From NCBI RefSeq assembly GCF_014174165.1, contig NZ_JABEQN010000008.1:1-64000 (forward strand): 64,000 bases of DNA, read 5' to 3'. Made by a program: the position numbers and the translations under genes. A model generated the notes under the pieces. It was not told the origin of the DNA. It saw nothing but the letters and a program-made list of their open reading frames with translations, and did no database searches. The stretch is from Gluconacetobacter dulcium. GTDB lineage: Bacteria; Pseudomonadota; Alphaproteobacteria; Acetobacterales; Acetobacteraceae. The number at the start of each line of letters is the position of its first letter. Positions within the stretch are counted from its first letter, which is position 1. Below are positions 1-64,000 of the stretch, one piece after another.

Positions 1-1050
1 ACCGGCGCCGGGCTGGGCAACTACACGGTCAGCTATGTCCCGGGCACGCTGACGATCGACCCGGCCGCGCTGACCGTCACCGCGCTCGATCAGGCCAGCA
101 CCTACGGGCAGACGCCCGCCCTCGGGAACCGCGAATTCTCGACGGCAGGCCTCGTGAATGGTGACACCGTCTCGTCCGTGGCACTGACCACAGCGGCCAC
201 GGGCGCCAGCAGCGTCGGCACCTACGGCATCGCCGCCAGCGGGGCGACCGGCAGCGGCCTGTCGAACTATGCCGTCACCTATCGGGGTGGCACGCTGACG
301 ATCGATCCGGCTGCCCTGACCGTCACCGCGCTCGACCAGTCCAGCACTTACGGGCAGGCACCGGATCTCGGTACCAGCCAGTTCAGCACCAGCGGGCTGG
401 TCAACGGCGACACCGTCTCCGGCGTCACCCTGACCACGGCCGCCACGGGCGCCAGCAGCGTCGGCGCCTATGGGATCGCCGCCAGCGGCGCGACCGGCGC
501 CGGGCTGGGCAACTACACGGTCAGCTATGTCCCGGGCACGCTGACGATCGACCCGGCCGCGCTGACCGTCACCGCGCTCGATCAGGCCAGCACCTACGGG
601 CAGGCCCCGGATCTCGGTACCAGCCAGTTCAGCACCAGCGGGCTGGTCAACGGCGACACCGTCTCGGCCGTCACCCTGGCCACGCCGGCGACTGGCACCA
701 GCAATGTCGGCCACTATGGGATCACCGCTGCCGGCGCGACCGGCACCGGCCTGTCGAACTATGCCGTGACCTATCGGGGCGGCACGCTGACGATCGATCC
801 GGCCGCGCTGACTGTCACCGCGCTTGACCAGTCCAGTACCTACGGCAACAGCCCCGCCCTCGGCAGCTCGGCCTTCAGCACCAGCGGGCTGGTCAACGGC
901 GACACCGTCTCCGCCGTCCGCCTGACTACGACCGCCACGGCCGCGAGCACCGTTGGGACCTATACGATCGCCGCCAGCACCGCGACCGGCGATCGTCTCG
1001 GCAACTACCACGTCAACTACCGCCCTGGCGCTCTGTCCGTTGTGATGGCG
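1..1050 (+). repeat. 246-bp tandem repeats (82-aa MBG units)
   Basis: The start of the LTVTALDQ coding motif recurs at 67, 313, 559 and 805, an exact 246-bp period. Bases 1-111 are nearly identical to 493-603, while the intervening unit is a different variant, so units alternate in a 492-bp higher-order pattern. The last unit is the most diverged. This indicates recent unequal recombination or gene conversion within the coding region. Confidence 0.9.
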
Positions 1051-1440
1051 CCGTCGTCCGCGACGGCAGGGCTGTCCGCCGATCTCCGTTCTCAGGGCGT
1101 CGACTCCCTAACTGGCATCGTTAGCCAAGGGTTGAATACGGCTTTCGTTGCCGACCACGTCAGCGCGATCGCTACCCTCTCCGGAATCTCGTCCGCCCAC
1201 GAGACTTCAGGAAGCTCGACGGTTGTGTGGCCACACGAGAGCGCGGGTCCTGACGAGGTCCAGACACCAGAAGCCAGATCGACGGTCAGTCGACCCGCCG
1301 AAGAGGCACGCTCTGCAGCGCCGGCGCGCGCGCTTCCCCGGACGGCATTGCGCGCACATCTGCCGGCCAGACTCACATCCCGGAATGACGGGAACATCCT
1401 CACCCCACCCGTGTCTGCTCGCAATCAGATCGCGCGGTAA
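1..1440 (+). CDS. MBG-repeat exoprotein (TpsA-like adhesin), 3' part
   Basis: The frame is open from the first base, so this is the C-terminal ~479 residues of a longer protein. About 350 residues consist of 82-residue repeats, each carrying LTVTALDQ, a STYG motif, GLVNGDTVS and a closing GTLTIDPAA. These are typical of MBG-type beta-sandwich repeats in bacterial surface proteins. The last ~130 residues are low-complexity and show no recognised anchor. A TpsB-type transporter starts 12 bases downstream, so this is inferred to be the secreted partner of a two-partner secretion pair (filamentous haemagglutinin type). The signal peptide and TPS domain lie outside the window and could not be checked. 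The repeat assignment is firm; the adhesin role is inferred. Confidence 0.8.
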   Translation, partial: TGAGLGNYTVSYVPGTLTIDPAALTVTALDQASTYGQTPALGNREFSTAGLVNGDTVSSVALTTAATGASSVGTYGIAASGATGSGLSNYAVTYRGGTLTIDPAALTVTALDQSSTYGQAPDLGTSQFSTSGLVNGDTVSGVTLTTAATGASSVGAYGIAASGATGAGLGNYTVSYVPGTLTIDPAALTVTALDQASTYGQAPDLGTSQFSTSGLVNGDTVSAVTLATPATGTSNVGHYGITAAGATGTGLSNYAVTYRGGTLTIDPAALTVTALDQSSTYGNSPALGSSAFSTSGLVNGDTVSAVRLTTTATAASTVGTYTIAASTATGDRLGNYHVNYRPGALSVVMAPSSATAGLSADLRSQGVDSLTGIVSQGLNTAFVADHVSAIATLSGISSAHETSGSSTVVWPHESAGPDEVQTPEARSTVSRPAEEARSAAPARALPRTALRAHLPARLTSRNDGNILTPPVSARNQIAR

Positions 1441-1452
1441 GGAACCAAACTT

Positions 1453-3228
1453 ATGCCGAATCTAAATCGGGCCTTATTGGCGACATGCGCGGTTATCAGC
1501 CTTGGAGGGCTCGTTAGTAATCGCGCCTTTGGTCAAGCCTATGAACGCGACAAACCAAAAAATCCCGCGCCGCTATCGACGCCCGATCAGATTCAAGAGC
1601 CACCACGGGAGAGCGACGTCCTGCCCGACACCAAGAAGGTCGTTGTCTCCCGACTGGCCGGGATAGCGTTCTGGGACAATCCGGAGAAGATGCATAAGGA
1701 TGGGGTAACCCTGCGCGCCAATGGTATTTGGCACGATCCAAGCCTCGACCTTCTCGATAGATCTTCCTTCCAGAGCGAAATCGCAAAATATCTCAATAAG
1801 CCGCTCACACTTGCTGATATTAATAGCATCGTCTCTAAAGTGAGCGACCTGTATCGGACGCACGGACGCCCCTTCGTCTATGTTGCCATTCCGCCCCAGT
1901 TTCTTGGGAGCGGTGTGGTTCATTTCGTCATAATGGAATACCGGCTCGATAAAGTTTCCGTAAACGGGAACCACTGGTTTTCAAGCGAGCAGATTTCCCG
2001 AATGAGCGGGCTGAGATCGGGAAAGATACTCACGCTCTCCGACGTTCGGTACGGAATCGAGCGTCTCAACGATAACCCGTTCCGGACAGTAAATGCCGTC
2101 TTCTCCCCGAGCACAGAAAAGGGCGAAACTAACGTATTACTCCAGACAACAGACCGGTTCCCGTTGAATTTGTACGGCACCTTCGACACGGGAGGATTGC
2201 CAACCCTCGGACGGGAGGAGTGGGAGGTAGGTGGAACATGGGGCAATGTTTTCGGTTTAGGCCACACTTTGTCCTATCAGCTTACCCATTCAGTAAGCGA
2301 GCTTTACAATAGTCATTCGATCAATTACTCCGCGCCACTTCCGTGGGGCGACCAGATCCATGTCTTCGGATCCTATGCCTGGAACCGCCCCCGGGAGACT
2401 CTGAACGGGACCGAATTTGTCGAGAACGGCCACTCCGGACAGGCGAGTTTTCGTTATGTCCACGACTCACATCCGATTGAGGTATTCGGCCAAAAAGCGA
2501 CATTGTGGCAGCAGATCTCGGCGGGCTTTGATTATAAAACGACGAATAACTCAATCGAATTCGGGGGAATTTCAGTCTACGCCACCAACGCTGAGACTGT
2601 TCAGTTCCCAGTCGCTTACCGACTGACGTTACGCGATCCCTTTGGCGAGACCCAACTCCGGAACCAGGCGACATTCAGTCCTGGCGGGCTCACGGACGGC
2701 AACCACCGACACAGTTTTTCTCTTCTCGTTCCTGGTGCGAGCCCCCGCTATATTTACGATACCATGACGCTGGCTCGGACGACCTGGCTTCCGTGTGATC
2801 TTTCGTGGACGGTACAAGCAACGGGGCAGATCTCAACCACCAATCTGATGTATGCAAATCAGATCGGGCTCGGCGGGCTCTATACGACAAGAGGATACTT
2901 CACGGACACGATCCTCGGATCCGAGGGGGTGACCGTTGCGAATGAGGTCCACTCGCCGGCTTGGCACCTTCTCCGGGATCAGGACCTTGAGCAGATCGGG
3001 GTCTTCTTTGATTACGGCCACGTCTCCCAGGTGCGCCCGATTCCCAATCAGGTCAATTCGCTGGACCTCTCGAGTGTTGGATTGGATCTTCACCTTCAGG
3101 AATCCAGTTACGTCAACCTGTCATTCAATATCGGATGGCGGCTACGCTCGTTGCCCACCGTCAAACGCAATGAAGGCTACGGAAACAAGGGAGCGTTCGG
3201 TAATATTTCTATCACCGTAGGGTATTAA
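1453..3228 (+). CDS. TpsB-family outer-membrane transporter (ShlB/FhaC/HecB type)
   Basis: The 591-residue product has an N-terminal signal peptide ending near ISLGGLVSNRAFGQA, then a periplasmic region with POTRA-like segments (residues ~120-230), then a C-terminal beta-barrel with the family motif TRGYF near residue 480. The length matches TpsB proteins of 550-600 residues. It should thread the preceding MBG exoprotein across the outer membrane. An AAGGAA ribosome-binding site overlaps the stop of the upstream gene and sits about 8 bases before ATG 1453, so the two genes form an operon. Codon use is less GC-rich than in the exoprotein, mainly because the repeats are so GC-rich. Confidence 0.88.
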   Translation: MPNLNRALLATCAVISLGGLVSNRAFGQAYERDKPKNPAPLSTPDQIQEPPRESDVLPDTKKVVVSRLAGIAFWDNPEKMHKDGVTLRANGIWHDPSLDLLDRSSFQSEIAKYLNKPLTLADINSIVSKVSDLYRTHGRPFVYVAIPPQFLGSGVVHFVIMEYRLDKVSVNGNHWFSSEQISRMSGLRSGKILTLSDVRYGIERLNDNPFRTVNAVFSPSTEKGETNVLLQTTDRFPLNLYGTFDTGGLPTLGREEWEVGGTWGNVFGLGHTLSYQLTHSVSELYNSHSINYSAPLPWGDQIHVFGSYAWNRPRETLNGTEFVENGHSGQASFRYVHDSHPIEVFGQKATLWQQISAGFDYKTTNNSIEFGGISVYATNAETVQFPVAYRLTLRDPFGETQLRNQATFSPGGLTDGNHRHSFSLLVPGASPRYIYDTMTLARTTWLPCDLSWTVQATGQISTTNLMYANQIGLGGLYTTRGYFTDTILGSEGVTVANEVHSPAWHLLRDQDLEQIGVFFDYGHVSQVRPIPNQVNSLDLSSVGLDLHLQESSYVNLSFNIGWRLRSLPTVKRNEGYGNKGAFGNISITVGY

Positions 3229-3237
3229 TGAATGCGG

Positions 3238-3432
3238 TTACCCCTGACTGGCGGCCTTCTTCTTTTGTTCATCTTCGGCGAGTTGCGCCTCTTGGCGCTC
3301 AAGTTCGCTTTCAATTGCGCGGCGGATGAACTCAGCCATACGTCTTGGGCCCACCAACGCTTCAATCCTTTCCCGAAGAACGTTCGGAAGTCGGACATTT
3401 GTGGAGCGAAAGTTGAGTGGTGGGCGTCCCAT
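3238..3432 (-). CDS. small ribbon-helix-helix type DNA-binding protein
   Basis: The product has 64 residues. FRSTNVRLPNVLRERIEAL followed by a helix with FIRRAIESELERQEAQ matches the beta-strand/helix/helix layout of MetJ/Arc/CopG regulators and antitoxins. The C-terminus is highly charged. It converges on the TpsB gene, whose stop is 9 bases away. A double palindrome about 40-85 bases upstream is a plausible self-operator. No toxin gene is adjacent, so it may be a solitary regulator or an orphan antitoxin. The fold call rests on pattern only. Confidence 0.6.
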   Translation of the reverse strand: MGRPPLNFRSTNVRLPNVLRERIEALVGPRRMAEFIRRAIESELERQEAQLAEDEQKKKAASQG

Positions 3433-3474
3433 GTGCGGACGCTATGCCCCAGCGCCCGTTCCGTCAATCTTCCA

Positions 3475-3516
3475 TAAACGGCACCGTTTATTGACATGGA
3501 TAAACGGTGCCGTTTA
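3475..3516. promoter_or_regulatory. paired palindromic operator
   Basis: TAAACGGCACCGTTTA (3475-3490) is followed after 10 bases by its exact reverse complement TAAACGGTGCCGTTTA (3501-3516). Each arm is itself a near-palindrome, so there are two dyad sites in tandem, as expected for cooperative RHH dimers. The site lies between the RHH gene and the plus-strand lipoprotein gene. The spacer begins with TTGACA, which could be a -35 element. Confidence 0.65.
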
Positions 3517-3616
3517 ATCTCTCCATGTCTTCACTCTGCGGCCTTCAGGACAGAAGGCTCACCTGCCAGCATCGCGGCCCATGGCTATCCGTGCGGCTAT
3601 CCAAAGGAATCTTCGT

Positions 3617-4426
3617 ATGCGTCTTCAGAGTAATCCGCTCCTCCTTCTTGCCGGCTCGGTTTTCCTCCTGAGCGGTTGCGGCGGCTCCACACCAGCACCT
3701 GAGCCTGTTTTGCTTAGCCAGTTCAGCGCGAACACGGACCGCTTCACCGTCGTCAGCGCCGTCGGCAAACCCGACGGCTCTATTCAGAAGGATGGGCGCA
3801 ACTGCGACATTTACCGGCTCTATACGACCGGGCTGACGTCGGGTGGCCGCGCCGCGGTCAAGGCCGCAGAGGTGTTGACGAGTGTCGCCACATTGGGCGT
3901 CGCGCAGATCGGCTGGGCGATCGGCAAAGCGGGCACGCGACCGCAGGTTCACACCGTCCTTTTCTGCTTCGCGAGCAACGACAAACTTGTCGATATCTAC
4001 GACAAGGATCCGACGAACACGTCTATTGCGGTCCATCGTATCGTGAACCGTGAAGCGTACAGTGCGCCGGTCGTAATGCAGGCGGCTTCGTCGCCGAGTA
4101 CGATTGCCGAGGTTGCGGCATCACCAGCGCCACCGTCCTCGCCGGATACGGGCCCGACGTCGGATCGTGAAGGGGCGGGCGCTACTGTGACGACCGATCC
4201 CTCAACGGGCGCCGAGGTGATTCACGAAAAGCCCGTGGCGCCGAGAGAAGCCGCCGCGGCCGGATCGATCAGTTTGGGCAACGTATCGCAGGAGGCAACA
4301 ACCGGGCTCGCGCAAGTGCCCAAGGGAAAGGTGGTTGTGAAGGCCGACGCGACTGCTGACGACCTCAATGACGTCAGCGCGCGCCAGTCGGAAGTCGCGA
4401 ATAAGGCGGCGTTGCACAGTCGGTGA
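3617..4426 (+). CDS. putative lipoprotein of unknown function
   Basis: The start at 3617 is preferred because AAAGGA lies about 9 bases upstream and it yields a compact signal peptide; the upstream ATG 3581 would add 12 residues. The lipobox LLSGC ends at about residue 21, so the mature protein should be lipid-anchored. The mature N-terminal half contains two cysteines (RNCDIYRL and VLFCFASND) and a hydrophobic alanine/glycine-rich stretch (AAEVLTSVATLGVAQIGWAIG). This resembles small outer-membrane-assembly-like lipoproteins, but no family is recognised. The C-terminal third is rich in Pro/Ala/Ser and probably disordered. Confidence 0.65.
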   Translation: MRLQSNPLLLLAGSVFLLSGCGGSTPAPEPVLLSQFSANTDRFTVVSAVGKPDGSIQKDGRNCDIYRLYTTGLTSGGRAAVKAAEVLTSVATLGVAQIGWAIGKAGTRPQVHTVLFCFASNDKLVDIYDKDPTNTSIAVHRIVNREAYSAPVVMQAASSPSTIAEVAASPAPPSSPDTGPTSDREGAGATVTTDPSTGAEVIHEKPVAPREAAAAGSISLGNVSQEATTGLAQVPKGKVVVKADATADDLNDVSARQSEVANKAALHSR

Positions 4427-4560
4427 CTGGCGAGGCTACTGCCTGCCGGTAGCCGGGGTTCGGGGAGACACAGAGGCGATCTGCTCTCTCCGATCTTTGC
4501 CACTCCGCCAGCATCGAGACGGCGAAAATACGACATGCTCTTCTTGATCGAGAGATTTCA

Positions 4561-5400
4561 ATGGGAACGAATTCGGGGATCGAATGGACAGACCACACTT
4601 TCAATCCGTGGGTAGGCTGCACGAAGATTAGTGCTGCTTGCGATCACTGCTATGCTGAAGGGTGGGCGAAACGTGCTGGCCATCCAGACCTATGGGCAGG
4701 TAAACGCCGCCGCACCTCAGAGAAGAACTGGAACCTGCCCTTACGCTGGAACCGGGAGGCGCAGGCCTCAGGGGTCCGCGCCCGCGTCTTCTCTGCCAGC
4801 CTTGCGGACGTGTTTGACAACCAGGTTCCGCCTGACTGGCGGACCGACCTATGGAATCTCATTGCCGCAACCCCGGGGTTGGACTGGCTGCTCCTGACTA
4901 AGCGGCCACAGAACATCTCAGGGATGCTCCCGCCTTGCTGGCAGGATGAGCCATGGCCCAATGTCTGGCTGGGCACGACGATCTGCAATCAGGAGGAGGC
5001 CGACCGAAATGTTCGCCATCTCACTACAATCCCGGCGGCGTTGCGCTTCCTCAGCATTGAGCCGCTGCTGGGTCCACTGACGTTCCGCTGGGCACGATGG
5101 GTCGACCAGGACGCCACGTTGCGGAAGTTCGGTCGGCTCGGCCATCTCGAGGGGCTCCGGGGGATTCACTGGGCAATCGTAGGCGGTGAATCGGGCCCGC
5201 ACGCGCGCCCGATGGATCTCGCGTGGGCCAGGGCGCTTCGCGACGAGTTTCAGGAGGCCGGAACCGCATTCTTCTTCAAGCAATGGGGGGAGTACGACGC
5301 GAGCGGCGTCCGCGTCGGAAAGAAGCGTGCCGGCCGGCTGTTGGACGGCCGCATTTGGCAGCATGTGCCTGGGCCTCGTTCGCTAACAACGTTGCCGTGA
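4561..5400 (+). CDS. DUF5131 (phage Gp37/Gp68-like) protein, radical-SAM-like
   Basis: The 279-residue product starts MGTNSGIEWTDHTFNPWVGC. It has a three-cysteine pattern C-x6-C-x2-CY at residues 20-30, and family motifs LTKRP, WLGTT, LSIEPLLGPL, VGGESG and FFKQWGE. This is the DUF5131 family, often found in phages and mobile elements, with a cysteine cluster reminiscent of radical-SAM Fe-S binding. The biochemical activity is unknown to me. A small ORF follows 48 bases downstream on the same strand. Confidence 0.85.
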   Translation: MGTNSGIEWTDHTFNPWVGCTKISAACDHCYAEGWAKRAGHPDLWAGKRRRTSEKNWNLPLRWNREAQASGVRARVFSASLADVFDNQVPPDWRTDLWNLIAATPGLDWLLLTKRPQNISGMLPPCWQDEPWPNVWLGTTICNQEEADRNVRHLTTIPAALRFLSIEPLLGPLTFRWARWVDQDATLRKFGRLGHLEGLRGIHWAIVGGESGPHARPMDLAWARALRDEFQEAGTAFFFKQWGEYDASGVRVGKKRAGRLLDGRIWQHVPGPRSLTTLP

Positions 5401-5448
5401 GGGACCGGGCGGTGATAAGAACATACAGGGAACAATGGAGCCGCCCCC

Positions 5449-5715
5449 GTGACAGCCTCGGTCGAGACAAAGATTCTTTTCCAGCCGTATCGATGGAAGA
5501 GCCAGAAGCGTGGTCCTGACCGCCTGGAGGCGGCTCCTGCCATCGAATGCAAAATTATCGGTGACGGGTTACGCAGGATCGAAAAGATTCGCGCCGGTGG
5601 CACCGGCTTCGCGGGTGCGCAGCTCGTGCGCATCTCGGTGGATATCGAAGCCGGAGATTACGGCGAACCCGAGTTTCTTGACGAGGCCGGGCATGTCCCG
5701 GCCCGGGACGAGTGA
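5449..5715 (+). CDS. small conserved-looking protein, unknown
   Basis: The GTG start at 5449 has a purine-rich AATGGAG about 8 bases upstream. The 88-residue product is charged, with no membrane segment or recognised motif. It lies 48 bases downstream of the DUF5131 gene, so co-transcription is likely, and it converges on dnaE2, whose stop is 42 bases away. No function is proposed. Confidence 0.45.
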   Translation: MTASVETKILFQPYRWKSQKRGPDRLEAAPAIECKIIGDGLRRIEKIRAGGTGFAGAQLVRISVDIEAGDYGEPEFLDEAGHVPARDE

Positions 5716-5757
5716 TTGCCCTTTCGATCGCTACGCGATCGATTGCAGGATACCCTG

Positions 5758-8700
5758 CTACCGGAAGTCCCGAGCGCGTTGGAGGGTTCTGGCCGAAGCA
5801 GGGCCGTCTTCCCGCCCGATCTTGCCGAGGTCGGCCGTGAGGTCCTCGAACCGCACGGCGACGACGTGGATGACGTCGCCTTCCCGTTGAAGGAGCCCTT
5901 GTACGGCGATCATGGCGGCGCCGATGACGATCCGCCGCTGCGCCTCCATCCGGTCCTTCCAGACGACGAGGTTAGCAGTGCCCGTTTCGTCCTCGATCGT
6001 CATGAACAGGACACCTTTCGCTGTGCCTGGGCGCTGCCGCATCAGCACGATGCCGGCGACGGAGACACGGCGACCGTCGCGCAGCGCGCCCAAGGCGCCA
6101 CATGGCGTCAGCCCGCGGCTAGCCAAATTCTCGCGTAGAAACGCCACCGGATGCCGGCGGAGGCTCAACCCTGTCGTATGGTAATCTTCGACAACCTCGC
6201 CCCCCTCAGAGAGATCCGGCAGGACGAACATCGGCTCCACAATTTCCGGCTCCGGCCGGTTGCGTAGAGCGTCCGCAGCGGCAAACAGCGGCAACGGGCT
6301 GTCGGCCAACCCCTTGATCTGCCAGAGCGCCGCGCGTCGATTCAGACCCAGGCTGTGCAGCGCGTCCGCCTCGGCAAGGCGTTCGATCGCCGAGACCGGG
6401 ATGTCGGCCCGCCGCCAGAGGTCATCCACGCTCTCGTAGGGCGAGGTCCGGTTGGCGATGAGCTGCGCCGCATGGTCGTTGGAAAGTCCCTTCACCAGGC
6501 GAAAGCCCAGGCGGACAGACTGTCGTGGGGCGCCGGGTCGGCCTTCGAGGGTGCAATCCCAGCGCGACCGGTTGACGTCGATCGCCCGGATCTCCACCCC
6601 ATGCTCGCGGGCGTCACGAACGATCTGCGCCGGCGCGTAGAAGCCCATCGGCTGGCTATTGAGAAGCGCGGCGCAGAACACATCGGGGTGGTGGCATTTC
6701 AACCAGGCCGACGCATAGGCCACCAGTGCGAAGCTCGCCGCGTGGCTCTCCGGGAATCCGTAGCTGCCAAACCCTTCGAGCTGGCTGAACGTGCGCTCGG
6801 CAAATGATTGCTCGTAACCCCGGTCGACCATCCCCTGCACAAGCTTTTCGCGAAACACCGAAACACCGCCCGTGAATTTGAAGGTCGCCATCGAGCGACG
6901 AAGCTGGTCCGCCTCTCCGGGCGTGAAGCCGGCGCAATGGATCGCGACCTGCATCGCCTGCTCCTGAAACAGGGGCACGCCAAGGGTCTTGCCGAGAATG
7001 GCTTCGAGGGCCGGGGAGGGGCAATCGGGGTCTTCCAGTCCTTCGCGCCGGCGGAGATAGGGATGAACCATATCGCCCTGGATCGGCCCAGGCCGGACGA
7101 TCGCCACCTGCACGACCAGGTCATAGAAGGTCTTCGGCCTCAGGCGCGGCAACATCGACATTTGCGCCCGGCTCTCGATCTGGAATGTGCCGAGCGTGTC
7201 GGCCCGGGAGATCATCGCATAGGTTCGGGCATCCTCGGGTGGAATGGTGGCGATATCCATCCTGATTCCGAAGCGGTCGTCGAGCAGCTCGAAACACCGG
7301 CGCAGGCACCCCAGCATGCCCAAACCAAGGACATCGACTTTCATGAAGCGCAGGACGTCGATATCGTCCTTGTCCCAGGTGATGATCTGCCGGTCTTCCA
7401 TGGCAGTCGGCTGCACCGGCACCAACTCGTCGAGCCTGTCGCGGGTCAACACGAAGCCGCCCGGATGCGTACCGAGCTGCCGGGGAAAGCCGATCAACTG
7501 GCGGGCCAGATGCAACGTCAGCGCCAGTCGGCGATCGCGCAGGTCGAGATTGATTTCCTGTGCCCGGGCCTGCAGCAGATCGGGATCGTCCAGCGCGGAG
7601 CCGAGATGCTTGGCCATCTGCGCGGTCAGATCGTCCGCAAGTCCGAGCACCTTGCCGACCTCGCGCAGCGCGCCGCGTGGCTGGTAACGCATGACCGTCG
7701 CGCACAGAGCGGCGTGGCTCCGCCCGTAACGCCGATAGATCCACTGGATCACCTCCTCCCGTCGGTCGCTTTCGAAATCGACATCGATGTCGGGCGGCTC
7801 GTTCCGCTCGGCCGACACGAACCGCTCGAACAGCAGGCCGCTGCGGACGGGATCGATCGCGGTGATGGCCAGCACATAGCAGACCGCGGAATTGGCGGCC
7901 GACCCGCGCCCCTGGCAGACGATCCCGAGTGAGCGTGCGTACTGAACGATCGTGTTCACGGTCAGGAAATAGGGCGCGTAATCCAGCCGGCCGATCAGAT
8001 CCAGTTCGTGTTTGATCTGCGCCAGGACACTCTTCGGCGTGCCGGCAGGATAGCGGCGCGGCAAGGCTTCGCGGACCAGGCGCGTCAGTGTCGCCTGCGG
8101 GGTCTCGCCGGCGACGTCGCTCTCGGCCGGATATTGATATTTCAGATCCGCCACGCTGAAGCAGCACCGCGTGGCGATCGTGCGCGTCGCCGCGAACGCC
8201 GGTTGAAACCCCCGGTAAAGGGCCGCCATTTCGGCCGGCGATTTCAGGTGCCGATCCCTGAAGGGCTCACGGTTTGCCCCGAGCTGATCGAGCGGTGTTC
8301 CCACCCGGATCGCCGTCAGCACATCCTGCAGGATATGGCGCTGCGCGTCGTGGTAGAGCACGTCGCCGACCACGACGGTCGGCACGCCCGCTCCGCCGGC
8401 GAGATCCGCCAGGGCATGAAGGCGCGCCAGATCCCCGGGGCGCCGACGCAGGGTCAACCCAAGATAGGCGCTGTCGATCCCGCCTTTCCGCTCCTGGTCC
8501 CCGAGGCAGCTCAGGGCGCGGGTCAGTTCGGCATCCGGGATATCAGGGAGCAGGATGACGACGAGGCCGGCGCCGCCCGCCTCCAGGTCTTCCCAGGTCA
8601 GGGTGAACACCTGCCGCTCGCCCCGCTTGTGTCCCAGCGTCAGCAGGCGGCACAGGCGACCCCAGGCGACCCGGTCGGTCGGATAGGCGAGGAGTGCGGT

Positions 8701-8952
8701 TCCATCGGTCAGGTCGAGCCTTACGCCCGGGACCAGGCGCACGCCATGTTCCTCGGCTGCCACATGCGCGCGGATGATCCCGGCAACCGAATTATGGTCG
8801 GTCACGCCCAGAGTGTCGTAGCCGAGCGCGGCCGCACGGCCGAATAACTCGTCCGGGTGGCTCCCGCCCCGCAGGAAGGAGAAATTGGTCGCCACCTGCA
8901 GTTCGACATAGGGGGCGGCGCTGTCAGGCATCGTCGGGCTGGCGGTCGGCAT
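5758..8952 (-). CDS. dnaE2: error-prone DNA polymerase DnaE2 (ImuC)
   Basis: The 1064-residue product is a C-family polymerase. An N-terminal PHP domain begins [16 protein letters not shown]. The palm has [18 protein letters not shown] near residue 390, containing catalytic aspartates, and the finger region has the RPGPIQGDM motif. The C-terminal OB segment has [19 protein letters not shown]. The length matches DnaE2 rather than the replicative DnaE1 (~1150). It is the last gene of the imuA-imuB-orf82-dnaE2 operon and performs translesion synthesis with ImuB during the SOS response. Its start overlaps the end of the 82-residue ORF by 29 bases; ATG 8931 is an alternative. Regulation is inferred from the LexA box upstream of imuA. 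Confidence 0.96.
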
Positions 8953-9172
8953 TCGGATGCCGATGCCGGCTGGTATCAGGTAGCGCTGCGCCGGCGCCGC
9001 ATCGCACCAGTCGGAAGCCGCAGCGGCGCAGATGTTCGACCAGGCGCTCCGCGACGATGCGGGCCATCAGCTCGTCGGCGTCATGGACACGCCGTCGGCC
9101 GTCATAGCGCAGCGCGTCGCTCAGGGCGTCCGCGATCTCGGCCGGATCCGCCGGCTTCAGCTCTTCCCCCAT
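8924..9172 (-). CDS. 82-aa protein between imuB and dnaE2
   Basis: The start codon overlaps the imuB stop as TAATG at 9170-9174, and the 3' end overlaps dnaE2 by 29 bases, so the frame is tightly locked into the operon. The product starts [20 protein letters not shown]. It has a helical central part ([23 protein letters not shown]) and a polar tail. No catalytic motif is visible. The position suggests an accessory to the ImuB/DnaE2 mutasome, but that is inference only. Confidence 0.7.
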
Positions 9173-10704
9173 TAAAGCACCCCATGGACGAACCAAGAGA
9201 GGTCGCCCGACCATTCATGGACCCCGTCCCCGTGGCGGAACAGCCAGAAACGGCCTCCCTCATCGTCCTCGACGACCCAGTAATCGCGGACCGCGCCATA
9301 TTCGTCGGCGTCGTGCCACCATTCGCCGTGGATCCGCTCCGGGCCATCGGCCGCCCGCACCCGATGGCGACCGCCGCGCCACACGAACAGGCGTGGCGGG
9401 TCGGCCGGCAACGTGCTCAGCACCAGGATCGGTTCGGGTGGAGAGAACAGCCGGGCAGGGCGCTGGGCGCTCCATTGCCATGCGATCGGAATCCTCTTCC
9501 GCCCGCTCGCGTCGGGCAGCGCCACCCGAACCTGCGTGCGCTCGGGGAGATGTGAGCCGGCCTCAGCGAGGCGATAGATCTGCTCTATACCCTCGCGATT
9601 CCGCAGCCGATCGATCAGGCAGCCAAGATCCGCCGCCCCGTGTTCCGCAGCCAACAGCCCTCGCATGCGACCGTCGGCCGGGATCGGCTCGATCCGGACA
9701 ACGACGAGCTGCATTGCCTCAATGCCGAATCCCGGCTCGATCGTCTCGATTTGCTCCCGCAGCAGCCGGGCAATATGCGCCGCTTCATAGGCCGGCGCGG
9801 CCAGGCCGACCCGGCAGACCTGCACCGAGGCGTCCACGCGGTCGCATACCAGATCGATCAGCCGGGCCCCCATGCCCCTCCGCACCAGCTCCTGCGCGGC
9901 ATCGTCGACCAGGACGTCGATCACCGTGGCGATCGCCTCGGCCGTCCCGATCGGCTCGACGAAACTGCGCCGAGGCGCAATCGCATCCCTTGGCCGCAGC
10001 GGCTGGATCGGCTCGAAGACGGTGCCCATCGCCTGGTCCAGACGCCGCATGACGTCGGCACCAAAGCGCCGCGTCAGGGGCGCTCTCGGGGCGGCCTGGA
10101 GAGCGCCGATCGTCCGCAGGCCGAGCCGTTGCAGGCCCTCCTCCGTCTGGCCGGCCAGGCGCAGGCCTCCGACCGGCAGTGCGGCCAATGCGGCGCCCTG
10201 GCCGCCGGCCGACAGGATGATGCGGTCATTCCGCCCGTAGCGGGCAAGCGCATGCGCTGCGCCCGGCGTCTCGGCGAGGGCGAGGCGACAGGTCAGCCCC
10301 AGCGACGCCAGACGACCGGCCAGCGTATTGAGCATCGGGGCTTCGCCGCCCTGCAGGTGATCGCATCCCGTACTGTCGATCCAGATCCCATCGGGCGCAT
10401 CGATCGCAACCAGGGGCGACAGCCACAGGCACCATTCGGCAAGGCGCTCAAGAGCATCCCCATCGGCGTCTGCATCGAGCAGGGGCGCAGACAGGTCCGG
10501 AACCAGCGCCCGAGCATGCGTCAACGCCATCCCGGGCACGATCCCCGCCGCCCGCGCGACGCGGTCCGCCGCGGCCACGACATGCCGGCGTCCATCATGC
10601 GTATGCAGCGCCAGTCCCGACTCTGCCGGCTGGTCCTGATTGCGCCGGCGCCATAGATCCGTGTGCCAGTACGGGAGCCAGAGGGAGATGATGCGGCGTG
10701 ACAT
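9172..10704 (-). CDS. imuB: ImuB, Y-family polymerase-like mutasome protein
   Basis: The start is placed at ATG 10704 (MSRRIISLWLPYWHTDLW), the usual ImuB N-terminus, giving 510 residues; the frame extends upstream only because it overlaps imuA. The N-terminal half is a DinB/UmuC-like domain, with LSPLVAIDAPDGIWIDSTGCDHL positioned like the palm. ImuB proteins lack the catalytic acidic triad and act as adaptors linking DnaE2 to the sliding clamp (family knowledge). The start overlaps the end of imuA by 110 bases, and the stop is fused to the next ORF (TAATG), so translation is probably coupled along the operon. Confidence 0.93.
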   Translation of the reverse strand: MSRRIISLWLPYWHTDLWRRRNQDQPAESGLALHTHDGRRHVVAAADRVARAAGIVPGMALTHARALVPDLSAPLLDADADGDALERLAEWCLWLSPLVAIDAPDGIWIDSTGCDHLQGGEAPMLNTLAGRLASLGLTCRLALAETPGAAHALARYGRNDRIILSAGGQGAALAALPVGGLRLAGQTEEGLQRLGLRTIGALQAAPRAPLTRRFGADVMRRLDQAMGTVFEPIQPLRPRDAIAPRRSFVEPIGTAEAIATVIDVLVDDAAQELVRRGMGARLIDLVCDRVDASVQVCRVGLAAPAYEAAHIARLLREQIETIEPGFGIEAMQLVVVRIEPIPADGRMRGLLAAEHGAADLGCLIDRLRNREGIEQIYRLAEAGSHLPERTQVRVALPDASGRKRIPIAWQWSAQRPARLFSPPEPILVLSTLPADPPRLFVWRGGRHRVRAADGPERIHGEWWHDADEYGAVRDYWVVEDDEGGRFWLFRHGDGVHEWSGDLSWFVHGVL

Positions 10705-11395
10705 AAGGCGGAATCTCACAGGACCAGGACGCGGAACGGCCGCCGCGCTGACGCAGCAGTTCGATCGTCCAGCGCTCGGGACCAAGGGCAGGAAGAGAAA
10801 GCGAAGCAGAGAACGGCAGAACGCACGGCTCTCCACGGACCCTCCAGCGGGTCTGGCAGGCACTTGGCGGCAGCCGGCCTGTATCGGACGGCGCAGACTC
10901 GCGGTGCAGCAGAAAGCCGGTCGTATCGCCTGCCTCTGATGCGAGCTGCAGCCGCCGAGAGGCCGTCAACGAGAGAGGCGCGTCCATATCTGCCACCACG
11001 GCCGCCACTGCCCGTTCGCGCAGAATATCCTCACACAGGCCGGGCACGTTTTCGGGCCTGGTCTCGATGCAGATCACCCTCCCGGCGTCCAGTCCGGCCG
11101 CCCGGATGCCGGCCAGATGCAGATCCAGGTAGCGTCCGGAGATCCAGACGATCTGTCCCTCGCTATCCGCCAGGATCGAGGCAATGAAGCGGGATGGCTT
11201 GGCCGCCACACGCAGGTCGCTGCCGGCGCCGTAGAACTCATGCACGACGCCACATGGCAGGCCGCCTCCGAGGTGCCGATCGACGTCGGCCAGGCCGGTG
11301 CGAAGATGGCGTGCTGCGTCGGATATCTTGGATCGGCGTTCGATCCGCGCGATCTGCTCGCGCAGCAGTTCCATCGTCTCTCTGTGCTGGTTCAT
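10595..11395 (-). CDS. imuA: ImuA, RecA-like SOS mutagenesis protein
   Basis: The start at ATG 11395 (MNQHRETMELLREQIARIE) is chosen over ATG 11446, because the latter lies inside the LexA box and cannot be downstream of a LexA-controlled promoter. The 266-residue product has the ImuA landmarks LGGGLPCGVVHEFYG, a degenerate Walker-like region, VWISGRYLDLHLAGIRAAGLD and RPENVPGLCEDILRE. ImuA is the first gene of the mutagenesis cassette. Its C-terminal ~35 residues are encoded in sequence that also encodes the ImuB N-terminus. Confidence 0.9.
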   Translation of the reverse strand: MNQHRETMELLREQIARIERRSKISDAARHLRTGLADVDRHLGGGLPCGVVHEFYGAGSDLRVAAKPSRFIASILADSEGQIVWISGRYLDLHLAGIRAAGLDAGRVICIETRPENVPGLCEDILRERAVAAVVADMDAPLSLTASRRLQLASEAGDTTGFLLHRESAPSDTGRLPPSACQTRWRVRGEPCVLPFSASLSLPALGPERWTIELLRQRGGRSASWSCEIPPYVTPHHLPLAPVLAHGSMAPAQSGPAGRVGTGAAYA

Positions 11396-11440
11396 CGCCG
11401 CTCGCTCCCGCTCCCTCAGGATCGGCCGGATCATAGGCAG

Positions 11441-11455
11441 GAACAAAAAGGGAAC
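11441..11455. promoter_or_regulatory. LexA (SOS) box
   Basis: GAAC-AAAAAGG-GAAC matches the alphaproteobacterial LexA operator GTTC-N7-GTTC on the opposite strand. It lies 46 bases upstream of the chosen imuA start and 80 bases upstream of the divergent SRAP gene, so one box could control both units. Confidence 0.82.
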
Positions 11456-11534
11456 ACAAGCGATTCATTCGATGGACGGCGACGCCGGAAGTACGCTCTG
11501 CTCGTCCAGGGCCGCAGTCGGGAGAGATGGGACG

Positions 11535-12179
11535 ATGTGCAACCTTTACGCCATGGAAAGCGCGTCATCGGCGATCCGGGCTGCCGCAGCCGCGATGACC
11601 GATCGCACTGGCAACCTGCCGGCGATGCCATCCATCTATCCCGATTACGCCGCACCGATCGTACGGAACGGTCCGAACGGCCGGGAACTGGTAATGGCCC
11701 GCTGGGGCATGCCCTCTCCGGCCTTCGCGCTGAAGGGTCACAAGGTCGATCGGGGCGTCACCAATATCAGGAACACGGAATCACCTCACTGGCGCCGCTG
11801 GCTTGGCCCGGCGCATCGCTGCCTGGTGCCGTTCACGGCCTTCGCGGAGAACGGCCTTCTGCCTGACGGGCGGATCCAGCCGGTCTGGTTTGCTGCCGCG
11901 GAAAGTCGCCCCCTACGGTTCTTTGCCGGCCTGTGGACGTCCTGGACCTCTGTTCGGAAAGTGCGCGAAGGCGAAATTACCGCCGACCTCTTCGGCTTCC
12001 TGACGACGGAAGCCAACGCTGTCGTGGCGCCCGTTCATCCGAAGGCGATGCCGGTCATTCTCGAGGCGGCCGATGAGATTGCACTTTGGCTGGAAGGAGA
12101 CTGGGGGGCTGCGTCTGTGCTTCAGCGTCCCCTCGATCCTGATCACCTGATGTCACTGCAAGCAGGCTCCGCCTTGTGA
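11535..12179 (+). CDS. SOS-response-associated peptidase (SRAP, YedK/HMCES family)
   Basis: The start ATG 11535 gives MCNLYAME, and Cys2 exposed after methionine removal is the catalytic residue that crosslinks to abasic sites. Further family features are NIRNTES, the glutamate region FAENG (normally FYEW) and VHPKAMPVIL with the conserved histidine. The length of 214 residues is normal. It shields abasic sites in single-stranded DNA and is divergent from imuA across a LexA box, consistent with SOS induction. A shortened near-identical copy lies at 14366-14558. Confidence 0.92.
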   Translation: MCNLYAMESASSAIRAAAAAMTDRTGNLPAMPSIYPDYAAPIVRNGPNGRELVMARWGMPSPAFALKGHKVDRGVTNIRNTESPHWRRWLGPAHRCLVPFTAFAENGLLPDGRIQPVWFAAAESRPLRFFAGLWTSWTSVRKVREGEITADLFGFLTTEANAVVAPVHPKAMPVILEAADEIALWLEGDWGAASVLQRPLDPDHLMSLQAGSAL

Positions 12180-12311
12180 GGGGCGGACTGTGCCTTTTCG
12201 GGCGCAGCCAACCAGCCAGGACGCTGCGCAACCTACCACGTTCAGAATCGTTTTCCCGGAAGAGCACGAATACGCTACCGCTATCCGCCATAATCCGTGA
12301 AGTGGAAAATT

Positions 12312-13160
12312 ATGGAAGCGTTAATAGGTCCAAATGGTAGAATATGGCACCAAAATAGTAATGAATTTTTAAGATATATAGGATACTTTGGTGACGATTT
12401 CGATCCGATTTCGTATTCTATACGGAATCTCGGGTTCGCTGCCATCGGCATGTTTGCGCGTTATACACGCGTTCGCTTTCGGGCTGCCTTGTTTCCAAAA
12501 CCTTGCCTGCAGCGAGTGCTGGAGATCCTTCTCTATCATTCACCGGCGAACATCGTTCTCGAACGTGCCGGTACATCTTTCATGCCGTTGGAGGTTCTTC
12601 ATAACCTCAATGACGCCGTTGCCCGCCTGCGCACCCTCCAGGAAGCCACTCCTGACGAAGACATGCCTTCTGCGTCACCCGCTATCATACGCCTGTCGCT
12701 GGACCGGCTGCGGGATCCGAAGAGGGCGAGTATGAGATCGGCTTTCGAAACGTGGAAGAAGGCCCGGCGATACGCCAGGACCCATAATGTCGCTCAGATC
12801 GCCGCAGATCCTCTGTTTGGGGGCGGCGGAGTAGCGTGGATGCCTGGCCAGGATCGCTGCCTGATTGAGGCATGGCCACAGACATATGGGAAGTATGGCA
12901 AGCTGCCGTACGACAGCTTGCTTGGCCGCGACGTGCGCGACCTTCCCGACGGCAGATACCTGCTGCCTACGACGCGGAGCTATTTTAACGTTGCTCATGA
13001 CCAGTCTCCGCGTCTGGAACTCATCGAGGCACTGGTCACGCACCCCGATGGTTCCAAATTCTGGTCTCGCTACGAGAGGCTGCTTTTACCCTGGCGAACC
13101 AGCATGTCGGACACGTTCGTCAGTTCCATGCCCCTGCTCAGGCTCGTCAGGAGTCTTTAA
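12312..13160 (+). CDS. hypothetical protein
   Basis: The ATG at 12312 is preferred, with GAAGTGG about 8 bases upstream; GTG 12297 would add five residues. The 282-residue product has no recognised domain. The N-terminal third contains aromatic-rich hydrophobic stretches (NLGFAAIGMFARYTRVRF) and the C-terminus has paired tryptophan/arginine motifs. Its 5' end is AT-rich compared with neighbours, a hint of transfer. The 3' end overlaps the convergent gene at 13086-13868 by 75 bases. Confidence 0.55.
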   Translation: MEALIGPNGRIWHQNSNEFLRYIGYFGDDFDPISYSIRNLGFAAIGMFARYTRVRFRAALFPKPCLQRVLEILLYHSPANIVLERAGTSFMPLEVLHNLNDAVARLRTLQEATPDEDMPSASPAIIRLSLDRLRDPKRASMRSAFETWKKARRYARTHNVAQIAADPLFGGGGVAWMPGQDRCLIEAWPQTYGKYGKLPYDSLLGRDVRDLPDGRYLLPTTRSYFNVAHDQSPRLELIEALVTHPDGSKFWSRYERLLLPWRTSMSDTFVSSMPLLRLVRSL

Positions 13161-13868
13161 ATTACTCCGAATGTAGCGCGCCAGGTCTCCCGGCGTCTCC
13201 CAGATGAGGTTGCAGTCGAAAGTGCGCCAGGGACTGACGATACGCATCCCCGGCTGGACGACGGGATGGCCGTAGAGGGGTAAGAGCACGCGGGTCAACG
13301 CACCTTGCTCCACCATGCCGATGGTGAAATCCGGTCCCCACATCGCGAGCGAAATGCTTCTCATCATACCGATGGTCAGAACCGGAAGCCGCTTGCGGCG
13401 ATAGTAAGGATGGCACCACAGACCGCCGGCAAACACGACCCGTCCTGCAATATCGGCTGCCACTGGCGCAGCGGCTGTCCACTTCTCATTCGGGCTCATC
13501 TGCGTGGCCGGATCGCGATAGGCGAAGCGACCGGACTCCCATTCTTCACGGAGTGTGCTTGTTGGCCAATCATAGCGGCGCAGAATCAATGTTACGACCG
13601 GCTCTCCATCCGCCTGTCCCTCCACATAAATGATGTTATCCGGATTGATATCCGAGATGGCAGGATCGTAGATTGGTGAAAGCGGCTCCCATGTATCGAG
13701 ATTCTTCCGATTGACCTCAACCAGCCGGGTCAAATCACGTCCCATACGCCACGATATGCCGAGATGGCGAGCAGCCTCCGCAATCTGGAGGAAGAACCGA
13801 CCGATTTCGATTTTGGGGCCATGGTTTATTTCAACCGCATCCAGAAATGGACGAAGTACTTCTGACAT
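13086..13868 (-). CDS. hypothetical protein, possibly acyltransferase-like
   Basis: The 260-residue soluble protein starts MSEVLRPFLDAVEINHG. A central segment with VVFAGGLWCHPYYRRKRL followed by a hydrophobic helix resembles the acetyl-CoA loop and helix of GNAT proteins (basic residues followed by a helix), but the fold cannot be confirmed. It converges on the preceding gene with a 75-base overlap, so one of the two 3' ends may be an extension. The upstream leader contains a small CGGGC/GCCCG hairpin at 13884-13899 that could affect expression. Confidence 0.55.
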   Translation of the reverse strand: MSEVLRPFLDAVEINHGPKIEIGRFFLQIAEAARHLGISWRMGRDLTRLVEVNRKNLDTWEPLSPIYDPAISDINPDNIIYVEGQADGEPVVTLILRRYDWPTSTLREEWESGRFAYRDPATQMSPNEKWTAAAPVAADIAGRVVFAGGLWCHPYYRRKRLPVLTIGMMRSISLAMWGPDFTIGMVEQGALTRVLLPLYGHPVVQPGMRIVSPWRTFDCNLIWETPGDLARYIRSNLKTPDEPEQGHGTDERVRHAGSPG

Positions 13869-14023
13869 AGTCAGCCTCTTTTACGGGCGGAATTGCCCGA
13901 AAAGAACGATACTTATTTATTAATAATATCACCTTGACTGCTCTCATTTACATTTCAGGCGTTTATTTTTTATTAACTATTGATGGCGCAAAAGCGCCAG
14001 AAAGAGCATTGGGTGGGTAAGCA

Positions 14024-14344
14024 ATGTGTAAATCGATAGACGAAATTGCCAGGGGTGTCCGTCCTCAGGAGCCCCGCCTATCGCCGTCGTCGGCGATGGC
14101 CCGCGTCCTGCGTGACCTTTATCGGGGCCTGCCGCCGTGGGCACATTGCGAGGGTCGCGCGATGCCCGGTGGTACCGGGCGAACAGAGGAAGCGTTGCGC
14201 CAACGTGGTTTAGTCACCGGCTTCGGTCGCAATCTCACGCTGACAGAGGCGGGGCGTCAATGTGCCGCGCGGCTGGCTCAGACGGGAATTAACCAACCCT
14301 CGCATGATGGATCGCAAATAAACAGGCGGCTCAGATTTGGTTGA
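14024..14344 (+). CDS. small winged-helix-like protein
   Basis: The 106-residue product contains ARVLRDLYRGLPPW, then TEEALRQRGLVT and LTLTEAGRQCAARLA, the spacing seen in winged-helix domains where LTEAG closes the wing. A shorter relative with the same three blocks lies at 17523-17723 on the other strand. DNA binding is inferred from the pattern alone. Confidence 0.5.
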   Translation: MCKSIDEIARGVRPQEPRLSPSSAMARVLRDLYRGLPPWAHCEGRAMPGGTGRTEEALRQRGLVTGFGRNLTLTEAGRQCAARLAQTGINQPSHDGSQINRRLRFG

Positions 14345-14365
14345 TGGGACTAAAAGGAAAGCCGA

Positions 14366-14558
14366 GCGTATCGCTGCCTGGCGCCCGGCGCCGTTCAGGA
14401 CCTTCGCGGAGAACGGCCTTCTGCCTGACGGGCGGATCCAGCCGGTCTGGTTTGCCGCCGCGGAAAGTCGCCCTCTACGGTTCTTTGCCGGGCGGATGCT
14501 TCAGCGCCCTCTGGATGCGGCCCATTTGAGACGTCTCGAATCAAGACCCGCCTCTTGA
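14366..14558 (+). pseudogene. internally deleted copy of the SRAP gene
   Basis: About 100 bases from 14397 are almost identical to 11833-11932 of the SRAP gene (FAENGLLPDGRIQPVWFAAA), preceded by remnants matching GTATCGCTGCCTGGCGCC. The sequence then jumps to MLQRPLD near the SRAP C-terminus. The N-terminal catalytic Cys2 and the histidine region are missing, so no active SRAP can be made. Confidence 0.8.
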
Positions 14559-14647
14559 CCATGACCCGGCGCGCCAATTTGGACACACAGCCGCTTTTTC
14601 ACGATCGGGTTGCTGGTTGACTACCGACGCGGCTACCTCGCGCCTGC

Positions 14648-15247
14648 TCAGCGGCTATCGGGCAATGGTTTCAATGAATCTTCCGGATAGCGACCGCCCC
14701 TCGCGCGAAAATCCATCCACGTTTCATATCCGAGAGGGCTGATCCCAAGCAGCTCGGGCGATGTGTGCAACACTTGCAGCAGCCCGAGCCGGAGCAAGGG
14801 CTGGATCGTGCGATCTCCGAACTCGTCCGTGAGATTTCGCGAACCTCCGACGATCAGTCGCCAGCCCGGTGTCCCGCGAACCGTCGTGATCGGTTGCAGA
14901 CAGCCGCTTGATTCTACTTGCCCATCCTCGCCCAGAATGAACAGGCAGCACGTCCAGAAGGCGTTGCTAGGGCGGGGCGGAATCAGCAACCAGTCTATCG
15001 GACCATCACGTCCTGATCCGGACGGAACAGTCGACGCAAATGTTTCATCAGCTTCGTGCGCGGCGATGAAGCCTTCTCGAAACGCGCGTTCCAGCGCTCT
15101 CGCGATAGCACCGGCCGTATCTACCGAGAAACCTTCCCGCCGGTCATTGCGATCCTTCGCAACGATCCCTCGGGCAATATCCCGAAATTGCGCGGTTCGG
15201 TAAGCGTCCCTTTTGGGACGGCGGCTCTCAGCCATGCGCCCTACCAT
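14648..15247 (-). CDS. hypothetical protein (module copy 1, gene C)
   Basis: The 199-residue soluble protein has IDWLLIPPRPSNAFWTCC in the middle and no recognised family. Its ATG overlaps the end of the upstream 75-residue ORF by 7 bases, so the two are coupled. A broken relative of the LIPP...FWT region exists near 18130-18230, indicating a duplicated module. Function unknown. Confidence 0.55.
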   Translation of the reverse strand: MVGRMAESRRPKRDAYRTAQFRDIARGIVAKDRNDRREGFSVDTAGAIARALERAFREGFIAAHEADETFASTVPSGSGRDGPIDWLLIPPRPSNAFWTCCLFILGEDGQVESSGCLQPITTVRGTPGWRLIVGGSRNLTDEFGDRTIQPLLRLGLLQVLHTSPELLGISPLGYETWMDFRARGGRYPEDSLKPLPDSR

Positions 15248-15468
15248 GACAATCTGATCGGACGCATCGTAAGTCGATCGAAAGCCTCGCGGTCAAGATC
15301 GAAATAAGGTTCATTGAAAAAGCGAGGATCTTCCTTGGGGTTCGGGTGCCAGACCGGCGCAGCGACGGGAAGCGCCGCAATCGCCATTTCACTTGCGTCC
15401 TCAACGATCATCCGTGCAGTCGCAAAATTGCCGCCCTTGGCCCCTGTACCGAGCGGCGCCGAGGGCAT
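15241..15468 (-). CDS. hypothetical protein (module copy 1, gene B)
   Basis: The 75-residue product has a C-terminal PIWHP-like block (VWHPNPKEDPRFFNEPYF) typical of short soluble proteins. An in-frame stop lies just before its ATG, which fixes the start. It overlaps the downstream 199-residue gene by 7 bases and the upstream 49-residue ORF in another frame by 68 bases. No function can be assigned. Confidence 0.45.
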   Translation of the reverse strand: MPSAPLGTGAKGGNFATARMIVEDASEMAIAALPVAAPVWHPNPKEDPRFFNEPYFDLDREAFDRLTMRPIRLSW

Positions 15469-15550
15469 CGGTCAGTGCGATGTTCTTCCCGGCCTGATTT
15501 GTGGTCCAGGCGGCAAAGTTCAGGGCGATCATGCGGGCCACAACGTGCAT
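15401..15550 (-). CDS. 49-aa ORF (module copy 1, gene A)
   Basis: The product begins MHVVARMIALNFAAWTTNQ and continues GKNIALTDA. It resembles a 52-residue ORF at 18264-18422 (VIAIGVAAWAMNEGKKIAALTDA). Conservation of this short block between two places in the window argues it is, or was, translated. Its 3' half overlaps the 75-residue ORF in another frame. Confidence 0.4.
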   Translation of the reverse strand: MHVVARMIALNFAAWTTNQAGKNIALTDALGAARYRGQGRQFCDCTDDR

Positions 15551-15655
15551 GCTTCAAATGACAAGGGGACGGATTTCATAGATTGCGTTTGCATGTTTTA
15601 TAGATTCCATGCACATTAAACCAAGATGTTATCACCTCCCTATAAGGAGTCAGTC

Positions 15656-16108
15656 ATGCAGACCATGACGCTTGAGCAGCTTCGCGCCGCAAGCGATTCC
15701 GGCGGAGTGGACGGCGTGACCCTGAAAGGGCGGGGCGGGGCGTTCCTCGTGCAGATTGCCACGCGCAGCGGGGCCACCGCCTTGCTGGCGAAGGCCCGCA
15801 GCAACGAGCCGCGCCGGTTCGGCAATCCCGTTGCCGCCTTGAACGTCCTGCGCGACGTGGGCATCACCATCGGCCAGTTCGACGCCAGCGACTGGAACCC
15901 GGCCGAGAAAGAGGAAACCGCCGGCAACCGTGGCCGGGCCGAAGCGATGCGCAAGGCGCACCAAGCCGCTGCCTACACGGGATGGCTGGCCGCCGAGATT
16001 CAGGACGCCATCGACGACCCCAGGCCCAGCATCCCGAACGATGACGTCATGGCGGGGATGGATGCCCACATTGCACGCCACAAGGCAGCAGGAGGCCAGC
16101 GCGTATGA
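15656..16108 (+). CDS. antitoxin-like protein (PaaA2/RelB-type C-terminus)
   Basis: The start ATG 15656 has AAGGAG about 9 bases upstream. The C-terminal half (AAYTGWLAAEIQDAIDDPRPSIPNDDVM) matches the toxin-binding segment of antitoxins paired with ParE/RelE toxins. The N-terminal ~80 residues are an extra domain of unknown role, perhaps DNA binding. It opens a three-gene operon: its stop overlaps the next start (ATGA), and the third gene encodes a ParE-type toxin. Pairing with that toxin is inferred. Confidence 0.65.
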   Translation: MQTMTLEQLRAASDSGGVDGVTLKGRGGAFLVQIATRSGATALLAKARSNEPRRFGNPVAALNVLRDVGITIGQFDASDWNPAEKEETAGNRGRAEAMRKAHQAAAYTGWLAAEIQDAIDDPRPSIPNDDVMAGMDAHIARHKAAGGQRV

Positions 16109-16929
16109 GCTTCGATGTCTTCGCCGCGCTCGCTCGGCCCGGCGCCTCTGTCACCGTGCACAACGTCCGGCTGATCGATGTGCAGCCGGCCGAAGGCGGC
16201 CATGAACTGCTAACCATCGAGCATGCCAGCACCACGCGCGAACTGATCGGCGGCGGGCCGTGGAACCAGGAACACAGCCGCCGCAATGTGGGGAGGTTCG
16301 GCTACATCGTGCCGGCGCGGCCCTTCGGCCGCGAGATACCGGCCGGCGCGTGCTACTTCCGCGACTACATCGACCAGAGCCTGCAGCGCGTGCCCGAGTT
16401 GGACAGCCACGAGCGGACGCCCCGTGACGACGGACCCGCTTTGGACGTCATCGGCTGGCGATGCGATGCACGGCCGAACGGATTCCGCGCGCCTGTCGGC
16501 ATCATCCCCGGCGAGGCCGGGCGCTTCGTGCCTGATGAAACTGTGGCCGTTACACTGCGCGTGCCGCCGGAGTTCGTACGGGCGTGCCGGCGCGTGCAGA
16601 TGACGCCCCAGGAGCTGCTCCGCAGCTTTGCGGGCGATCTCGCCGGCATTCAGAACTTCGTCGCGTGCCCACGTGCAGACGGCTACGGCAGCAACGGCAG
16701 TGATGAACGCGAATACGCCGGTGCCTGGCTGCATCGAGCGCACGCCGTAAACGCTATCGACCTGGACGAGCAGGACGCACGGCAGGCCGAGGCCGAGGAA
16801 AAGCAGTTCCAACGCGACGACTTCGCGGCCCTGCTGGACGACTTCGAAAGCTACGGCGGAAAAGCCGATGACCTGTTCGCGACCGTTCAGGCAGTTGTCG
16901 ATAAGCAGGCCGAGACGGACGTCGATTGA
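16105..16929 (+). CDS. hypothetical protein within the toxin-antitoxin operon
   Basis: The 274-residue protein is coupled to both neighbours: ATGA overlap upstream and 3 bases before the toxin start. The centre has VPPEFVRACRRVQMTPQELLRSFAGDLAGI, a helical block resembling a short DNA-binding segment. The C-terminus is acidic. Two-gene ParE modules do not usually carry such a gene between antitoxin and toxin. It could be a regulator or third component. No family recognised. Confidence 0.6.
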   Translation: MSFDVFAALARPGASVTVHNVRLIDVQPAEGGHELLTIEHASTTRELIGGGPWNQEHSRRNVGRFGYIVPARPFGREIPAGACYFRDYIDQSLQRVPELDSHERTPRDDGPALDVIGWRCDARPNGFRAPVGIIPGEAGRFVPDETVAVTLRVPPEFVRACRRVQMTPQELLRSFAGDLAGIQNFVACPRADGYGSNGSDEREYAGAWLHRAHAVNAIDLDEQDARQAEAEEKQFQRDDFAALLDDFESYGGKADDLFATVQAVVDKQAETDVD

Positions 16930-16932
16930 TCA

Positions 16933-17241
16933 ATGGCGAAGGCCAAGCCCCCTTTCCGCATCGTATGGCGTCCGATGGCTGAGGTCGATCTGGACACCAT
17001 CATCGACTCCATCTCCCGGGATAACCCGACCGGGGCGGAGACGTTTGGCCAGGAGCTGCGCGGCAAGACCTTGCCGCTTGCGCAGCAGCCGAAAATGGGC
17101 CGCACCGGCCGGCCGGACTTGCCCGCCTTCGTGCATGAGCTGGTGGCCCATCGGAATTACATCGTGTTCTATCGCGTGCTGGACGGCGCCGCCACCGTGG
17201 AAGTTTTGCGGGTGAAACACGCGGCGCAGCAAATGCCGTGA
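16933..17241 (+). CDS. ParE/RelE-family toxin
   Basis: The 102-residue product has FRIVWRPMAEVDLDTIIDSI at the N-terminus, a central LPLAQQPKMGRTGRPDLP, and YIVFYRVLDGAATVEVLRVKHAAQQ at the C-terminus, the canonical ParE layout. ParE toxins poison DNA gyrase and stabilise plasmids (family knowledge). It is the last gene of the 15656-17241 operon and begins 3 bases after the preceding stop. Confidence 0.85.
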   Translation: MAKAKPPFRIVWRPMAEVDLDTIIDSISRDNPTGAETFGQELRGKTLPLAQQPKMGRTGRPDLPAFVHELVAHRNYIVFYRVLDGAATVEVLRVKHAAQQMP

Positions 17242-17272
17242 CGCGGTGACAAGCGGATCTCGCCGGCGAGGT

Positions 17273-17506
17273 TTAGGTGTCCGATGGCAGAGAGAGGACC
17301 GGCGACCACTCCCATCGTGGACTGCGCATGGCAAACTGGACCATCTGTAATATCGTGCCGTCCGGTCTGATGATATGGCGCTGCCGCCGATATTCGAACG
17401 ACAGATTATCGTTCGCGGTCCTGCAGACAGTTACAGTGACTGTGCGCTGGTCGGGCCCACAAAGCGTGATCCTCTCCGCGTCATCTACGAGGTGAGTGGG
17501 GCTCAT
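17273..17506 (-). CDS. small hypothetical protein
   Basis: The 77-residue product has RTVTVTVCRTANDNLSFEYRRQR and no recognised family. It starts 16 bases after the stop of the 66-residue ORF at 17523-17723, across a TAA-CCCCG junction like those in the 31-33 kb gene train, and likely shares a transcript with it. Confidence 0.4.
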   Translation of the reverse strand: MSPTHLVDDAERITLCGPDQRTVTVTVCRTANDNLSFEYRRQRHIIRPDGTILQMVQFAMRSPRWEWSPVLSLPSDT

Positions 17507-17522
17507 GGCCGTCTCAGCGGGG

Positions 17523-17723
17523 TTAAGTTGTCAGGGACGCGGTGCATTCGCGGCCAGCATCTGTCAGAGCCATATTACCGTATTCGCCGTCGACCGGGCC
17601 ACCGCCGCGCAGCGCACGTTCCGTCTGGCCAGATGCACCGTGCATCGAACGGCCATGCAGGTGTTCCCACGGCGCACGGCCCCGGTAGAGGTTCACTAGG
17701 ACGCGCGCAATCGCCGGCGACAC
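17523..17723 (-). CDS. small winged-helix-like protein, short paralogue
   Basis: MSPAIARVLVNLYRGRAPWEH, then QTERALRGGG and MALTDAGRECTASL align with the protein at 14024-14344. It is 40 residues shorter, lacking the N- and C-terminal extensions, and GLV in the middle is replaced by GPVDG. It may be degraded or a minimal version. Confidence 0.45.
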   Translation of the reverse strand: MSPAIARVLVNLYRGRAPWEHLHGRSMHGASGQTERALRGGGPVDGEYGNMALTDAGRECTASLTT

Positions 17724-17741
17724 TCGGGTGGGAGTGGGAGC

Positions 17742-18094
17742 TTAATTGCTCGACGTCACCGCTGCCGGTCGCCGATCGATGCACGGGCTGCACAAGTCTG
17801 CCTCGACCCAATGACAGGCGAGGCCGGTCCGTTCGATGTAGCCGGAGCAATCATCCTCCATGCAGCCACCCGCGCGGCACGCACGGGTCGCATTGCAGGT
17901 AGGGCACGATGTCCCCGCTTGTTCTCCGCAACGGCCCAGCGGTCGGCAATCCAACCCATCTCATGCCCACACCGGCCGCAAACGAACCGGATCCCCTTTC
18001 CTGCGCCGGGCAGGTGGCCGACGTTGGCCACCCTCATTTTCGCCACGCGCGGGCGACGCGGCAAGTCGCTATTCGGAAACAGCATTTGGCTCAC
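17742..18094 (-). pseudogene. frameshifted cysteine-rich (zinc-ribbon) protein
   Basis: From 18094 the frame gives FVCGRCGHEMGWIADRWAVAE. A second frame then continues with SCPTCNATRACRAGGCMEDD and CHWVEADLCSPCIDRR to 17742. Joining the two near 17930 gives a coherent protein with several CxxC pairs, so a single indel has broken it. A programmed shift is possible but no slippery site is evident. Confidence 0.55.
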
Positions 18095-18129
18095 CGGAGC
18101 CTACGGGCGTTTCGTAACGCGTCACGATC

Positions 18130-18230
18130 GGTTCGAGTCACCCACCGTACTCCTCATCTTTTATGCGGCCGAACATGAAAAGGCATGACGTCCAGAAGGC
18201 ATTCCGGGGGCGGGATCAATGTCCAATCTG
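18130..18230 (-). pseudogene. remnant of module gene C
   Basis: On the minus strand WTLIPPP in one frame is followed in another frame by NAFWTSCLFMFG. This matches WLLIPPRPSNAFWTCCLFILG of the 199-residue protein at 14648-15247. It is too short and shifted to encode a product. Confidence 0.5.
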
Positions 18231-18263
18231 TGGCTTCAACTGCTTGCTGAGCGGGCGTCGCCA

Positions 18264-18422
18264 TCAATTGCTCCTGCACCGCCTACCGAAACCAATCCTC
18301 AGGATCGGCGGGGCCTCAGGCTGACGCGGCCAGGGCGGCCTGCCTGCGTCGGTCAAGGCCGCGATCTTCTTGCCCTCATTCATGGCCCAGGCGGCCACGC
18401 CGATGGCGATGACACGGCCCAC
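18264..18422 (-). CDS. 52-aa ORF (module copy 2, gene A)
   Basis: A GTG start follows an in-frame stop. GRVIAIGVAAWAMNEGKKI then AALTDAG resembles the 49-residue ORF at 15401-15550. It precedes the gene C remnant, in the same order and strand as copy 1. Function unknown and possibly no longer expressed. Confidence 0.35.
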   Translation of the reverse strand: MGRVIAIGVAAWAMNEGKKIAALTDAGRPPWPRQPEAPPILRIGFGRRCRSN

Positions 18423-18571
18423 TACCGTCGGCTAACCAGCAGGAATAATGGCGTCATGTTCAGCATTCCGGGCATCGGAGTGCAATATCTGATGACGCTC
18501 GTCGCCATCCTGCTTTTCAGGGCATCGCGGCCGAAGAAATCTGCATTATCTTCATGATCCCGACAGGCATC

Positions 18572-19372
18572 TCACCGCGTCATGAACAAATAGGCGCGCT
18601 GGATTTCGAAAAAATCGCGTGATTCAAAGGCGACCCGACACATGCCATGATGCCGGGCGCCCGGATACCAGTGGACGCGATAGGCATCATGCGACGTCGC
18701 GAAGGAGATCGTCAGTTCGTAGTGCGCATCCTGCGCAGGCAACAATGTGCCCAACGGGCGCGACAAGGCCTCGGCGACCGTCGCGCGGATGGCAGCGGTG
18801 GCACGAGCCGGAGTCATCGAGATGGTGGCGGGGCCAAGGCCGCGCATGGTTTCGGTCGTGTTGATGCCGGGAACCAGCGCCCGGGCATCGGCACAGATAT
18901 CATGATCGCCACTGAGAAAGGCCGAGGGCACCCCGTAGCGCGCGGCGCAGAGCGCATTCAGCAGGAATTCCGAGGCCGGCACGCCATTGAGCGTGACACA
19001 TGCGATGCGCGTCGTCGTGGTATGGGCCAGCGGATTGCCCTCGCTCCCCGCCCGGGCGTGATAGCCGGTATAGAGAGCAGCGTCGAAACTGTCATCGATG
19101 CCGAACATCATGCCGTCCGGATGGCCCGACCAGCCGCGCACTATCGTCACATCCTCGGGCAGGCGCTCCACAAGCAGGTTGCGGCCGCTTTCATGCGCGT
19201 CCTTCACCACAATCTCGGTGGCGCCGGCGGCGCGCGCCCCCGCGCAAGCGGCCACGACCTCATCGGTCATCAGGGTGCGATAGGCCGGATAATCGGCATG
19301 CAGGCGATCGGTCTCGCTCCACGCGGTAATGCCGGCCGTGCCTTCCATGTCGGCACTGATGAAGATTTTCAT
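18572..19372 (-). CDS. M55-family D-aminopeptidase (DppA-like)
   Basis: The start ATG 19372 overlaps the preceding stop (ATGA). The 266-residue product begins [18 protein letters not shown], whose D-x-E pair is a zinc ligand set in the DppA family. Further features are VVKDAHESGRN, GYHARAGS, FLSGDHD and a C-terminal region starting HYELTISFA. DppA enzymes release D-amino acids such as D-Ala from peptides. As the last gene of the operon it would act on imported D-peptides in the cytoplasm; no signal peptide is present. Confidence 0.9.
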   Translation of the reverse strand: MKIFISADMEGTAGITAWSETDRLHADYPAYRTLMTDEVVAACAGARAAGATEIVVKDAHESGRNLLVERLPEDVTIVRGWSGHPDGMMFGIDDSFDAALYTGYHARAGSEGNPLAHTTTTRIACVTLNGVPASEFLLNALCAARYGVPSAFLSGDHDICADARALVPGINTTETMRGLGPATISMTPARATAAIRATVAEALSRPLGTLLPAQDAHYELTISFATSHDAYRVHWYPGARHHGMCRVAFESRDFFEIQRAYLFMTR

Positions 19373-20418
19373 GCGATCGGGTCCTCTCTCAGCCAGTCGG
19401 ACAGGGATGGAAAAAGACGCCCGTCGCGGCCCGGCGTCGCCGGGGCCGCGCACAGCGCGTTCAGCACCGCCTCCTGCGTGGCCTCGGCGGCGGCGCGGAA
19501 GGGCAGGTCGATCAGCGGTTCGGCGATCCGCGTGACGGCGGCGAAGGGTGCCGCGGCATCATGCGCGACCCGGTCGGCGGTGGTGAAGCACAGGGCGATA
19601 TCGCCGCTGCCATGGCCCCAGAACGCGCCCAGCCGCGCCAGCCCCGCCGCCGCCCGCCGCGCCACGCGGGCCAGCTGGCGGTCGTCGAGCGGCAGGTCGG
19701 TGCCCAGGATCACGATGACCGAGCCGCGTTCCGGCACGGCCGCCCCATCAGGGCCGGGGCGCCGCCCGTCGGGCAGCACCAGGTCGCCCGGCACGCCGAA
19801 ATTCGCCAGCACCAGCGCCCCCAGCGTAAAGGCGCGCCCATCGAGCGTCATCAGGCGCGAGGCGGTGCCGATCCCGGCCTTGAAGCCGAACGCCGTCATC
19901 CCGGTCCCGGCGCCGACGGCACCCTCTTCCACCGGGCCCGGCCCGGCGGCCTCCAGCGCGGCATATGCATCCGCGCCCGTGACGGCAAGGGCCTGGATAT
20001 CGTTGATCGCCCCGTCATTGCATTCAAAGACCAGCGGATTGACGGTCGCGGTCGCGCGGCCGATGCTGGGGTTCGCGGCTATGGCGCGGCGGACCAGCGC
20101 ATCGGCGCAGGAACCGACGCCGAACGTGTTGGTCAGCAGGATCGGCGTCTCGACGGTGCCGAGTTCGCGCACCTGGATCAGCCCGGCCGACTTGCCGAAC
20201 CCGTTGACGATGTCCACCCCCGCCCGGATCTTCTCGCGAAACAGGTCGCCCCCATGCGGCAGGATCGCCGTCACGCCGGTCGCGATCCCGTCCCGGCGAA
20301 TCGTGCGATGCCCGACCGCGACGCCCGGCAGGTCGGTCAGCGCGTTCAGCGGGCCGGGCGGCAGCCGCCCCGGCGGAATCAGGCCGAAATCGCGCGCGCG
20401 GGGGCAGGGCAGGCTCAC
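19369..20418 (-). CDS. P1-family aminopeptidase (DmpA/BapA, L-aminopeptidase/D-esterase)
   Basis: The 349-residue product starts with [17 protein letters not shown]. It has the self-processing site region [15 protein letters not shown], whose conserved position is usually an N-S/N-x nucleophile; here the residues at the junction are [12 protein letters not shown], with serine after glycine. P1 enzymes are Ntn hydrolases cleaving D- or beta-amino acid amides and peptides. Both ends overlap neighbours by 4 bases. No signal peptide is seen, so it is probably cytoplasmic. Confidence 0.9.
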
Positions 20419-21161
20419 AGCCGGCCGGCCTTGACCAGGTCGCGCAGGAAGGCGCGGGTCTTCTCCTGCCGGGGGGCGCCGAAAATCTCGGCGGGCGTGC
20501 CTTCCTCATGGACCTGCCCCTGATAGAGGAAGCAGACCCGGTCCGAGACTTCGCGCGCGAAACCCATCTCGTGGGTGGCCAGGATCATGGTCATGCCGCC
20601 CGCCGCCAGGTCGCGCACCAGGTCCAGCACCTCGGCCACCAGTTCCGGGTCCAGCGCCGAGGTGATCTCGTCGAGCAGCAGCAGCATCGGGTTCATCATC
20701 AGAGCGCGGACGATGGCCACGCGCTGCTGCTGGCCGCCGGACAGGCGGTCGGGGTAATCGTGCGCCTTGTGGGCCAGGCCGACCCGCTCCAGCAGCGCCA
20801 TGGCGCGGTCGGTCGCCTCGGCGCACGACTGGCCCAGCAGGGTCATGGGCGCGAGAATCGTGTTGCGCAGCACCGTCATGTGCGGAAACAGGTTATAAGC
20901 CTGGAAGACGATGCCGATATCGCGGCGCAGCCGGTCCAAGTCGACGCCCTCGCCGGTGATGCGCTCGCCATGGACCCGGATCTCGCCCGAGCTGGTTTCC
21001 TCCAGCCGGTTGATGCAGCGCAGCAGCGAGGATTTTCCGCATCCCGACGGGCCGATCAGGCAGACGACTTCATGTTCGTTCACCGAGAGCGAGAGGCCGG
21101 ACAGCACCTGGTGCGTCCCGTAATGCTTGGTGATGTCGTCGATTTCCAGAAGAGCCATCAT
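20415..21161 (-). CDS. amino-acid ABC transporter ATP-binding protein (GlnQ type)
   Basis: The 248-residue ATPase has Walker [11 protein letters not shown]-loop FQAYNLFPH, signature LSGGQQQR, Walker [13 protein letters not shown] and switch [15 protein letters not shown] is typical of polar-amino-acid importers. Its product powers the permease encoded immediately upstream with a 4-base overlap. Confidence 0.95.
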
Positions 21162-22246
21162 GCACCTCCCGCGCGGCGGCGGCGCTGCGCGCGTTGCGTC
21201 AGGCGGTCGACCAGCCGCGCCTGCGGAATCGTGATCGCCACGAACAGGATAGCAACCGTCGTGACGGCGGAAAGGTTGAAATTGTTGGCGGCGATGATCT
21301 TCGACTGGTTGAACGCATCGATGGTGCCGATCACCGAGACCAGCGCCGTGTCCTTCTGCAGGCTGATGCAGTCATTCATCAGCGGCGGCACGATGTTGCG
21401 CAGCGCGATGGGAATAACGACATGGCGCAGCGTCATGGCATGGCTGAAGCCGAGCGAGCGTGCCGCCGCGATCAGGCTGTGATGCACGCCCTCGATCCCG
21501 GCACGATAGATTTCCGACGTATAGGCGCCATAGGTCAGCGTCAGCGCGATGATCGCATAGGTGCTGGACGACAGCGCCGAGACCAGCGGCAGGTTGGTCA
21601 GCGGCAGGCCGAAACCGATCAGGTAGATGGTGATGACCGAAGGCAGGCCGCGAAACAGGTCGCAATAGGCGGTGGCCATCAGCCGCAGCGGCCGGCCGGC
21701 ATCGCCGGGCAGCGTGCGCGCGATGGCGATGACGAGCGCCCAGACCAGGATCAGCACCACCGAGACCGCGAAGATCACGATATTGGTCGTGAAGGCCGAC
21801 AGGATCTCGCCCGACGAATTGCGGATCAGCGCGAGGTCGAAGAAGGTCCGGCTGACGGCGGCATCGTTCAGCACCAGCAGCCATGCCAGGCCGGTTGCGA
21901 TCAGCAGGGCACAGGACCAGGCCAGCGCGTTCCACGACCGCAGCGAGGCTTGCGCGCCGAGTTCGCGCGCATGGTGGATTTCCACCGCCCGTCCCGCTCG
22001 CGCCGACAGGGCGACGGCCCGCGCGCCCAGCAACACGACATAGGCGGAAAGCAGGGCGAACAGCGCCGCCACCACGGCAATTTCCAGCCCGTTTCCCTGC
22101 CGGTAAGCATAGGCCACGATCCGCAGGATTGAAAACGCGATCAGGCCCGACGTCGCCAGCGCGACCAGCACGGAAAGCGCCGAACGCAGGCGGTGGATAT
22201 GGACCGGGCGCGGCACCCGCACGGTCTCGGTCATCGTCAGTGCCAT
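21158..22246 (-). CDS. amino-acid ABC transporter permease
   Basis: The ATG at 22246 overlaps the solute-binding gene by 10 bases; ATG 22234 is an alternative. The 362-residue product has two N-terminal membrane helices, a third around residue 110, and the HisM/GlnP-type domain with the EAA loop [20 protein letters not shown]. It is longer than typical 220-250-residue permeases because of the N-terminal extension, similar to AapQ/GltK-like variants. A single permease gene suggests a homodimer. Confidence 0.92.
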
Positions 22247-23085
22247 ACCGGTATCTCCGATGGCTTGAGGCTGTCCCAAAGCGGCGCCAGATAGGTCTGT
22301 TCCAGCGTGGCCAGCGTGCCCTCGGCGCGCATGTCCCCGATGATCCGGTTTATGACGGGGGTCTCCGGCGAATGAAGCGGCAGAACGGCTGCGATCGGCG
22401 TGTCCTCGTGGAACTGGCCAACGACCTTGAAGCGCCCCTGCGCAGCCCCGACCTGTGCCAGTACGACTGACAGGCTGGTGACGATTGCATCCACATTGCC
22501 CGCTGCTAGTGCCGTGAACATGGTGCCGGTATCGTCGAACGCAGAAAGCCGGCGGATTTTCAGCGTATCGCGCGCCCAGGTGGTCACGTTGGTGCCGATC
22601 TGCGTGCCGACGCGGACCCCGCGCAGCCCCGCCGCGTCGATCCGCGCATCGGCCCGCACCGCGACGCCATAGCTGTCCCAGGCATAGGGCGCCGAGAAGG
22701 TGACCAGGTCATGCGTGCGATGCCGCACCGACAGTAGGGCGAGCGCCAGATCGTAATCGCGGTTGCGCCCGGCGACCAGCGAGTCGAACGATGCATTGCG
22801 CAACACGACCTTGTCGAGCCCCAGCCGGTAGGCGATGTTCACGCCCAGGCAGAATTCGCGGCCGGACCTGATGCTGTCAGGCGAGTCGCCGTCAAATTCC
22901 CCGACCGCCGGCAGATTGATCAGCACCGTCAGCTGCCCCGGCACCACCGGCACGATATGGCGCGTCGCTTTCTGCCCGAACAGCCTGCATTGTCCATAGC
23001 CCTCGGCCGCCACGGCGGGACGAAGCACGAGGCTCGCGCATAGCGCGAACACGACGGGGCAGACCATGCGCCGCGCCGCCCTCAC
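22237..23085 (-). CDS. periplasmic amino-acid-binding protein
   Basis: The 282-residue product has a signal peptide (VVFALCASLVLRPAVA). The mature part has family-3 binding-protein features: YDLALALLSVRHRTHDLVTFSAPY, GVRVGTQIGTN and TMFTALAAGNVDAIVTS. It contains a cysteine in its first segment and another near FCLGVNIAY. It supplies the ABC importer encoded by the next two genes. Substrate specificity is unknown; a D-amino acid or D-peptide-derived ligand is inferred from the operon. Confidence 0.88.
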   Translation of the reverse strand: MRAARRMVCPVVFALCASLVLRPAVAAEGYGQCRLFGQKATRHIVPVVPGQLTVLINLPAVGEFDGDSPDSIRSGREFCLGVNIAYRLGLDKVVLRNASFDSLVAGRNRDYDLALALLSVRHRTHDLVTFSAPYAWDSYGVAVRADARIDAAGLRGVRVGTQIGTNVTTWARDTLKIRRLSAFDDTGTMFTALAAGNVDAIVTSLSVVLAQVGAAQGRFKVVGQFHEDTPIAAVLPLHSPETPVINRIIGDMRAEGTLATLEQTYLAPLWDSLKPSEIPVWH

Positions 23086-23945
23086 GAGCCGCTGGCCCCC
23101 GGTCCCAGCGCCGCCTCCAGATAATAATGCTGTAGCCGTCGGGTCATCGGGCCGGGCGCGCCGTCCCCGATCGAGGCCGCCCCTATCCGCACGACGGGCA
23201 TGACCAGCGAGGACGCACCGGTCTGGAACGCCTCAGCCGCCGCAATGGCCTCGTCGGGCGTGAAGCCCCGTTCCTCAAGCACCAGACCATGGCGCGCACA
23301 AAGGCCCAGCACCGCCTGGCGAGTGCAGCCGGCCAGGATGGCGCGGGAATTGGGCCGGGTGACGATCGTCCCGTCGTGGGTAATGATGAAGGCCGTCGAC
23401 GAGGCGCCTTCGGTGACCAGCCCGTCCTCGACGAACCAGACATCGGCGAAACCGTCAGCGCGCGCGTCGCGCTTGGCCAGTACCTGGCCGACCAGCATCG
23501 TCGTCTTGATGTCGCGCTGCACCCAGCGCGGATCGGCCATCAGTGCTACGCTGATCCCCTGTTGCTGCGCGGGCGTATCACGGATCGCCTTGCGCTGGGT
23601 GAATGCGAAAAAACTGGGCCGCAGATCGGCACGATACAGAAAATCACGGTCGGCCTCGCCCCTGCTGACCTGCAGATAGACCGTGCCTTCCGTCAGCGCG
23701 TTGCGCGCGATCAGCGTATGCTGGACCGCCTCGATCCCGGCACGCGGCAGCGGCATGGGAATCCCCAGTGCCGTCAGCGAACGTTCGAGACGGTCGAGAT
23801 GCAGTCCATTATCGATCATCCGCCCGTCAAGGACCACCGTGACCTCATAGATCGCGTCGCCGAACAGCGTGCCGCGGTTGAAGATCCCCAGCCGCGCCTC
23901 TTCCTCGGGCACATAGGCGCCCTCACAATATACAATCCGTTCCAT
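23082..23945 (-). CDS. class IV aminotransferase, D-amino-acid transaminase type
   Basis: The 287-residue product starts MERIVYCEGAYV; ATG 23957 would add four residues. PLP lysine K147 lies in RDIKTTML, the position of the D-alanine transaminase DIKS motif. Phosphate-binding features are EGASSTAFI and GCTRQAVL. The RGEADRDF segment lies in the specificity loop. It would transfer the amino group of imported D-amino acids to a keto acid. First gene of the six-gene operon with overlaps throughout. BCAT or ADC lyase cannot be excluded by motif alone. Confidence 0.85.
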   Translation of the reverse strand: MERIVYCEGAYVPEEEARLGIFNRGTLFGDAIYEVTVVLDGRMIDNGLHLDRLERSLTALGIPMPLPRAGIEAVQHTLIARNALTEGTVYLQVSRGEADRDFLYRADLRPSFFAFTQRKAIRDTPAQQQGISVALMADPRWVQRDIKTTMLVGQVLAKRDARADGFADVWFVEDGLVTEGASSTAFIITHDGTIVTRPNSRAILAGCTRQAVLGLCARHGLVLEERGFTPDEAIAAAEAFQTGASSLVMPVVRIGAASIGDGAPGPMTRRLQHYYLEAALGPGASGS

Positions 23946-24064
23946 ATGCGCCTTCATCAGAGGTGATTCACGAATTCACGCGATGGATGCTTGATGATCG
24001 CGCCCCATATAGCCAATCGCATTTTGGCACCAGGGTATTCCGTTTCGTACGCGCCGCCACGGGG

Positions 24065-24952
24065 CTAGCGGCCACGGAGGCGATGGTGATAGGTCAAAAA
24101 AACCGTCCGGGAGATGGCATTCAACACCTTGATCCCCGCCGCTTCGTCCGGCAGGCCGCAGCTGAGTTCCACCAGGATATAGTGCGTCCCGTTCGGCAGG
24201 AAGACGATCGCGGCATCGTTGCGTACGCCGTTGACCCACCCGGTCTTGTGGGCGACCTGCGTGTCGGCGGGCAGGCCGGGCGGAATGATGTCGTTGAAGG
24301 TCTGGCCAAGCATGATGCCGATCATCGCGCGGCTCTCGGCGGGGCCGATGATCGCACCACGGTCCAGCTTCTGCAGAAACCCGCCCAGCCCGCGCGCGGT
24401 CACGCGGTTGCGGATGCCCTTAGCATCGGCATCGAAATCCTCGATCATACGGCCGAAGGTAATCCCGTCCAGCCCCTGCTGCGCCACCACGCCACGGATC
24501 TGGATCACACCCAGCCGCTCGACCATCAGGTTGGTGGCGAGGTTGCTGCTGTACTGGATCATGACCCGCAGCAATTCGCGCACCGTGACCGGCCTACCGA
24601 CTTCGGCATAGAGCGGATCGTATGAATCCTCCTTTTGGTCGAGCGCGAAGCTGCCCGGGCCGACCAGCGAGTGAAAGCGGTTATGGACGACTATCGTCTC
24701 GTCCTGCTTCAGTGTGCCCTCGCGAAAGGCCGCATAGGCGGCGTCGAGGACAAACAGCTTGATCGTGCTGGCGGCGTTGATGGGCTCGTCACAGCGTAGG
24801 CAGACATCCGGCGTCTGCCCGGACTGTGCCGCATAGACGGCAAACGTCCCCGGCTGGCCCGCCGTGATCCGCGCGACCGAGTCCGTCAGCCCTTCCGCGC
24901 GGGCCGCCCCTCCCAGAAGAGCCACAGCGCACAAGGCGGCCCCGCTCCGCAT
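24065..24952 (-). CDS. class A beta-lactamase-like serine hydrolase
   Basis: The start ATG 24952 gives a signal peptide (MRSGAALCAVALLGGAARA). Motifs present are STIK (S62, K65), YSSN (S135, N137; equivalent of SDN, with Ser for Asp) and HKTG (K236). The equivalent of the Glu166 loop lies around residues 164-178 and is not standard, so this may be a penicillin-binding-like or D-peptide hydrolase rather than a true resistance enzyme. An inverted-repeat element ends 18 bases upstream, and the frame stays open through it. The 107-base gap from the aminotransferase gene suggests separate transcription. Confidence 0.85.
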   Translation of the reverse strand: MRSGAALCAVALLGGAARAEGLTDSVARITAGQPGTFAVYAAQSGQTPDVCLRCDEPINAASTIKLFVLDAAYAAFREGTLKQDETIVVHNRFHSLVGPGSFALDQKEDSYDPLYAEVGRPVTVRELLRVMIQYSSNLATNLMVERLGVIQIRGVVAQQGLDGITFGRMIEDFDADAKGIRNRVTARGLGGFLQKLDRGAIIGPAESRAMIGIMLGQTFNDIIPPGLPADTQVAHKTGWVNGVRNDAAIVFLPNGTHYILVELSCGLPDEAAGIKVLNAISRTVFLTYHHRLRGR

Positions 24953-24969
24953 CAGAAGCCGAAATATAG

Positions 24970-25132
24970 GAGCCTGTTTCAAAAGGCCCGCTGCTGGCGA
25001 CCCGACGCGCGCTTTCTGCGCTCCGAGGCTCACGACCATCAGGTCGCTCCGCTTCGGCATCCGAAAACCCACGCCGGGCGCGGTCCCACGGATCAATGCT
25101 CCCTCAGCAGCTGGGCATTTGAAACAGTCTCC
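24970..25132. mobile_element. 163-bp MITE-like inverted-repeat element
   Basis: The left end GGAGCCTGTTTCAAAAGGCC and the inverted right end GGAGACTGTTTCAAATGCCC match over about 25 bases with few mismatches. There is no transposase inside. The ends resemble IS5-group (IS1031-like) elements of acetic acid bacteria from memory. No clear target duplication was found, so the insertion may be old. It lies directly upstream of the beta-lactamase-like gene. Confidence 0.7.
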
Positions 25133-25317
25133 AAGTACCGGCACGGTCGATCCCCCCGCTGACAAATCGGTCATATTCCTCAATCGTTATAATCTTCATT
25201 TCCCCAGCAGACCAATTCATGGAGCTTGTTGGAGGTTAGCCTAGGGTTATGGCCTGTGGACGAAGTTTCGCCTCCTAAGCCTGCCGCGATCGGCTATGGA
25301 GGACGAAGCGGGCGATA

Positions 25318-25960
25318 ATGCAGCGGGACAGTGGCTGCTCGGTCATGGATACGGGCATGGTCATTTCGCGCCGGGGCGTGTTTGCAGCGGGGCGCGCGCT
25401 GGGTGCGGCGGCGATGGTCGCGGACGAACGCGCGGTCCTGCCACGCGCCGCATCGGCGGGCGACGCCCCGCCCTAGCTGCAATTCCGAGGGCCCAGGCTG
25501 GTGCCGCGGCACCTGCGCGTGGAGCATATTCCGGCGGCGGAAAATCCCGTCGCCGCGCCGCACGCAAGGCGGCCATTCCCTGATGATCTATAATTTCGGC
25601 GCCTACAGCCACCTGTTACTGTCCGAATTCCACGCCCCGCACCATCTCACATCGCTGCCCGTAAAGCCGATCATCAACTGCCCCGGCTATGCGGCGCGGG
25701 AATGGTCGCTTGATGACAGCGTTGTCCCCGTCCGGGGCCAGACGGCCTGGCTGCGGTCCAGGCCCGAGGCCCCGTAGGGCGTCGATAGCCGGGGTGCCAC
25801 CCTGCTGTCGAAGACGAGCGGCGTCATGATCCAGGCGGTGTACCTGAACCGGCTGGGTGAGATGACGGGCGTGGGCAACAATTTCGAACATCCCGCCCCG
25901 GCGGGGACCACAAGCGCTATCGGCGTGTTCGCGAGCCCATGCCATCGCGATGACCGTCAG
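25318..25960 (+). pseudogene. decayed D-amino-acid oxidase-like (DAO) gene
   Basis: An N-terminal Tat-like signal (MVISRRGVFAAGRALGAAAM) is followed by a stop at about 25476. A downstream fragment reads INCPGYAAREWSLDDSVVP and VRGQTAWL, both DAO hallmarks. After another stop at 25776, SRGATLLSKTSGVMIQ and GVGNNFEHP continue the family pattern. The FAD-binding N-terminal part is missing and several stops or shifts interrupt it. Confidence 0.7.
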
Positions 25961-26059
25961 CGCCTATGCCGTGACCAGAATCGGCGCGACGAGAGAAATG
26001 CCGAACAGACGGCTGAGCGGAAGGAGGCCGCCAGCACCGGTCTCGGCTCGCCCGCGCGC

Positions 26060-26460
26060 CGCTTGATCACGCTGTCCGATAGCATGCGACAAGAATATGT
26101 CGGCATCTATCGAGACGCCGGACGCGGACCGATCACCATCAGCCAGCGCGGGAAGGATCTGCGGGTGGCTTCAGCCACGCCGACGGGCTCGCGTGCATGC
26201 TCTCGGCCCTGCGGCATGACCTGTGCGTGTCCCGTTGGGACAACCGGGCGCAGGATGGCGCCGAAGACGCCTACGTGCAGTTCGAACGCGATCTCTCTGG
26301 CAAGGTGGGCGGCATGACCATGCGGGTGGTTCAATCCGATTTCAGCTTCGACGCGCAGGACCTCGATCCGAAAAAATGTACGCATGAAAGCTTTTCTTGG
26401 CTCTCTTTTTCCAAGAAAGAACAAAGCTTCTCCCACGTCCCTCTTAACCATGGGTTATAA
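26060..26460 (+). pseudogene. C-terminal remnant of a serine hydrolase
   Basis: MRQEYVGIYRDAGRGPITIS resembles the small beta-sandwich domain at the end of beta-lactamase-related hydrolases. A second frame continues with WDNRAQDGAEDAYVQFERD and GKVGGMTMRVVQSDFSF, the usual closing strands. The two frames are shifted and no catalytic domain is present. Confidence 0.5.
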
Positions 26461-26565
26461 GAAACCGTCCTCTTTTGCATTGGCCGGAATCATCCGGCTC
26501 TTCTAGGCTCGGTCCATTCATGTCGGTGCGCCGACGCGCCCACTCTATCGATATTCAGGACTTCC

Positions 26566-27774
26566 ATGGCCGGCAAACGGACCATCACTATTATCGGTGG
26601 AGGCGTCATCGGCCTCACCGCGGCCCACGCCCTCATCGGGGCGGGGCACGACGTCACACTCATCGAGCGCCGCGAGGATGTCGGGCAGGAGGCCAGCTTC
26701 GCGAATGGCGGGCAGCTCAGCTACCGCTATGTCAGCCCGCTCGCCGACGCCGGCGTGGCTCGCGATGCCCTCGGCTGGCTGTTGCGCCCGCATTCGCCGA
26801 TCTCGCTGCGGCTGCGGGCCGATACCATGCAGTGGCGCTGGCTTCTGGGCTTCATGTTGGCCTGCAACCGGCGGACGAATCGCAAAAATGCCGCGATCCT
26901 GCTCGACCTGGCCCTGGCGGGGCAGGCGGAACTGCAGGACTGGCGCGATGCCGGGCTAGACGATTTCCTATGGCGCCGTCCGGGAAAGCTTGTTCTATAT
27001 CGAGATTCTTCGAAATTCCGCCTCGCGGCGCGCTCCATCACTGATCCTGACCTGCAGCGCGCCCTGTCCCCTTCCGAATGCATGACGGTCGAACCGGCAT
27101 TCGCTGGATTGCAGTCCCGGATCGCGGGCGGGATCTTCTCGCCCGAAGACGAGGTCGGGGATTGCTTCCTGTTCTGCACAGCCCTGCGCAAGGCGCTGAC
27201 GAGGCAACCGGCTTTCCGCATGGTCCAGGGCAAGGCCGCACTCGCGCCCGGCAGAGGGAGCCGCTGCGCCCTACGCGTGAATGGCAGGCCGTTCGAAGCC
27301 GATCTGGTGATCCTCGCCGCGGGCATCGCTTCTCGCGCGCTGGCACGCCCGCTGGGCATCGACCTGCCACTCTATGGCCTCAAGGGGTACAGCCTGACAA
27401 CCCGACCCCAACCCGGCACCCTGCCCGCAGTCAGCGTAACTGATTACGACAATCGGGTGGTCTATGCCGGGCTGGGCGACCGCCTTCGGGTCGCGGCCAT
27501 GGTCGATATCGGAACGGATGACACGCCTCCCGACCCACGGCGCCTGGCAGAACTGCGCGCATTGGTGGCGGCGACGCTACCGGGCGCGTTCGGCGGGGGC
27601 GAGGACGCGCCATGGGTCGGACTGCGCCCCGCGACACCGACCGGCGTTCCGGTCATTGCGCGGACCCGGTATGACAATCTGCTGCTCAATGTCGGGCATG
27701 GCGCCCTCGGTTTCACGCTGGCGGTCGGCTCGGCATTGCGGCTGAAAGAGATTGTGGCCGGGGCCGACGTCTGA
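26566..27774 (+). CDS. dadA: FAD-dependent D-amino-acid dehydrogenase (DadA)
   Basis: The 402-residue product has an N-terminal FAD motif IIGGGVIGLTAAHAL, EASFANGGQLSYRY as in DadA, LVILAAGIASRALARPLGI, LKGYSLT and C-terminal GLRPATPTGVPVI with GHGALGFTLAVGS. It oxidises D-amino acids to keto acids with electrons passed to the respiratory chain at the inner membrane (family knowledge). It stands between two pseudogenes and is divergent from the six-gene operon, with a likely shared role in D-amino-acid catabolism. Confidence 0.93.
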   Translation: MAGKRTITIIGGGVIGLTAAHALIGAGHDVTLIERREDVGQEASFANGGQLSYRYVSPLADAGVARDALGWLLRPHSPISLRLRADTMQWRWLLGFMLACNRRTNRKNAAILLDLALAGQAELQDWRDAGLDDFLWRRPGKLVLYRDSSKFRLAARSITDPDLQRALSPSECMTVEPAFAGLQSRIAGGIFSPEDEVGDCFLFCTALRKALTRQPAFRMVQGKAALAPGRGSRCALRVNGRPFEADLVILAAGIASRALARPLGIDLPLYGLKGYSLTTRPQPGTLPAVSVTDYDNRVVYAGLGDRLRVAAMVDIGTDDTPPDPRRLAELRALVAATLPGAFGGGEDAPWVGLRPATPTGVPVIARTRYDNLLLNVGHGALGFTLAVGSALRLKEIVAGADV

Positions 27775-27803
27775 GCCATCGGGTAGGGAAGGAACGATTC
27801 CCG

Positions 27804-28280
27804 ATGCACGCGACCCGTCGCGCGGTTCTCCTCAGCGGCTTCGCCGCGACCCTGTCCAGCCCGATACGCGGTGCCGGGGACGCTCCGCCGCCGGCCGGCC
27901 ATGCCGGGCTCGTCCAACCGGTGGAGATCCTCGAAGACCACTGGGGAATCGCCCATGCGCGCGCCCGGACCGTCCCCGACGCTTTTCTTCGCCGACGGAT
28001 ATCTGGTGGTGCGGGATTGGCGGTGGGAGCTCGTTTCCGGCCACCACCGGTCGCTGGGCCGGCTAGCCGAACTGTTCGCCGCCGCATTCGTGCCCTCCAA
28101 CACCGCCAACCAGCTGATACTGTTCCGGGGCGACGCCGAGCAGGAACCCGCTACCTGTCCGCCGCTGCACAAGAGTGCGCACGGGCCTAGGTCGCCGGCA
28201 TCAACGCGCCGATCCATGGCGACGACGACCGCGCGGTCGAATGCGAGTGATCGATCCTGCTGGCCCACATGCTGACGGCG
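27804..28280 (+). pseudogene. truncated penicillin-acylase-like gene
   Basis: An intact signal peptide and VEILEDHWGIAHARARTVPD in one frame shift to FFADGYLVVRDWRWELVSG and LGRLAELFAAAF in another. This is the order of motifs at the N-terminus of penicillin G acylases (the DxxGxPHI region then GRLAE). The rest of the alpha subunit, the Ser nucleophile and the beta subunit are missing. It starts 30 bases after dadA. Confidence 0.7.
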
Positions 28281-28562
28281 CGTGCCTTGCCCCGCCGTTC
28301 GAGGATCGCACCCTCCCCAGCCATTGCCACGCCTTCCTGCGCAGGCAGGACTGGCTGAACGCGTATCTGTGGACAATGCGTTTCCACGACACCCAGATGC
28401 CAAATGGGCACACTCTACGAACTACCGTCAGAAGCATGCCGTCGCCCCCCACTGTCCATAGCCACAGGTTAAGCGATGGGTGCATAAACGAAATTGGATC
28501 ATTCTCGTAACGTCGTCTATATTTTCGAATACAGAACAAACACGTTGCAGGAGCAGCATCGC

Positions 28563-30953
28563 ATGGCATCGCAGGCTAAGCGCGGTCGTTTTCGTACGGC
28601 AAGAAAACTGGGGCTTGCTTCGGCGGCCTCGTTTCTCTCCCTGAGCCTAGTTGCACCGCTCGCGCTGGCGGACACCGTCCCGGCCACCGGCGACAAGGCG
28701 AAGACCTCGGCCACGGCCGCCCGGAAGAAGACGGCCAAGAAGGCGCCCGGAAAGCAGGGAGTGGGCTCCGCTCCTGCGCAGGCTCACCCGGAGAGCGTCA
28801 GCATCGTCGGCATGGGTTCGACCCGCCAGGTGCAGGTCATGGACAAGGAGCAGTTCAAGACCTACGCCCCCGGCACGAACCCGCTGAAGATGCTGAACCA
28901 GTTGCCCGGTGTCACGTTCATGAGCAGCGACCCGCTGGGTATCGATATCTGGTCGTGGGACATGTATATCCGCGGCTTCGAGGTAGGGGACCTAGCCAGC
29001 ACGATCGACGGCGTGCCGGCCCTGGACGTGCAAAATTTCGTCTCGCAGTCCAATCTGGGTCACGTCTCGGTCTCGCAGGGGGCCGGCGGCGTTGACGTCC
29101 CGTCGGTCTCGAATCTGGGTGGCCATATAGGATGGACGACCGATACGCCGAAGGACAAACGCGGCGGCACGATTTCGCAAACCTTTGGCAGCTACGCCGC
29201 CTATGACACGTTCATCCGCTTCGACAGCGGTAAGATCGGTCCCTATGGCACCAAGTTCTTCGTTTCCTACGACCGTGCATCCGAAGGGCAATGGGTCGGG
29301 GGCGGTTCCGAATTTCGTCAGGTCGTGAACGCGAAACTCGATCAGCCGATCGATGAGCATTCGCACCTGCAGGCCTTCTTCGCCTGGGCCTACAATTCCA
29401 GCGACCCATATCCCGACCTGTCGATGGACATCCTGAACAAGCTCGGCCAACGCATAACCTATTACAAACCGAACTATGCCGCCGCGTATCATGCAGCCCA
29501 ATATGCCCAGGGACTGCCCGGTGGCACGCTGCCCGCCGGATACGACAAGTTAAGCGATCCGGAAGACGCGTCATATTATGACGGTCCGAACCGGTTCAGC
29601 AATTACATGACATACGTCAAATACGACAACCAGTTCAACAGCCACCTCAGCCTGGATGTAACGCTTTACGGAATCGGCGCTTCACACCACGGCCTGTGGG
29701 CCTCGCCCTATTTGACCGGTCCGAACGGCGCACCCATTACCGAACAGGATTTCCATCATACCCAGCAGGATGGCGGCCTAACCGCGAGCCTGAAATATCG
29801 GATCTCCCACCACGTCATCGAAGGTGGTGTCTGGTACGATCATACGAACTACGATTATGGCAAGGGATTGTATCAGGAGCCGGTCCTGGGCGAGGGCACG
29901 CCGCTGAATTCGCACAACTCCCTACCGCATTCGGCATGGTATGCAAGCCCCTACAATATCGGCTATCATTTCGATACTCTGCAGATTCATCTCCAGGATA
30001 CGTACAAGCCCGTCAAGGGACTGACGATCAATGCCGGATTCCGTTCGATCATCTATTCCGGCACGTCGCGTATCAACGGCAACAATCCCGACTATACCGG
30101 CCAGACGTCGCTGCCCTATGGCAAGCTGAACTATAATTCCGCATTTCTGCCACAGGTCGGCATCACATATCGCCTCGATCATCATAACGAGGTATTTTTC
30201 GATTTCTCGAAGAACATGTCGGTCTTCGGTCCGGGCAGCTACAATTCCTCCTCGCCCTGGGGCGCGGCCGACTGGCAGACCTTCAACTATATCAAGCAGA
30301 ACATCGAGCCCGAATCCGACTATGTGTACGAAGTAGGCTATCGCTACTCATCACCCTATGTCCGCGGGCTGGTGGACCTGTATCATACCGATTACCGAAA
30401 CCGCGTGGGCTCCATCACGATTGGCTCGATCGTCAATTCCCAGTCTACACTCGCCAATCTCGGGTCCGTGCAGATGTATGGCGTCGACACGTCACTGACC
30501 GTCACGCCGATCCCCGGCTTCGATATCACCAATTCATTCAGCTATAATAGCTCGAAATACGACAGCGATGTTACAACTGATGGCGTGACCTACGCCCTCA
30601 AGGGCAAACGCGAAGTCAATTATCCGCGATATATGTATAAGTCGACGGCGATGTACACCTACAAGCAGATGTCGGTGAATATCAGCGCGGCCTACACGTC
30701 CTCCCGCCCCCTCAGCTACGTCAACGATGTGACTGTACCGGGATACTGGCTGGTCAATACGGGCGCCTCCTATCATGTCCCCAGAAAGATCGGCCCCGGC
30801 AATCTCACGATCTCGTTCAATGTTTATAATCTTCTGAACGACAAATATATCGGCCAACTCGGCGAAAACGGAAACCCGATGTCCGGCGACTACCAGTCCT
30901 TCAACATGGGCGCCCCGCGCACGTTCTACGGCAGCCTCGCCTACAATTTCTGA
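28563..30953 (+). CDS. TonB-dependent outer-membrane receptor
   Basis: The start ATG 28563 has CAGGAG about 8 bases upstream and gives a signal peptide ending near LSLVAPLALA. A lysine/alanine-rich linker (residues ~40-70) precedes the plug domain, marked by VQVMDKEQFKTYAPGTNPLK, LNQLPGVTFMSSDP and YIRGF. The rest is a barrel ending in aromatic phenylalanine (GSLAYNF). The length of 796 residues is standard. The substrate is unknown; neighbouring genes make a D-amino-acid-containing peptide or similar ligand a reasonable guess. Confidence 0.93.
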   Translation: MASQAKRGRFRTARKLGLASAASFLSLSLVAPLALADTVPATGDKAKTSATAARKKTAKKAPGKQGVGSAPAQAHPESVSIVGMGSTRQVQVMDKEQFKTYAPGTNPLKMLNQLPGVTFMSSDPLGIDIWSWDMYIRGFEVGDLASTIDGVPALDVQNFVSQSNLGHVSVSQGAGGVDVPSVSNLGGHIGWTTDTPKDKRGGTISQTFGSYAAYDTFIRFDSGKIGPYGTKFFVSYDRASEGQWVGGGSEFRQVVNAKLDQPIDEHSHLQAFFAWAYNSSDPYPDLSMDILNKLGQRITYYKPNYAAAYHAAQYAQGLPGGTLPAGYDKLSDPEDASYYDGPNRFSNYMTYVKYDNQFNSHLSLDVTLYGIGASHHGLWASPYLTGPNGAPITEQDFHHTQQDGGLTASLKYRISHHVIEGGVWYDHTNYDYGKGLYQEPVLGEGTPLNSHNSLPHSAWYASPYNIGYHFDTLQIHLQDTYKPVKGLTINAGFRSIIYSGTSRINGNNPDYTGQTSLPYGKLNYNSAFLPQVGITYRLDHHNEVFFDFSKNMSVFGPGSYNSSSPWGAADWQTFNYIKQNIEPESDYVYEVGYRYSSPYVRGLVDLYHTDYRNRVGSITIGSIVNSQSTLANLGSVQMYGVDTSLTVTPIPGFDITNSFSYNSSKYDSDVTTDGVTYALKGKREVNYPRYMYKSTAMYTYKQMSVNISAAYTSSRPLSYVNDVTVPGYWLVNTGASYHVPRKIGPGNLTISFNVYNLLNDKYIGQLGENGNPMSGDYQSFNMGAPRTFYGSLAYNF

Positions 30954-31152
30954 TACCTCCGCGGGCGGAGTAACGATGAAGCAGCGCCCATCACCTATTC
31001 GTTGCCTTGTGAGACGAGACGCGCCACAGGACCGAACCCGGCACCAATGTCTGGCGGCAGGAGACGGACAGCTGTTGCCCCTGAACCAGGTCTTAGAACG
31101 CCTCGTCGATCATACAAGGCCGGGGTTTCGGTGTCAGTGGTGCTGGTAACAG

Positions 31153-31434
31153 TCAGAGGAGCTTAGCCCTGAGCCTGAGTTCCTGTATTAAGGCAAGAAC
31201 CGGCTGGAATCTTTTTGCATCCCACAGGTTGCGCATTTCCTCTATTTTCGACAAGGAGAGAAACTCTTTTGGAAGTTTGTTGAGGTAATGCTCTGCAGTA
31301 TGGAACCTATGATGTGCCTTGCTTTCTTTAGGGATCGGGGCGGCTTCATCAAGAGCCGGTAAGTGTACTTTATCCATGAGGTGTTGTAGAGCCGCATCAA
31401 GGTTTGCACGGATTTCATCTGGCATATTTGGCAT
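31153..31434 (-). CDS. small hypothetical protein
   Basis: The 93-residue, helical, charged product (MPNMPDEIRANLDAALQHLM) has KLPKEFLSLSKIEEMRNLW. It is the last gene of a minus-strand train, 27 bases after the preceding stop. No family recognised. Confidence 0.5.
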   Translation of the reverse strand: MPNMPDEIRANLDAALQHLMDKVHLPALDEAAPIPKESKAHHRFHTAEHYLNKLPKEFLSLSKIEEMRNLWDAKRFQPVLALIQELRLRAKLL

Positions 31435-31461
31435 ATGGACTTTTCTCTCGGGGTTTCGGTC

Positions 31462-31713
31462 TCAGGACGGGTGCGACGCCTTGAGTGCTTGACCGGATGT
31501 GGCCTCCTGCGCATGCGTGTAAGAGAGCATTGCGCGATCACCGAACTCACCGACGGCCATAAATCCAATCCAAAGCGCCACGCCCATGATAACGAACCGC
31601 GCCTTACTCTTGCTGCTCAGCGAGCCAGAAGCAGTTTCTTCCCTATACTGCCTCCTCACCATAATCGCGCTCAGAACAGCGCCGACGGCGCCGAGCAAAA
31701 GATCAATCCCCAT
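31462..31713 (-). CDS. small membrane protein
   Basis: ATG 31713 follows a CCCCGGAG site about 8 bases upstream. The 83-residue product has two hydrophobic helices (GIDLLLGAVGAVLSAIMV and FVIMGVALWIGFMAVG) separated by a polar loop. It lies 16 bases after the stop of the 136-residue gene. The family is unknown. Confidence 0.55.
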   Translation of the reverse strand: MGIDLLLGAVGAVLSAIMVRRQYREETASGSLSSKSKARFVIMGVALWIGFMAVGEFGDRAMLSYTHAQEATSGQALKASHPS

Positions 31714-31729
31714 AGTTTCTACTCCGGGG

Positions 31730-32140
31730 TTAGGTGGACAGAGTGGGCGCGGGGCTTTCGTCCTCGCGAGCGCGCTGGCTGCGCATGGCGCGGATTTCGG
31801 CTTCCATCTCTCCGCGTTCAGCCGCATCGCCAAGCCGCCGCATGCCGTTGCGGATCACACCAGCCAAAGACCGCTTGCAGCTTCCCCAAGTGACCGCTTG
31901 AGCGGCGGCCGGATACATCGTCTTGATGTGGTGCGCGGCCTCGGCGGCGATCGCCCGCGCCGCCAGGTCAACCGCGTCTTCAGGGAGGTGCTTCATCGGC
32001 AGGCTTACCATGCTCGTTCTTTTGAGCTGTTCCACCTGGGCGACCAGACCAGCGATTTCATCGCAATGGCACCCGTGGGGGTTTCGGCAGTCGCCGCGCG
32101 GTCCCCGGTCATCACACGACCAGATAGGATTATCGGGCAT
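31730..32140 (-). CDS. hypothetical protein with Cys/His-rich N-terminus
   Basis: The 136-residue product contains CDDRGPRGDCRNPHGCHCDE near the start, suggesting metal binding, followed by helical Ala-rich sequence. It starts 16 bases after the 87-residue gene. A TAA-CCCCGGAG junction joins it to the next gene. Confidence 0.5.
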   Translation of the reverse strand: MPDNPIWSCDDRGPRGDCRNPHGCHCDEIAGLVAQVEQLKRTSMVSLPMKHLPEDAVDLAARAIAAEAAHHIKTMYPAAAQAVTWGSCKRSLAGVIRNGMRRLGDAAERGEMEAEIRAMRSQRAREDESPAPTLST

Positions 32141-32156
32141 CGATGGCCCCCGAGAG

Positions 32157-32420
32157 TTAAGTGTTAGCGCCGCGCATCAAGGGGCCGAGCAAGGCCCGCC
32201 GCGCGTCGCGTAGGGCCATCTGCATGGCTATCCGCGTCGGGTCGAGGTCGTCGCGCCACAGGGCCCCGCGCACGACGCGCTCCAAGTCCGCCTTTCTCTG
32301 CTTGACCACGCGCGGCGGGCAGATCGTCGGCATGTTGCGCAGCGCTTCAACCAGAACGGGCTTGCTGTCAGTCAGCATCCGAGAGGCCCGGCGGAGTTCA
32401 CGATGTTCGAAGCGGGTCAT
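32157..32420 (-). CDS. small hypothetical protein
   Basis: The 87-residue, basic, helical product (MTRFEHRELRRASRMLTDSK) has RDDLDPTRIAMQMALRDARR. It may bind nucleic acid given its charge, but no motif supports this. It starts 17 bases after the 152-residue gene's stop. Confidence 0.5.
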   Translation of the reverse strand: MTRFEHRELRRASRMLTDSKPVLVEALRNMPTICPPRVVKQRKADLERVVRGALWRDDLDPTRIAMQMALRDARRALLGPLMRGANT

Positions 32421-32437
32421 GGGTGTCTCTCCGGGAT

Positions 32438-32896
32438 TTAGTTGTCAGGTGTGCTGTCTTCACAGACAGGCGATCCGAACCCAATTGCAGCCGCCTGACT
32501 GTGCAGCAGCGCCGTGAATTCGGAAACATCCACCTTGTCGCCGTAAGTCGGCCACGAACATCCGAGCAAAGTCTGAGCCACCGCATCGGCGAGAAGATCA
32601 CGGACCTCACTGTCTACATCGCCATAGTCGGCCAGCTTGATGCGAGCTTTTGGATTTAACACGAGGAGCGCCCGGCACTCGTCCCTTGAAAGATTCCATT
32701 GCAACCTGGACCTGTAGAAGGAGATTGCCGCATCAATCTGATTGTCAGAAGGTTCCAGAACGGAGTTGTCCAAATAATAACGCGCACCATTTCTTTGCAA
32801 GAGAAGCACAGACGGAACACCATCTACTAACGTGGCCGCACTCGATTTCTGGACCTGCATTACTTCGCCGGGAGTTAACACCAAAGTGGTCGCCAT
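32438..32896 (-). CDS. hypothetical protein
   Basis: The 152-residue soluble product has an N-terminal VQKSSAATLVDGVPSVLLLQ and a helical C-terminus. It starts 33 bases after the membrane-protein gene, with an AAGG element just before ATG. No family recognised. Confidence 0.5.
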   Translation of the reverse strand: MATTLVLTPGEVMQVQKSSAATLVDGVPSVLLLQRNGARYYLDNSVLEPSDNQIDAAISFYRSRLQWNLSRDECRALLVLNPKARIKLADYGDVDSEVRDLLADAVAQTLLGCSWPTYGDKVDVSEFTALLHSQAAAIGFGSPVCEDSTPDN

Positions 32897-32929
32897 CCTT
32901 TCTTAATCCGGGGTTTAGGTCAACATTGG

Positions 32930-33589
32930 TCAGCGCGGTTCATCGCTGTTCCCAGAGCCATCGTGAACCTTCCGTTGAGAGAATCTAATTAATGCGGAAA
33001 TTGCAGGAAATTTTCCAATATATGGAATAAATGACGCATCATACGCCAGTAAAATAAGTAGTGATATATTTAAATAAATAGGAATTGCGAATAGAGCGTA
33101 CACTATAGTTATAGTGTTAACGTTTCTTGGAACTCCAACCATTATGCCAAACGATAGTATCGCAAATCCAGCACCAGAAAAGGCAATAAGTCCCTTTGTA
33201 ACAACCAATAAGAAATACCGAACAAAGAAAGAGACCCTTACGGATCTTGCATACCCGAAAAGACCAGCGCATAGGTAACTTATTACATTAGGAACAACGA
33301 ATAGACCGAAAATCCAGAGGTAGATATAAAGGTCCATTTTTATATCTATGTAGGACATAATGACCGCTGAAACGACACTCCCAATTTTGTTTGTCGGCCT
33401 GAGATTTAAATCAATATACCCATTGATTTTCAGAAAAAGCAACGCGGAAATAGTTATGTATGCGGTGAAAATAAAGAAATAAATCGTCGTCTGATAAAAT
33501 CTTCCTCTCATGATCAATGGCACGATAATAATAGTCGAAACTATAGAAACTATACATTCCAGAAGAAGGTCGCTCAGCCCAACGTTCAT
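32930..33589 (-). CDS. AT-rich multi-pass membrane protein
   Basis: The 219-residue product is predominantly hydrophobic, with at least five likely membrane helices, including VSIVSTIIIVPLIM and FFIFTAYITISALLFLKI. It is the first gene of the minus-strand train, and its AT-rich codon use contrasts sharply with the GC-rich window, indicating foreign origin. Function unknown. Confidence 0.65.
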   Translation of the reverse strand: MNVGLSDLLLECIVSIVSTIIIVPLIMRGRFYQTTIYFFIFTAYITISALLFLKINGYIDLNLRPTNKIGSVVSAVIMSYIDIKMDLYIYLWIFGLFVVPNVISYLCAGLFGYARSVRVSFFVRYFLLVVTKGLIAFSGAGFAILSFGIMVGVPRNVNTITIVYALFAIPIYLNISLLILLAYDASFIPYIGKFPAISALIRFSQRKVHDGSGNSDEPR

Positions 33590-33662
33590 TTATTCACCTG
33601 CAGTCATCGGGTCACCTGTTGGCCGGGGTCGCGAAAGCGGCGCCTCCCTGGTGTATGTTGTC

Positions 33663-33726
33663 ACCATAGTTTACACTACTCAGGCTGTCAACCAAGTTGA
33701 CAACAAATGATATTCCGTGTTATAAA
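33663..33726. promoter_or_regulatory. overlapping divergent promoters with palindrome
   Basis: On the plus strand TTGACA (33697-33702), an 18-base spacer and TATAAA (33721-33726) face the recombinase gene. On the minus strand TTGACA (33686-33691 complement), a 17-base spacer and TATGGT (33663-33668 complement) face the gene train. The perfect dyad GTCAAC-CAA-GTTGAC (33687-33701) covers both -35 elements, so one bound regulator could block both. The recombinase itself is a candidate. Confidence 0.65.
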
Positions 33727-33755
33727 AATTCGTCTCATTGAACAAGGTTTTCAAC

Positions 33756-34364
33756 TTGTCAGATCCTCCACGGGAGCCTGAGCACCGCACGCTAATCGGA
33801 TACGCCCGCGTCAGCACCAATGACCAGAACAACCAAAGTCAGATTGATCAGTTGCTCCACTTTGGAGTCGAGTCAGCGGCGATATTCCAGGATAAGGCCA
33901 GCGGGAAGCACATGGAGCGTCCTGGCTGGAAGAATTGTTGGAAGGAGTTGCGCGATGGTGACGTCCTCGTTGTCACCGCGATAGATCGTCTCGGAAGAGA
34001 CCTCATTGAAGTGGTGCAGACGGTCAAAGCGCTCCACGACAAGGGAGCTGATTTGAAGGTTCTTTCTATGGACCTTGATACGCGGACCGCAACGGGACGC
34101 CTGATTTTCGCTATCATTGCGGCGATGGCTCAATGGGAACGGGAGCTGATCGTCGAGCGGACCATCAACGGACTGGCGGCAGCGCGGGCAAGAGGCAAGA
34201 CGGGAGGACGGAAAGCGGTTCTTTCGGATTCTCAGGTCGCCGAAGCCATGACACGAATACAGGCCGGTGAGAAATCGGGCGAAGTCGCCGCAGATTATGG
34301 AGTGACCCGGCAAGCCATCTATCGGCGGGCCAAGAACATGAGGAAGGATAGCACCAATGACTGA
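33756..34364 (+). CDS. serine recombinase (resolvase/invertase family)
   Basis: The catalytic domain begins LIGYARVSTNDQNNQSQIDQ, in which S is the nucleophile. RLGRDL and MAQWERELIVERTINGLAAARARG give the arginines and E-helix. The C-terminus has a Hin-like helix-turn-helix (VAADYGVTRQAIYRRAKN). The start is uncertain: TTG 33756 has AAGG about 8 bases upstream and fits the promoter at 33721; TTG 33738 is too close to it. The product is about 202 residues. It should resolve plasmid multimers or act on a local inversion. Confidence 0.9.
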   Translation: MSDPPREPEHRTLIGYARVSTNDQNNQSQIDQLLHFGVESAAIFQDKASGKHMERPGWKNCWKELRDGDVLVVTAIDRLGRDLIEVVQTVKALHDKGADLKVLSMDLDTRTATGRLIFAIIAAMAQWERELIVERTINGLAAARARGKTGGRKAVLSDSQVAEAMTRIQAGEKSGEVAADYGVTRQAIYRRAKNMRKDSTND

Positions 34365-34674
34365 CGAGCCGACGACCGGGAGCAAAAAGAATATGGCAAC
34401 GCTAAGTGGCGTTGATGTGAATCGGGCTGATGCGGGGAAAGCCGCAGAGAGATTAGACTCCGCGCTCTCGCAAGGAATTTTGATAGATATTAAAGACATT
34501 CTTATGGAAGCCCCGGGCAAGTCGCTCCCAGCATCCGACCTTCTAAAAAAATTGCAGTCACGTTTTGAAATTCATCCGCAGAACGCAAGACATTGCTTAG
34601 ATTCGGGCATCAGTGATGGCGTCTTGTCTTGGAATGGCGATACAAAGGTCATTACCTACGTTGCCGGATCGTAG
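34357..34674 (+). CDS. small hypothetical protein coupled to recombinase
   Basis: The start overlaps the recombinase stop (ATGACTGA). The 105-residue product has two helical segments (ERLDSALSQGILIDIKDIL and SLPASDLLKKLQSRFEIHP) ending in a short beta-like strand, possibly a winged-helix fold. No family recognised. Codon use is more AT-rich than the window. Confidence 0.55.
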   Translation: MTDEPTTGSKKNMATLSGVDVNRADAGKAAERLDSALSQGILIDIKDILMEAPGKSLPASDLLKKLQSRFEIHPQNARHCLDSGISDGVLSWNGDTKVITYVAGS

Positions 34675-34930
34675 GAGCGGACCATGACTTCTGTGGTTGC
34701 CGTCCATAGTGCAAGAAGTATCTGACTCAGTGAACGAGTGATCGACTGCGGTCTTCTGTCAGGCCTTTGAACGCGGCGTTTTCAGAAGCCGCTGGCCGAT
34801 ATGGTGATCTGCGGATTGGGTCCAAATCTGACAACCGTGCTCAATGGCACCCAGTCATTGGCTGGTTTTCCCGCTCCGGATCGGCTCGATCATGCGCCCA
34901 TATGGGTCGTCGCCTTCTCACACCCCCTTA

Positions 34931-36067
34931 CCGGTTCTGTCCATGCGCGACTGAGGTCATCTCATGCCGCCGCAGACAGAACCGGATCCCGATAATTCTC
35001 CTGCTTCGTCAGCATAGCCCAGACGGTCCGCGCCATCTTGTTTGCCAGGGCGATCGCAACCAGCATACGGGGCTTACGCTCAAGCATCCGCGCGAGCCAC
35101 GTGCCAGGAACAGGTGGCTTGCGGCTCGCCCAGTTCACCCGCGTCATAGCGCCAATAATTAGAAGTCGACGGATGTCGGCTTGACCGGCCTTCGAAATCC
35201 GGCCCAGCCGCTCTTTGCCCCCGGATGAAAACTGCCGGGGAACAAGACCGAGCCATGCGGCGAAATCGCGGCCGCAACGGAAGTTTTTCATAGAAGGAGC
35301 AAACGCTTCGATCGCCAGGGCCGTCAGAGGTCCGACCCCAGGCAGGGATTCCAGGCGCTGTGCGACACCGCTTTCATTCGACAATTCGACCATCGCACGT
35401 GTTTTCTCGGTAATCCGAACCGATTGTTCATCGATCTGGGTCAGGAGATCGCGGCATTCCTCACGGACAACCTCGGGAAGTGACACACTATTATCCTCAA
35501 GGAACTCCTCAATACTACTGAGATGGCCCAGCCCTTTCGGTACGACAAGACCAAACTCGTAGAGTGTCGCTCGCAGGGCGTTGACGAGTTCGGTCCTCTG
35601 ATGGACCAAGCGGTCACGACTGCGAAATAGGACAGCACGCGCCTGCTGCGCCTCCGTCTTCGGCACCACAAAGCGCATCTCCGGCTGCCGTGCCGCGATC
35701 ACAATCGCCTCGGCATCGGCGGCGTCATTCTTCTGGCGTTTGACAAAGGGACGCACGTACTGCGGTGCAATCAGCTTCACCTCATGTCCCAAGTTCGTGA
35801 GCTCTCGCGCCCAGTGATGCGCGCTTCCGCACGCCTCCATCACCACGAGCGCGCGAGGCTGGCTCGCCATGAACTCCAGGAACTGCGGGCGGCGGACTTT
35901 CTTGCGAAACAGCACTTCGCCCACCCGGGACGCAGCGTGAATCTGAAATACGTTCTTTGCCAGATCCACCCCGATCATCGTATCTTTCATTTGCCGTCCT
36001 CTCTTCCGTGGCTGAGTTTCCAACCACCACAGTGGCACATTGCGATGCCGTTCGGGGAGGACGGCAA
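34931..36067 (-). mobile_element. IS110-family insertion sequence (IS1111-like group)
   Basis: The element contains a complete transposase. Inverted arms CCGGTTCTGTC (34931-34941) and GACAGAACCGG (34975-34985) flank the transposase stop. TTGCCGTCCTC (35991-36001) and GAGGACGGCAA (36057-36067) flank the start side, so each end carries a dyad. The outer boundaries are approximate, since IS110 elements lack terminal repeats and make no target duplication. Confidence 0.75.
34962..35990 (-). CDS. IS110-family DEDD transposase
   Basis: The start ATG 35990 gives MKDTMIGVDLAKNVFQIHA, in which D of GVDLAK is the first DEDD acid. FVKRQKNDAADAEAI carries the third and fourth acids. The C-terminal Transposase_20 domain has LESLPGVGPLTALAI and FAAWLGLVPRQFSSGGKERLG. 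The product is 342 residues, full length. It appears intact and is bounded by short dyads. Confidence 0.92.
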   Translation of the reverse strand: MKDTMIGVDLAKNVFQIHAASRVGEVLFRKKVRRPQFLEFMASQPRALVVMEACGSAHHWARELTNLGHEVKLIAPQYVRPFVKRQKNDAADAEAIVIAARQPEMRFVVPKTEAQQARAVLFRSRDRLVHQRTELVNALRATLYEFGLVVPKGLGHLSSIEEFLEDNSVSLPEVVREECRDLLTQIDEQSVRITEKTRAMVELSNESGVAQRLESLPGVGPLTALAIEAFAPSMKNFRCGRDFAAWLGLVPRQFSSGGKERLGRISKAGQADIRRLLIIGAMTRVNWASRKPPVPGTWLARMLERKPRMLVAIALANKMARTVWAMLTKQENYRDPVLSAAA

Positions 36068-36145
36068 CCACCCCATCTGACAACCAGACGGCCGAGAGCA
36101 TATCGTCGAATCTAAACAAAGCGTTTCCGGTTTGCCGCGCTGATT

Positions 36146-37432
36146 TCAGAATCCCAGCACGGCGTCGATGCCGAAGGTGAACTGGCCGGTATTGCGCAGG
36201 TCGTTGAATGGGTGCGTGCCGTTCAACGACCGGTCGAAGCGGATTTCGGGCCGGAGTTCGAACAGCTTGACGGGGTGGCCGAGCGTGGGGTGCCAGGTGG
36301 CGCCCAGTGTCAGAGCCCCATACGTGGTGGCGGGGGCGGACTGGGTGCGGGTGGGCTGGCCGAGCGTGGAGCGCATATAGGCATCGTCGGCGATGAAGGA
36401 TGTGACGAGCAGCCCGGTATCGTCGCGATAAATCTCGCCGCGCGCATTGAGCGTGAGAGAGGAACTGACCTGATAGCTGAGATAGCCGACGGCGCTGTAG
36501 GTGTTGGCGTGCAGTCCTGCGTCGTGCAGCAGGTTGAGTTCCGCGGTCGCGGAGAAGCGGTCGGTGAATTTGAAGGTGCCGCTGAGGTCGTTCCAGAATC
36601 GTTGCGCAGAATTGGCGCGGTTGCCCAGAGCACGCACCGAATCTTCCGGCCCGACGCGCCCCAGATAGGTGACGGACAGCCGGCCGCCGGCCAGACCGGT
36701 TGCCGCGAGGCCGAAATAGCCCGCCGGAGCGTCGTTGTTGTCACCCTTGCCGAACGAGACCTGATTGCCGGTGTCGATGCCGAACAGCGCATCGAGATGG
36801 CTGGTGAGGTGCCACTGGACCATGGCGCCGACATGTTCGAACGGCGTGGAATATTCGGTCGTGTAGGACAGCGTATAGAACGGGCGCAGGGCGGGATCGA
36901 GCGATTCCACCCCCATGGGGGACGAGAGGATGCCGGCCTGGATGTCCAGCCCGTGGCGCATCAGCGGCAGGTGCACGTCGAGATGCGCCTGCGGGATGAT
37001 GAACTGATAGCGGCTGGTGATGGCGCGGTCGGTTATGCCCGCGATGTTGAAGTAACGGCCGTCGGCACCGTAGAGCCCGCGTAATAAGAAACCCACCTGC
37101 ATCTGCTGGACGGTGGGATCGACGGCGCGCGAGACCGTGAGCGTGAGCTGGTCGAGTTGCGCCTGGTTGGCCCGGTCGCCGAAGAACTGGCCGAAATTGA
37201 CGCCGTTGGCGGGGCGCGCGGGGTTGGCGTTGATGCCGCCCTCGACCTGGCCGGCGACGGTGATGCCGTGCAGCCAGTCGGCAGCGTCGTCGGCCAGGGC
37301 AGCATCGGCCAGCGCGGCCTCGGGCAGGACGATGGCCGCCATGACGGCCATGCGGCCGAACCAGCGTGCGGCGGGAGAGTGGGAAGGCGGCCGGGATGAC
37401 GCACTGCCCTGTTCTCTGGTTTCGTTTTTCAT
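36146..37432 (-). CDS. outer-membrane beta-barrel protein (porin-like)
   Basis: The 428-residue product has an N-terminal signal region (RMAVMAAIVLPEAALADAALA). Multiple amphipathic strands with aromatic residues end in GIDAVLGF, a C-terminal phenylalanine typical of outer-membrane barrels. It is divergent from kdpF with about 220 bases between, so it may share regulation with the potassium operon. The family resembles Bbp2-like barrels; substrate unknown. Confidence 0.75.
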   Translation of the reverse strand: MKNETREQGSASSRPPSHSPAARWFGRMAVMAAIVLPEAALADAALADDAADWLHGITVAGQVEGGINANPARPANGVNFGQFFGDRANQAQLDQLTLTVSRAVDPTVQQMQVGFLLRGLYGADGRYFNIAGITDRAITSRYQFIIPQAHLDVHLPLMRHGLDIQAGILSSPMGVESLDPALRPFYTLSYTTEYSTPFEHVGAMVQWHLTSHLDALFGIDTGNQVSFGKGDNNDAPAGYFGLAATGLAGGRLSVTYLGRVGPEDSVRALGNRANSAQRFWNDLSGTFKFTDRFSATAELNLLHDAGLHANTYSAVGYLSYQVSSSLTLNARGEIYRDDTGLLVTSFIADDAYMRSTLGQPTRTQSAPATTYGALTLGATWHPTLGHPVKLFELRPEIRFDRSLNGTHPFNDLRNTGQFTFGIDAVLGF

Positions 37433-37656
37433 GTGTCTTCCACAAGGAGTGTCGGGAATCGCCGCGACGGGATGCGTGGTGGCGATAATGGAAGGCAGCT
37501 AGGCGCAGGTGATGGCGGCCGACAAGGGCGTGCCGAGGCGCCGGCGCGGCTTTGTGCGGAATTCCTATGACTTTCCTATGGGATTGGCGGGTGCCTCCTC
37601 TGTCATCCCTATGCGGTTCGGCGGGATACTTCCGGTGCGTGAAAGGGAGCATTCAC

Positions 37657-37740
37657 ATGCTGGACTGTCTTTACCTTGGCATCGGGCTCGGCGGATTTGT
37701 CGTCTGCATGGGCTACGTGGCCTTCTGTGCGCGGATCTGA
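37657..37740 (+). CDS. 27-aa membrane peptide upstream of kdpF
   Basis: ATG 37657 encodes a single hydrophobic helix (MLDCLYLGIGLGGFVVCMGY) with no other features. AAAGGGAG lies about 8 bases upstream. The stop lies 5 bases before the kdpF start. The location and helix suggest an accessory subunit or leader of the Kdp complex, but function is unknown. Confidence 0.5.
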   Translation: MLDCLYLGIGLGGFVVCMGYVAFCARI

Positions 37741-37745
37741 ACGCC

Positions 37746-37835
37746 ATGACATTCGAACTTGTCCTTGCGGGCGGGGTGACGGTCGGCCTTCTGGCCTATG
37801 TCGCCGCCGTGCTGCTGCATCCTGAAAGGTTCTGA
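37746..37835 (+). CDS. kdpF: KdpF, small stabilising subunit of the K+-ATPase
   Basis: The 29-residue single-helix peptide ([20 protein letters not shown], then VLLHPERF) has the usual KdpF ending. It is 4 bases upstream of kdpA. It stabilises the KdpABC complex in the inner membrane. Confidence 0.85.
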
Positions 37836-37839
37836 CGCC

Positions 37840-39546
37840 ATGTCGCTTTCCGGATGGATCACCATCGCGGCGTTTTTCCTGTGCGTCATCGCGATGACGC
37901 GGCCGCTGGGCGGATACCTTCAGCGCGTGCTGGAGGGGCAGGCCCATTTTCTGGGGCGGATCTTCGGCCCGCTGGAACGCGGGCTTTATCGGGTTGCCGG
38001 GATACGCTGGGAGGAGGAACAGTCTTGGATGCAGTATGCCACGGGGGTGGTGCTGTTCTCGGCCGTGTCCTTCGTCGTGGTATATGCGTTGCTGCGCTTT
38101 CAGGTGCTGCTACCGCTGAACCCGGCGGGGTTGGGGCCGGTGGCGCCCGATCTGGCCTACAACACGTCGATCAGTTTCGTGACGAATACCAACTGGCAGA
38201 GCTATGGCGGCGAGACGACGATGAGTCATCTCAGCCAGATGCTGGCGCTCGCGGTGCAGAATTTCGCGTCCGCCGCCGTCGGGATCGCGGTGGCGGCGGC
38301 CGTCATTCGCGGCTTCGCACGACGGGGTGCGGCCACGATCGGCAATGTCTGGACCGATCTGGTGCGGGTGACGCTGTATGTGCTGCTGCCGATTTCGGTT
38401 GTCGTGGCCGTGTTTTTCGTCTGGCAGGGGGTGCCGCAGACCCTGCATGGATCGGTGGAGGTGACGACGCTGGAAGGCGCGCGCCAGACGATCGCGCTGG
38501 GACCGGTGGCGACACAGGAAGCCATCAAGATGCTCGGCACCAATGGCGGCGGCTTCTTCAATACCAACTCGGCCCATCCGTTTGAAAACCCCACGGCGTT
38601 GAGCAATTTCGTTCAGGTGCTGTGCATTTTCGCGCTTGGTGCGGCGCTGACCAACCTGTTCGGCCGTATGGTCGGGCGTGAGCGCGAGGGGTGGGCCATC
38701 TTCTCGGCCATGGCGCTGCTGTTCCTGATCGGCGTGGGTGTGACCTATTGGGCGGAGGCGCATGCCAACCCGGCCATCGCGGCGCTGGGCGTGGACCCGA
38801 CGCTGGGCAACATGGAAGGGAAGGAAACGCGCTTCGGTATCGCCGCGTCGGCGCTGTTCGCGACGGTGACCACCGATGCCTCGTGCGGCGCGGTGAATGC
38901 GATGCATGAAAGCTTCCTGCCGCTGGGAGGCATGGTGCCGCTGGTCAACATGATGCTGGGCGAGGTCATTTTCGGCGGGGTCGGCTCGGGGCTGTATGGT
39001 TTCCTGCTGTTTGCCGTCATCGCCGTGTTCATGGCCGGGCTGATGGTGGGCCGCACGCCGGAATATCTGGGCAAGAAGATCGAGGCGCGCGAAGTCAAGA
39101 TGACGATGCTGGCGGTGCTGTGCCTGCCGCTGGCCATGCTGGGCTTTACCGCGATCGGGGTGGTGACGGGGCCTGGACTGTCGGCACTGTCGGCCGGCGG
39201 TCCGCATGGCTTTACAGAGGCGCTGTATGCCTACAGTTCGGCGGCGGCCAATAACGGCAGCGCCTTCGGCGGGTTGACCGCCAATCCGTTCTGGAACCTG
39301 ACGCTGGGCATCGGCATGGTAGTGGGGCGCTTCTTCGTCATCATTCCCGTGCTCGCCATTGCCGGCGCGATGGCAGCGAAGAAGGTGGCACCGGCCACCT
39401 CCGGCACCTTTCCGACCGATAACGGCCTGTTCATCGCGCTGGTCGGCGGTGTGATCGTGATTGTCGGCGGCCTGACCTTCCTGCCCGCGCTCGCGCTCGG
39501 CCCCATCGTCGAGCATCTGGCGATGCTGCGCGGCACCCTGTTCTGA
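37840..39546 (+). CDS. kdpA: KdpA, potassium-translocating subunit
   Basis: The 568-residue product has about ten membrane helices. The selectivity-filter loops are conserved: [50 protein letters not shown] and [18 protein letters not shown]. The length is normal. It binds and transports K+ within KdpFABC. The start ATG 37840 is 4 bases after kdpF. Confidence 0.97.
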
Positions 39547-39560
39547 GAGGCGGATCCTCC

Positions 39561-41636
39561 ATGACACGTCAATCTTCCCGTTCTTCGGCAACGGGCGGCC
39601 TTCTTCGGGCGGATCTGCTTCTGCCTGCAATCGTCGATAGTTTTCGTAAGCTCGATCCTCGCGTCATGTGGCGCAATCCGGTGATGTTCGTGGTCGAGAT
39701 CGTCACGATCCTGACCACGGTGCTGCTGGTGCGCGACCTGGCGACCGGTCAGGCGCATACGGGCTTCGCCATCCAGATCAATCTCTGGTTGTGGTTTACG
39801 CTGCTGTTCGCGAATTTCGCCGAGGCGGTGGCCGAGGGGCGCGGCAAGGCGCAGGCCGACAGCCTGCGGCGGACCCGCACGGAGACGCTGGGCAAGCGGC
39901 TGCTGGCCGACGATGCGGGGTTCTATGCCCGCACGGGTCTCTACCAGCCGATTCCGGCGCCGGAATTGGTGGTGGGCGATGTGGTGCTGGTCGAGGCCGG
40001 GGATCATATTCCCAGCGACGGCGAGGTGATCGACGGCATCGCGTCGGTCGATGAATCCGCCATCACCGGAGAATCGGCGCCTGTGATCCGCGAGAGCGGG
40101 GGCGACCGGTCGGCGGTGACGGGGGGCACGCGCGTTCTGTCGGACTGGATCATCGTGCGCATCACGGCTGCCCAGGGTTCGACCTTTCTCGATCGCATGA
40201 TCGCGCTGGTCGAGGGCGCGCAGCGGCAGAAGACGCCCAACGAGATCGCGCTGACGATCCTGCTGGCGGGCATGACGCTGATCTTCATCTTCGCCGTCGC
40301 GACCATTCCCAGCTTCGTGCGCTATGCGGGCGGGCATATCGGCGTGCTGATCCTGGTGGCGCTGTTCGTGACGCTGATCCCGACCACCATCGGCGCGCTG
40401 CTGTCGGCGATCGGCATAGCGGGCATGGACCGGCTGATCCGCTTCAACGTGCTGGCCATGTCGGGCCGGGCGGTGGAGGCGGCGGGGGATGTCGATACGC
40501 TGCTGCTGGACAAGACGGGGACCATCACGATCGGCGACCGGCAGGCCTCGCGCTTCGCCCCGGTGTCGGGGGTGAGCGAGCAGCATTTGGCCGATGCGGC
40601 GCAACTGGCATCGCTTGCCGACGAGACGCCGGAAGGGCGCTCGATCGTCGTGCTGGCCAAGGAGCAGTTCGCGATACGCGGGCGGGAGATGCATGCGCTG
40701 GGTGCCGTCTTCGTGCCCTTTACCGCCCAGACGCGCATGAGCGGTGTGGATATCGGCCCGCGCCGCATCCGCAAGGGGGCGGTGGACAGCGTGCTGGCCG
40801 CAGTGGGTGCGGGGGCCGCCGGAGCGGGGGAGGTGCGGGCGATCGCTGATGATATCGCCCGCCAGGGCGGCACGCCGTTGGCGGTGGCCGATGACGGGCG
40901 CCTGCTGGGCGTGGTGCATCTGAAGGACGTGGTGAAGGGCGGCATCCGCGAACGCTTCGCCGAACTGCGCCGGATGGGCATCCGCACCGTCATGATCACC
41001 GGCGACAATCCGCTGACGGCGGCGGCGATCGCGGCGGAAAGCGGGGTGGATGATTTTCTGGCCCAGGCGACCCCGGAGGCGAAGCTGGATCTGATCCGCC
41101 GGGAGCAGGCCCAGGGCAAGCTGGTCGCCATGTGCGGCGACGGGACCAACGATGCGCCGGCCCTGGCGCAGGCCGATGTGGGCGTGGCCATGAATACCGG
41201 CACGGTCGCGGCGCGCGAGGCGGGCAACATGGTCGATCTGGACAGCGATCCGACCAAGCTGATCGAGATCGTGGGCATCGGCAAGCAGTTGCTGATGACG
41301 CGCGGCGCGCTGACGACGTTTTCGATCGCCAATGACGTGGCGAAATATTTCGCGATCATTCCAGCGATGTTCGTCGGCTTCTATCCGCAGTTGGGGACGC
41401 TGAACCTCATGCATCTGGCCACGCCGGAGAGTGCCGTGCTCTCGGCCGTGATCTTCAACGCGCTGATCATCATCGTGCTGATCCCGCTGGCGTTGAAGGG
41501 CGTGCGTTATCGCCCGGTGGGGGCGGCGGTGCTGCTGCGGCGCAACCTGCTGATCTACGGGGTGGGCGGGCTGCTGGTTCCGTTCGCCGGTATCAAACTG
41601 ATCGACATGCTCGTGACGAGCATCGGCCTGGCCTGA
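39561..41636 (+). CDS. kdpB: KdpB, P-type ATPase catalytic subunit
   Basis: The 691-residue product has the TGES actuator ([16 protein letters not shown]), phosphorylation site [13 protein letters not shown], hinge [14 protein letters not shown] and membrane helices at the ends. It hydrolyses ATP to drive K+ uptake through KdpA. It lies 14 bases after kdpA and 11 bases before kdpC. Confidence 0.98.
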
Positions 41637-41647
41637 GGAGGTCCATC

Positions 41648-42268
41648 ATGACGATCGTGCGCACCATACGGCCCGCGCTGGTGGTTTTTCTGTTCCTGTC
41701 GGTTGTGACGGGCATAGTGTATCCGCTGGCGATGACGGGGGTGGCCGGATATGTGCTGCCGCGCCAGGCGGGGGGCAGTCTGGTGATGAAGGGGGACAGG
41801 CTGGTGGGGTCCACGCTGATCGGCCAGGATTTTGCCGATGCGCGCTATTTCCACGGCCGTCCCTCGGTGACCGTGGGGCCGGACCCGGCCGATCCGTCGA
41901 AGACGGTGGCGCAGCCCTATAATGCGGCGGCTTCGATGGCGTCCAATGCCGGGCCGACATCGCGGGCGCTGGTGGAGCGGGTGGCGGCGGCGGTTTCGCG
42001 GCTGAAAGCCGACAATCCGGAAGCGGTGCTGGCGGGATTGCCGGTGCCGATGGATCTGGTGACGAGTTCGGGCAGCGGGCTCGATCCCGATATCTCGCCG
42101 CAGGGCGCGCTGTTTCAGGTCGCGCGGGTGGCGCGGGTGCGGCACCTGCGCGAGGAGACGGTGCGGGCGCTGGTGGACCGCATGGTCGAACGCCCGCTGA
42201 TGGGCTGGCTGGGCGAGCCGCGCGTGAACGTGCTGGAACTGAACCTGGCCCTCGATACGTTGCATTGA
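41648..42268 (+). CDS. kdpC: KdpC, K+-ATPase accessory subunit
   Basis: The 206-residue product has one N-terminal membrane helix (ALVVFLFLSVVTGIVYPLA), then YFHGRPS and a C-terminal VNVLELNLAL. LVTSSGSGLDPDISPQGALF is the family hallmark. It increases the K+ affinity of the complex. Confidence 0.97.
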   Translation: MTIVRTIRPALVVFLFLSVVTGIVYPLAMTGVAGYVLPRQAGGSLVMKGDRLVGSTLIGQDFADARYFHGRPSVTVGPDPADPSKTVAQPYNAAASMASNAGPTSRALVERVAAAVSRLKADNPEAVLAGLPVPMDLVTSSGSGLDPDISPQGALFQVARVARVRHLREETVRALVDRMVERPLMGWLGEPRVNVLELNLALDTLH

Positions 42269-42276
42269 GCTGAACG

Positions 42277-44964
42277 ATGGACACGCGCCCCGATCGCCCC
42301 GACCCTGATGCTTTGCTGCGCCGTACGGAAAAGGAGGACGCGGCGCGTGCCAGGGGGCGGCTGAAGATCTTTCTCGGCGCGGCACCGGGTGTTGGCAAGA
42401 CGTTCGAGATGCTGACGACGGGCCACCAGTTGCTGCGCGACGGGGTGGACCTGGTCGCCGGGGTGGTGGAAACGCATGGGCGGGCGGAGACGGCCGCGCT
42501 GCTGGACGGCCTGGAGGTGGTACCGGGCCGGGCGATCGCCTATCGCGGGCGGACGGTGTGGGAGATGGACCTGGATGCGATCCTGGCCTGTCATCCGCGC
42601 GTGGTGCTGGTGGACGAACTGGCGCATACCAACGTCCCCGGCTCGCGGCACCCGAAACGCTGGATGGATGTCGAGGAACTGCTGGCCGCCGGAATCGACG
42701 TGCTGACGACGGTCAACATCCAGCATCTGGAAAGCCTGAACGACGTCGTGGCCGCCATTACCCGCGTGCGGGTGCGCGAGACGGTGCCGGACAGCGTGAT
42801 CGACGGCGCCGACGAGGTGGAACTGGTCGATCTGACGCCCAACGACCTGTTGCAGCGCATGCGCGACGGCAAGATCTATGCCGAGCAGACGGCCCGGCGG
42901 GCGATGCTGCATTATTTCTCGCCCGGCAACCTGACGGCCCTGCGCGAACTGGCGCTGCGCCAGACCGCGCAGCAGGTGGATGCGCAACTGGTCGACCACA
43001 TGAAGGCCAATGCCATTTCCGGCCCCTGGGCGGCGGGGGAGCGGATATTGGTCTGCCTGACGTTGCAGGACCATGATGCCAGCCTGCTGCGCTATGCGCG
43101 GCGGCTGGCCGACCGGCTGCATGCGCCCTGGATCGTGCTGCATGTCGAGACCAGCCGCGACCTGACGTCGGACGCACGGACGCGTATGGCCACGCAGATG
43201 CATCTGGCGCAGTCGCTGGGCGCGGAGACCGTGACCATCCCTGGCCAGGATGTGGCGCTGGATGCGCTGGCCTATGCCCGCGCGCAGAACGTGACGCAGA
43301 TCGTGGCGGCGCACCCTGCCGGCAGGGGCTGGGGCGGGCGGCTGCGCCAGTGGTTCGGCCGGGCGACGACCGAGCGGCTGATCCAGTGGGCGGACGGGTT
43401 TCCGGTGCATGTGGTGCCGCGATCGGAAGCTGGCGAGCCCGATCTGGCCGGGGCGCCCCCGGCGCGGGCGCGGCGTGTTGGCCCCTATCTGGCCAGCACG
43501 CTGATCGTGGCCTGCGCACTGGCGGTGGCGCTGCTGCTGCGGCAGGGGTTTGCGGTCAGCAATGTGTCGCTGGCGTTTCTGACCGCGATCCTGGGTGCGG
43601 CGGTGGCCTACGGGCTGGGGCCGTCGCTGTGGGCGTCGGTCCTGGGGATGCTGTGCTTCAATTTCTTCTTTCTGCCGCCGCTCTACACTTTGACGATCGC
43701 GGCGCCGGACAATGTGGTGGCGCTGTTCTTCTTCTTCGCCACGGCGGTGATTGCCAGCAATCTGGGCGCGCGGGTGCGCAATCAGGCGGTGGTGGCGCGG
43801 CATCGGGCCGAGATCACGCAATCGCTCTATCTGTTCAGCCGGACGCTGGCGGGGATCGGGACGCTGGACGATCTGCTGTGGGGGGCCAGCCATCAGATCG
43901 CCACCGTGCTGGACCGCAAGGTGGTGATGCTGCTGCCTGTGGACGGGCGGCTGTCGGTGCAGGCGTCGTACAATTCCGGACAGCGGATCGGCGAGGAGGA
44001 TCTGGCGGCGGCGACCTGGGCGTGGAAGCATGACAAGGTGGCCGGCCGGGGTTCGGACAACCTGCCGGGCACGCGCTGGCTGTTCCTTCCGATGCGGACC
44101 GGGCGCGGGCCGGTCGCGGTGATCGGGCTGGATACGGACCGCGACGGGCCGATCCTGGATGCCGAGCAGCAGCGCCTGCTGGATGCGCTGGCCGACCAGA
44201 CGGCATCGGCCGTCGAGCGGATCACGCTGGCCCGGGACCTGGACCAGGCGCGGCTGAATGCGGAAACCGACAAGCTGCGGGGAGCGCTGCTGACCTCGAT
44301 CTCCCACGATCTGCGTACGCCACTGTCGGCGATCCTGGGGGCGGCGTCGAGCCTGGACAGTTACGGCGATACGATGGGGCCGGAGGACCGGCACGACCTT
44401 CTGGCGACCATTCGCGACGAGGCCGAACGGCTGAACCGGTTCGTCGCTAACCTACTGGACATGACGCGGCTGGAGGCCGGAGCGCTGCGGCCCCGCCGGG
44501 AGCCGGTCGATGTGGCGGAAATCGTGGCGAGCGCGCTGGGGCGGGCGGCGCGTATCCTGGCCGATCACCGCGTTGAACTGGAGATGGAACCCGAACTGCC
44601 GATGCCGCTGCTGGATGACGTGCTGCTGGAGCAGGCCCTGTTCAATGTGCTGGACAATGCCGGAAAGCACACGGCGGCGGGCACGCGGATCGTGATCCGG
44701 GCGGCGTTGCGGCCGGAAGGGCTGGTGCTGGAGGTGCTGGATGAGGGGAGCGGGCTGGCCGTGGAGGACACCGAGCAGGTGTTCGGCAAGTTCCAGCGCT
44801 TTCTTTCCGCCGATCGCGCGCGGGCCGGGACCGGGCTGGGGCTGGCCATTGCGCGTGGGTTCGTCGAGGCCATGGGCGGCACGATCGTTGCACGAAACCG
44901 GCGCGACCGGCAGGGTGCGGTCTTTGTCATGACCTTTCCGTTGGAGGCGAGGGGAGCGGTGTGA
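42277..44964 (+). CDS. kdpD: KdpD, osmosensitive K+ channel sensor kinase
   Basis: The 895-residue product has the N-terminal KdpD domain with Walker A GAAPGVGKTFEML and ELAHTNVPGSRHPKRW (residues ~20-230), a universal stress protein-like domain (~250-370), four membrane helices (~395-500), GAF (~520-650), HisKA with SISHDLRTPLSAILGA (~670) and a HATPase domain ending GTGLGLAIARGFVEAMGG. It senses K+ limitation and phosphorylates KdpE. It overlaps kdpE by 4 bases. Confidence 0.97.
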   Translation: MDTRPDRPDPDALLRRTEKEDAARARGRLKIFLGAAPGVGKTFEMLTTGHQLLRDGVDLVAGVVETHGRAETAALLDGLEVVPGRAIAYRGRTVWEMDLDAILACHPRVVLVDELAHTNVPGSRHPKRWMDVEELLAAGIDVLTTVNIQHLESLNDVVAAITRVRVRETVPDSVIDGADEVELVDLTPNDLLQRMRDGKIYAEQTARRAMLHYFSPGNLTALRELALRQTAQQVDAQLVDHMKANAISGPWAAGERILVCLTLQDHDASLLRYARRLADRLHAPWIVLHVETSRDLTSDARTRMATQMHLAQSLGAETVTIPGQDVALDALAYARAQNVTQIVAAHPAGRGWGGRLRQWFGRATTERLIQWADGFPVHVVPRSEAGEPDLAGAPPARARRVGPYLASTLIVACALAVALLLRQGFAVSNVSLAFLTAILGAAVAYGLGPSLWASVLGMLCFNFFFLPPLYTLTIAAPDNVVALFFFFATAVIASNLGARVRNQAVVARHRAEITQSLYLFSRTLAGIGTLDDLLWGASHQIATVLDRKVVMLLPVDGRLSVQASYNSGQRIGEEDLAAATWAWKHDKVAGRGSDNLPGTRWLFLPMRTGRGPVAVIGLDTDRDGPILDAEQQRLLDALADQTASAVERITLARDLDQARLNAETDKLRGALLTSISHDLRTPLSAILGAASSLDSYGDTMGPEDRHDLLATIRDEAERLNRFVANLLDMTRLEAGALRPRREPVDVAEIVASALGRAARILADHRVELEMEPELPMPLLDDVLLEQALFNVLDNAGKHTAAGTRIVIRAALRPEGLVLEVLDEGSGLAVEDTEQVFGKFQRFLSADRARAGTGLGLAIARGFVEAMGGTIVARNRRDRQGAVFVMTFPLEARGAV

Positions 44965-45650
44965 GCGATCCGTGCGTACTGATCGTCGATGACGAGCCGG
45001 CTATCCGGCGCCTGCTGCGGACGACGCTGGGCAGCCAGTCCTGGCGGACGCTGGAGGCGGCGACCGGTGCCGCCGCGCTGCGGATGGCCGTGGAGGAGCA
45101 TCCCGATATCGTGCTGCTGGATCTGGGATTGCCGGACCTGGACGGTGCCGAGGTGCTGCGGCGCATGCGCGCGGACAGGCCGGATCTGCCGGTCGTCATC
45201 CTGTCGGTGCGTGACGACGAGCGCGGCAAGGTGGCCGCGCTGGAAGCGGGCGCGGACGATTACGTGACCAAGCCGTTCAGCATGGCGGAACTGATCGCCC
45301 GGCTGCGCAATGCGATGCGGCATGCGTTGCAGCAGCAGGGTACCGTGCCGGTCTTCGTCTCGGCCGATCTGCGCGTCGATCTGGTGCGGCGGCAGGTCTT
45401 TCGGGGGGAGGAGGAAATCCGGCTGTCGCCGCGCGAGTGGGATATCCTGCGGATGCTGGTGCAGTATGCTGGTCGTGTCCTGACGCATCAGACCATCATG
45501 GGCCAGCTCTGGGGGGCCAGTGGCGATGTGCAGCAACTGCGCGTCTATATCCGCCAGATCAGGCAGAAGATCGAAAACGATCCGGAGCGGCCACGGCATA
45601 TCGTGACCGAAACGGGCGTGGGGTACCGGCTGGTGCAGTCACAGGGGTGA
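44961..45650 (+). CDS. kdpE: KdpE, OmpR-family response regulator
   Basis: The 229-residue product has a receiver domain with DDEP at the start, phosphoacceptor D in LLDLGLPDLDG and K in YVTKPFS. The C-terminal winged helix has LSPREWDILRMLVQYAG and HIVTETGVGYRL. It activates kdpFABC transcription when phosphorylated by KdpD. Confidence 0.97.
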   Translation: MSDPCVLIVDDEPAIRRLLRTTLGSQSWRTLEAATGAAALRMAVEEHPDIVLLDLGLPDLDGAEVLRRMRADRPDLPVVILSVRDDERGKVAALEAGADDYVTKPFSMAELIARLRNAMRHALQQQGTVPVFVSADLRVDLVRRQVFRGEEEIRLSPREWDILRMLVQYAGRVLTHQTIMGQLWGASGDVQQLRVYIRQIRQKIENDPERPRHIVTETGVGYRLVQSQG

Positions 45651-45662
45651 CGGCACCGGCCG

Positions 45663-45833
45663 GTGCGCCCGGTCGCCATCGGCTTCGGCTTCGGCTTCGG
45701 CTTCGGTGTTGTGACACTGGCCGGCGTGATCACAATGGCTGCTTGCCAACAGATGATCGGTGTAGAAATTTTCGCAGCCGCAATGCTCTCAGCCGTATTT
45801 GTCATGAGTAAGATGACGACCTGGTTCGGCTAA
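45663..45833 (+). CDS. 56-aa hydrophobic ORF with GGCTTC microsatellite
   Basis: GTG 45663 opens a 56-residue frame with two hydrophobic stretches (GVVTLAGVITMAACQQMIG and VEIFAAAMLSAVFVMSKM). Its N-terminus contains a GFGFGFGF run encoded by a tandem GGCTTC hexamer (45678-45702). It is 12 bases after kdpE. No clear ribosome-binding site is seen, so expression is uncertain. Confidence 0.35.
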   Translation: MRPVAIGFGFGFGFGVVTLAGVITMAACQQMIGVEIFAAAMLSAVFVMSKMTTWFG

Positions 45834-45906
45834 ATTCCCAGCAGGAAGATGAGGCAACGCACGATAATGACCCGTGACAAGCAAAGGACCCATGAAAGGT
45901 GATTCT

Positions 45907-46452
45907 ATGAGGAACGCTACCCGCCTGATCCTCGCTTCCCTGTCGCTCGTGGGTGGTTGGGGCGGGATGGCCCAGGCGCGAACGGGTGATGCCGTTGTCC
46001 CGGCCTATGGTGCCATTCATGCGGCCGATGGCCTCGCTAACCGCCCAGATCCATCATTGCGGTACCGGGTCGCATTCGACACGACGCGGGCCGCGGCCGA
46101 CCCAGAGCAGATCAATCCAGCGCTGGAGCGAATCGCTCGCTTCATGAACCTCCTCGCGGCCGACGGGGTACATCCCAAAGCCGGCGACGTCGTAGCGATC
46201 GTCTACGGGGCGGCCACACCGTCTATCCTCTCCGACGCGGCGTATAGGGCGCGTTTCGGTCGGGACAACCCCAACACCAGGCTGCTGCGCGCGCTGGGCA
46301 AAGCGGGGGTCTCGATCGAGGTGTGCAGCTACGCTCTGTCGGGACAGAAGATTGCACGGGATGCCGTCGCCGACGGGATCCAGGTCGATGTGTCCGCCAT
46401 GGTCACCCTGGCCAACTTGCAGTTGAGGGGTTGGGCCGTAATCTCGGGATAG
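45907..46452 (+). CDS. exported DsrE-like protein
   Basis: The start ATG 45907 has AAAGGTG about 7 bases upstream. The 181-residue product has a signal peptide (RLILASLSLVGGWGGMAQA), then a DsrE/DsrF-like domain with LRYRVAFDTTRAAADPEQIN, AIVYGAATPSILSD and a cysteine in VSIEVCSYALSGQKIARDA. It is likely periplasmic; some family members relay sulfur, but function here is unknown. Confidence 0.7.
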   Translation: MRNATRLILASLSLVGGWGGMAQARTGDAVVPAYGAIHAADGLANRPDPSLRYRVAFDTTRAAADPEQINPALERIARFMNLLAADGVHPKAGDVVAIVYGAATPSILSDAAYRARFGRDNPNTRLLRALGKAGVSIEVCSYALSGQKIARDAVADGIQVDVSAMVTLANLQLRGWAVISG

Positions 46453-46499
46453 AGGCTGCTTTCCGCTGGCCTCTACGCGCGCCGGCATAGGAGGCTGGA

Positions 46500-46619
46500 G
46501 TGGATTACGTAACGTCGACGGTTGCACTGGCCGAGATGGCGATCGCCGCGATCATTCTGACGCCATTTCACCTCCTGAGGCACATCCGAAAGCAAACGGA
46601 GCGTCGGAATGGCAAGTGA
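46500..46619 (+). CDS. 39-aa membrane peptide
   Basis: GTG 46500 has GGAGG about 7 bases upstream. The product is a single hydrophobic helix (VALAEMAIAAIILTPFHLL) followed by a basic tail. Its last 11 bases overlap the next ORF, so translation is probably coupled. Function unknown. Confidence 0.45.
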   Translation: MDYVTSTVALAEMAIAAIILTPFHLLRHIRKQTERRNGK

Positions 46620-46851
46620 CGGTCATACGACGGTGACGAAATTCCCCCAGCCAGCCGATCGGTTGGCAACCGTCTGCATGCCGTGGCATGCACGCGAAAT
46701 CGGAGCTAATTTTATACGGGCAGCGAAATGCTTCGTGTGCGGGCGGGATGTCGCCGCTCCCGCACAGGCTTGCCGATCGATTTGCCTTTATTGTGCAATG
46801 GAGAGGGGGCAAATTGAGCCTGTGGAGAAAGAACCTCCTGAATGGAGATGA
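46609..46851 (+). CDS. 80-aa protein with two CxxC pairs
   Basis: CFVCGRDVAAPAQACRSICL then YCAMERG forms a probable zinc-ribbon. It starts inside the 39-residue ORF (overlap 11 bases). The N-terminus includes a histidine and cysteine (CMPWHAREIG). No family recognised. Confidence 0.5.
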   Translation: MASDGHTTVTKFPQPADRLATVCMPWHAREIGANFIRAAKCFVCGRDVAAPAQACRSICLYCAMERGQIEPVEKEPPEWR

Positions 46852-46898
46852 AGGTGTAAAGGCATGACTCACAGCCAGACGACCAGGAGACCGGAGCA

Positions 46899-47093
46899 GT
46901 GAGCCTTGCCCGCGCCATTCTGATCCGCCGGGAGCGCCAACGGCGGGGCGGAGCCAGTCGAAAGGAGAGGCTCTCCGTGTCGCCTCTCCTTCGGAACACT
47001 TTTGCCGCTGACAAGCAGCTTCAGCGAGCATGGAGGGCGGAAGGCGTGCCCTTTTGGAAGCGCCTGCTTCGGGCCTTCCTGATTCAGGGATGA
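46899..47093 (+). CDS. 64-aa basic protein
   Basis: GTG 46899 has CCGGAG about 7 bases upstream. The product is arginine-rich (RAILIRRERQRRGGASRKER) and ends with a hydrophobic helix. No known family. The coding call is tentative. Confidence 0.35.
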   Translation: MSLARAILIRRERQRRGGASRKERLSVSPLLRNTFAADKQLQRAWRAEGVPFWKRLLRAFLIQG

Positions 47094-47133
47094 CGGCCAT
47101 CGCAGACAAGCAGACAGCCGGAGAACCGACACA

Positions 47134-47442
47134 ATGAATGTGGAAACCGTACCTGATGACTGGATGCACAGATGGTTTGATCTGCCAACCGGCCATGTCT
47201 GGGCTGTAGGGATGGCGATGGTGGCTGTCTGGTTGGGCTTTGTATGGTGCTGGCCGAATATCCAGAACTACGCAGGAAAGCCGCTGTCTGACACGCGTAC
47301 GCCCGCCCTGCCGGGCCGGTGGCGCGAACGTGGTCCACCCAGCCGGAACTGCCGGGCATCACCCGGGATGACGACACGCCCCACCGCGTGCTTCGCGAAC
47401 AGAAGTGAGAAGTATCTTTGTCCACGCAATTGCATGTTCTGA
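47134..47442 (+). CDS. 102-aa ORF with one membrane helix
   Basis: ATG 47134 begins a frame with a hydrophobic helix (HVWAVGMAMVAVWLGFVWCW) followed by Pro/Arg-rich sequence. It overlaps the start of the MucR gene by 25 bases, so the C-terminal part may be artefactual. Function unknown. Confidence 0.35.
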   Translation: MNVETVPDDWMHRWFDLPTGHVWAVGMAMVAVWLGFVWCWPNIQNYAGKPLSDTRTPALPGRWRERGPPSRNCRASPGMTTRPTACFANRSEKYLCPRNCMF

Positions 47443-47891
47443 CCGCCAAAATCGCCGCTGCCTATGTCTCTCACGTCAGCATGCCGCCTGACGCACTGCC
47501 GCCCTTGCTGACATCGCTCTATGACACGCTCGCTGGCCTGGGCGCGGCAGTCGAGGTTCCGCCAGCGCTCACCCCGGCGGCGGCGCCGAAGAAATCGGTG
47601 TTCCCGGACTACATCATCTGTCTGGAGGACGGCCGGCCGTTCAAGACCCTCAAACGCCACCTCCTGAGTGCCTACAACCTGACCCCGGACCAATACCGGG
47701 CGCGCTGGAACCTGCCGGCCGATTACCCGATGGTGGCGCCGAACTACAGTGCTCACCGGACCCGGCTGGCCAAGGCCGCAGGGCTCGGCCGCGCGGAGGC
47801 TCCGCCAGCCGAAACCCCACCCGATGTCGTCGAGGGCGTGGTGGTCACCAGGATTCCTGCCGCCAGGCGCGGCCGGCGGCGCAAGGCTTGA
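47418..47891 (+). CDS. MucR/Ros-family transcriptional regulator
   Basis: The TTG start 47418 is preceded by GAGAAG. The 157-residue product carries the zinc-finger core with SVFPDYIICLEDGRPFKTLK, HLLSAYNLTPDQYRARW and PMVAPNYSAHRTRLAKAAGL. The C2H2-like ligands are C and the histidines in KRHL and SAHR. MucR proteins bind AT-rich regions and control exopolysaccharide, plasmid and cell-cycle genes in alphaproteobacteria. Confidence 0.92.
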   Translation: MSTQLHVLTAKIAAAYVSHVSMPPDALPPLLTSLYDTLAGLGAAVEVPPALTPAAAPKKSVFPDYIICLEDGRPFKTLKRHLLSAYNLTPDQYRARWNLPADYPMVAPNYSAHRTRLAKAAGLGRAEAPPAETPPDVVEGVVVTRIPAARRGRRRKA

Positions 47892-48217
47892 TCGCGCCGC
47901 CTGACAGCAGGCCAAATCGCCGCACGTCCTCGGCGGGGCGCTACAACGGTTCGCGAGCAGATCGGTGATGCCCTGTTCGCCCGGAAGACGCCGGCTCCAC
48001 TGCCCGTGGATATGTGCATCGTCCTGCGGACCGCGCTCTGCCCGTGGACAGTCCGTGGACAACGTGACGTTGCCCACAGATTGCCCACCGGCGCCACGCT
48101 CGACACACATCTCCACCGGCACACCAGCAGCAGGATCTTGTATTTATTAACTTGGCGTTTACCAAGATGCAGCAGCCTTAGGCTGCGGCATCTCCTGTCC
48201 CAATTCCGAGCAGAGCC

Positions 48218-48487
48218 ATGAGCAAAGCATTTATCGCCGCCGTCCTTCAGGATTCCCTCGACTGCACCGGCGTTGCAGCCGCCAGGGGCGCCGACGCACT
48301 CCTGGGCGCGATCGTCGCCGAACTGCAGCACGAGGGAAGCTTTACGTTACCGTCCTTCGGAACATTCACGGTGCGCGAGACCAACGCACGCCAGGCGCTC
48401 AACCCCCGCACCGGCGAGCCCGTCTCGGTCGAGGCAGGGCGGACGGTCCGCTTCAAGGCCAGCCCGCTGCTCAAGAAGGCGGTCTGA
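48218..48487 (+). CDS. HU-family nucleoid protein
   Basis: The 89-residue product has the HU core FTLPSFGTFTVRETNARQAL and NPRTGEPVSV with a C-terminal RFKASPLLKKAV. The proline-containing arm (NPRTG) should insert into DNA. As a plasmid-borne HU it likely helps organise the replicon or substitutes for host HU. Confidence 0.93.
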   Translation: MSKAFIAAVLQDSLDCTGVAAARGADALLGAIVAELQHEGSFTLPSFGTFTVRETNARQALNPRTGEPVSVEAGRTVRFKASPLLKKAV

Positions 48488-48490
48488 TTG

Positions 48491-49306
48491 ATGCGAGGGA
48501 CCGGGAGTGGGCCGATAATCCCCAGCCCGCCTCTGGTCCTGGTCGTCCGCCCGCGCTGCGCGCCTGACGCACCGCAACTCGCGCGGATCCTGATCAATCA
48601 GGAAGAGAGCCGTATCCGCGACGAAGCTGGTGCGGTCGTCCGAGCTAAGCTGACCATCACCTTTCGCCGTCTCGCCGACCAGCCGGGTCGCCACCCATAC
48701 CCGACCCGGCGGTTCATGGCATGCTACGCACGGCAGTGGGACGACGGCGCCCGCATCAGCCTGACCTCGCACTACCCGACAGGGGGCGCGGTCTTTCTCG
48801 ACCTGGAGGGGCTGGAGGGCAACCGGATCGGCTCCTTCCTGATGAATCTGGTCCTCACCTGGGCCCGGCAATGGCCGGACGCCGAGGTGAATCCGATCAC
48901 CCTGCTTGCGCATCAGGCACATGGCGACAATACGATCCGGCGCAACCGGTTCTACGAGCAGTTCGGCATCGTGTTCGCCTATACGGACGATACCAGGGCA
49001 GCGGGTACCGCCAGGGAAATGCGCGCCGGCGAACTGCGACCCTGGGAGCACCTGCCGGAGAATCTGTCGGTGCTGCCGCTCGAGGCGGCGTTCGACGAGC
49101 AGCAGCGCGAACTCGCCGCCTTGCGTCAGTCCCAGCAGACCATGCAACTGCGCGACCGGGCTCTCCGTGGTGAGCTCCAGCGCGCGATGGCGCATCCACT
49201 GCGCTTCGCCGCCCGGCAGATCTGGTATCGTCACGCCCCGCTGCTGGTCGGCACGGCATCACTCGCGGTCCTCGGCAGCCTCTCCCTGCTGGCGCGAGCG
49301 CGCTGA
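48491..49306 (+). CDS. hypothetical membrane-tethered protein, GNAT-like
   Basis: ATG 48491 (TTG 48488 is also possible) gives a 271-residue product. The centre contains FLDLEGLEGNRIGSFLMNLV, then AHGDNTIRRNRFYEQFGIVF, which resembles the acceptor loop and helix of acyltransferases. A hydrophobic helix (LLVGTASLAVLGSLSLLA) sits at the C-terminus. It starts 3 bases after the HU gene. Its 3' end overlaps the convergent DUF1612 gene by 48 bases. Function not established. Confidence 0.55.
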   Translation: MRGTGSGPIIPSPPLVLVVRPRCAPDAPQLARILINQEESRIRDEAGAVVRAKLTITFRRLADQPGRHPYPTRRFMACYARQWDDGARISLTSHYPTGGAVFLDLEGLEGNRIGSFLMNLVLTWARQWPDAEVNPITLLAHQAHGDNTIRRNRFYEQFGIVFAYTDDTRAAGTAREMRAGELRPWEHLPENLSVLPLEAAFDEQQRELAALRQSQQTMQLRDRALRGELQRAMAHPLRFAARQIWYRHAPLLVGTASLAVLGSLSLLARAR

Positions 49307-50392
49307 CCCGCCCCGCCCTCCCGGCCCCCAAAGACCCAGGGCGTCCAGTCGGCTACCCGCATTGCGCACCGCCTGATCCGCCGCCGCCATCGCCGCCTCG
49401 AGATCCGCATAATCCGGCTGCCAGCGCGCCAGCGGTGACAAGGTAGCCGGCACCGACGCTTCCTCGACTGCCGACGCACGGATCCGGCCGCCGCCGCGCC
49501 GCGCCCGACGCGGTAGGGCCACCTCCTCGGCCAGCGGCGCCAGGCCCTTCAGCCCGAACAGCCGGCGCGCGCTGCGATGCGTGACCTCGACCACGACGCC
49601 CTGGTCAGCGAACCGGTCGAGCAGCGCCAGCGCGTTCTTCGGCGCCATCCGCAAGCAGCCGGCCAGGGTGCCGGCCGAGATCAGCGGCGCCGCCGCGATC
49701 AGATCCAGCGCCGCCGGCGCCCGCGAGTTGCTGCGTCGGCCGGTCGCCACGATCTGGCGCGCCTGGCGCCACGCCTGTTCCAGCAGCCCGAGCTGGCGCA
49801 GCCCGTCGCGCGCCTCCGCGGCCAGCGCCTGCAGGAAGAGCGGTGCCCACGCGGCAAAGCCCCACGGCACGTCCGCCTGCAAAGCAGCTGCCCCGGTCAG
49901 CGGCAGTGCCGTCCGCAACAGCGTGGTGCCGAGATGACGGACGATCGCGGTGCGCATCGCCGGCCGCGCGTGACCGGCCTCGAGCCAGTCATGCAGCCCG
50001 CGGGCGACCCCCAGCAGCGGGCTCTCCGTGAGCGCGCCACGCGCGAGGACTGCCATCGCCTCCTGCACCGCGCCCTCCTGGTCGAAATCCGGCGCCACCA
50101 GCCACTGATATTGGGCGAAGGCATAGCGGGCCGCTTCGAACACCCCGCCACGGTCCGCGTTGCCGAGGCGCAGCGGCAGATGCTCGATCACCGCGGCCAG
50201 GTGCCACGGGTCGATCGCATAGCCGTCGACCGCCGCCTGCCGGCGCACCGCATCCAGGCGCATTCGGTGCAACACCGCCGGCAGCAGCGGATGGCCGTGC
50301 AATGCCTGGTCGAGCCGGCCGAGGGCGAATGCCGCGCGCTCCAATGCCACACCGAATTCGTCGGCCGTCAGGCTCCGTCCCTCGTCCCGCAT
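49259..50392 (-). CDS. DUF1612-type plasmid protein (RHE_PE00001 family)
   Basis: The 377-residue product has an N-terminal LDQALHGHPLLPAVLHRMRL and DAVRRQAAVDGYAIDPWHLA. A central alanine-rich helical domain follows. The C-terminus has LDRFADQGVVVEVTHRSARR and LFGLKGLAPL, the signature of this rhizobial plasmid family with a helix-turn-helix. Its role is unknown, perhaps regulation of plasmid transfer or maintenance. It converges on the GNAT-like gene. Confidence 0.8.
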   Translation of the reverse strand: MRDEGRSLTADEFGVALERAAFALGRLDQALHGHPLLPAVLHRMRLDAVRRQAAVDGYAIDPWHLAAVIEHLPLRLGNADRGGVFEAARYAFAQYQWLVAPDFDQEGAVQEAMAVLARGALTESPLLGVARGLHDWLEAGHARPAMRTAIVRHLGTTLLRTALPLTGAAALQADVPWGFAAWAPLFLQALAAEARDGLRQLGLLEQAWRQARQIVATGRRSNSRAPAALDLIAAAPLISAGTLAGCLRMAPKNALALLDRFADQGVVVEVTHRSARRLFGLKGLAPLAEEVALPRRARRGGGRIRASAVEEASVPATLSPLARWQPDYADLEAAMAAADQAVRNAGSRLDALGLWGPGGRGGSARSRQQGEAAEDRE

Positions 50393-50404
50393 CGCCGTCC
50401 CGTC

Positions 50405-51688
50405 CTAGATTACGGGTGCCGGCGCAGCTCCAGGGCCCGCTTTCGGAGTTGCCGACCGCGGCAGGTCAATCTGCCGTATCTCTCTCGGCGTTGGCGCGAC
50501 CGCCCGCACCAAGCCGACAGCCCCCTCCGCGCTTCCGGCCGACCCGCCCCAGAGCATCCCCGGCATCAAGGCGGAAATGGTGCCGGCCCAGTACCCCAGA
50601 TCGCCCAACGGGATCACCATGCCGATATCCGTTTCTTCCGGAGAAAGCGCCTGCGCCAGAATGTCGACAAAAGGCAGACTGTCGGCACTTGCGTTTGTTC
50701 CGCCAGCAGGGCCAAGCGCCTTGAGCACCGAGATGGCCCACGGCGATCGGGCGTCGCCGTACGGCCATTGGACATAGTAGCACCAGCCACCGAAGCCGGC
50801 GTCCTGATTCTGTCTCCAGCCATGCAACTCCGCTGCGAGAAAGGCCGTGCTCTGCTGATAGCTATAGGCCGGGACGAACAGAGAACTCTTCCCCTGATGG
50901 CACGCGATATGCCAGCGGTCTTTTTCTCCAAGCCATTCAAAGATCTGGTCCCGAGGGCATCCCCTTGCCAGCGCCCGCTTGATCACGTCCAGCGCCCGCT
51001 TTTGCGAATATGCCGAAGCCTCGTTTTCGGGGGGCGTTTCCGGCATGCCGTCATGCACCGTATGGTCGAGACGAAGATCTTCGAACCGCTGTCCTTGCTG
51101 CGGGCGCTTGGCCTGGAACAGAGTAAGTTTCACCATGCCACCATCGAGGTCGGTGACGATGCCGAAATCGCCGCCGGTACGCGGTTCATCGCTTCGCTTC
51201 TTCTGATGCGCCCAATAGCAGCCGGCCGCCGGAGGCCCTTGCGAAGAGCCGGCGTCGTCTGGCGCCAGCAGCGTGACCATGCTCAGCGCATTGGCCAGCA
51301 GGCCGAACAGGGCGGCGGTCTGCGGCTCTTCATCGACCCTCTGCGGCCCGAGCAACATCACCTGGTTGCGCACCGCCAGATGAGCCGCCAGACGCGACAG
51401 CGTCGCCCGCCAGGCCTTGTCCCGGGCGGCAAGGCCGGCGGAGCACGCAGTTTCTGCATCCTCCCCCATCTCGATCGCCTCACCGCTCGCAAGAGAGAAA
51501 GCCTGTTCTGGTCTTTGCAAACGATCGGCCGCTAGATTCGACAGCGAGGGGGTCCATCTCTTGCCGTCCGCCGGTGTCGCAAGCAAGGCATCCAACGCAG
51601 CAGCCAGTAGATCGAGCGGATGCGTCGGCGGGAGGAAGGCTTGTTGTTCTGGCATGCGTAATCTCGAGCTTGAGGTGGAGTCGTCCAT
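50405..51688 (-). CDS. nuclease-like protein with QxK motif, unknown
   Basis: The 427-residue product has no close relative known to me. The segment GGDFGIVTDLDGGMVKL and LTLFQAKRP (D174, Q192, K194) has the beta-hairpin acid followed by QxK that occurs in PD-(D/E)xK-type nuclease folds. The C-terminal half is aromatic-rich (GGWCYYVQWPYGD). It sits downstream of the UDG-like gene on the same strand and close to a large nuclease-like gene, so it may belong to a defence locus. The nuclease call is inference from a short motif. Confidence 0.6.
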   Translation of the reverse strand: MDDSTSSSRLRMPEQQAFLPPTHPLDLLAAALDALLATPADGKRWTPSLSNLAADRLQRPEQAFSLASGEAIEMGEDAETACSAGLAARDKAWRATLSRLAAHLAVRNQVMLLGPQRVDEEPQTAALFGLLANALSMVTLLAPDDAGSSQGPPAAGCYWAHQKKRSDEPRTGGDFGIVTDLDGGMVKLTLFQAKRPQQGQRFEDLRLDHTVHDGMPETPPENEASAYSQKRALDVIKRALARGCPRDQIFEWLGEKDRWHIACHQGKSSLFVPAYSYQQSTAFLAAELHGWRQNQDAGFGGWCYYVQWPYGDARSPWAISVLKALGPAGGTNASADSLPFVDILAQALSPEETDIGMVIPLGDLGYWAGTISALMPGMLWGGSAGSAEGAVGLVRAVAPTPREIRQIDLPRSATPKAGPGAAPAPVI

Positions 51689-51696
51689 TTCACATT

Positions 51697-51779
51697 TTTT
51701 AGATAATGAGATAGGTATTTTTTATAAATCAATTTGTTAGATCGATTTTTATTTTATGAGACTCTTTTAGATAATGAGA
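51697..51779. promoter_or_regulatory. direct repeats upstream of the QxK gene
   Basis: TTTTAGATAATGAGA occurs at 51697-51711 and again at 51765-51779, with a related TTTTATGAGAC between them. The tract is AT-rich (51690-51780), ends 8 bases before the minus-strand ATG at 51688, and probably holds the promoter and an operator of that gene. Confidence 0.55.
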
Positions 51780-51871
51780 CTGCAGGATGCGGAGAGACCG
51801 GCACCTTCTACACGTCAGATTAGAGGGGGTAACCGGATAGTCGGTTACCGAGAAAGGATGACCGTCCGCAG

Positions 51872-52666
51872 TCATGCAGCCAGGCCCGGCAGGAGGCGGG
51901 AGATCTGTCTACGTAGACGCTCTCTCGCTGCATCGATCGGGCCTGGGACGGTCTTTGCCGAGAGATCGGCCCGCATCTTCTCGCCAAGGAAATACGCGAT
52001 CCGCTCTCCGTTCGCGCCACTCGGATGTGGCATGCCTTCGAGAACCTTCTCTGCCTTCAGATCGCCGCGCCTCACCAGATGAGCCAGTGCCTCCGTCGGT
52101 TTCGGCCCAAGTGGTAGCCAGAGAGCATCAGGCAGCAGCCGAGCCTCTTCCGCGAGAATCTCCTCGACCATCCCGCGTAGCATCGGTGTGCCGAGCATCG
52201 CCGGGGTTCCGTTATAATTCTCGCCCCGGACAAACACGGGATAACGGAGAGCCGATGTCATATGAACAAACTCGTGCTGCGACGTAAAGAGATCCGCGCA
52301 GCTTGAAACGCCGAAGGCATGATGAAGCGTCAGGAAGTCGAGCATACGCACAATATTGTTTCTCATGCCCCCGCTGAAACTGCCGGTCAGTTTTGCGGTC
52401 CGCAGCGCTTCTTCCTGTCCGGCGCCTGCTTTCAACGTCTCGCCGAAGGCGGTGAGCGCGTTCACAGCCTGAGTGCGGCCGGGCGTAATGCCGCAGATGA
52501 CCAGCCGGGCCGTCTTCGGTGTGTAGTCAAATGGCGCCCAGGTCGTCGTGACGTTGCCGCTCGTCCCGAGCAGCAAAGAGCCGTCGTCCAGCAGTGAAGC
52601 CGGAGAGCAGGCGTCACGCACAAGAGTGCCGATGCGTGCGAGGTCGACATTAGTGAGAATGCTCAT
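51872..52666 (-). CDS. uracil-DNA-glycosylase-superfamily-like protein
   Basis: The 264-residue product has GITPGRTQ (residues 59-66), placed like the water-activating loop of UDG enzymes, and MPHPSGANG with H214-P-S-G, the counterpart of the HPSP(L) loop. Both motifs are variant, so activity against uracil is uncertain. It is upstream of the QxK gene on the same strand, separated by 183 bases. It could remove modified bases or sense foreign DNA. Confidence 0.65.
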   Translation of the reverse strand: MSILTNVDLARIGTLVRDACSPASLLDDGSLLLGTSGNVTTTWAPFDYTPKTARLVICGITPGRTQAVNALTAFGETLKAGAGQEEALRTAKLTGSFSGGMRNNIVRMLDFLTLHHAFGVSSCADLFTSQHEFVHMTSALRYPVFVRGENYNGTPAMLGTPMLRGMVEEILAEEARLLPDALWLPLGPKPTEALAHLVRRGDLKAEKVLEGMPHPSGANGERIAYFLGEKMRADLSAKTVPGPIDAARERLRRQISRLLPGLAA

Positions 52667-53581
52667 GACGTTTTCGAATCCTGAAGTAATCTGAAGAAGA
52701 TGGTAGGGTCCAGATCAGGCGCGGTTTATTCGCTTGGTCCGATGGCCCGCCAGGATGATCCGTCCCTCGTCGCTGACGACGAGAATACCGGTTGTGTGCC
52801 CATACAGACCGCAACCTAGCCCCCTCGGGAATGGCAGCCTTCCAGAAATAGCTTATGTTAGTTCGAGGTCTGAAATGAGGCCTCTGCCACCTATCCGCTC
52901 CACGTTTCTTCAGCGGACAGGCAGTTCAGCGGGGGGGAACGGAAAGTCCGGTTCCGGATGTAAACGTGGAAAACCGGACATTCAGGACTGCGAAATAATC
53001 GCAAATACAGTTCCCGCTCGATTATTGATATCCGCACAAAAACCATATTTATCAGTTAATTGCAAAATTCTAAACCAATAACGCCATGATTGATACCATA
53101 CTTCGAGATAAATACCCGTAACTGCTCTCTCTTTCTGTTCAACAACGATTCGTCATGACTACAGGCGGACCTTTGAAGTATGGCCGGACCTGGAACAAGC
53201 CCGTCATTCCCGCCCGGCTCACCAAATGTCGGCTTCCGACACGAGCCGACAATCACGCGTTCGGCCACCTTGGCTCGTTGAACGAGCAAGGCTGGCCGCT
53301 TTATGCTCTGGCGGGTTTCGGACGCACCGGGGTGGCTTGCAGACATTCGTTCATTGGGCCGCAGTGTTCCGCATCATGATAATAGCTGCTTGTGCTGGAC
53401 CCTCATGAAACAGCGACGCAAAAAGGCGCCGACGGGAAGCCTCGTGCAAATGGCAGCGCAATCGACTACAGGGCAATCACGCGCCGGTCCAATAAATGAC
53501 AGGGTTCACGTGGTAGGCTAGACCTTGCGAGGAGGAGATCTGACCCGGTCGCCTTCGCCCCTCTCGAAGGACGGCCACTCG
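52667..53581. other. intergenic region without convincing genes
   Basis: About 900 bases contain only short open frames of 60-115 codons with no recognised motif or ribosome-binding site. AGGAGGAG at 53529-53536 lies 45 bases upstream of the chosen start at 53582 and may mark an alternative non-ATG start. No repeats were seen. Confidence 0.5.
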
Positions 53582-56500
53582 ATGTCCCGCTTTTCAAGCT
53601 TCCAATATGCGCCGAGCGAGACGCGCCAAATTCTTCGGGATCGCTTCTCGCGCAAACTCCGCGTTTCGCGGCAGGATCACTATCGCGACCCGAATCTTGC
53701 CTACACGCCCGACGTCGTGGCCCTGCGTCTCCTTCAGGAGATGACGATATCGCCGGCCTCCGCCTGGTCCGCCGTCGAGGCCGCCTACGGCTTGGACGGG
53801 GTCTGTCCGGACGAGGCGGCCACTCTACCAGACCTCGTGTCGTCCGGCGGTGCGCGCGTGGTCTGGGGAAGAGTCAAAATCTCGCAGGACATCGCGGTCA
53901 GGGCGCTACGCGCGCCCGACGGCGAGATGGACGCCCTGAAGGCGCTCGCGAAAGGCATCCACGGTCAGACGTTCGGGTTCGACACGGATTTCGGGGCGGA
54001 CGCCGAGTTGCGCGCTCTGTCCGAAGATATTGTTGCGGGCCAACTGGATCCGCATCATCTCGTCGTGCGCAGTCCGGCCTGGGTCGCCGAACGGCTTTGG
54101 GAATCTGTTCGCGGCCAAGCGATCTCAGTCGAGGTCGCCTTGCGCCGCTGGATTGATCTCTGGGGCGTGCTCGAATATCCCGACATCGTCCCCGAGCGGG
54201 CTTGGGGGCCGGGTGACGCCGCCACCTTTAGAGAGGCAGCGCTTGGCTTGATCGGATCAGAACCGGCGCTGGCCGGCTGGATCGAAACCCGTGACCTCTA
54301 TGTCCGGCAAGCGGCGTTCGCCCATAACGTCACGGTCGCCAACGCCGAGTGCCACATCCCGGCACCGCCGAGCACGGCCGTCTGCCGCGCGCTTTGGCTG
54401 GAGAGCCGGGCCGTCGAAGGCAGCGCCTACGGATCACTGGATGATTGTGGCGCCCTGTTCGGATTAGCGCGGGTGCTCCTAGCCGACGTCGATGCGCAGA
54501 ACAACGCCAAGGCCCCGCACCCCATGGCCGCTGCGCTGTTCGACCTCGCTCTTGACCGGCCCGAACTCTTCAATGCCGTGCTGCATCAGGCGCGGAGCCA
54601 TCCGCGGTTGCTCGCCGACCTTGTGCTGCATCCGCCCACGGCCGCACTCGCCTGTCTCTTGATCGCCCAGTGGCGTCATCCAGGCGGCGCCTGGGAACGG
54701 GCCCTCACTGAGGCGGATCATCAGGTTGGACAGGCCGACGCCTTCGCCGATGGCGTCGCGATTTTGGGAGAACACCTGCGGCGCGACGCAATCCCCGTGG
54801 GCGAGGCGGCGGCGCTGCTGAGCTGGTTGCATCGCCGCGCCGGGCCCGGGTTTGTCGATGACGTCGCCGGGGCAGACTTGCTAATGGCGAGCCTGCGCCG
54901 GGAGTTGGCAATGTGCCCCGCGCCCGTTCTGTTGGCCATGACGGGGTCTCTGCGGGGACCGGCCCTAGACCAGGGATTGGGCGCGCCGGAATTCGCCGCA
55001 GTCCTGGACCTTTGCGACCTTGGGAACCTGACGGACGACGTGGATCCCGAGGGAGTGATCGCCGCCTATGAAGGCGCCTTTCAGGCCGACCACTACAGTC
55101 TGTCGGCCTACCGTGTGGACGCCGCCGGCGCGGCGGCCTTGGCCCGCCTGAGCGAGCGAACCGAGGATCTGAGAAAGCGCTTCCTCTACCCGTTGCACCT
55201 TCGCGCTCGTCTAGCCGCCGCTCCGCCGGACCAAAATCCGTTTACGCTCGCCGATGCTCTCGGCCGGTCGGTCCGCGTTCATATCCGCATCCTGTGCCGC
55301 GCAATCGTCGGCGGTCCCCTCGACACAACCAGCGACCTCTTGGAAGCGCTGGTCGACGCTGTTCGGTCCGGTGCGCTGGAGCATAAGGAAAAGGGGCGCG
55401 TCGCGGCTTTCGCGCCGAGCTTTGAAAACACGTTGATCCGCACGCCACGCGATCGCCCGCTGTCGAGCGACCTGACGGCGGCTCTTGGGTGCCTGAACCC
55501 CGCGGCGCAGGTCTCCCTGCTGGACGCGATCCTGGAAACCGACGAGCCTTTGATCCTCGCGCAGATCTTGCCGAACGTGCCGCCGAACCTCCGCGCGCGC
55601 GTCGAGCAGCGGATCGCAGCGCTCGCGCCTGACGCCGCCGCCGAGATTCGATCTTTGCCCGAGATGCACGCCCGCATCGATCAGCTGCTGACCATCGGGG
55701 CGGCCGACGCCGCAGCGAGTTATATGGCCGCCGAAAGGAACCTGAAGATGTTGGGCAAACCTGCCGGCCGGGAACTGACTCGCTTTCGCAATGAGCTGCG
55801 GCTGGCGTTTCTGAAGCAAGATTGGGACGCGATCACGCATGCGCCGCAACCGGCCTTCACCGCCCGGCTGGAACAGGCATCAGCCCTCGAAACCCTGCAG
55901 CAATTTCGCGGCCTCGTGGCGCTGGTAGGGCCCAACTCCGACCCAGTGGTGGCGAAGGCGGTGTTCGCCAAACTCTTCGCGAAACGGAACTCCCTGATCT
56001 TCGCCACCAACTGGTTCGCTGCTGCCATCAGCGAACTCTTGGTCGACGACAGCTTCGGTCTCTTAGCGGGTCCCAACGTCCGGCTCGGTCGCCAGGTGCT
56101 CGCCGAGCTCGACCGCATGGTCGCCTTGTTGCCGAAGGGGCCGCCCGACGAAGTCCTGGAGTGCAATCGCGCGCAGTTGCTGCTGGCGCTGGGCGAACCC
56201 GGCCAGGCCTCGGCGACGCTATCCAGCGTGCCGCTGACGCGTCTTCACGCCGTCGCCGCCGCCTATCGCGCTGTCGCCTTTGCCCGCTTGGGTCATCCGG
56301 CCGAAGCCACGGCGGCCTTGGACGGCGCCGAGTTTCGGTTCGGCGCGACGCCCATCCTCACCGCGGCGCGGGCGCACATCGCCAGCGGGGCGGCGTTCCT
56401 CGCCTTGCCCGAAGTCTCCGCTTACGACAACCTCGTGGACAATGTCGGGTCGGCGATCGCGCGTTTCCGGCTGATGGGCCCGCAACAGCAGGCCCGGGTG

Positions 56501-57181
56501 CTTCGTCCGCAGTCAGACGCCTTCGAGGCACTGCTGATCGACTATGTGCGCGCGGCGGCCGACGCGGTCGTGTCCCTGGTCCCCATGATGAAGGGCGTCG
56601 ATATCGACGCCATTGAAGACGATCTGAATGCCTTCGTGCAGCATCTGTTGGCGGCGCGCGTCCAATTCCTCGGCTGGTCGGTAAACGACCAGTCGAAGGG
56701 GGGCTACAGCGCGAACGCCAACGCCGGCGAGCGCGACATCATCCTCACCAGCGGCAGCACCATTCTGGCGATCGTCGAAGCGCTCAAATGCAAGAGCGCG
56801 CTGACCCAGGACGTCGTGAGAGCGGACCTGGAAAGCCACTTCCAGAAACTATTGGGCTACGGCAACCCACGGATCTTCTTCCACCTGACCTACGCCTACA
56901 TCGACGTTGGCGAGGTCATCGCCTTCCTCGGGACAGCGGCCGAGACGGCGTGCCCGCCGGGCTTCAAATATCTCGGCCAAGAGAAGATTCGCCATGAAGA
57001 TTCACGGCCGCCGGGCTTTGTTGCCCGCTATGACGCCGACTTCGGCGAGGTGAAGGTCGTTTTTCTAGTGCTAAACATGGGCCAAGACCGCCAGCGCAAT
57101 GCTGGGATCACAGCGGGGAAGACGAAGGCTCGGAAAGCGACCAAGGAAGGAGGGAGGAGGGAGGGAAGAGCAAGGCGGTGA
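53582..57181 (+). CDS. ~1200-aa protein with C-terminal nuclease-like domain
   Basis: The start at ATG 53582 (MSRFSSFQYAPSETRQILRD) has GAAGGA about 11 bases upstream; TTG 53525 would extend by 19 residues. The first ~750 residues are helical with no recognised domain. Residues ~850-1010 have TPR-like helical repeats (AQLLLALGEPGQASATLSS). The C-terminal block has GGYSANANAGERDIIL (D1052) followed by LAIVEALKC (E1066, K1069) and HFQKLLGYGN. This resembles PD-(D/E)xK-like domains at the ends of large defence proteins. No Walker motif is seen. The tail is basic. Defence is the leading hypothesis, not proven. Confidence 0.72.
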   Translation: MSRFSSFQYAPSETRQILRDRFSRKLRVSRQDHYRDPNLAYTPDVVALRLLQEMTISPASAWSAVEAAYGLDGVCPDEAATLPDLVSSGGARVVWGRVKISQDIAVRALRAPDGEMDALKALAKGIHGQTFGFDTDFGADAELRALSEDIVAGQLDPHHLVVRSPAWVAERLWESVRGQAISVEVALRRWIDLWGVLEYPDIVPERAWGPGDAATFREAALGLIGSEPALAGWIETRDLYVRQAAFAHNVTVANAECHIPAPPSTAVCRALWLESRAVEGSAYGSLDDCGALFGLARVLLADVDAQNNAKAPHPMAAALFDLALDRPELFNAVLHQARSHPRLLADLVLHPPTAALACLLIAQWRHPGGAWERALTEADHQVGQADAFADGVAILGEHLRRDAIPVGEAAALLSWLHRRAGPGFVDDVAGADLLMASLRRELAMCPAPVLLAMTGSLRGPALDQGLGAPEFAAVLDLCDLGNLTDDVDPEGVIAAYEGAFQADHYSLSAYRVDAAGAAALARLSERTEDLRKRFLYPLHLRARLAAAPPDQNPFTLADALGRSVRVHIRILCRAIVGGPLDTTSDLLEALVDAVRSGALEHKEKGRVAAFAPSFENTLIRTPRDRPLSSDLTAALGCLNPAAQVSLLDAILETDEPLILAQILPNVPPNLRARVEQRIAALAPDAAAEIRSLPEMHARIDQLLTIGAADAAASYMAAERNLKMLGKPAGRELTRFRNELRLAFLKQDWDAITHAPQPAFTARLEQASALETLQQFRGLVALVGPNSDPVVAKAVFAKLFAKRNSLIFATNWFAAAISELLVDDSFGLLAGPNVRLGRQVLAELDRMVALLPKGPPDEVLECNRAQLLLALGEPGQASATLSSVPLTRLHAVAAAYRAVAFARLGHPAEATAALDGAEFRFGATPILTAARAHIASGAAFLALPEVSAYDNLVDNVGSAIARFRLMGPQQQARVLRPQSDAFEALLIDYVRAAADAVVSLVPMMKGVDIDAIEDDLNAFVQHLLAARVQFLGWSVNDQSKGGYSANANAGERDIILTSGSTILAIVEALKCKSALTQDVVRADLESHFQKLLGYGNPRIFFHLTYAYIDVGEVIAFLGTAAETACPPGFKYLGQEKIRHEDSRPPGFVARYDADFGEVKVVFLVLNMGQDRQRNAGITAGKTKARKATKEGGRREGRARR

Positions 57182-58011
57182 AGTCAAGTCAGCGGCTCAG
57201 ACTGATAGCACGGTGGATTCTTAACCGTGGCCACCTCGGGATGGGCGGAGACGAATCCTCGAGCTCCTTAAGCGATGCCCGCTACGGGGAAGCGCTGGGC
57301 TGCACTCCGGGGGGGCGAAAGGGAGGGCGTAAGCGGAATTCAACCACGCAGGGCTCGGACGCTTCCCCAAGCGTGGCGGGGCCGTACCTTTATGCGGGCG
57401 GCCCTGAACGCGAACGTCGTTAATCACCCCGATGTTGCACAGAATCAATGATGCCGAAGCGAGCAGGGTCGCGCATGTCGAGGATGACCTGCTGATTCAG
57501 GAACGCGGCGTCACCGACAATCCCCGCGGTGCCTCGCAGGGAAACGGTCGGCTGCAGGCTCTCCGGCAACTCGTAGATCAAGGGGGGCTCACTATTTTCG
57601 GCCCGAGGGTGATAGTGCCCGTAATCAGCTTGCCCGGCATGTGCAGCAAGGTCCCCTCATAAGCACGTCCGTTCAGCGGAGGCCGACATCCACGCACGCT
57701 CTTGGGCGCTTGAAATGGGACGGAAAACCGCGATTTTCCGGCAAAACGCCGCGACGGGAATGCGTGGCCGGGACAGTTCAGGAGGCGCGCTATCGGGGAG
57801 CTACAGATCCAGTCCCATCAAGTGAAGGAAACGACAACAACGGCAGTCATATTACGCTAATTTGTCTTTAAGGTAAATCTCGGCGGACGCTCCGAACTCC
57901 GCCCCCTCCTCCGCCTCTACTTCCGATAATGTCCCTTGTCGGATGTAGGTGGCGGGCCGGGCCGTTCGCTGCTAAACCACGCTGAACCGCCGCAATGGAG
58001 GCCCGCAGCCG
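57182..58011. other. intergenic, possible gene remnant
   Basis: No intact gene is visible. On the minus strand between 57660 and 57440 a frame reads LQPTVSLRGTAGIVGDAAFL then VILDMRDPARFGIID, a coherent fragment with no start. It may be the end of a decayed gene of unknown family. A short GC-rich region precedes the gene at 58012. Confidence 0.35.
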
Positions 58012-58668
58012 ATGCCGAACACGCTTCTGTCTTCCATCAGCATCCGGGGCCTGGCCTACCAATCCGGGCTGGCCGCGGAGACCGCAGAGGCCGGCCTGAA
58101 CGCCGAACTGAGCGGCAAACGGCAGGCGCTGGACGCCTACGACGCCACACCCGGCTTTATCGGCGAACGCGAAGACGGGCATATCCTGTGGGAGCTGGAT
58201 CAGGTGCTCGAGATGGACGTCGCGCGCCTGGAGGAAGCGTTGCCCGATCTGCGCCGCGCCTTCGCGCTGTCAGCCTACCACTACTGGGAGACCGCCGTTT
58301 ACCGCTGGCATCACCAGGAGCACGGAAAAGCTGCCAAGAAGAGGCTTGGAGCACACGATGACCTCGTCGAAGAGATCCGCAGGCTCGCGCAGAACGCACC
58401 CGATCTCTCGTTCAGTGTCCACCCCGACCTCGAGGCCGTCGCCAAGCTGGCAAACGTCCTCAAACATACCAGCGCCGATTCATGGCAATGGCTGATCGGG
58501 CAGTGCCCGGAACCATTGAAGCCCCTGTTCCCGGCACCCTCGGACCGACACACGCCGGTGATGCTGACAGTCGCCCAACTCGCCTGGGTGTTCGAGGTGG
58601 TCAGCCAGTCAGGCCCGGCCGGCTACCCCGGCGGTGCCGGCGCGCCGAGGACAAGCGATGCTCAGTGA
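58012..58668 (+). CDS. hypothetical protein coupled to integrase
   Basis: The 218-residue helical product (SSISIRGLAYQSGLAAETAE, and HILWELDQVLEMDVARLEEAL) has no recognised motif. The integrase start lies inside its last codons (overlap 11 bases), so it is translated together with the recombinase and may be an accessory factor such as a directionality or regulatory protein. Confidence 0.6.
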   Translation: MPNTLLSSISIRGLAYQSGLAAETAEAGLNAELSGKRQALDAYDATPGFIGEREDGHILWELDQVLEMDVARLEEALPDLRRAFALSAYHYWETAVYRWHHQEHGKAAKKRLGAHDDLVEEIRRLAQNAPDLSFSVHPDLEAVAKLANVLKHTSADSWQWLIGQCPEPLKPLFPAPSDRHTPVMLTVAQLAWVFEVVSQSGPAGYPGGAGAPRTSDAQ

Positions 58669-60094
58669 CATCCGGATCCTCGGCTCCCGCGCCGCTGCCC
58701 GACGCACGGTCGCTGCGCGGGTCGATCGCCTCACCCGCAGCCGCCTCGACCTCGACCAACTGCAGCAGGCGGTGCGGGCCCTCTCGGTCGCCCGCTTCGA
58801 TCCGCCGCTCCCGCTGATCCTGGCCGGCATCGAGCAACCGGACGGCAGTTATACCGCGGACCGGCCGCTCGCCCCTGCCCTGCCCCACGCCGCCGCCGCC
58901 CTCGACGCCGCACGCGAGGCCGTTGGCGATGTCCCGGCCGGCCACGAACTGCTGATCGCCCTGGAGATCGACCAGGGCGCGCCCAGCTTCGTCGCCTGGC
59001 TGCGCCGCTGCCCGCCGGCCGGGCCGGTGCCCGACCTGGACGACAAGATGCCGCCGGCACCGGTCGGCCAGCCGGCCGCCAGCGTCGCCCAGTGGTTCGC
59101 CCTCGCCTCCAGCCAGGCAGTACCGAACCATGACGGCAGCCTGGGCACCGCCCGCAAGGCGGTGGAGGCCTTCGTCCAGCGCGGCAAGGCCGATAATACC
59201 CGCCGCGCCTACCGCGGTGCCGTGCGCGCCTGGTGCCAGTGGGCCGCCGGCCACGCCCTCCCTGCCCTGCCCGCGCGGGCCGAGGATGTCGCCGCCTATC
59301 TGGCCGACATGGCGCTGCGCAAGCGCACGCCGCGCACCATCGACCTGCATCGTGCCGCGCTGCGCTATCTCCATCACCTGGCCCGGCTCGCCATTCCCAC
59401 CAGCCATCCGCTGGTCGCCGCCACCCTCGCCGGCATCCGCCGCGAGGCGCCGGGCGCCGGCCCGCAGCAGAAGACGGCGCTGACCTGGACTCCGCTCACC
59501 CGGGTGCTCGAAGAGGTGCAGGGCGACGATCTGGCCTCGGTCCGCGACCGCGCCATCCTGCTGCTCGGCTTCGCCGGCGCCTTCCGCCGCTCGGAGCTGG
59601 CCGGCCTCACGGTGGCCGACGTCAGCGTCGACGATGACGGCATGGAGATCCGCCTGACCCGCTCGAAGGGCGATCCCAACCGAGACGGGGTGCGGGTCGG
59701 TATTCCACGCGGCATCACCCGTCACTGTCCGGTCCGCGCCTACGAGGGTTGGCTACGAGCGGCTGCAATTACCGAGGGCGCCGTGTTCCGCCGGGTATGG
59801 ATGGCCCCGGACGCCAAGGCAGGTACCCGCTCCCCGCGCCCGAAAATCGGCAGCACCGCCCTGTCCGATCGCGCGATCGCCGAGATCGTCCGCAAGCATT
59901 GCCAGGCCGCCGGGCTGGAGGGCAGCTTTGCCGGCCACAGTCTGCGTCGCGGTGCCATCAGCACCGGCGCCGGCGACGGCTACGACCTCCTCGAGCTCAA
60001 GCGCTTCTCGCGGCACCAGAGCCTGCGCATGGTCGAGACCTATATCGATGCCGCGAGCATCAAACAGCGTCACCCTGGGCGCGGTCGATTTTAA
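58658..60094 (+). CDS. tyrosine recombinase (site-specific integrase)
   Basis: ATG 58658 gives 478 residues. The N-terminal core-binding SAM-like domain has TRRAYRGAVRAWCQWAAG. The catalytic domain has R in GAFRRSELAGL, H-x-L-R in GHSLRRGAISTG, H in RHQSLRM and the nucleophile Y in VETYIDA. The ~170-residue extra N-terminal region is unusual. It likely resolves plasmid multimers or integrates the element. No attachment site was identified. Confidence 0.9.
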   Translation: MLSDIRILGSRAAARRTVAARVDRLTRSRLDLDQLQQAVRALSVARFDPPLPLILAGIEQPDGSYTADRPLAPALPHAAAALDAAREAVGDVPAGHELLIALEIDQGAPSFVAWLRRCPPAGPVPDLDDKMPPAPVGQPAASVAQWFALASSQAVPNHDGSLGTARKAVEAFVQRGKADNTRRAYRGAVRAWCQWAAGHALPALPARAEDVAAYLADMALRKRTPRTIDLHRAALRYLHHLARLAIPTSHPLVAATLAGIRREAPGAGPQQKTALTWTPLTRVLEEVQGDDLASVRDRAILLLGFAGAFRRSELAGLTVADVSVDDDGMEIRLTRSKGDPNRDGVRVGIPRGITRHCPVRAYEGWLRAAAITEGAVFRRVWMAPDAKAGTRSPRPKIGSTALSDRAIAEIVRKHCQAAGLEGSFAGHSLRRGAISTGAGDGYDLLELKRFSRHQSLRMVETYIDAASIKQRHPGRGRF

Positions 60095-60200
60095 CCCTCC
60101 TCTGAAACCCGTATAAGAGCTGATTGGACGGCGATCCTGATTGAGCACGTGGTCCAGAAGGCGTGCGACCGCGCTCTGTGCACCTGGGGCCTGACCGGGG

Positions 60201-61340
60201 TTACGCCCCCGTCTCCCTCCTTGCCCGTTTGGCCGCATAGAGTGCCGCATCAGCGCGCTCCAGGAGCGCCTGAAATGAGATCGCCATCGGTCGCCCCACG
60301 GCTATGGCCGTTCCGACGCTCAGCGTCGCGTTTATAGGCCCACCCGGTCGCAGCCGCGCATCGTGCCGGAACGCAGCCGTGAGGCGGTCCGCAATCAAGC
60401 GGACGTCTTCCTCAGCCGTGGTGGGAAGAATACCCAGGAACTCGTCCCCGCCGATCCGATAGATCGTCTCGCTGTCCGGCAGCACACGGCGAGCGACGTC
60501 GGCGGCCATCCTGAGTAGTTGGTCGCCGGTCGCATGCCCGTGGTTGTCGTTGATCGACTTAAAGTGGTCCAGATCAAAGGTCAGGAGCGCAATATCGCCT
60601 GGGCAGCCGCCGCGGCGCGCCAGCCATTCCTCCAGGGCGCGTCGGTTTCCCAGATCGGTCAACGGATCCCGCCTGGCAAGGCGGAGGTGCTCCGCCGCCT
60701 GACGCTCGCGCGGCAGCGCGATCAGCAAGGCGGTGACCAGCAGCACCTCGATCATAGCCTGCGCATTAAACGCAACGACCGCCCACAACGCGGTCGGTTC
60801 CGCACCGAGCGGTTTCGGTAGCCAGGCCGCAAAAGGCACGCGCGCCCATTCGAGCGCCGCGCAAATGCCAAGCACCCGGGCTAGCAGCCTCGCCGCATGA
60901 ATAGCCCTGCCAGATGCCAGCCAGACGTCGCGGGCGGCCAATGCATTGAAGCCTCCCACCAGCAACATGCGGGACATCGCACAAGCGACGTCGCTGGTTC
61001 TTCCCGGTTCAATGACAAAGGGTAACGCGGCCGTCGCTAAACAGCACAGCATCGCGGTCCCGATCCGTGGCCGGTACCCGACCTTAATGCGAATGGCCAG
61101 CCATCCAAAACCGTAAGCGAGAGTCAGCAGGAACGCCCCAACCGGGATCCCGGCCTCACCGGGCAGGATCCACGGCGCGGTCAGAAAAGCTCCCCCCGCC
61201 CCGCCGATCAGGAAAGGCGCGGCCAGCCAGCGAGCTTTGGAAGAACGCCCGTTGCTCACCCCCGAAACGAGAAATGCAAGCCCGATCAGCAAAGTGACTG
61301 CCGTGCTGTAACCGATGATAGCCGGGGCGTATGCGGTCAT
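60201..61340 (-). CDS. membrane diguanylate cyclase (GGDEF)
   Basis: The 379-residue product has about seven hydrophobic helices in the first ~210 residues, then a GGDEF domain with DPLTDLGNRRALEEWL, FDLDHFKSINDNHGHATGD and YRIGGDEFLGILPT, followed by the usual ADAALYAAKRARRE end. The intact GGDEF suggests active c-di-GMP synthesis. The ligand sensed is unknown. The ~290-base downstream-facing intergenic region separates it from rep. Confidence 0.92.
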   Translation of the reverse strand: MTAYAPAIIGYSTAVTLLIGLAFLVSGVSNGRSSKARWLAAPFLIGGAGGAFLTAPWILPGEAGIPVGAFLLTLAYGFGWLAIRIKVGYRPRIGTAMLCCLATAALPFVIEPGRTSDVACAMSRMLLVGGFNALAARDVWLASGRAIHAARLLARVLGICAALEWARVPFAAWLPKPLGAEPTALWAVVAFNAQAMIEVLLVTALLIALPRERQAAEHLRLARRDPLTDLGNRRALEEWLARRGGCPGDIALLTFDLDHFKSINDNHGHATGDQLLRMAADVARRVLPDSETIYRIGGDEFLGILPTTAEEDVRLIADRLTAAFRHDARLRPGGPINATLSVGTAIAVGRPMAISFQALLERADAALYAAKRARRETGA

Positions 61341-61635
61341 GTGGCGTATGGCTGGTGTGTTAGGACGGACATTCTGGCGTCTTCATGACTTACGAACGGC
61401 CGTTTGCGCAACCAAACTCGATGACTGAATCGGCGTCTCGGGCAGTGTATCACCCGCCGTTGCTCGTTCCGCGCTCACGACGCGTAGCCGCGGACCGCGG
61501 CACAACCGACTGCGCGGTGTTCCGACGGGTATGACTCCCCACCGAGGCCAATCCGGCCGTCCCCTCAGCGCGTCCACAGGGCAGCGGCGCTGCCATCTCC
61601 GATTGCGCGATCGGCGCGCCTGTCCGCGAACCGGT

Positions 61636-62610
61636 TCAGGTGTTTGGAAGCCCGAGCTCCCCTTGAGTGCCGAATATTTCGTCCGAGGCATCAAGCTGCT
61701 TCGCAGTCGGCAATGCGTGCTTGTAGATCACACGATAGGACTTAGTGCGGCCCGGACCGCTCGCCTCCAATTCAAATTCTGCGAGCCCTCCGGCCCTCAC
61801 CATATCGTTGAAAGCAGACACCACATCCTCCCGGAACCGTGCTCGCTTCTTCGACGGCTCTGTTCGGTAATCCCTTCCAACCATTTCGGACAATGTTTCC
61901 AGTGTAATGTAGTGGTGATTCGGCTGGCTATCGATGTACGGCCACCAAGCCCGCGCGAAGTCCCCTTTCAATCCGAAATATACATCCGCAGAGACCGAGA
62001 CCAAATTTTTGGTTTCAAACGTCCGTCTTACCCACTCGCCGTAAGTAACGCTAACCTCGGAATCGAGATTAACACCGGTCCAGTTGATCGAACCAATCAG
62101 ACCATCCGACCATCCCGCAGAGGGAAGTCTGCCCTTCGCCACGGCTGTCTCATAGGCGTCATATGTTCCGGTGAAAACGCGCATCGTGACGCTTCTGAGC
62201 TCTTCCAAGATGCGCAGAGCAACGATTAAATTATTCACGTGCGCTGTGAGACCAGATGCTTTGAGAATATCCCGCCAGGTCGCGTCAGTGCGATAAACTG
62301 ACCCCTTCACCTGACCATTCTCACCCACAGTCTCAAAACGCTTAGCCCGGAGCCTAAAAAGCGCGATCAGCGCATCACGATGGCGCGTCCCTAATTCCCT
62401 GCCCCTCACTTCCACGACCGCGTGCGGCTTCACAACATACGTGCGAACGAAATCCGCATCTGTCGACAAGCCATGCTTACGTGGCGCGAATGCAGCAGTG
62501 CGCGCGAGCTTCGACGGTAGAACAGCGGGATTACGACGACCTCGCATGTTCGCGCGAGTACGGGCTAACCTCTCTAACCGCGCCACCTCAGCGTCGCTCA
62601 ACTCGGTCAT
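61636..62610 (-). CDS. plasmid replication initiator protein (Rep)
   Basis: The 324-residue product (MTELSDAEVARLERLARTRA) has helical and strand segments with ITLETLSEMVGRDYRTEPSK in a winged-helix position. The family cannot be named with certainty. The role is inferred from the adjacent iterons: an inverted iteron touches its start codon, three tandem iterons lie 70-130 bases upstream and nine more are spread over the next kilobase. Rep should bind these and control its own expression. Confidence 0.72.
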   Translation of the reverse strand: MTELSDAEVARLERLARTRANMRGRRNPAVLPSKLARTAAFAPRKHGLSTDADFVRTYVVKPHAVVEVRGRELGTRHRDALIALFRLRAKRFETVGENGQVKGSVYRTDATWRDILKASGLTAHVNNLIVALRILEELRSVTMRVFTGTYDAYETAVAKGRLPSAGWSDGLIGSINWTGVNLDSEVSVTYGEWVRRTFETKNLVSVSADVYFGLKGDFARAWWPYIDSQPNHHYITLETLSEMVGRDYRTEPSKKRARFREDVVSAFNDMVRAGGLAEFELEASGPGRTKSYRVIYKHALPTAKQLDASDEIFGTQGELGLPNT

Positions 62611-62628
62611 CTCTACCCCAGCGATTCC
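62611..62628 (-). repeat. inverted iteron at the rep start codon
   Basis: On the minus strand GGAATCGCTGGGGTAGAG directly precedes ATG 62610 and matches the iteron consensus GGAATCGCRGGGGTAGAAT. It also supplies the GGGG purine tract near the start. Rep binding here would block translation initiation or transcription. Confidence 0.8.
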
Positions 62629-62657
62629 GACAGTGATCTGACTTTAGCAAGCCAAAC

Positions 62658-62666
62658 TGTGGAAAA
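62658..62666 (-). promoter_or_regulatory. putative DnaA box
   Basis: TTTTCCACA on the minus strand fits the consensus TTWTNCACA. It lies between the inverted iteron and the tandem iterons, a typical place at plasmid origins. Confidence 0.5.
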
Positions 62667-62680
62667 CTATAACCGATTTG

Positions 62681-62741
62681 GGAATCACAGGGGTAGAAAC
62701 GGGAATCGCGGGGGGATGAATGGGAATTGCGCGGGGAAAAT
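62681..62741 (+). repeat. three tandem 21-bp iterons
   Basis: GGAATCACAGGGGTAGAA (62681), GGAATCGCGGGGGGATGAAT (62702) and GGAATTGCGCGGGGAAAAT (62723) start exactly 21 bases apart. The second and third are more degenerate. They lie just upstream of rep and border an AT-rich tract. Confidence 0.82.
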
Positions 62742-62815
62742 AGGCTGATAACATACTGGTTTTATTATATTAAATCGGCATAGACTTTACTTTATTAGAC
62801 TAAAAAATTAAAGAC
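62742..62815. other. AT-rich tract, candidate replication unwinding element
   Basis: This stretch is rich in A/T (runs such as TTTTATTATATTAAAT and ACTAAAAAATTAAAG) within otherwise GC-rich sequence and directly abuts the tandem iterons. That arrangement is expected for the opening region of an iteron origin. Confidence 0.55.
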
Positions 62816-63028
62816 CACGTCTTCCCCTGTGAATCACGTGAACAACTTGTGCCCCGATCTCGCGAACTCCCGTCGCAAAAACGACTCTATTGGCTAAAAA
62901 ATAAGAATGCTCATGAACAAGGAGTTTATGGGGGACATAGTACACTCCAGACCAGCATATCTTGCGCTCCGAGATTCCCCTCCTAGTCTGAATTTTGCCA
63001 TGACTTCGCTCACAAACCAGGTGTGCGC

Positions 63029-63747
63029 GGAATCGCGAGGGTAGAATGGAGCAACATCCGTACGAATCCGGTGTTCCATCGGGCACATGTCCGAACGGAA
63101 TCACGGGGGTAGAATGGCAAAAGGCGACGTTCCAGTGAACTGATATCATTATACATTGTTCAACTGAGCGCTTCCTCTTGAACGCGGAATCGTAGGGGTA
63201 GAATCCGCCTTATCATGCCGGTTTGACCGGCAATATCGCGAAAACTATCCGAATCGCGGGGCTGGTGACGACGGGCAAACAGGAATCGCAGGGGTAGAAT
63301 TAGGTGCTCCCTCTCGGGTGAGGGGAGCGCCACTTGACCATCCCCCTCGCTGAGCAACGGAATTGCGGGGGTAGAATTGGGACTTTTGCCGCTTCCGTTC
63401 CGCCAATTTAGCGGGGGCGGCCCCGCAACTGGTAACGACGGCAAGGGAACCGGCCGCCGTGGAATCGTGGGGGTAGATTCGTAATGCCTCGGGCTCAGTT
63501 CTGGTCTCGGAGGCCCGGTAAACTGCAAATATTCCTACCCAGGTGGAATCGCAGGGGTAGAATGCGCCAGCGTTTCGATGCTTAGGGATTAGGAATCCGG
63601 CTACACAGCAGGTGTCCCGCTAACAATGAGCGCGGAATCGCAGGGGTAGAAATCGAATACGCTACTCGCTTCATGGGTCTTCCACGGGAGACCGGGCCAT
63701 AAGAGGCTCACGATCCATGGCGAAAGCGGGAAGCGCGGGGGTAGAAT
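63029..63747 (+). repeat. nine dispersed 19-bp iterons with long unique spacers
   Basis: Copies of GGAATCGCRGGGGTAGAAT start at 63029, 63097, 63186, 63282, 63359, 63461, 63545, 63634 and 63729, all in the same orientation. Distances between starts are 68, 89, 96, 77, 102, 84, 89 and 95 bases. A half-matching copy lies at 63251. The intervening 50-85 bases are unrelated to each other and several contain short inverted repeats. No convincing gene occupies the block. Confidence 0.85.
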
Positions 63748-63839
63748 ACGACATTAAGGCGATTCCTCCCCCCATCACACCTTCCACCAAGTAACTGGAA
63801 AAATGCGATTGAAAGCATTCCTGACTCAGGGATCCTCAT

Positions 63840-64000
63840 TCATCGAGCGTCAAGAAGATCCGCAATAAGGCTTGAAAGGGTACGGAGTTTTCCACGATCG
63901 TCCTCGGAAAGTGCGTCACGACTAATCTTCCGAAGCGAAGTCTCAAGCTTATCCACCAAACGACCTGAAAAAGCGTTACCAGGCCCATTCCGGCTTGCGC
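63840..64000 (-). CDS. 3' end of an unknown gene, cut by the window edge
   Basis: The minus-strand frame is open from the edge and ends with TGA at 63840-63842. The 53-residue tail includes LVDKLETSLRKISRDALSED then RGKLRTLSSLIADLLDAR. The charged helical end and the position beside the origin fit a partition protein such as ParB, but the fragment is too short to name. Confidence 0.5.
   Translation of the reverse strand, partial: ASRNGPGNAFSGRLVDKLETSLRKISRDALSEDDRGKLRTLSSLIADLLDAR

Follow-up and report, generated by a model that had tools for sequence, protein, structure and literature searches.

Upx is a single-gene PD-(D/E)XK system, and Mrr-type nucleases carry a small DNA-binding domain. 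In place of such a domain, the protein described herein has a long helical body that we propose to be a sensor. Its C-terminal module resembles the Mrr-type enzymes in the order of its structural elements and in the alignment of an Asp on strand 2 and of the acidic position on strand 3. However, the module lacks the lysine of the ExK motif, and it carries an additional invariant HxxKxxxY helix. DSR2, which is a SIR2 protein reported to recognize the phage tail tube, is comparable in working mode only, in that one large chain would combine sensor and effector. The DSR2 effector is a SIR2 NADase, and no sequence relation is claimed.

The last ~165 residues of the protein are a mobile, separable module that has been reused at the ends of other kinds of proteins. 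These are partners of AAA ATPases, LRR-Roc-COR (Roco) GTPases, and single-gene relatives of ~1260 amino acids. Such ATPase partners are encoded in P2-EC5 (ORF333; ATPase recognized by Pfam), on a Vibrio plasmid (ATPase by annotation), and in one further genome (G653; ATPase by eye). ORF333 is 31% identical to our module over 147 amino acids and retains all nine invariant residues described below. In contrast to the locus examined here, ORF555-ORF333 is a two-gene arrangement in which the putative sensor side is an AAA_15/AAA_21 ATPase. In a P2-like prophage, this pair has the replication endonuclease gene on one side and the portal gene on the other. Its location corresponds to the P2 defence hotspot in the gpA–gpQ interval (PMC9122126). 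The Roco proteins, from Spirosoma and Photobacterium plasmids, are large single chains with the module at the end, as is our protein, but their sensor portion consists of LRR, Roc GTPase, and COR domains, none of which has a Pfam match in the body examined here.

The window, a 64,000-nucleotide stretch of Gluconacetobacter dulcium DNA, carries the gene for this protein (Table 1). In 200 mononucleotide shuffles of window positions 50001-60000, the longest one-strand open frame reaches only 513 codons. Furthermore, the gene shares 89% identity across 1199 codons with L009, a relative from a MAG, and dN is 0.058 and dS 0.194 for this pair. The open reading frame is therefore not a chance occurrence, and it is a real gene. 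Its frame stays open upstream as far as TTG 53525, and two relatives that are 38% identical end to end (L042 and L043) start at the residue equivalent to ATG 53582. An earlier note had described a single gene at 53582-57181 for an uncharacterized protein of ~1200 residues. This description holds, as the frame lies at that position and encodes 1199 amino acids, and no model in the libraries used (Pfam, PADLOC, NCBIfam, and PHROGs) exceeds its cut-off. PADLOC-DB 2.0.0 gives 0 families at E≤1.

Table 1. Positions of the gene, its predicted parts, and conserved residues in the window.
Feature	Position	Strand	Basis
DNA block common to window and L009 (91%)	53323..57198	+	blastn
Gene for 1199-aa protein	53582..57181	+	ORF from ATG 53582 to stop 57181 (stop included); relatives L009 (89% identical), L042/L043 (38%)
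Helical body, residues 1-990, proposed sensor	53582..56551	+	predicted helices, low-confidence model; homology to body of ~1260-aa relatives
C-terminal module, residues 1005-1168, PD-(D/E)XK-like	56594..57085	+	alignment, predicted structure, profile comparison
E1012 codon, first helix of module	56615..56617	+	invariant, 18/18 copies
Q1037 codon, end of strand 1	56690..56692	+	invariant, 18/18 copies
G1049-E-R-D1052, start of strand 2	56726..56737	+	G, D invariant; E1050 in 16/18
E1066 codon, strand 3	56777..56779	+	invariant, 18/18 copies
H1086-x-x-K1089-x-x-x-Y1093, helix after strand 3	56837..56860	+	H, K, Y all invariant, 18/18
Basic tail, residues 1169-1199	57086..57178	+	T, K, R, K, A positions common to L042, L043

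Eighteen copies of the module were aligned, with the close pairs window/L009 and L042/L043 counted separately and with L025 and L026 (close to L012), L040, and L041 (on the contig of L037) omitted. Most copies share only about 20-25% identity with that of the window, and nine residues are invariant in all 18, including D1052, E1066, H1086, and K1089. The module also evolves more slowly than the body. Relative to L009, its dN/dS is about 0.05, versus 0.2-0.4 in blocks of the body; its identity to L042 is 54%, versus 28-44% for the body, and to L032 is 36%, versus 20-27%. An AF2 model of residues 970-1182 (pLDDT 74.8, pTM 0.76; the five module models range from 52.9 to 74.8 in pLDDT) has the predicted topology a-b-b-b-a-b. 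This order matches the alpha-beta-beta-beta-alpha-beta core of PD-(D/E)XK enzymes, and the conserved acids D1052 and E1066 fall on strands 2 and 3, as they do in that fold. The PD-(D/E)XK lysine two residues past the second acid is absent from every copy, where L, F, or V occupies position 1068. Because this ExK lysine is missing, we call the module PD-(D/E)XK-like rather than a canonical member, and the module could be inactive or a different enzyme. The block GERDIIL..EALK, singled out previously for its likeness to a nuclease core, is indeed found at residues 1049-1069, but its supposed catalytic lysine, K1069, is K in only two of the 18 copies. It is probably K1089 of the HxxKxxxY helix that supplies the catalytic lysine. 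With moderate confidence, we assign the module a PD-(D/E)XK-like fold.

A profile comparison with Mrr points weakly in the same direction. The hhalign score of the module against Mrr_cat is 22.4, which is reached by 0/150 and 0/99 shuffled profiles, a match that is nonetheless weak on the program's own scale (probability 6%, E 0.0065). In this alignment, D1052 pairs with the Mrr Asp. E1066 falls on the ExK acid, a position occupied by Q in the Mrr loci used, and L1068 takes the place of the lysine. The Mrr_cat profile was made from the best 19 of 33 matches, reduced to 18 by removal of L084 (stops in frame), whereas 12 of 30 matches were used for NTP_transf_2 and 8 of 13 for an integrase control. 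One of 150 decoys per target was unscored, and one of 100 was lost for Mrr in the second set. The integrase control scored 12.7, within its shuffles (3/100 reach this value). Below threshold, matches of single module copies include PDDEXK_4 in two of eight (best E 0.02), CARF_PDDEXK in one (E 0.0017), a type IIG enzyme in one (E 0.0042), and PqqD in two. PqqD, which is not a nuclease family, is the best such Pfam match for the tail of the protein itself. It has E 0.003 and scores 18.3 bits where the cut-off is 23.4, with E 0.11 when the whole protein is used, and it was set aside as an identity. A PDB sequence search gave nothing significant (best E 0.44), and a PF14281 profile run over 60 genomes is uninformative, since it matched nothing and its controls were blank too.

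The earlier note had also proposed a helical body. Helices are predicted as expected, though the full-length model is poor (pLDDT 42). The ~1260-aa proteins match ours in size, layout, and module, and their bodies, which have no BLAST-level similarity to the window type, are homologous to it by profile (hhalign probability 96%, E 1.2e-9, 789 columns; L040 unaligned). A similar comparison made earlier with few sequences had given a probability of 4.5%, and the relationship became clear once more members were added. The TPR-like repeats reported previously are not borne out, and a TPR protein was rejected as an identity, given that Pfam has no TPR family at E≤1 and a pattern scan finds one site versus a shuffle mean of 1.0. 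Likewise, Pfam reveals no NTPase domain of the STAND/AVAST receptor type at E≤1. The absence of a Walker motif, as claimed earlier, is literally incorrect, as a single match to [AG]x4GK[ST] exists (AGITAGKT at 1174, within the basic tail). However, the string is missing from the aligned L009 and the three other window-type sequences scanned, and we therefore read it as a chance match and reject a P-loop ATPase. Five tail residues (T1181, K1182, R1184, K1185, and A1186) are invariant in 4/4 sequences, and the tail is otherwise variable, with 13 differences from L009 in 31 codons. A second P-loop-like string, GxSxSGKS, occurs between module strands 1 and 2 in L037 and L039, as well as in L012, L023, and L038 when the alignment is read by eye. 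We take it as incidental because it is absent from the window and the remainder of the alignment.

Thirteen full-length single-gene members were found (1185-1289 amino acids) on plasmids, on viral contigs, and in genomes, a count that includes the unaligned L040 (95% identical to L033 by tblastn). The two viral contigs L042 and L043 are lambdoid-like prophage settings, in which the gene stands alone on the + strand and is flanked on the − strand by RecT/exonuclease VIII and S24 repressor genes (identified by profile for L042 and by eye for L043). The ~1260-aa relatives comprise L024 (a Burkholderia pyrrocinia plasmid), L033, L037, L039, L040, and L112-L114. L024, L039, and L040 are annotated as hypothetical only, and PADLOC returns 0 families at E≤0.1 for L024, L032, and L033. 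By eye, the neighbours of L033 and L112 look metabolic rather than like defence islands, and a toprim-domain gene lies about 2 kb upstream of L039. No partner gene common to the single-gene members was noticed. An OLD-nuclease partner was rejected, as an ATP-dependent endonuclease gene adjoins only L024 among the surroundings read, mostly by eye.

From the searches made, the family appears sparse. A search of 394 further genomes of the order, including the 12 listed for the same genus, revealed no credible relative, although very distant relatives may be missed because the first search pass was loose. One weak match in G186 (63 residues, E 6.5e-4) was treated as chance. A housekeeping protein is rejected on the same grounds, and the check for a housekeeping homologue that had been suggested for this protein turned up none in these searches. 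No relatives emerged from plasmids searched with the whole window protein, with its tail alone, or with L032, from viral contigs searched with the window protein or a Roc-COR alignment, or from E. coli genomes searched with the L033 gene. Among the literature matches listed, no title or abstract start describes the family, and no papers citing the accession numbers of six relatives were found.

The flanks of the gene, described previously as non-coding, are roughly so. There are gaps at 52667-53581 and 57182-58011, and short open reading frames fall inside them: 115 amino acids at 52734-53081, 96 amino acids at 53056-53346 (without a Pfam match), and 81 amino acids at 57178-57423. An Rfam search gave no result, and a promoter search found 0. 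By blastn, the block shared with L009 extends beyond the gene by 259 bp upstream and 17 bp downstream, and L009 has no other match at E≤1e-3 within window positions 51501-60500. L009 is followed downstream by a gene for an AAA ATPase (weak AAA_16), which was rejected as a partner because it lies outside this block. Unlike the P2-EC5 pair, the window protein lacks an ATPase domain, and Pfam scans of seven neighbouring ORFs (48.3-60.1 kb) reveal no AAA ATPase gene beside it. A tyrosine recombinase gene is located 1.45 kb downstream.

Structure comparison raises an alternative identity for the module. The earlier note had proposed checking the C-terminal fold by prediction, and the outcome is divided: the topology fits PD-(D/E)XK, but Foldseek finds no match at E≤0.001 in PDB or BFVD and ranks nucleotidyltransferases first. 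A fold unrelated to nucleases, which the earlier note named as refuting its proposal, was not established but may still apply. The leading PDB entries are TUT7 and JHP933 (for JHP933, the probability is 0.89-0.99 across 67-80 columns); small alarmone synthetases come lower in the list, and Tas1 and a poly(A) polymerase head are among the BFVD rows. The Pol-beta nucleotidyltransferase signature runs from a GS helix through [DE]h[DE]h to a third acid, and E1050-x-D1052 followed by E1066 could be read as such a triad. The protein could then be a sensor-effector whose module, of the Pol-beta or small-alarmone-synthetase type, modifies a nucleotide or tRNA. We consider this unlikely. The PDB matches have E values of 0.01-0.03 and a TM of about 0.2, E1050 is replaced by S in two of 18 copies, and strands 1 and 2 are connected without a predicted helix, though the loop there has a pLDDT below 50. 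Moreover, the NTP_transf_2 profile (12 loci) scores within its shuffles (11/150 and 23/100 reach it), and neither of the two sub-threshold Pfam families is a nucleotidyltransferase.

Alternatively, the universal loss of the ExK lysine might mean that the module is a catalytically dead PD-(D/E)XK relative limited to nucleic-acid binding, leaving the body or a partner protein to act. This appears rather improbable, as D1052, E1066, E1012, Q1037, H1086, and K1089 are invariant across divergent copies, which is how active-site residues behave, and the single-gene members share no visible partner gene. An active module could also serve a different purpose, cutting incoming DNA without a separate cue as a restriction-like or anti-plasmid factor, or helping mobile elements to compete or to be stabilized. 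The distribution of the family on plasmids and viral contigs, the Mrr-like signature, and the nearby tyrosine recombinase gene are all compatible with such a role. However, no methylase or motor domain was found in the protein or the seven scanned neighbouring ORFs, and a body of ~1000 residues exceeds the needs of a target-recognition domain. We judge this explanation to be very unlikely.

We modestly favor the view that the window protein is a single-protein anti-phage sensor-effector with a PD-(D/E)XK-variant nuclease, a reading in which catalysis, sensing, and protection are all deduced. The earlier suggestion of a single-gene anti-phage system accordingly gains from the prophage and plasmid family and from the presence of the module on other likely defence sensors, and it loses the EALK lysine and the TPR repeats that accompanied it. 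In the favored sensor-effector reading, the role would be anti-phage or anti-invader, and superinfection exclusion in prophages. Residues 1-990 may form a long helical scaffold that keeps the protein inactive, and this body may sense a sign of infection, for which a phage protein or a nucleic-acid structure of the phage is the likeliest candidate. Its recognition would release or assemble the C-terminal module, whose metal site would be formed by D1052 and E1066 with aid from E1012 and Q1037, and K1089 would probably substitute for the missing ExK lysine. Cleavage of phage or host DNA would then stop the infection.

More tentatively, and with slightly less than even confidence, we propose that these proteins form a new superfamily of one-protein immune receptors (1185-1289 amino acids in the members found) borne by prophages, plasmids, and islands, in which a faster-evolving helical body that senses phage is joined to a PD-(D/E)XK-variant effector, its lysine moved to the HxxKxxxY helix, that is shared by at least three sensors. 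If true, this would add a single-gene anti-phage family unrecognized by the libraries used, as well as a nuclease variant with a relocated catalytic lysine. Because one effector occurs on at least three sensors (helical body, Roc-COR GTPase, and AAA ATPase), the trigger mechanism would be comparable across them, and a constant read-out with a changing sensor would allow the activating signal of each one to be probed. Prophage and plasmid cargo genes that are now labelled hypothetical would gain a function as well.

The giant open reading frame described in the earlier note is present and encodes 1199 residues. It is far beyond chance length, as the longest one-strand open frame was 513 codons in 200 mononucleotide shuffles of window positions 50001-60000. 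The gene and its counterpart on L009 (a 6.8-kb MAG contig) share 89% identity across 1199 codons; dN is 0.058 and dS 0.194, a ratio indicating that purifying selection acts on it. Judged by its sequence, the protein belongs to no family in the libraries used, with no accepted match in Pfam, PADLOC, NCBIfam, or PHROGs; the sole sub-threshold Pfam match is to PqqD (E 0.11 for the whole protein, 0.003 for the tail alone). The TPR-like repeats proposed previously were not recovered by Pfam profiles, and a pattern scan did not rise above chance. A full-length model (pLDDT 42) is too poor for use beyond its helical content, every element listed ahead of residue 1063 being a helix.

The last ~165 residues, hereafter the module, have a counterpart in ORF333 of prophage P2-EC5, which was matched at E 4e-5 in the phage collection and is 31% identical over 147 aa. 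This ORF is preceded by ORF555, an AAA_15/AAA_21 ATPase that resembles the PADLOC models NsnB, HEC-03B, and PDC-M55A, and DNA-level matches to the pair are present in 4 of 5426 E. coli genomes. In the one E. coli genome whose flanks were read, the pair lies between replication endonuclease and portal genes. This interval corresponds to the gpA-gpQ position, where a study of P2 hotspots places the prophage defence hotspot (PMC9122126), and thus the pair resides in that hotspot. The module is also C-terminal on two LRR-Roc-COR proteins (L022 and L023; Pfam LRR, Roc, COR-A, and COR-B), the L023 gene being located between TniB-like and TniQ genes and beside type I-F cas genes. Because the module is found at the ends of an ATPase partner, of LRR-Roc-COR proteins, and of the window protein, it is a separable unit. 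It is thus joined to a sensor in at least three architectures, the window protein among them. We also observed that the L023 gene (L023:3697-6435) sits inside an apparent CRISPR-associated Tn7-like transposon on a Photobacterium plasmid, in the order TnsA, Mu-type transposase, TniB, regulator, LRR-Roc-COR-module gene, TniQ, and type I-F cas genes.

The arrangement of a long body followed by the module is found in 13 proteins of 1185-1289 aa. The window type comprises the window protein, L009, L032 (24% identity end to end with L009 as query), and L042 and L043 (38% identity to the window protein, full length), and the second type comprises L024, L033, L037, L039, L040, L112, L113, and L114. 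Between the two types, the bodies show no similarity by BLAST; a profile-profile alignment of 5 versus 7 sequences spans 789 columns (probability 96%, E 1.2e-9). Its score of 90.7 compares with a maximum of 21.4 in 40 shuffled profiles and 17-18 in two reversed controls, and a smaller comparison (3 versus 4 sequences) gave no clear match. The body is long and changes faster than the module, which differs between the window protein and L009 by only 4 amino acids in 163 codons (dN/dS ~0.05, versus ~0.2-0.4 for body blocks). Likewise, every body block is less conserved than the module in comparisons with L042 and L032.

The family is carried by prophages and plasmids. Specifically, L037, L042, and L043 are viral contigs (the latter two from IMG/VR), and L024, L039, and L040 are plasmids. 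The L042 gene stands alone on the plus strand, with RecT and exonuclease VIII genes (both minus; PHROGs) on one side and an S24/HTH repressor gene (minus; Pfam) and, further on, a DnaB-like helicase gene (PHROGs) on the other; the L043 ORF order is the same when read by eye. The L032 gene has a DUF4011/MTES_1575/DUF3320 helicase-nuclease gene 580 bp away. Largely metabolic genes surround L033 and L112 (read by eye), and thus a defence-island location is not true of every copy. In addition, the gene for the 1269-aa relative on a Burkholderia pyrrocinia plasmid is immediately preceded by an ATP-dependent endonuclease gene (L024:542-2650; OLD-like by eye), and no comparable gene was seen directly beside the other family members read. 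Two Acinetobacter plasmids match only the last ~217 residues of the ~1260-aa type (L038:5636-6292); this fragment adjoins an IS6-like element in the one plasmid read, and longer copies exist elsewhere (e.g. L114). The L039 relative, on an Edwardsiella IncC plasmid, is ~4.8 kb from a qnrS gene.

A whole-protein search of the order matched 2 of 395 genomes, namely the window itself and one with a 63-residue match (E 6.5e-4) that we treat as chance, leaving no credible relative in the 394 other genomes, including 12 listed from the same genus. The module profile matched 5/398 genomes of the phylum (the window and a weak, 41-position match in G683 among them), 2/274 in the class of genome G754 (both within those five), 5/295 in the order of genome G767 (two within those five), and only the window itself among 337 genomes of its class. 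Such scattering is typical of mobile genes. Between window positions 51501-60500 and L009, the only block in common by blastn is 53323-57198 (91% identity), so that the travelling segment appears to be the gene, ~260 bp on its upstream side, and hardly anything more. No ATPase was found in the seven neighbour ORFs scanned.

Features of the contig (window coordinates unless stated)
Feature	Coordinates	Strand	Remarks
DNA polymerase III alpha gene adjoining ImuB-like Y-family polymerase gene	5758-10863	minus	arrangement as in the ImuA-ImuB-DnaE2 mutasome
kdp potassium transport region	37798-45650		KdpA, P-type ATPase, KdpD, response regulator
Conserved segment	48002-51408		76% DNA identity to same-genus G154:C1
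ORF	49259-50392		weak matches to RHE_PE00001 (NCBIfam) and SoFic (PADLOC)
UDG-like ORF	51872-52666	minus	nearest gene; weak PF03167, below cut-off
Window gene	53582-57181	plus	
Short stretches	near 57.7-57.95 kb		also in the same-genus genome carrying the recombinase copy
218-aa ORF			precedes tyrosine recombinase; no accepted family
Tyrosine recombinase	58634-60094		1.45 kb downstream of window gene; 58656-60078 has a 96% identical copy in same-genus G271:C65, where the 1199-aa protein was not found
TIR-domain protein, 817 aa	G000:C8:72821-75274 (L035:8821-11274)		outside window, ~15.6 kb downstream of window gene; Pfam TIR_2, E 2.9e-13; 1732-aa methylase/helicase-like protein and ParA-like gene between

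An AF2 model of residues 970-1182 from six sequences (pLDDT 74.8, pTM 0.76; pLDDT <50 in the loop joining strands 1 and 2) predicts the order helix-strand-strand-strand-helix-strand, then a helix and three strands. In this model, D1052 begins strand 2, strand 3 carries E1066, and the next helix carries H1086 and K1089. This predicted order is that of the PD-(D/E)XK core. The module might instead adopt a nucleotidyltransferase fold, given that the top Foldseek PDB matches are TUT7 and JHP933 (E 0.01-0.03, TM ~0.2), with PspGI seventh (E 0.13). Among the best 50 of more than 1100 matches each in PDB and BFVD, none reaches E<=0.001; in BFVD, a restriction endonuclease ranks 15 (E 0.039, TM 0.31) and a PD-(D/E)XK protein 29. 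The NTP_transf_2 profile scores (13.3 and 11.5) were reached by 11/150 and 23/100 shuffled profiles, and the Mrr_cat score of 22.4 by 0/150 and 0/99. Profile comparison therefore favours Mrr, though the match is weak on the hhalign scale (E 0.0065, probability 6%). Other sub-threshold family matches point in different directions (PDDEXK_4, CARF_PDDEXK, a type IIG enzyme, candidate PDC-S26, and PqqD). We consider a PD-(D/E)XK-like fold probable and a nucleotidyltransferase fold rather unlikely.

Nine residues never vary across 18 module copies (E1012, Q1037, G1041, G1049, D1052, E1066, H1086, K1089, and Y1093), forming a conserved, active-site-like set. The ExK lysine position, 1068, is occupied by L, F, or V. 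Residue 1069, the lysine of the core block in the earlier note, is K in only two copies (window and L009) and R in ten. The nuclease-like C terminus of the earlier note has the predicted core order and a weak Mrr profile match but lacks the ExK lysine, and its leading PDB matches by Foldseek, none at E<=0.001, are nucleotidyltransferases. Because the module fails the canonical ExK test, we name it PD-(D/E)XK-like rather than filing it as a canonical member. A P-loop-like string, GxSxSGKS, is present between module strands 1 and 2 in L037 and L039, is seen by eye in the L012, L023, and L038 copies, and is absent from the window.

Among the matches listed for open-licence papers, by topic or accession, we found no description of the module or its relatives. 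The principle of restriction-endonuclease-fold effectors is already known, as Kaur et al. cover Mrr-like and other such effectors in bacterial conflict systems (PMC7159879). We propose that the body acts as a sensor triggered by a phage product, and that the module would then cut nucleic acid via D1052 and E1066, with K1089 replacing the ExK lysine. The protein would work like known single-chain defence proteins, DSR2 among them, that join a sensor to an effector. The outcome would be abortive infection or restriction, and for the prophages that carry the family, the benefit may be that competing phages are excluded.
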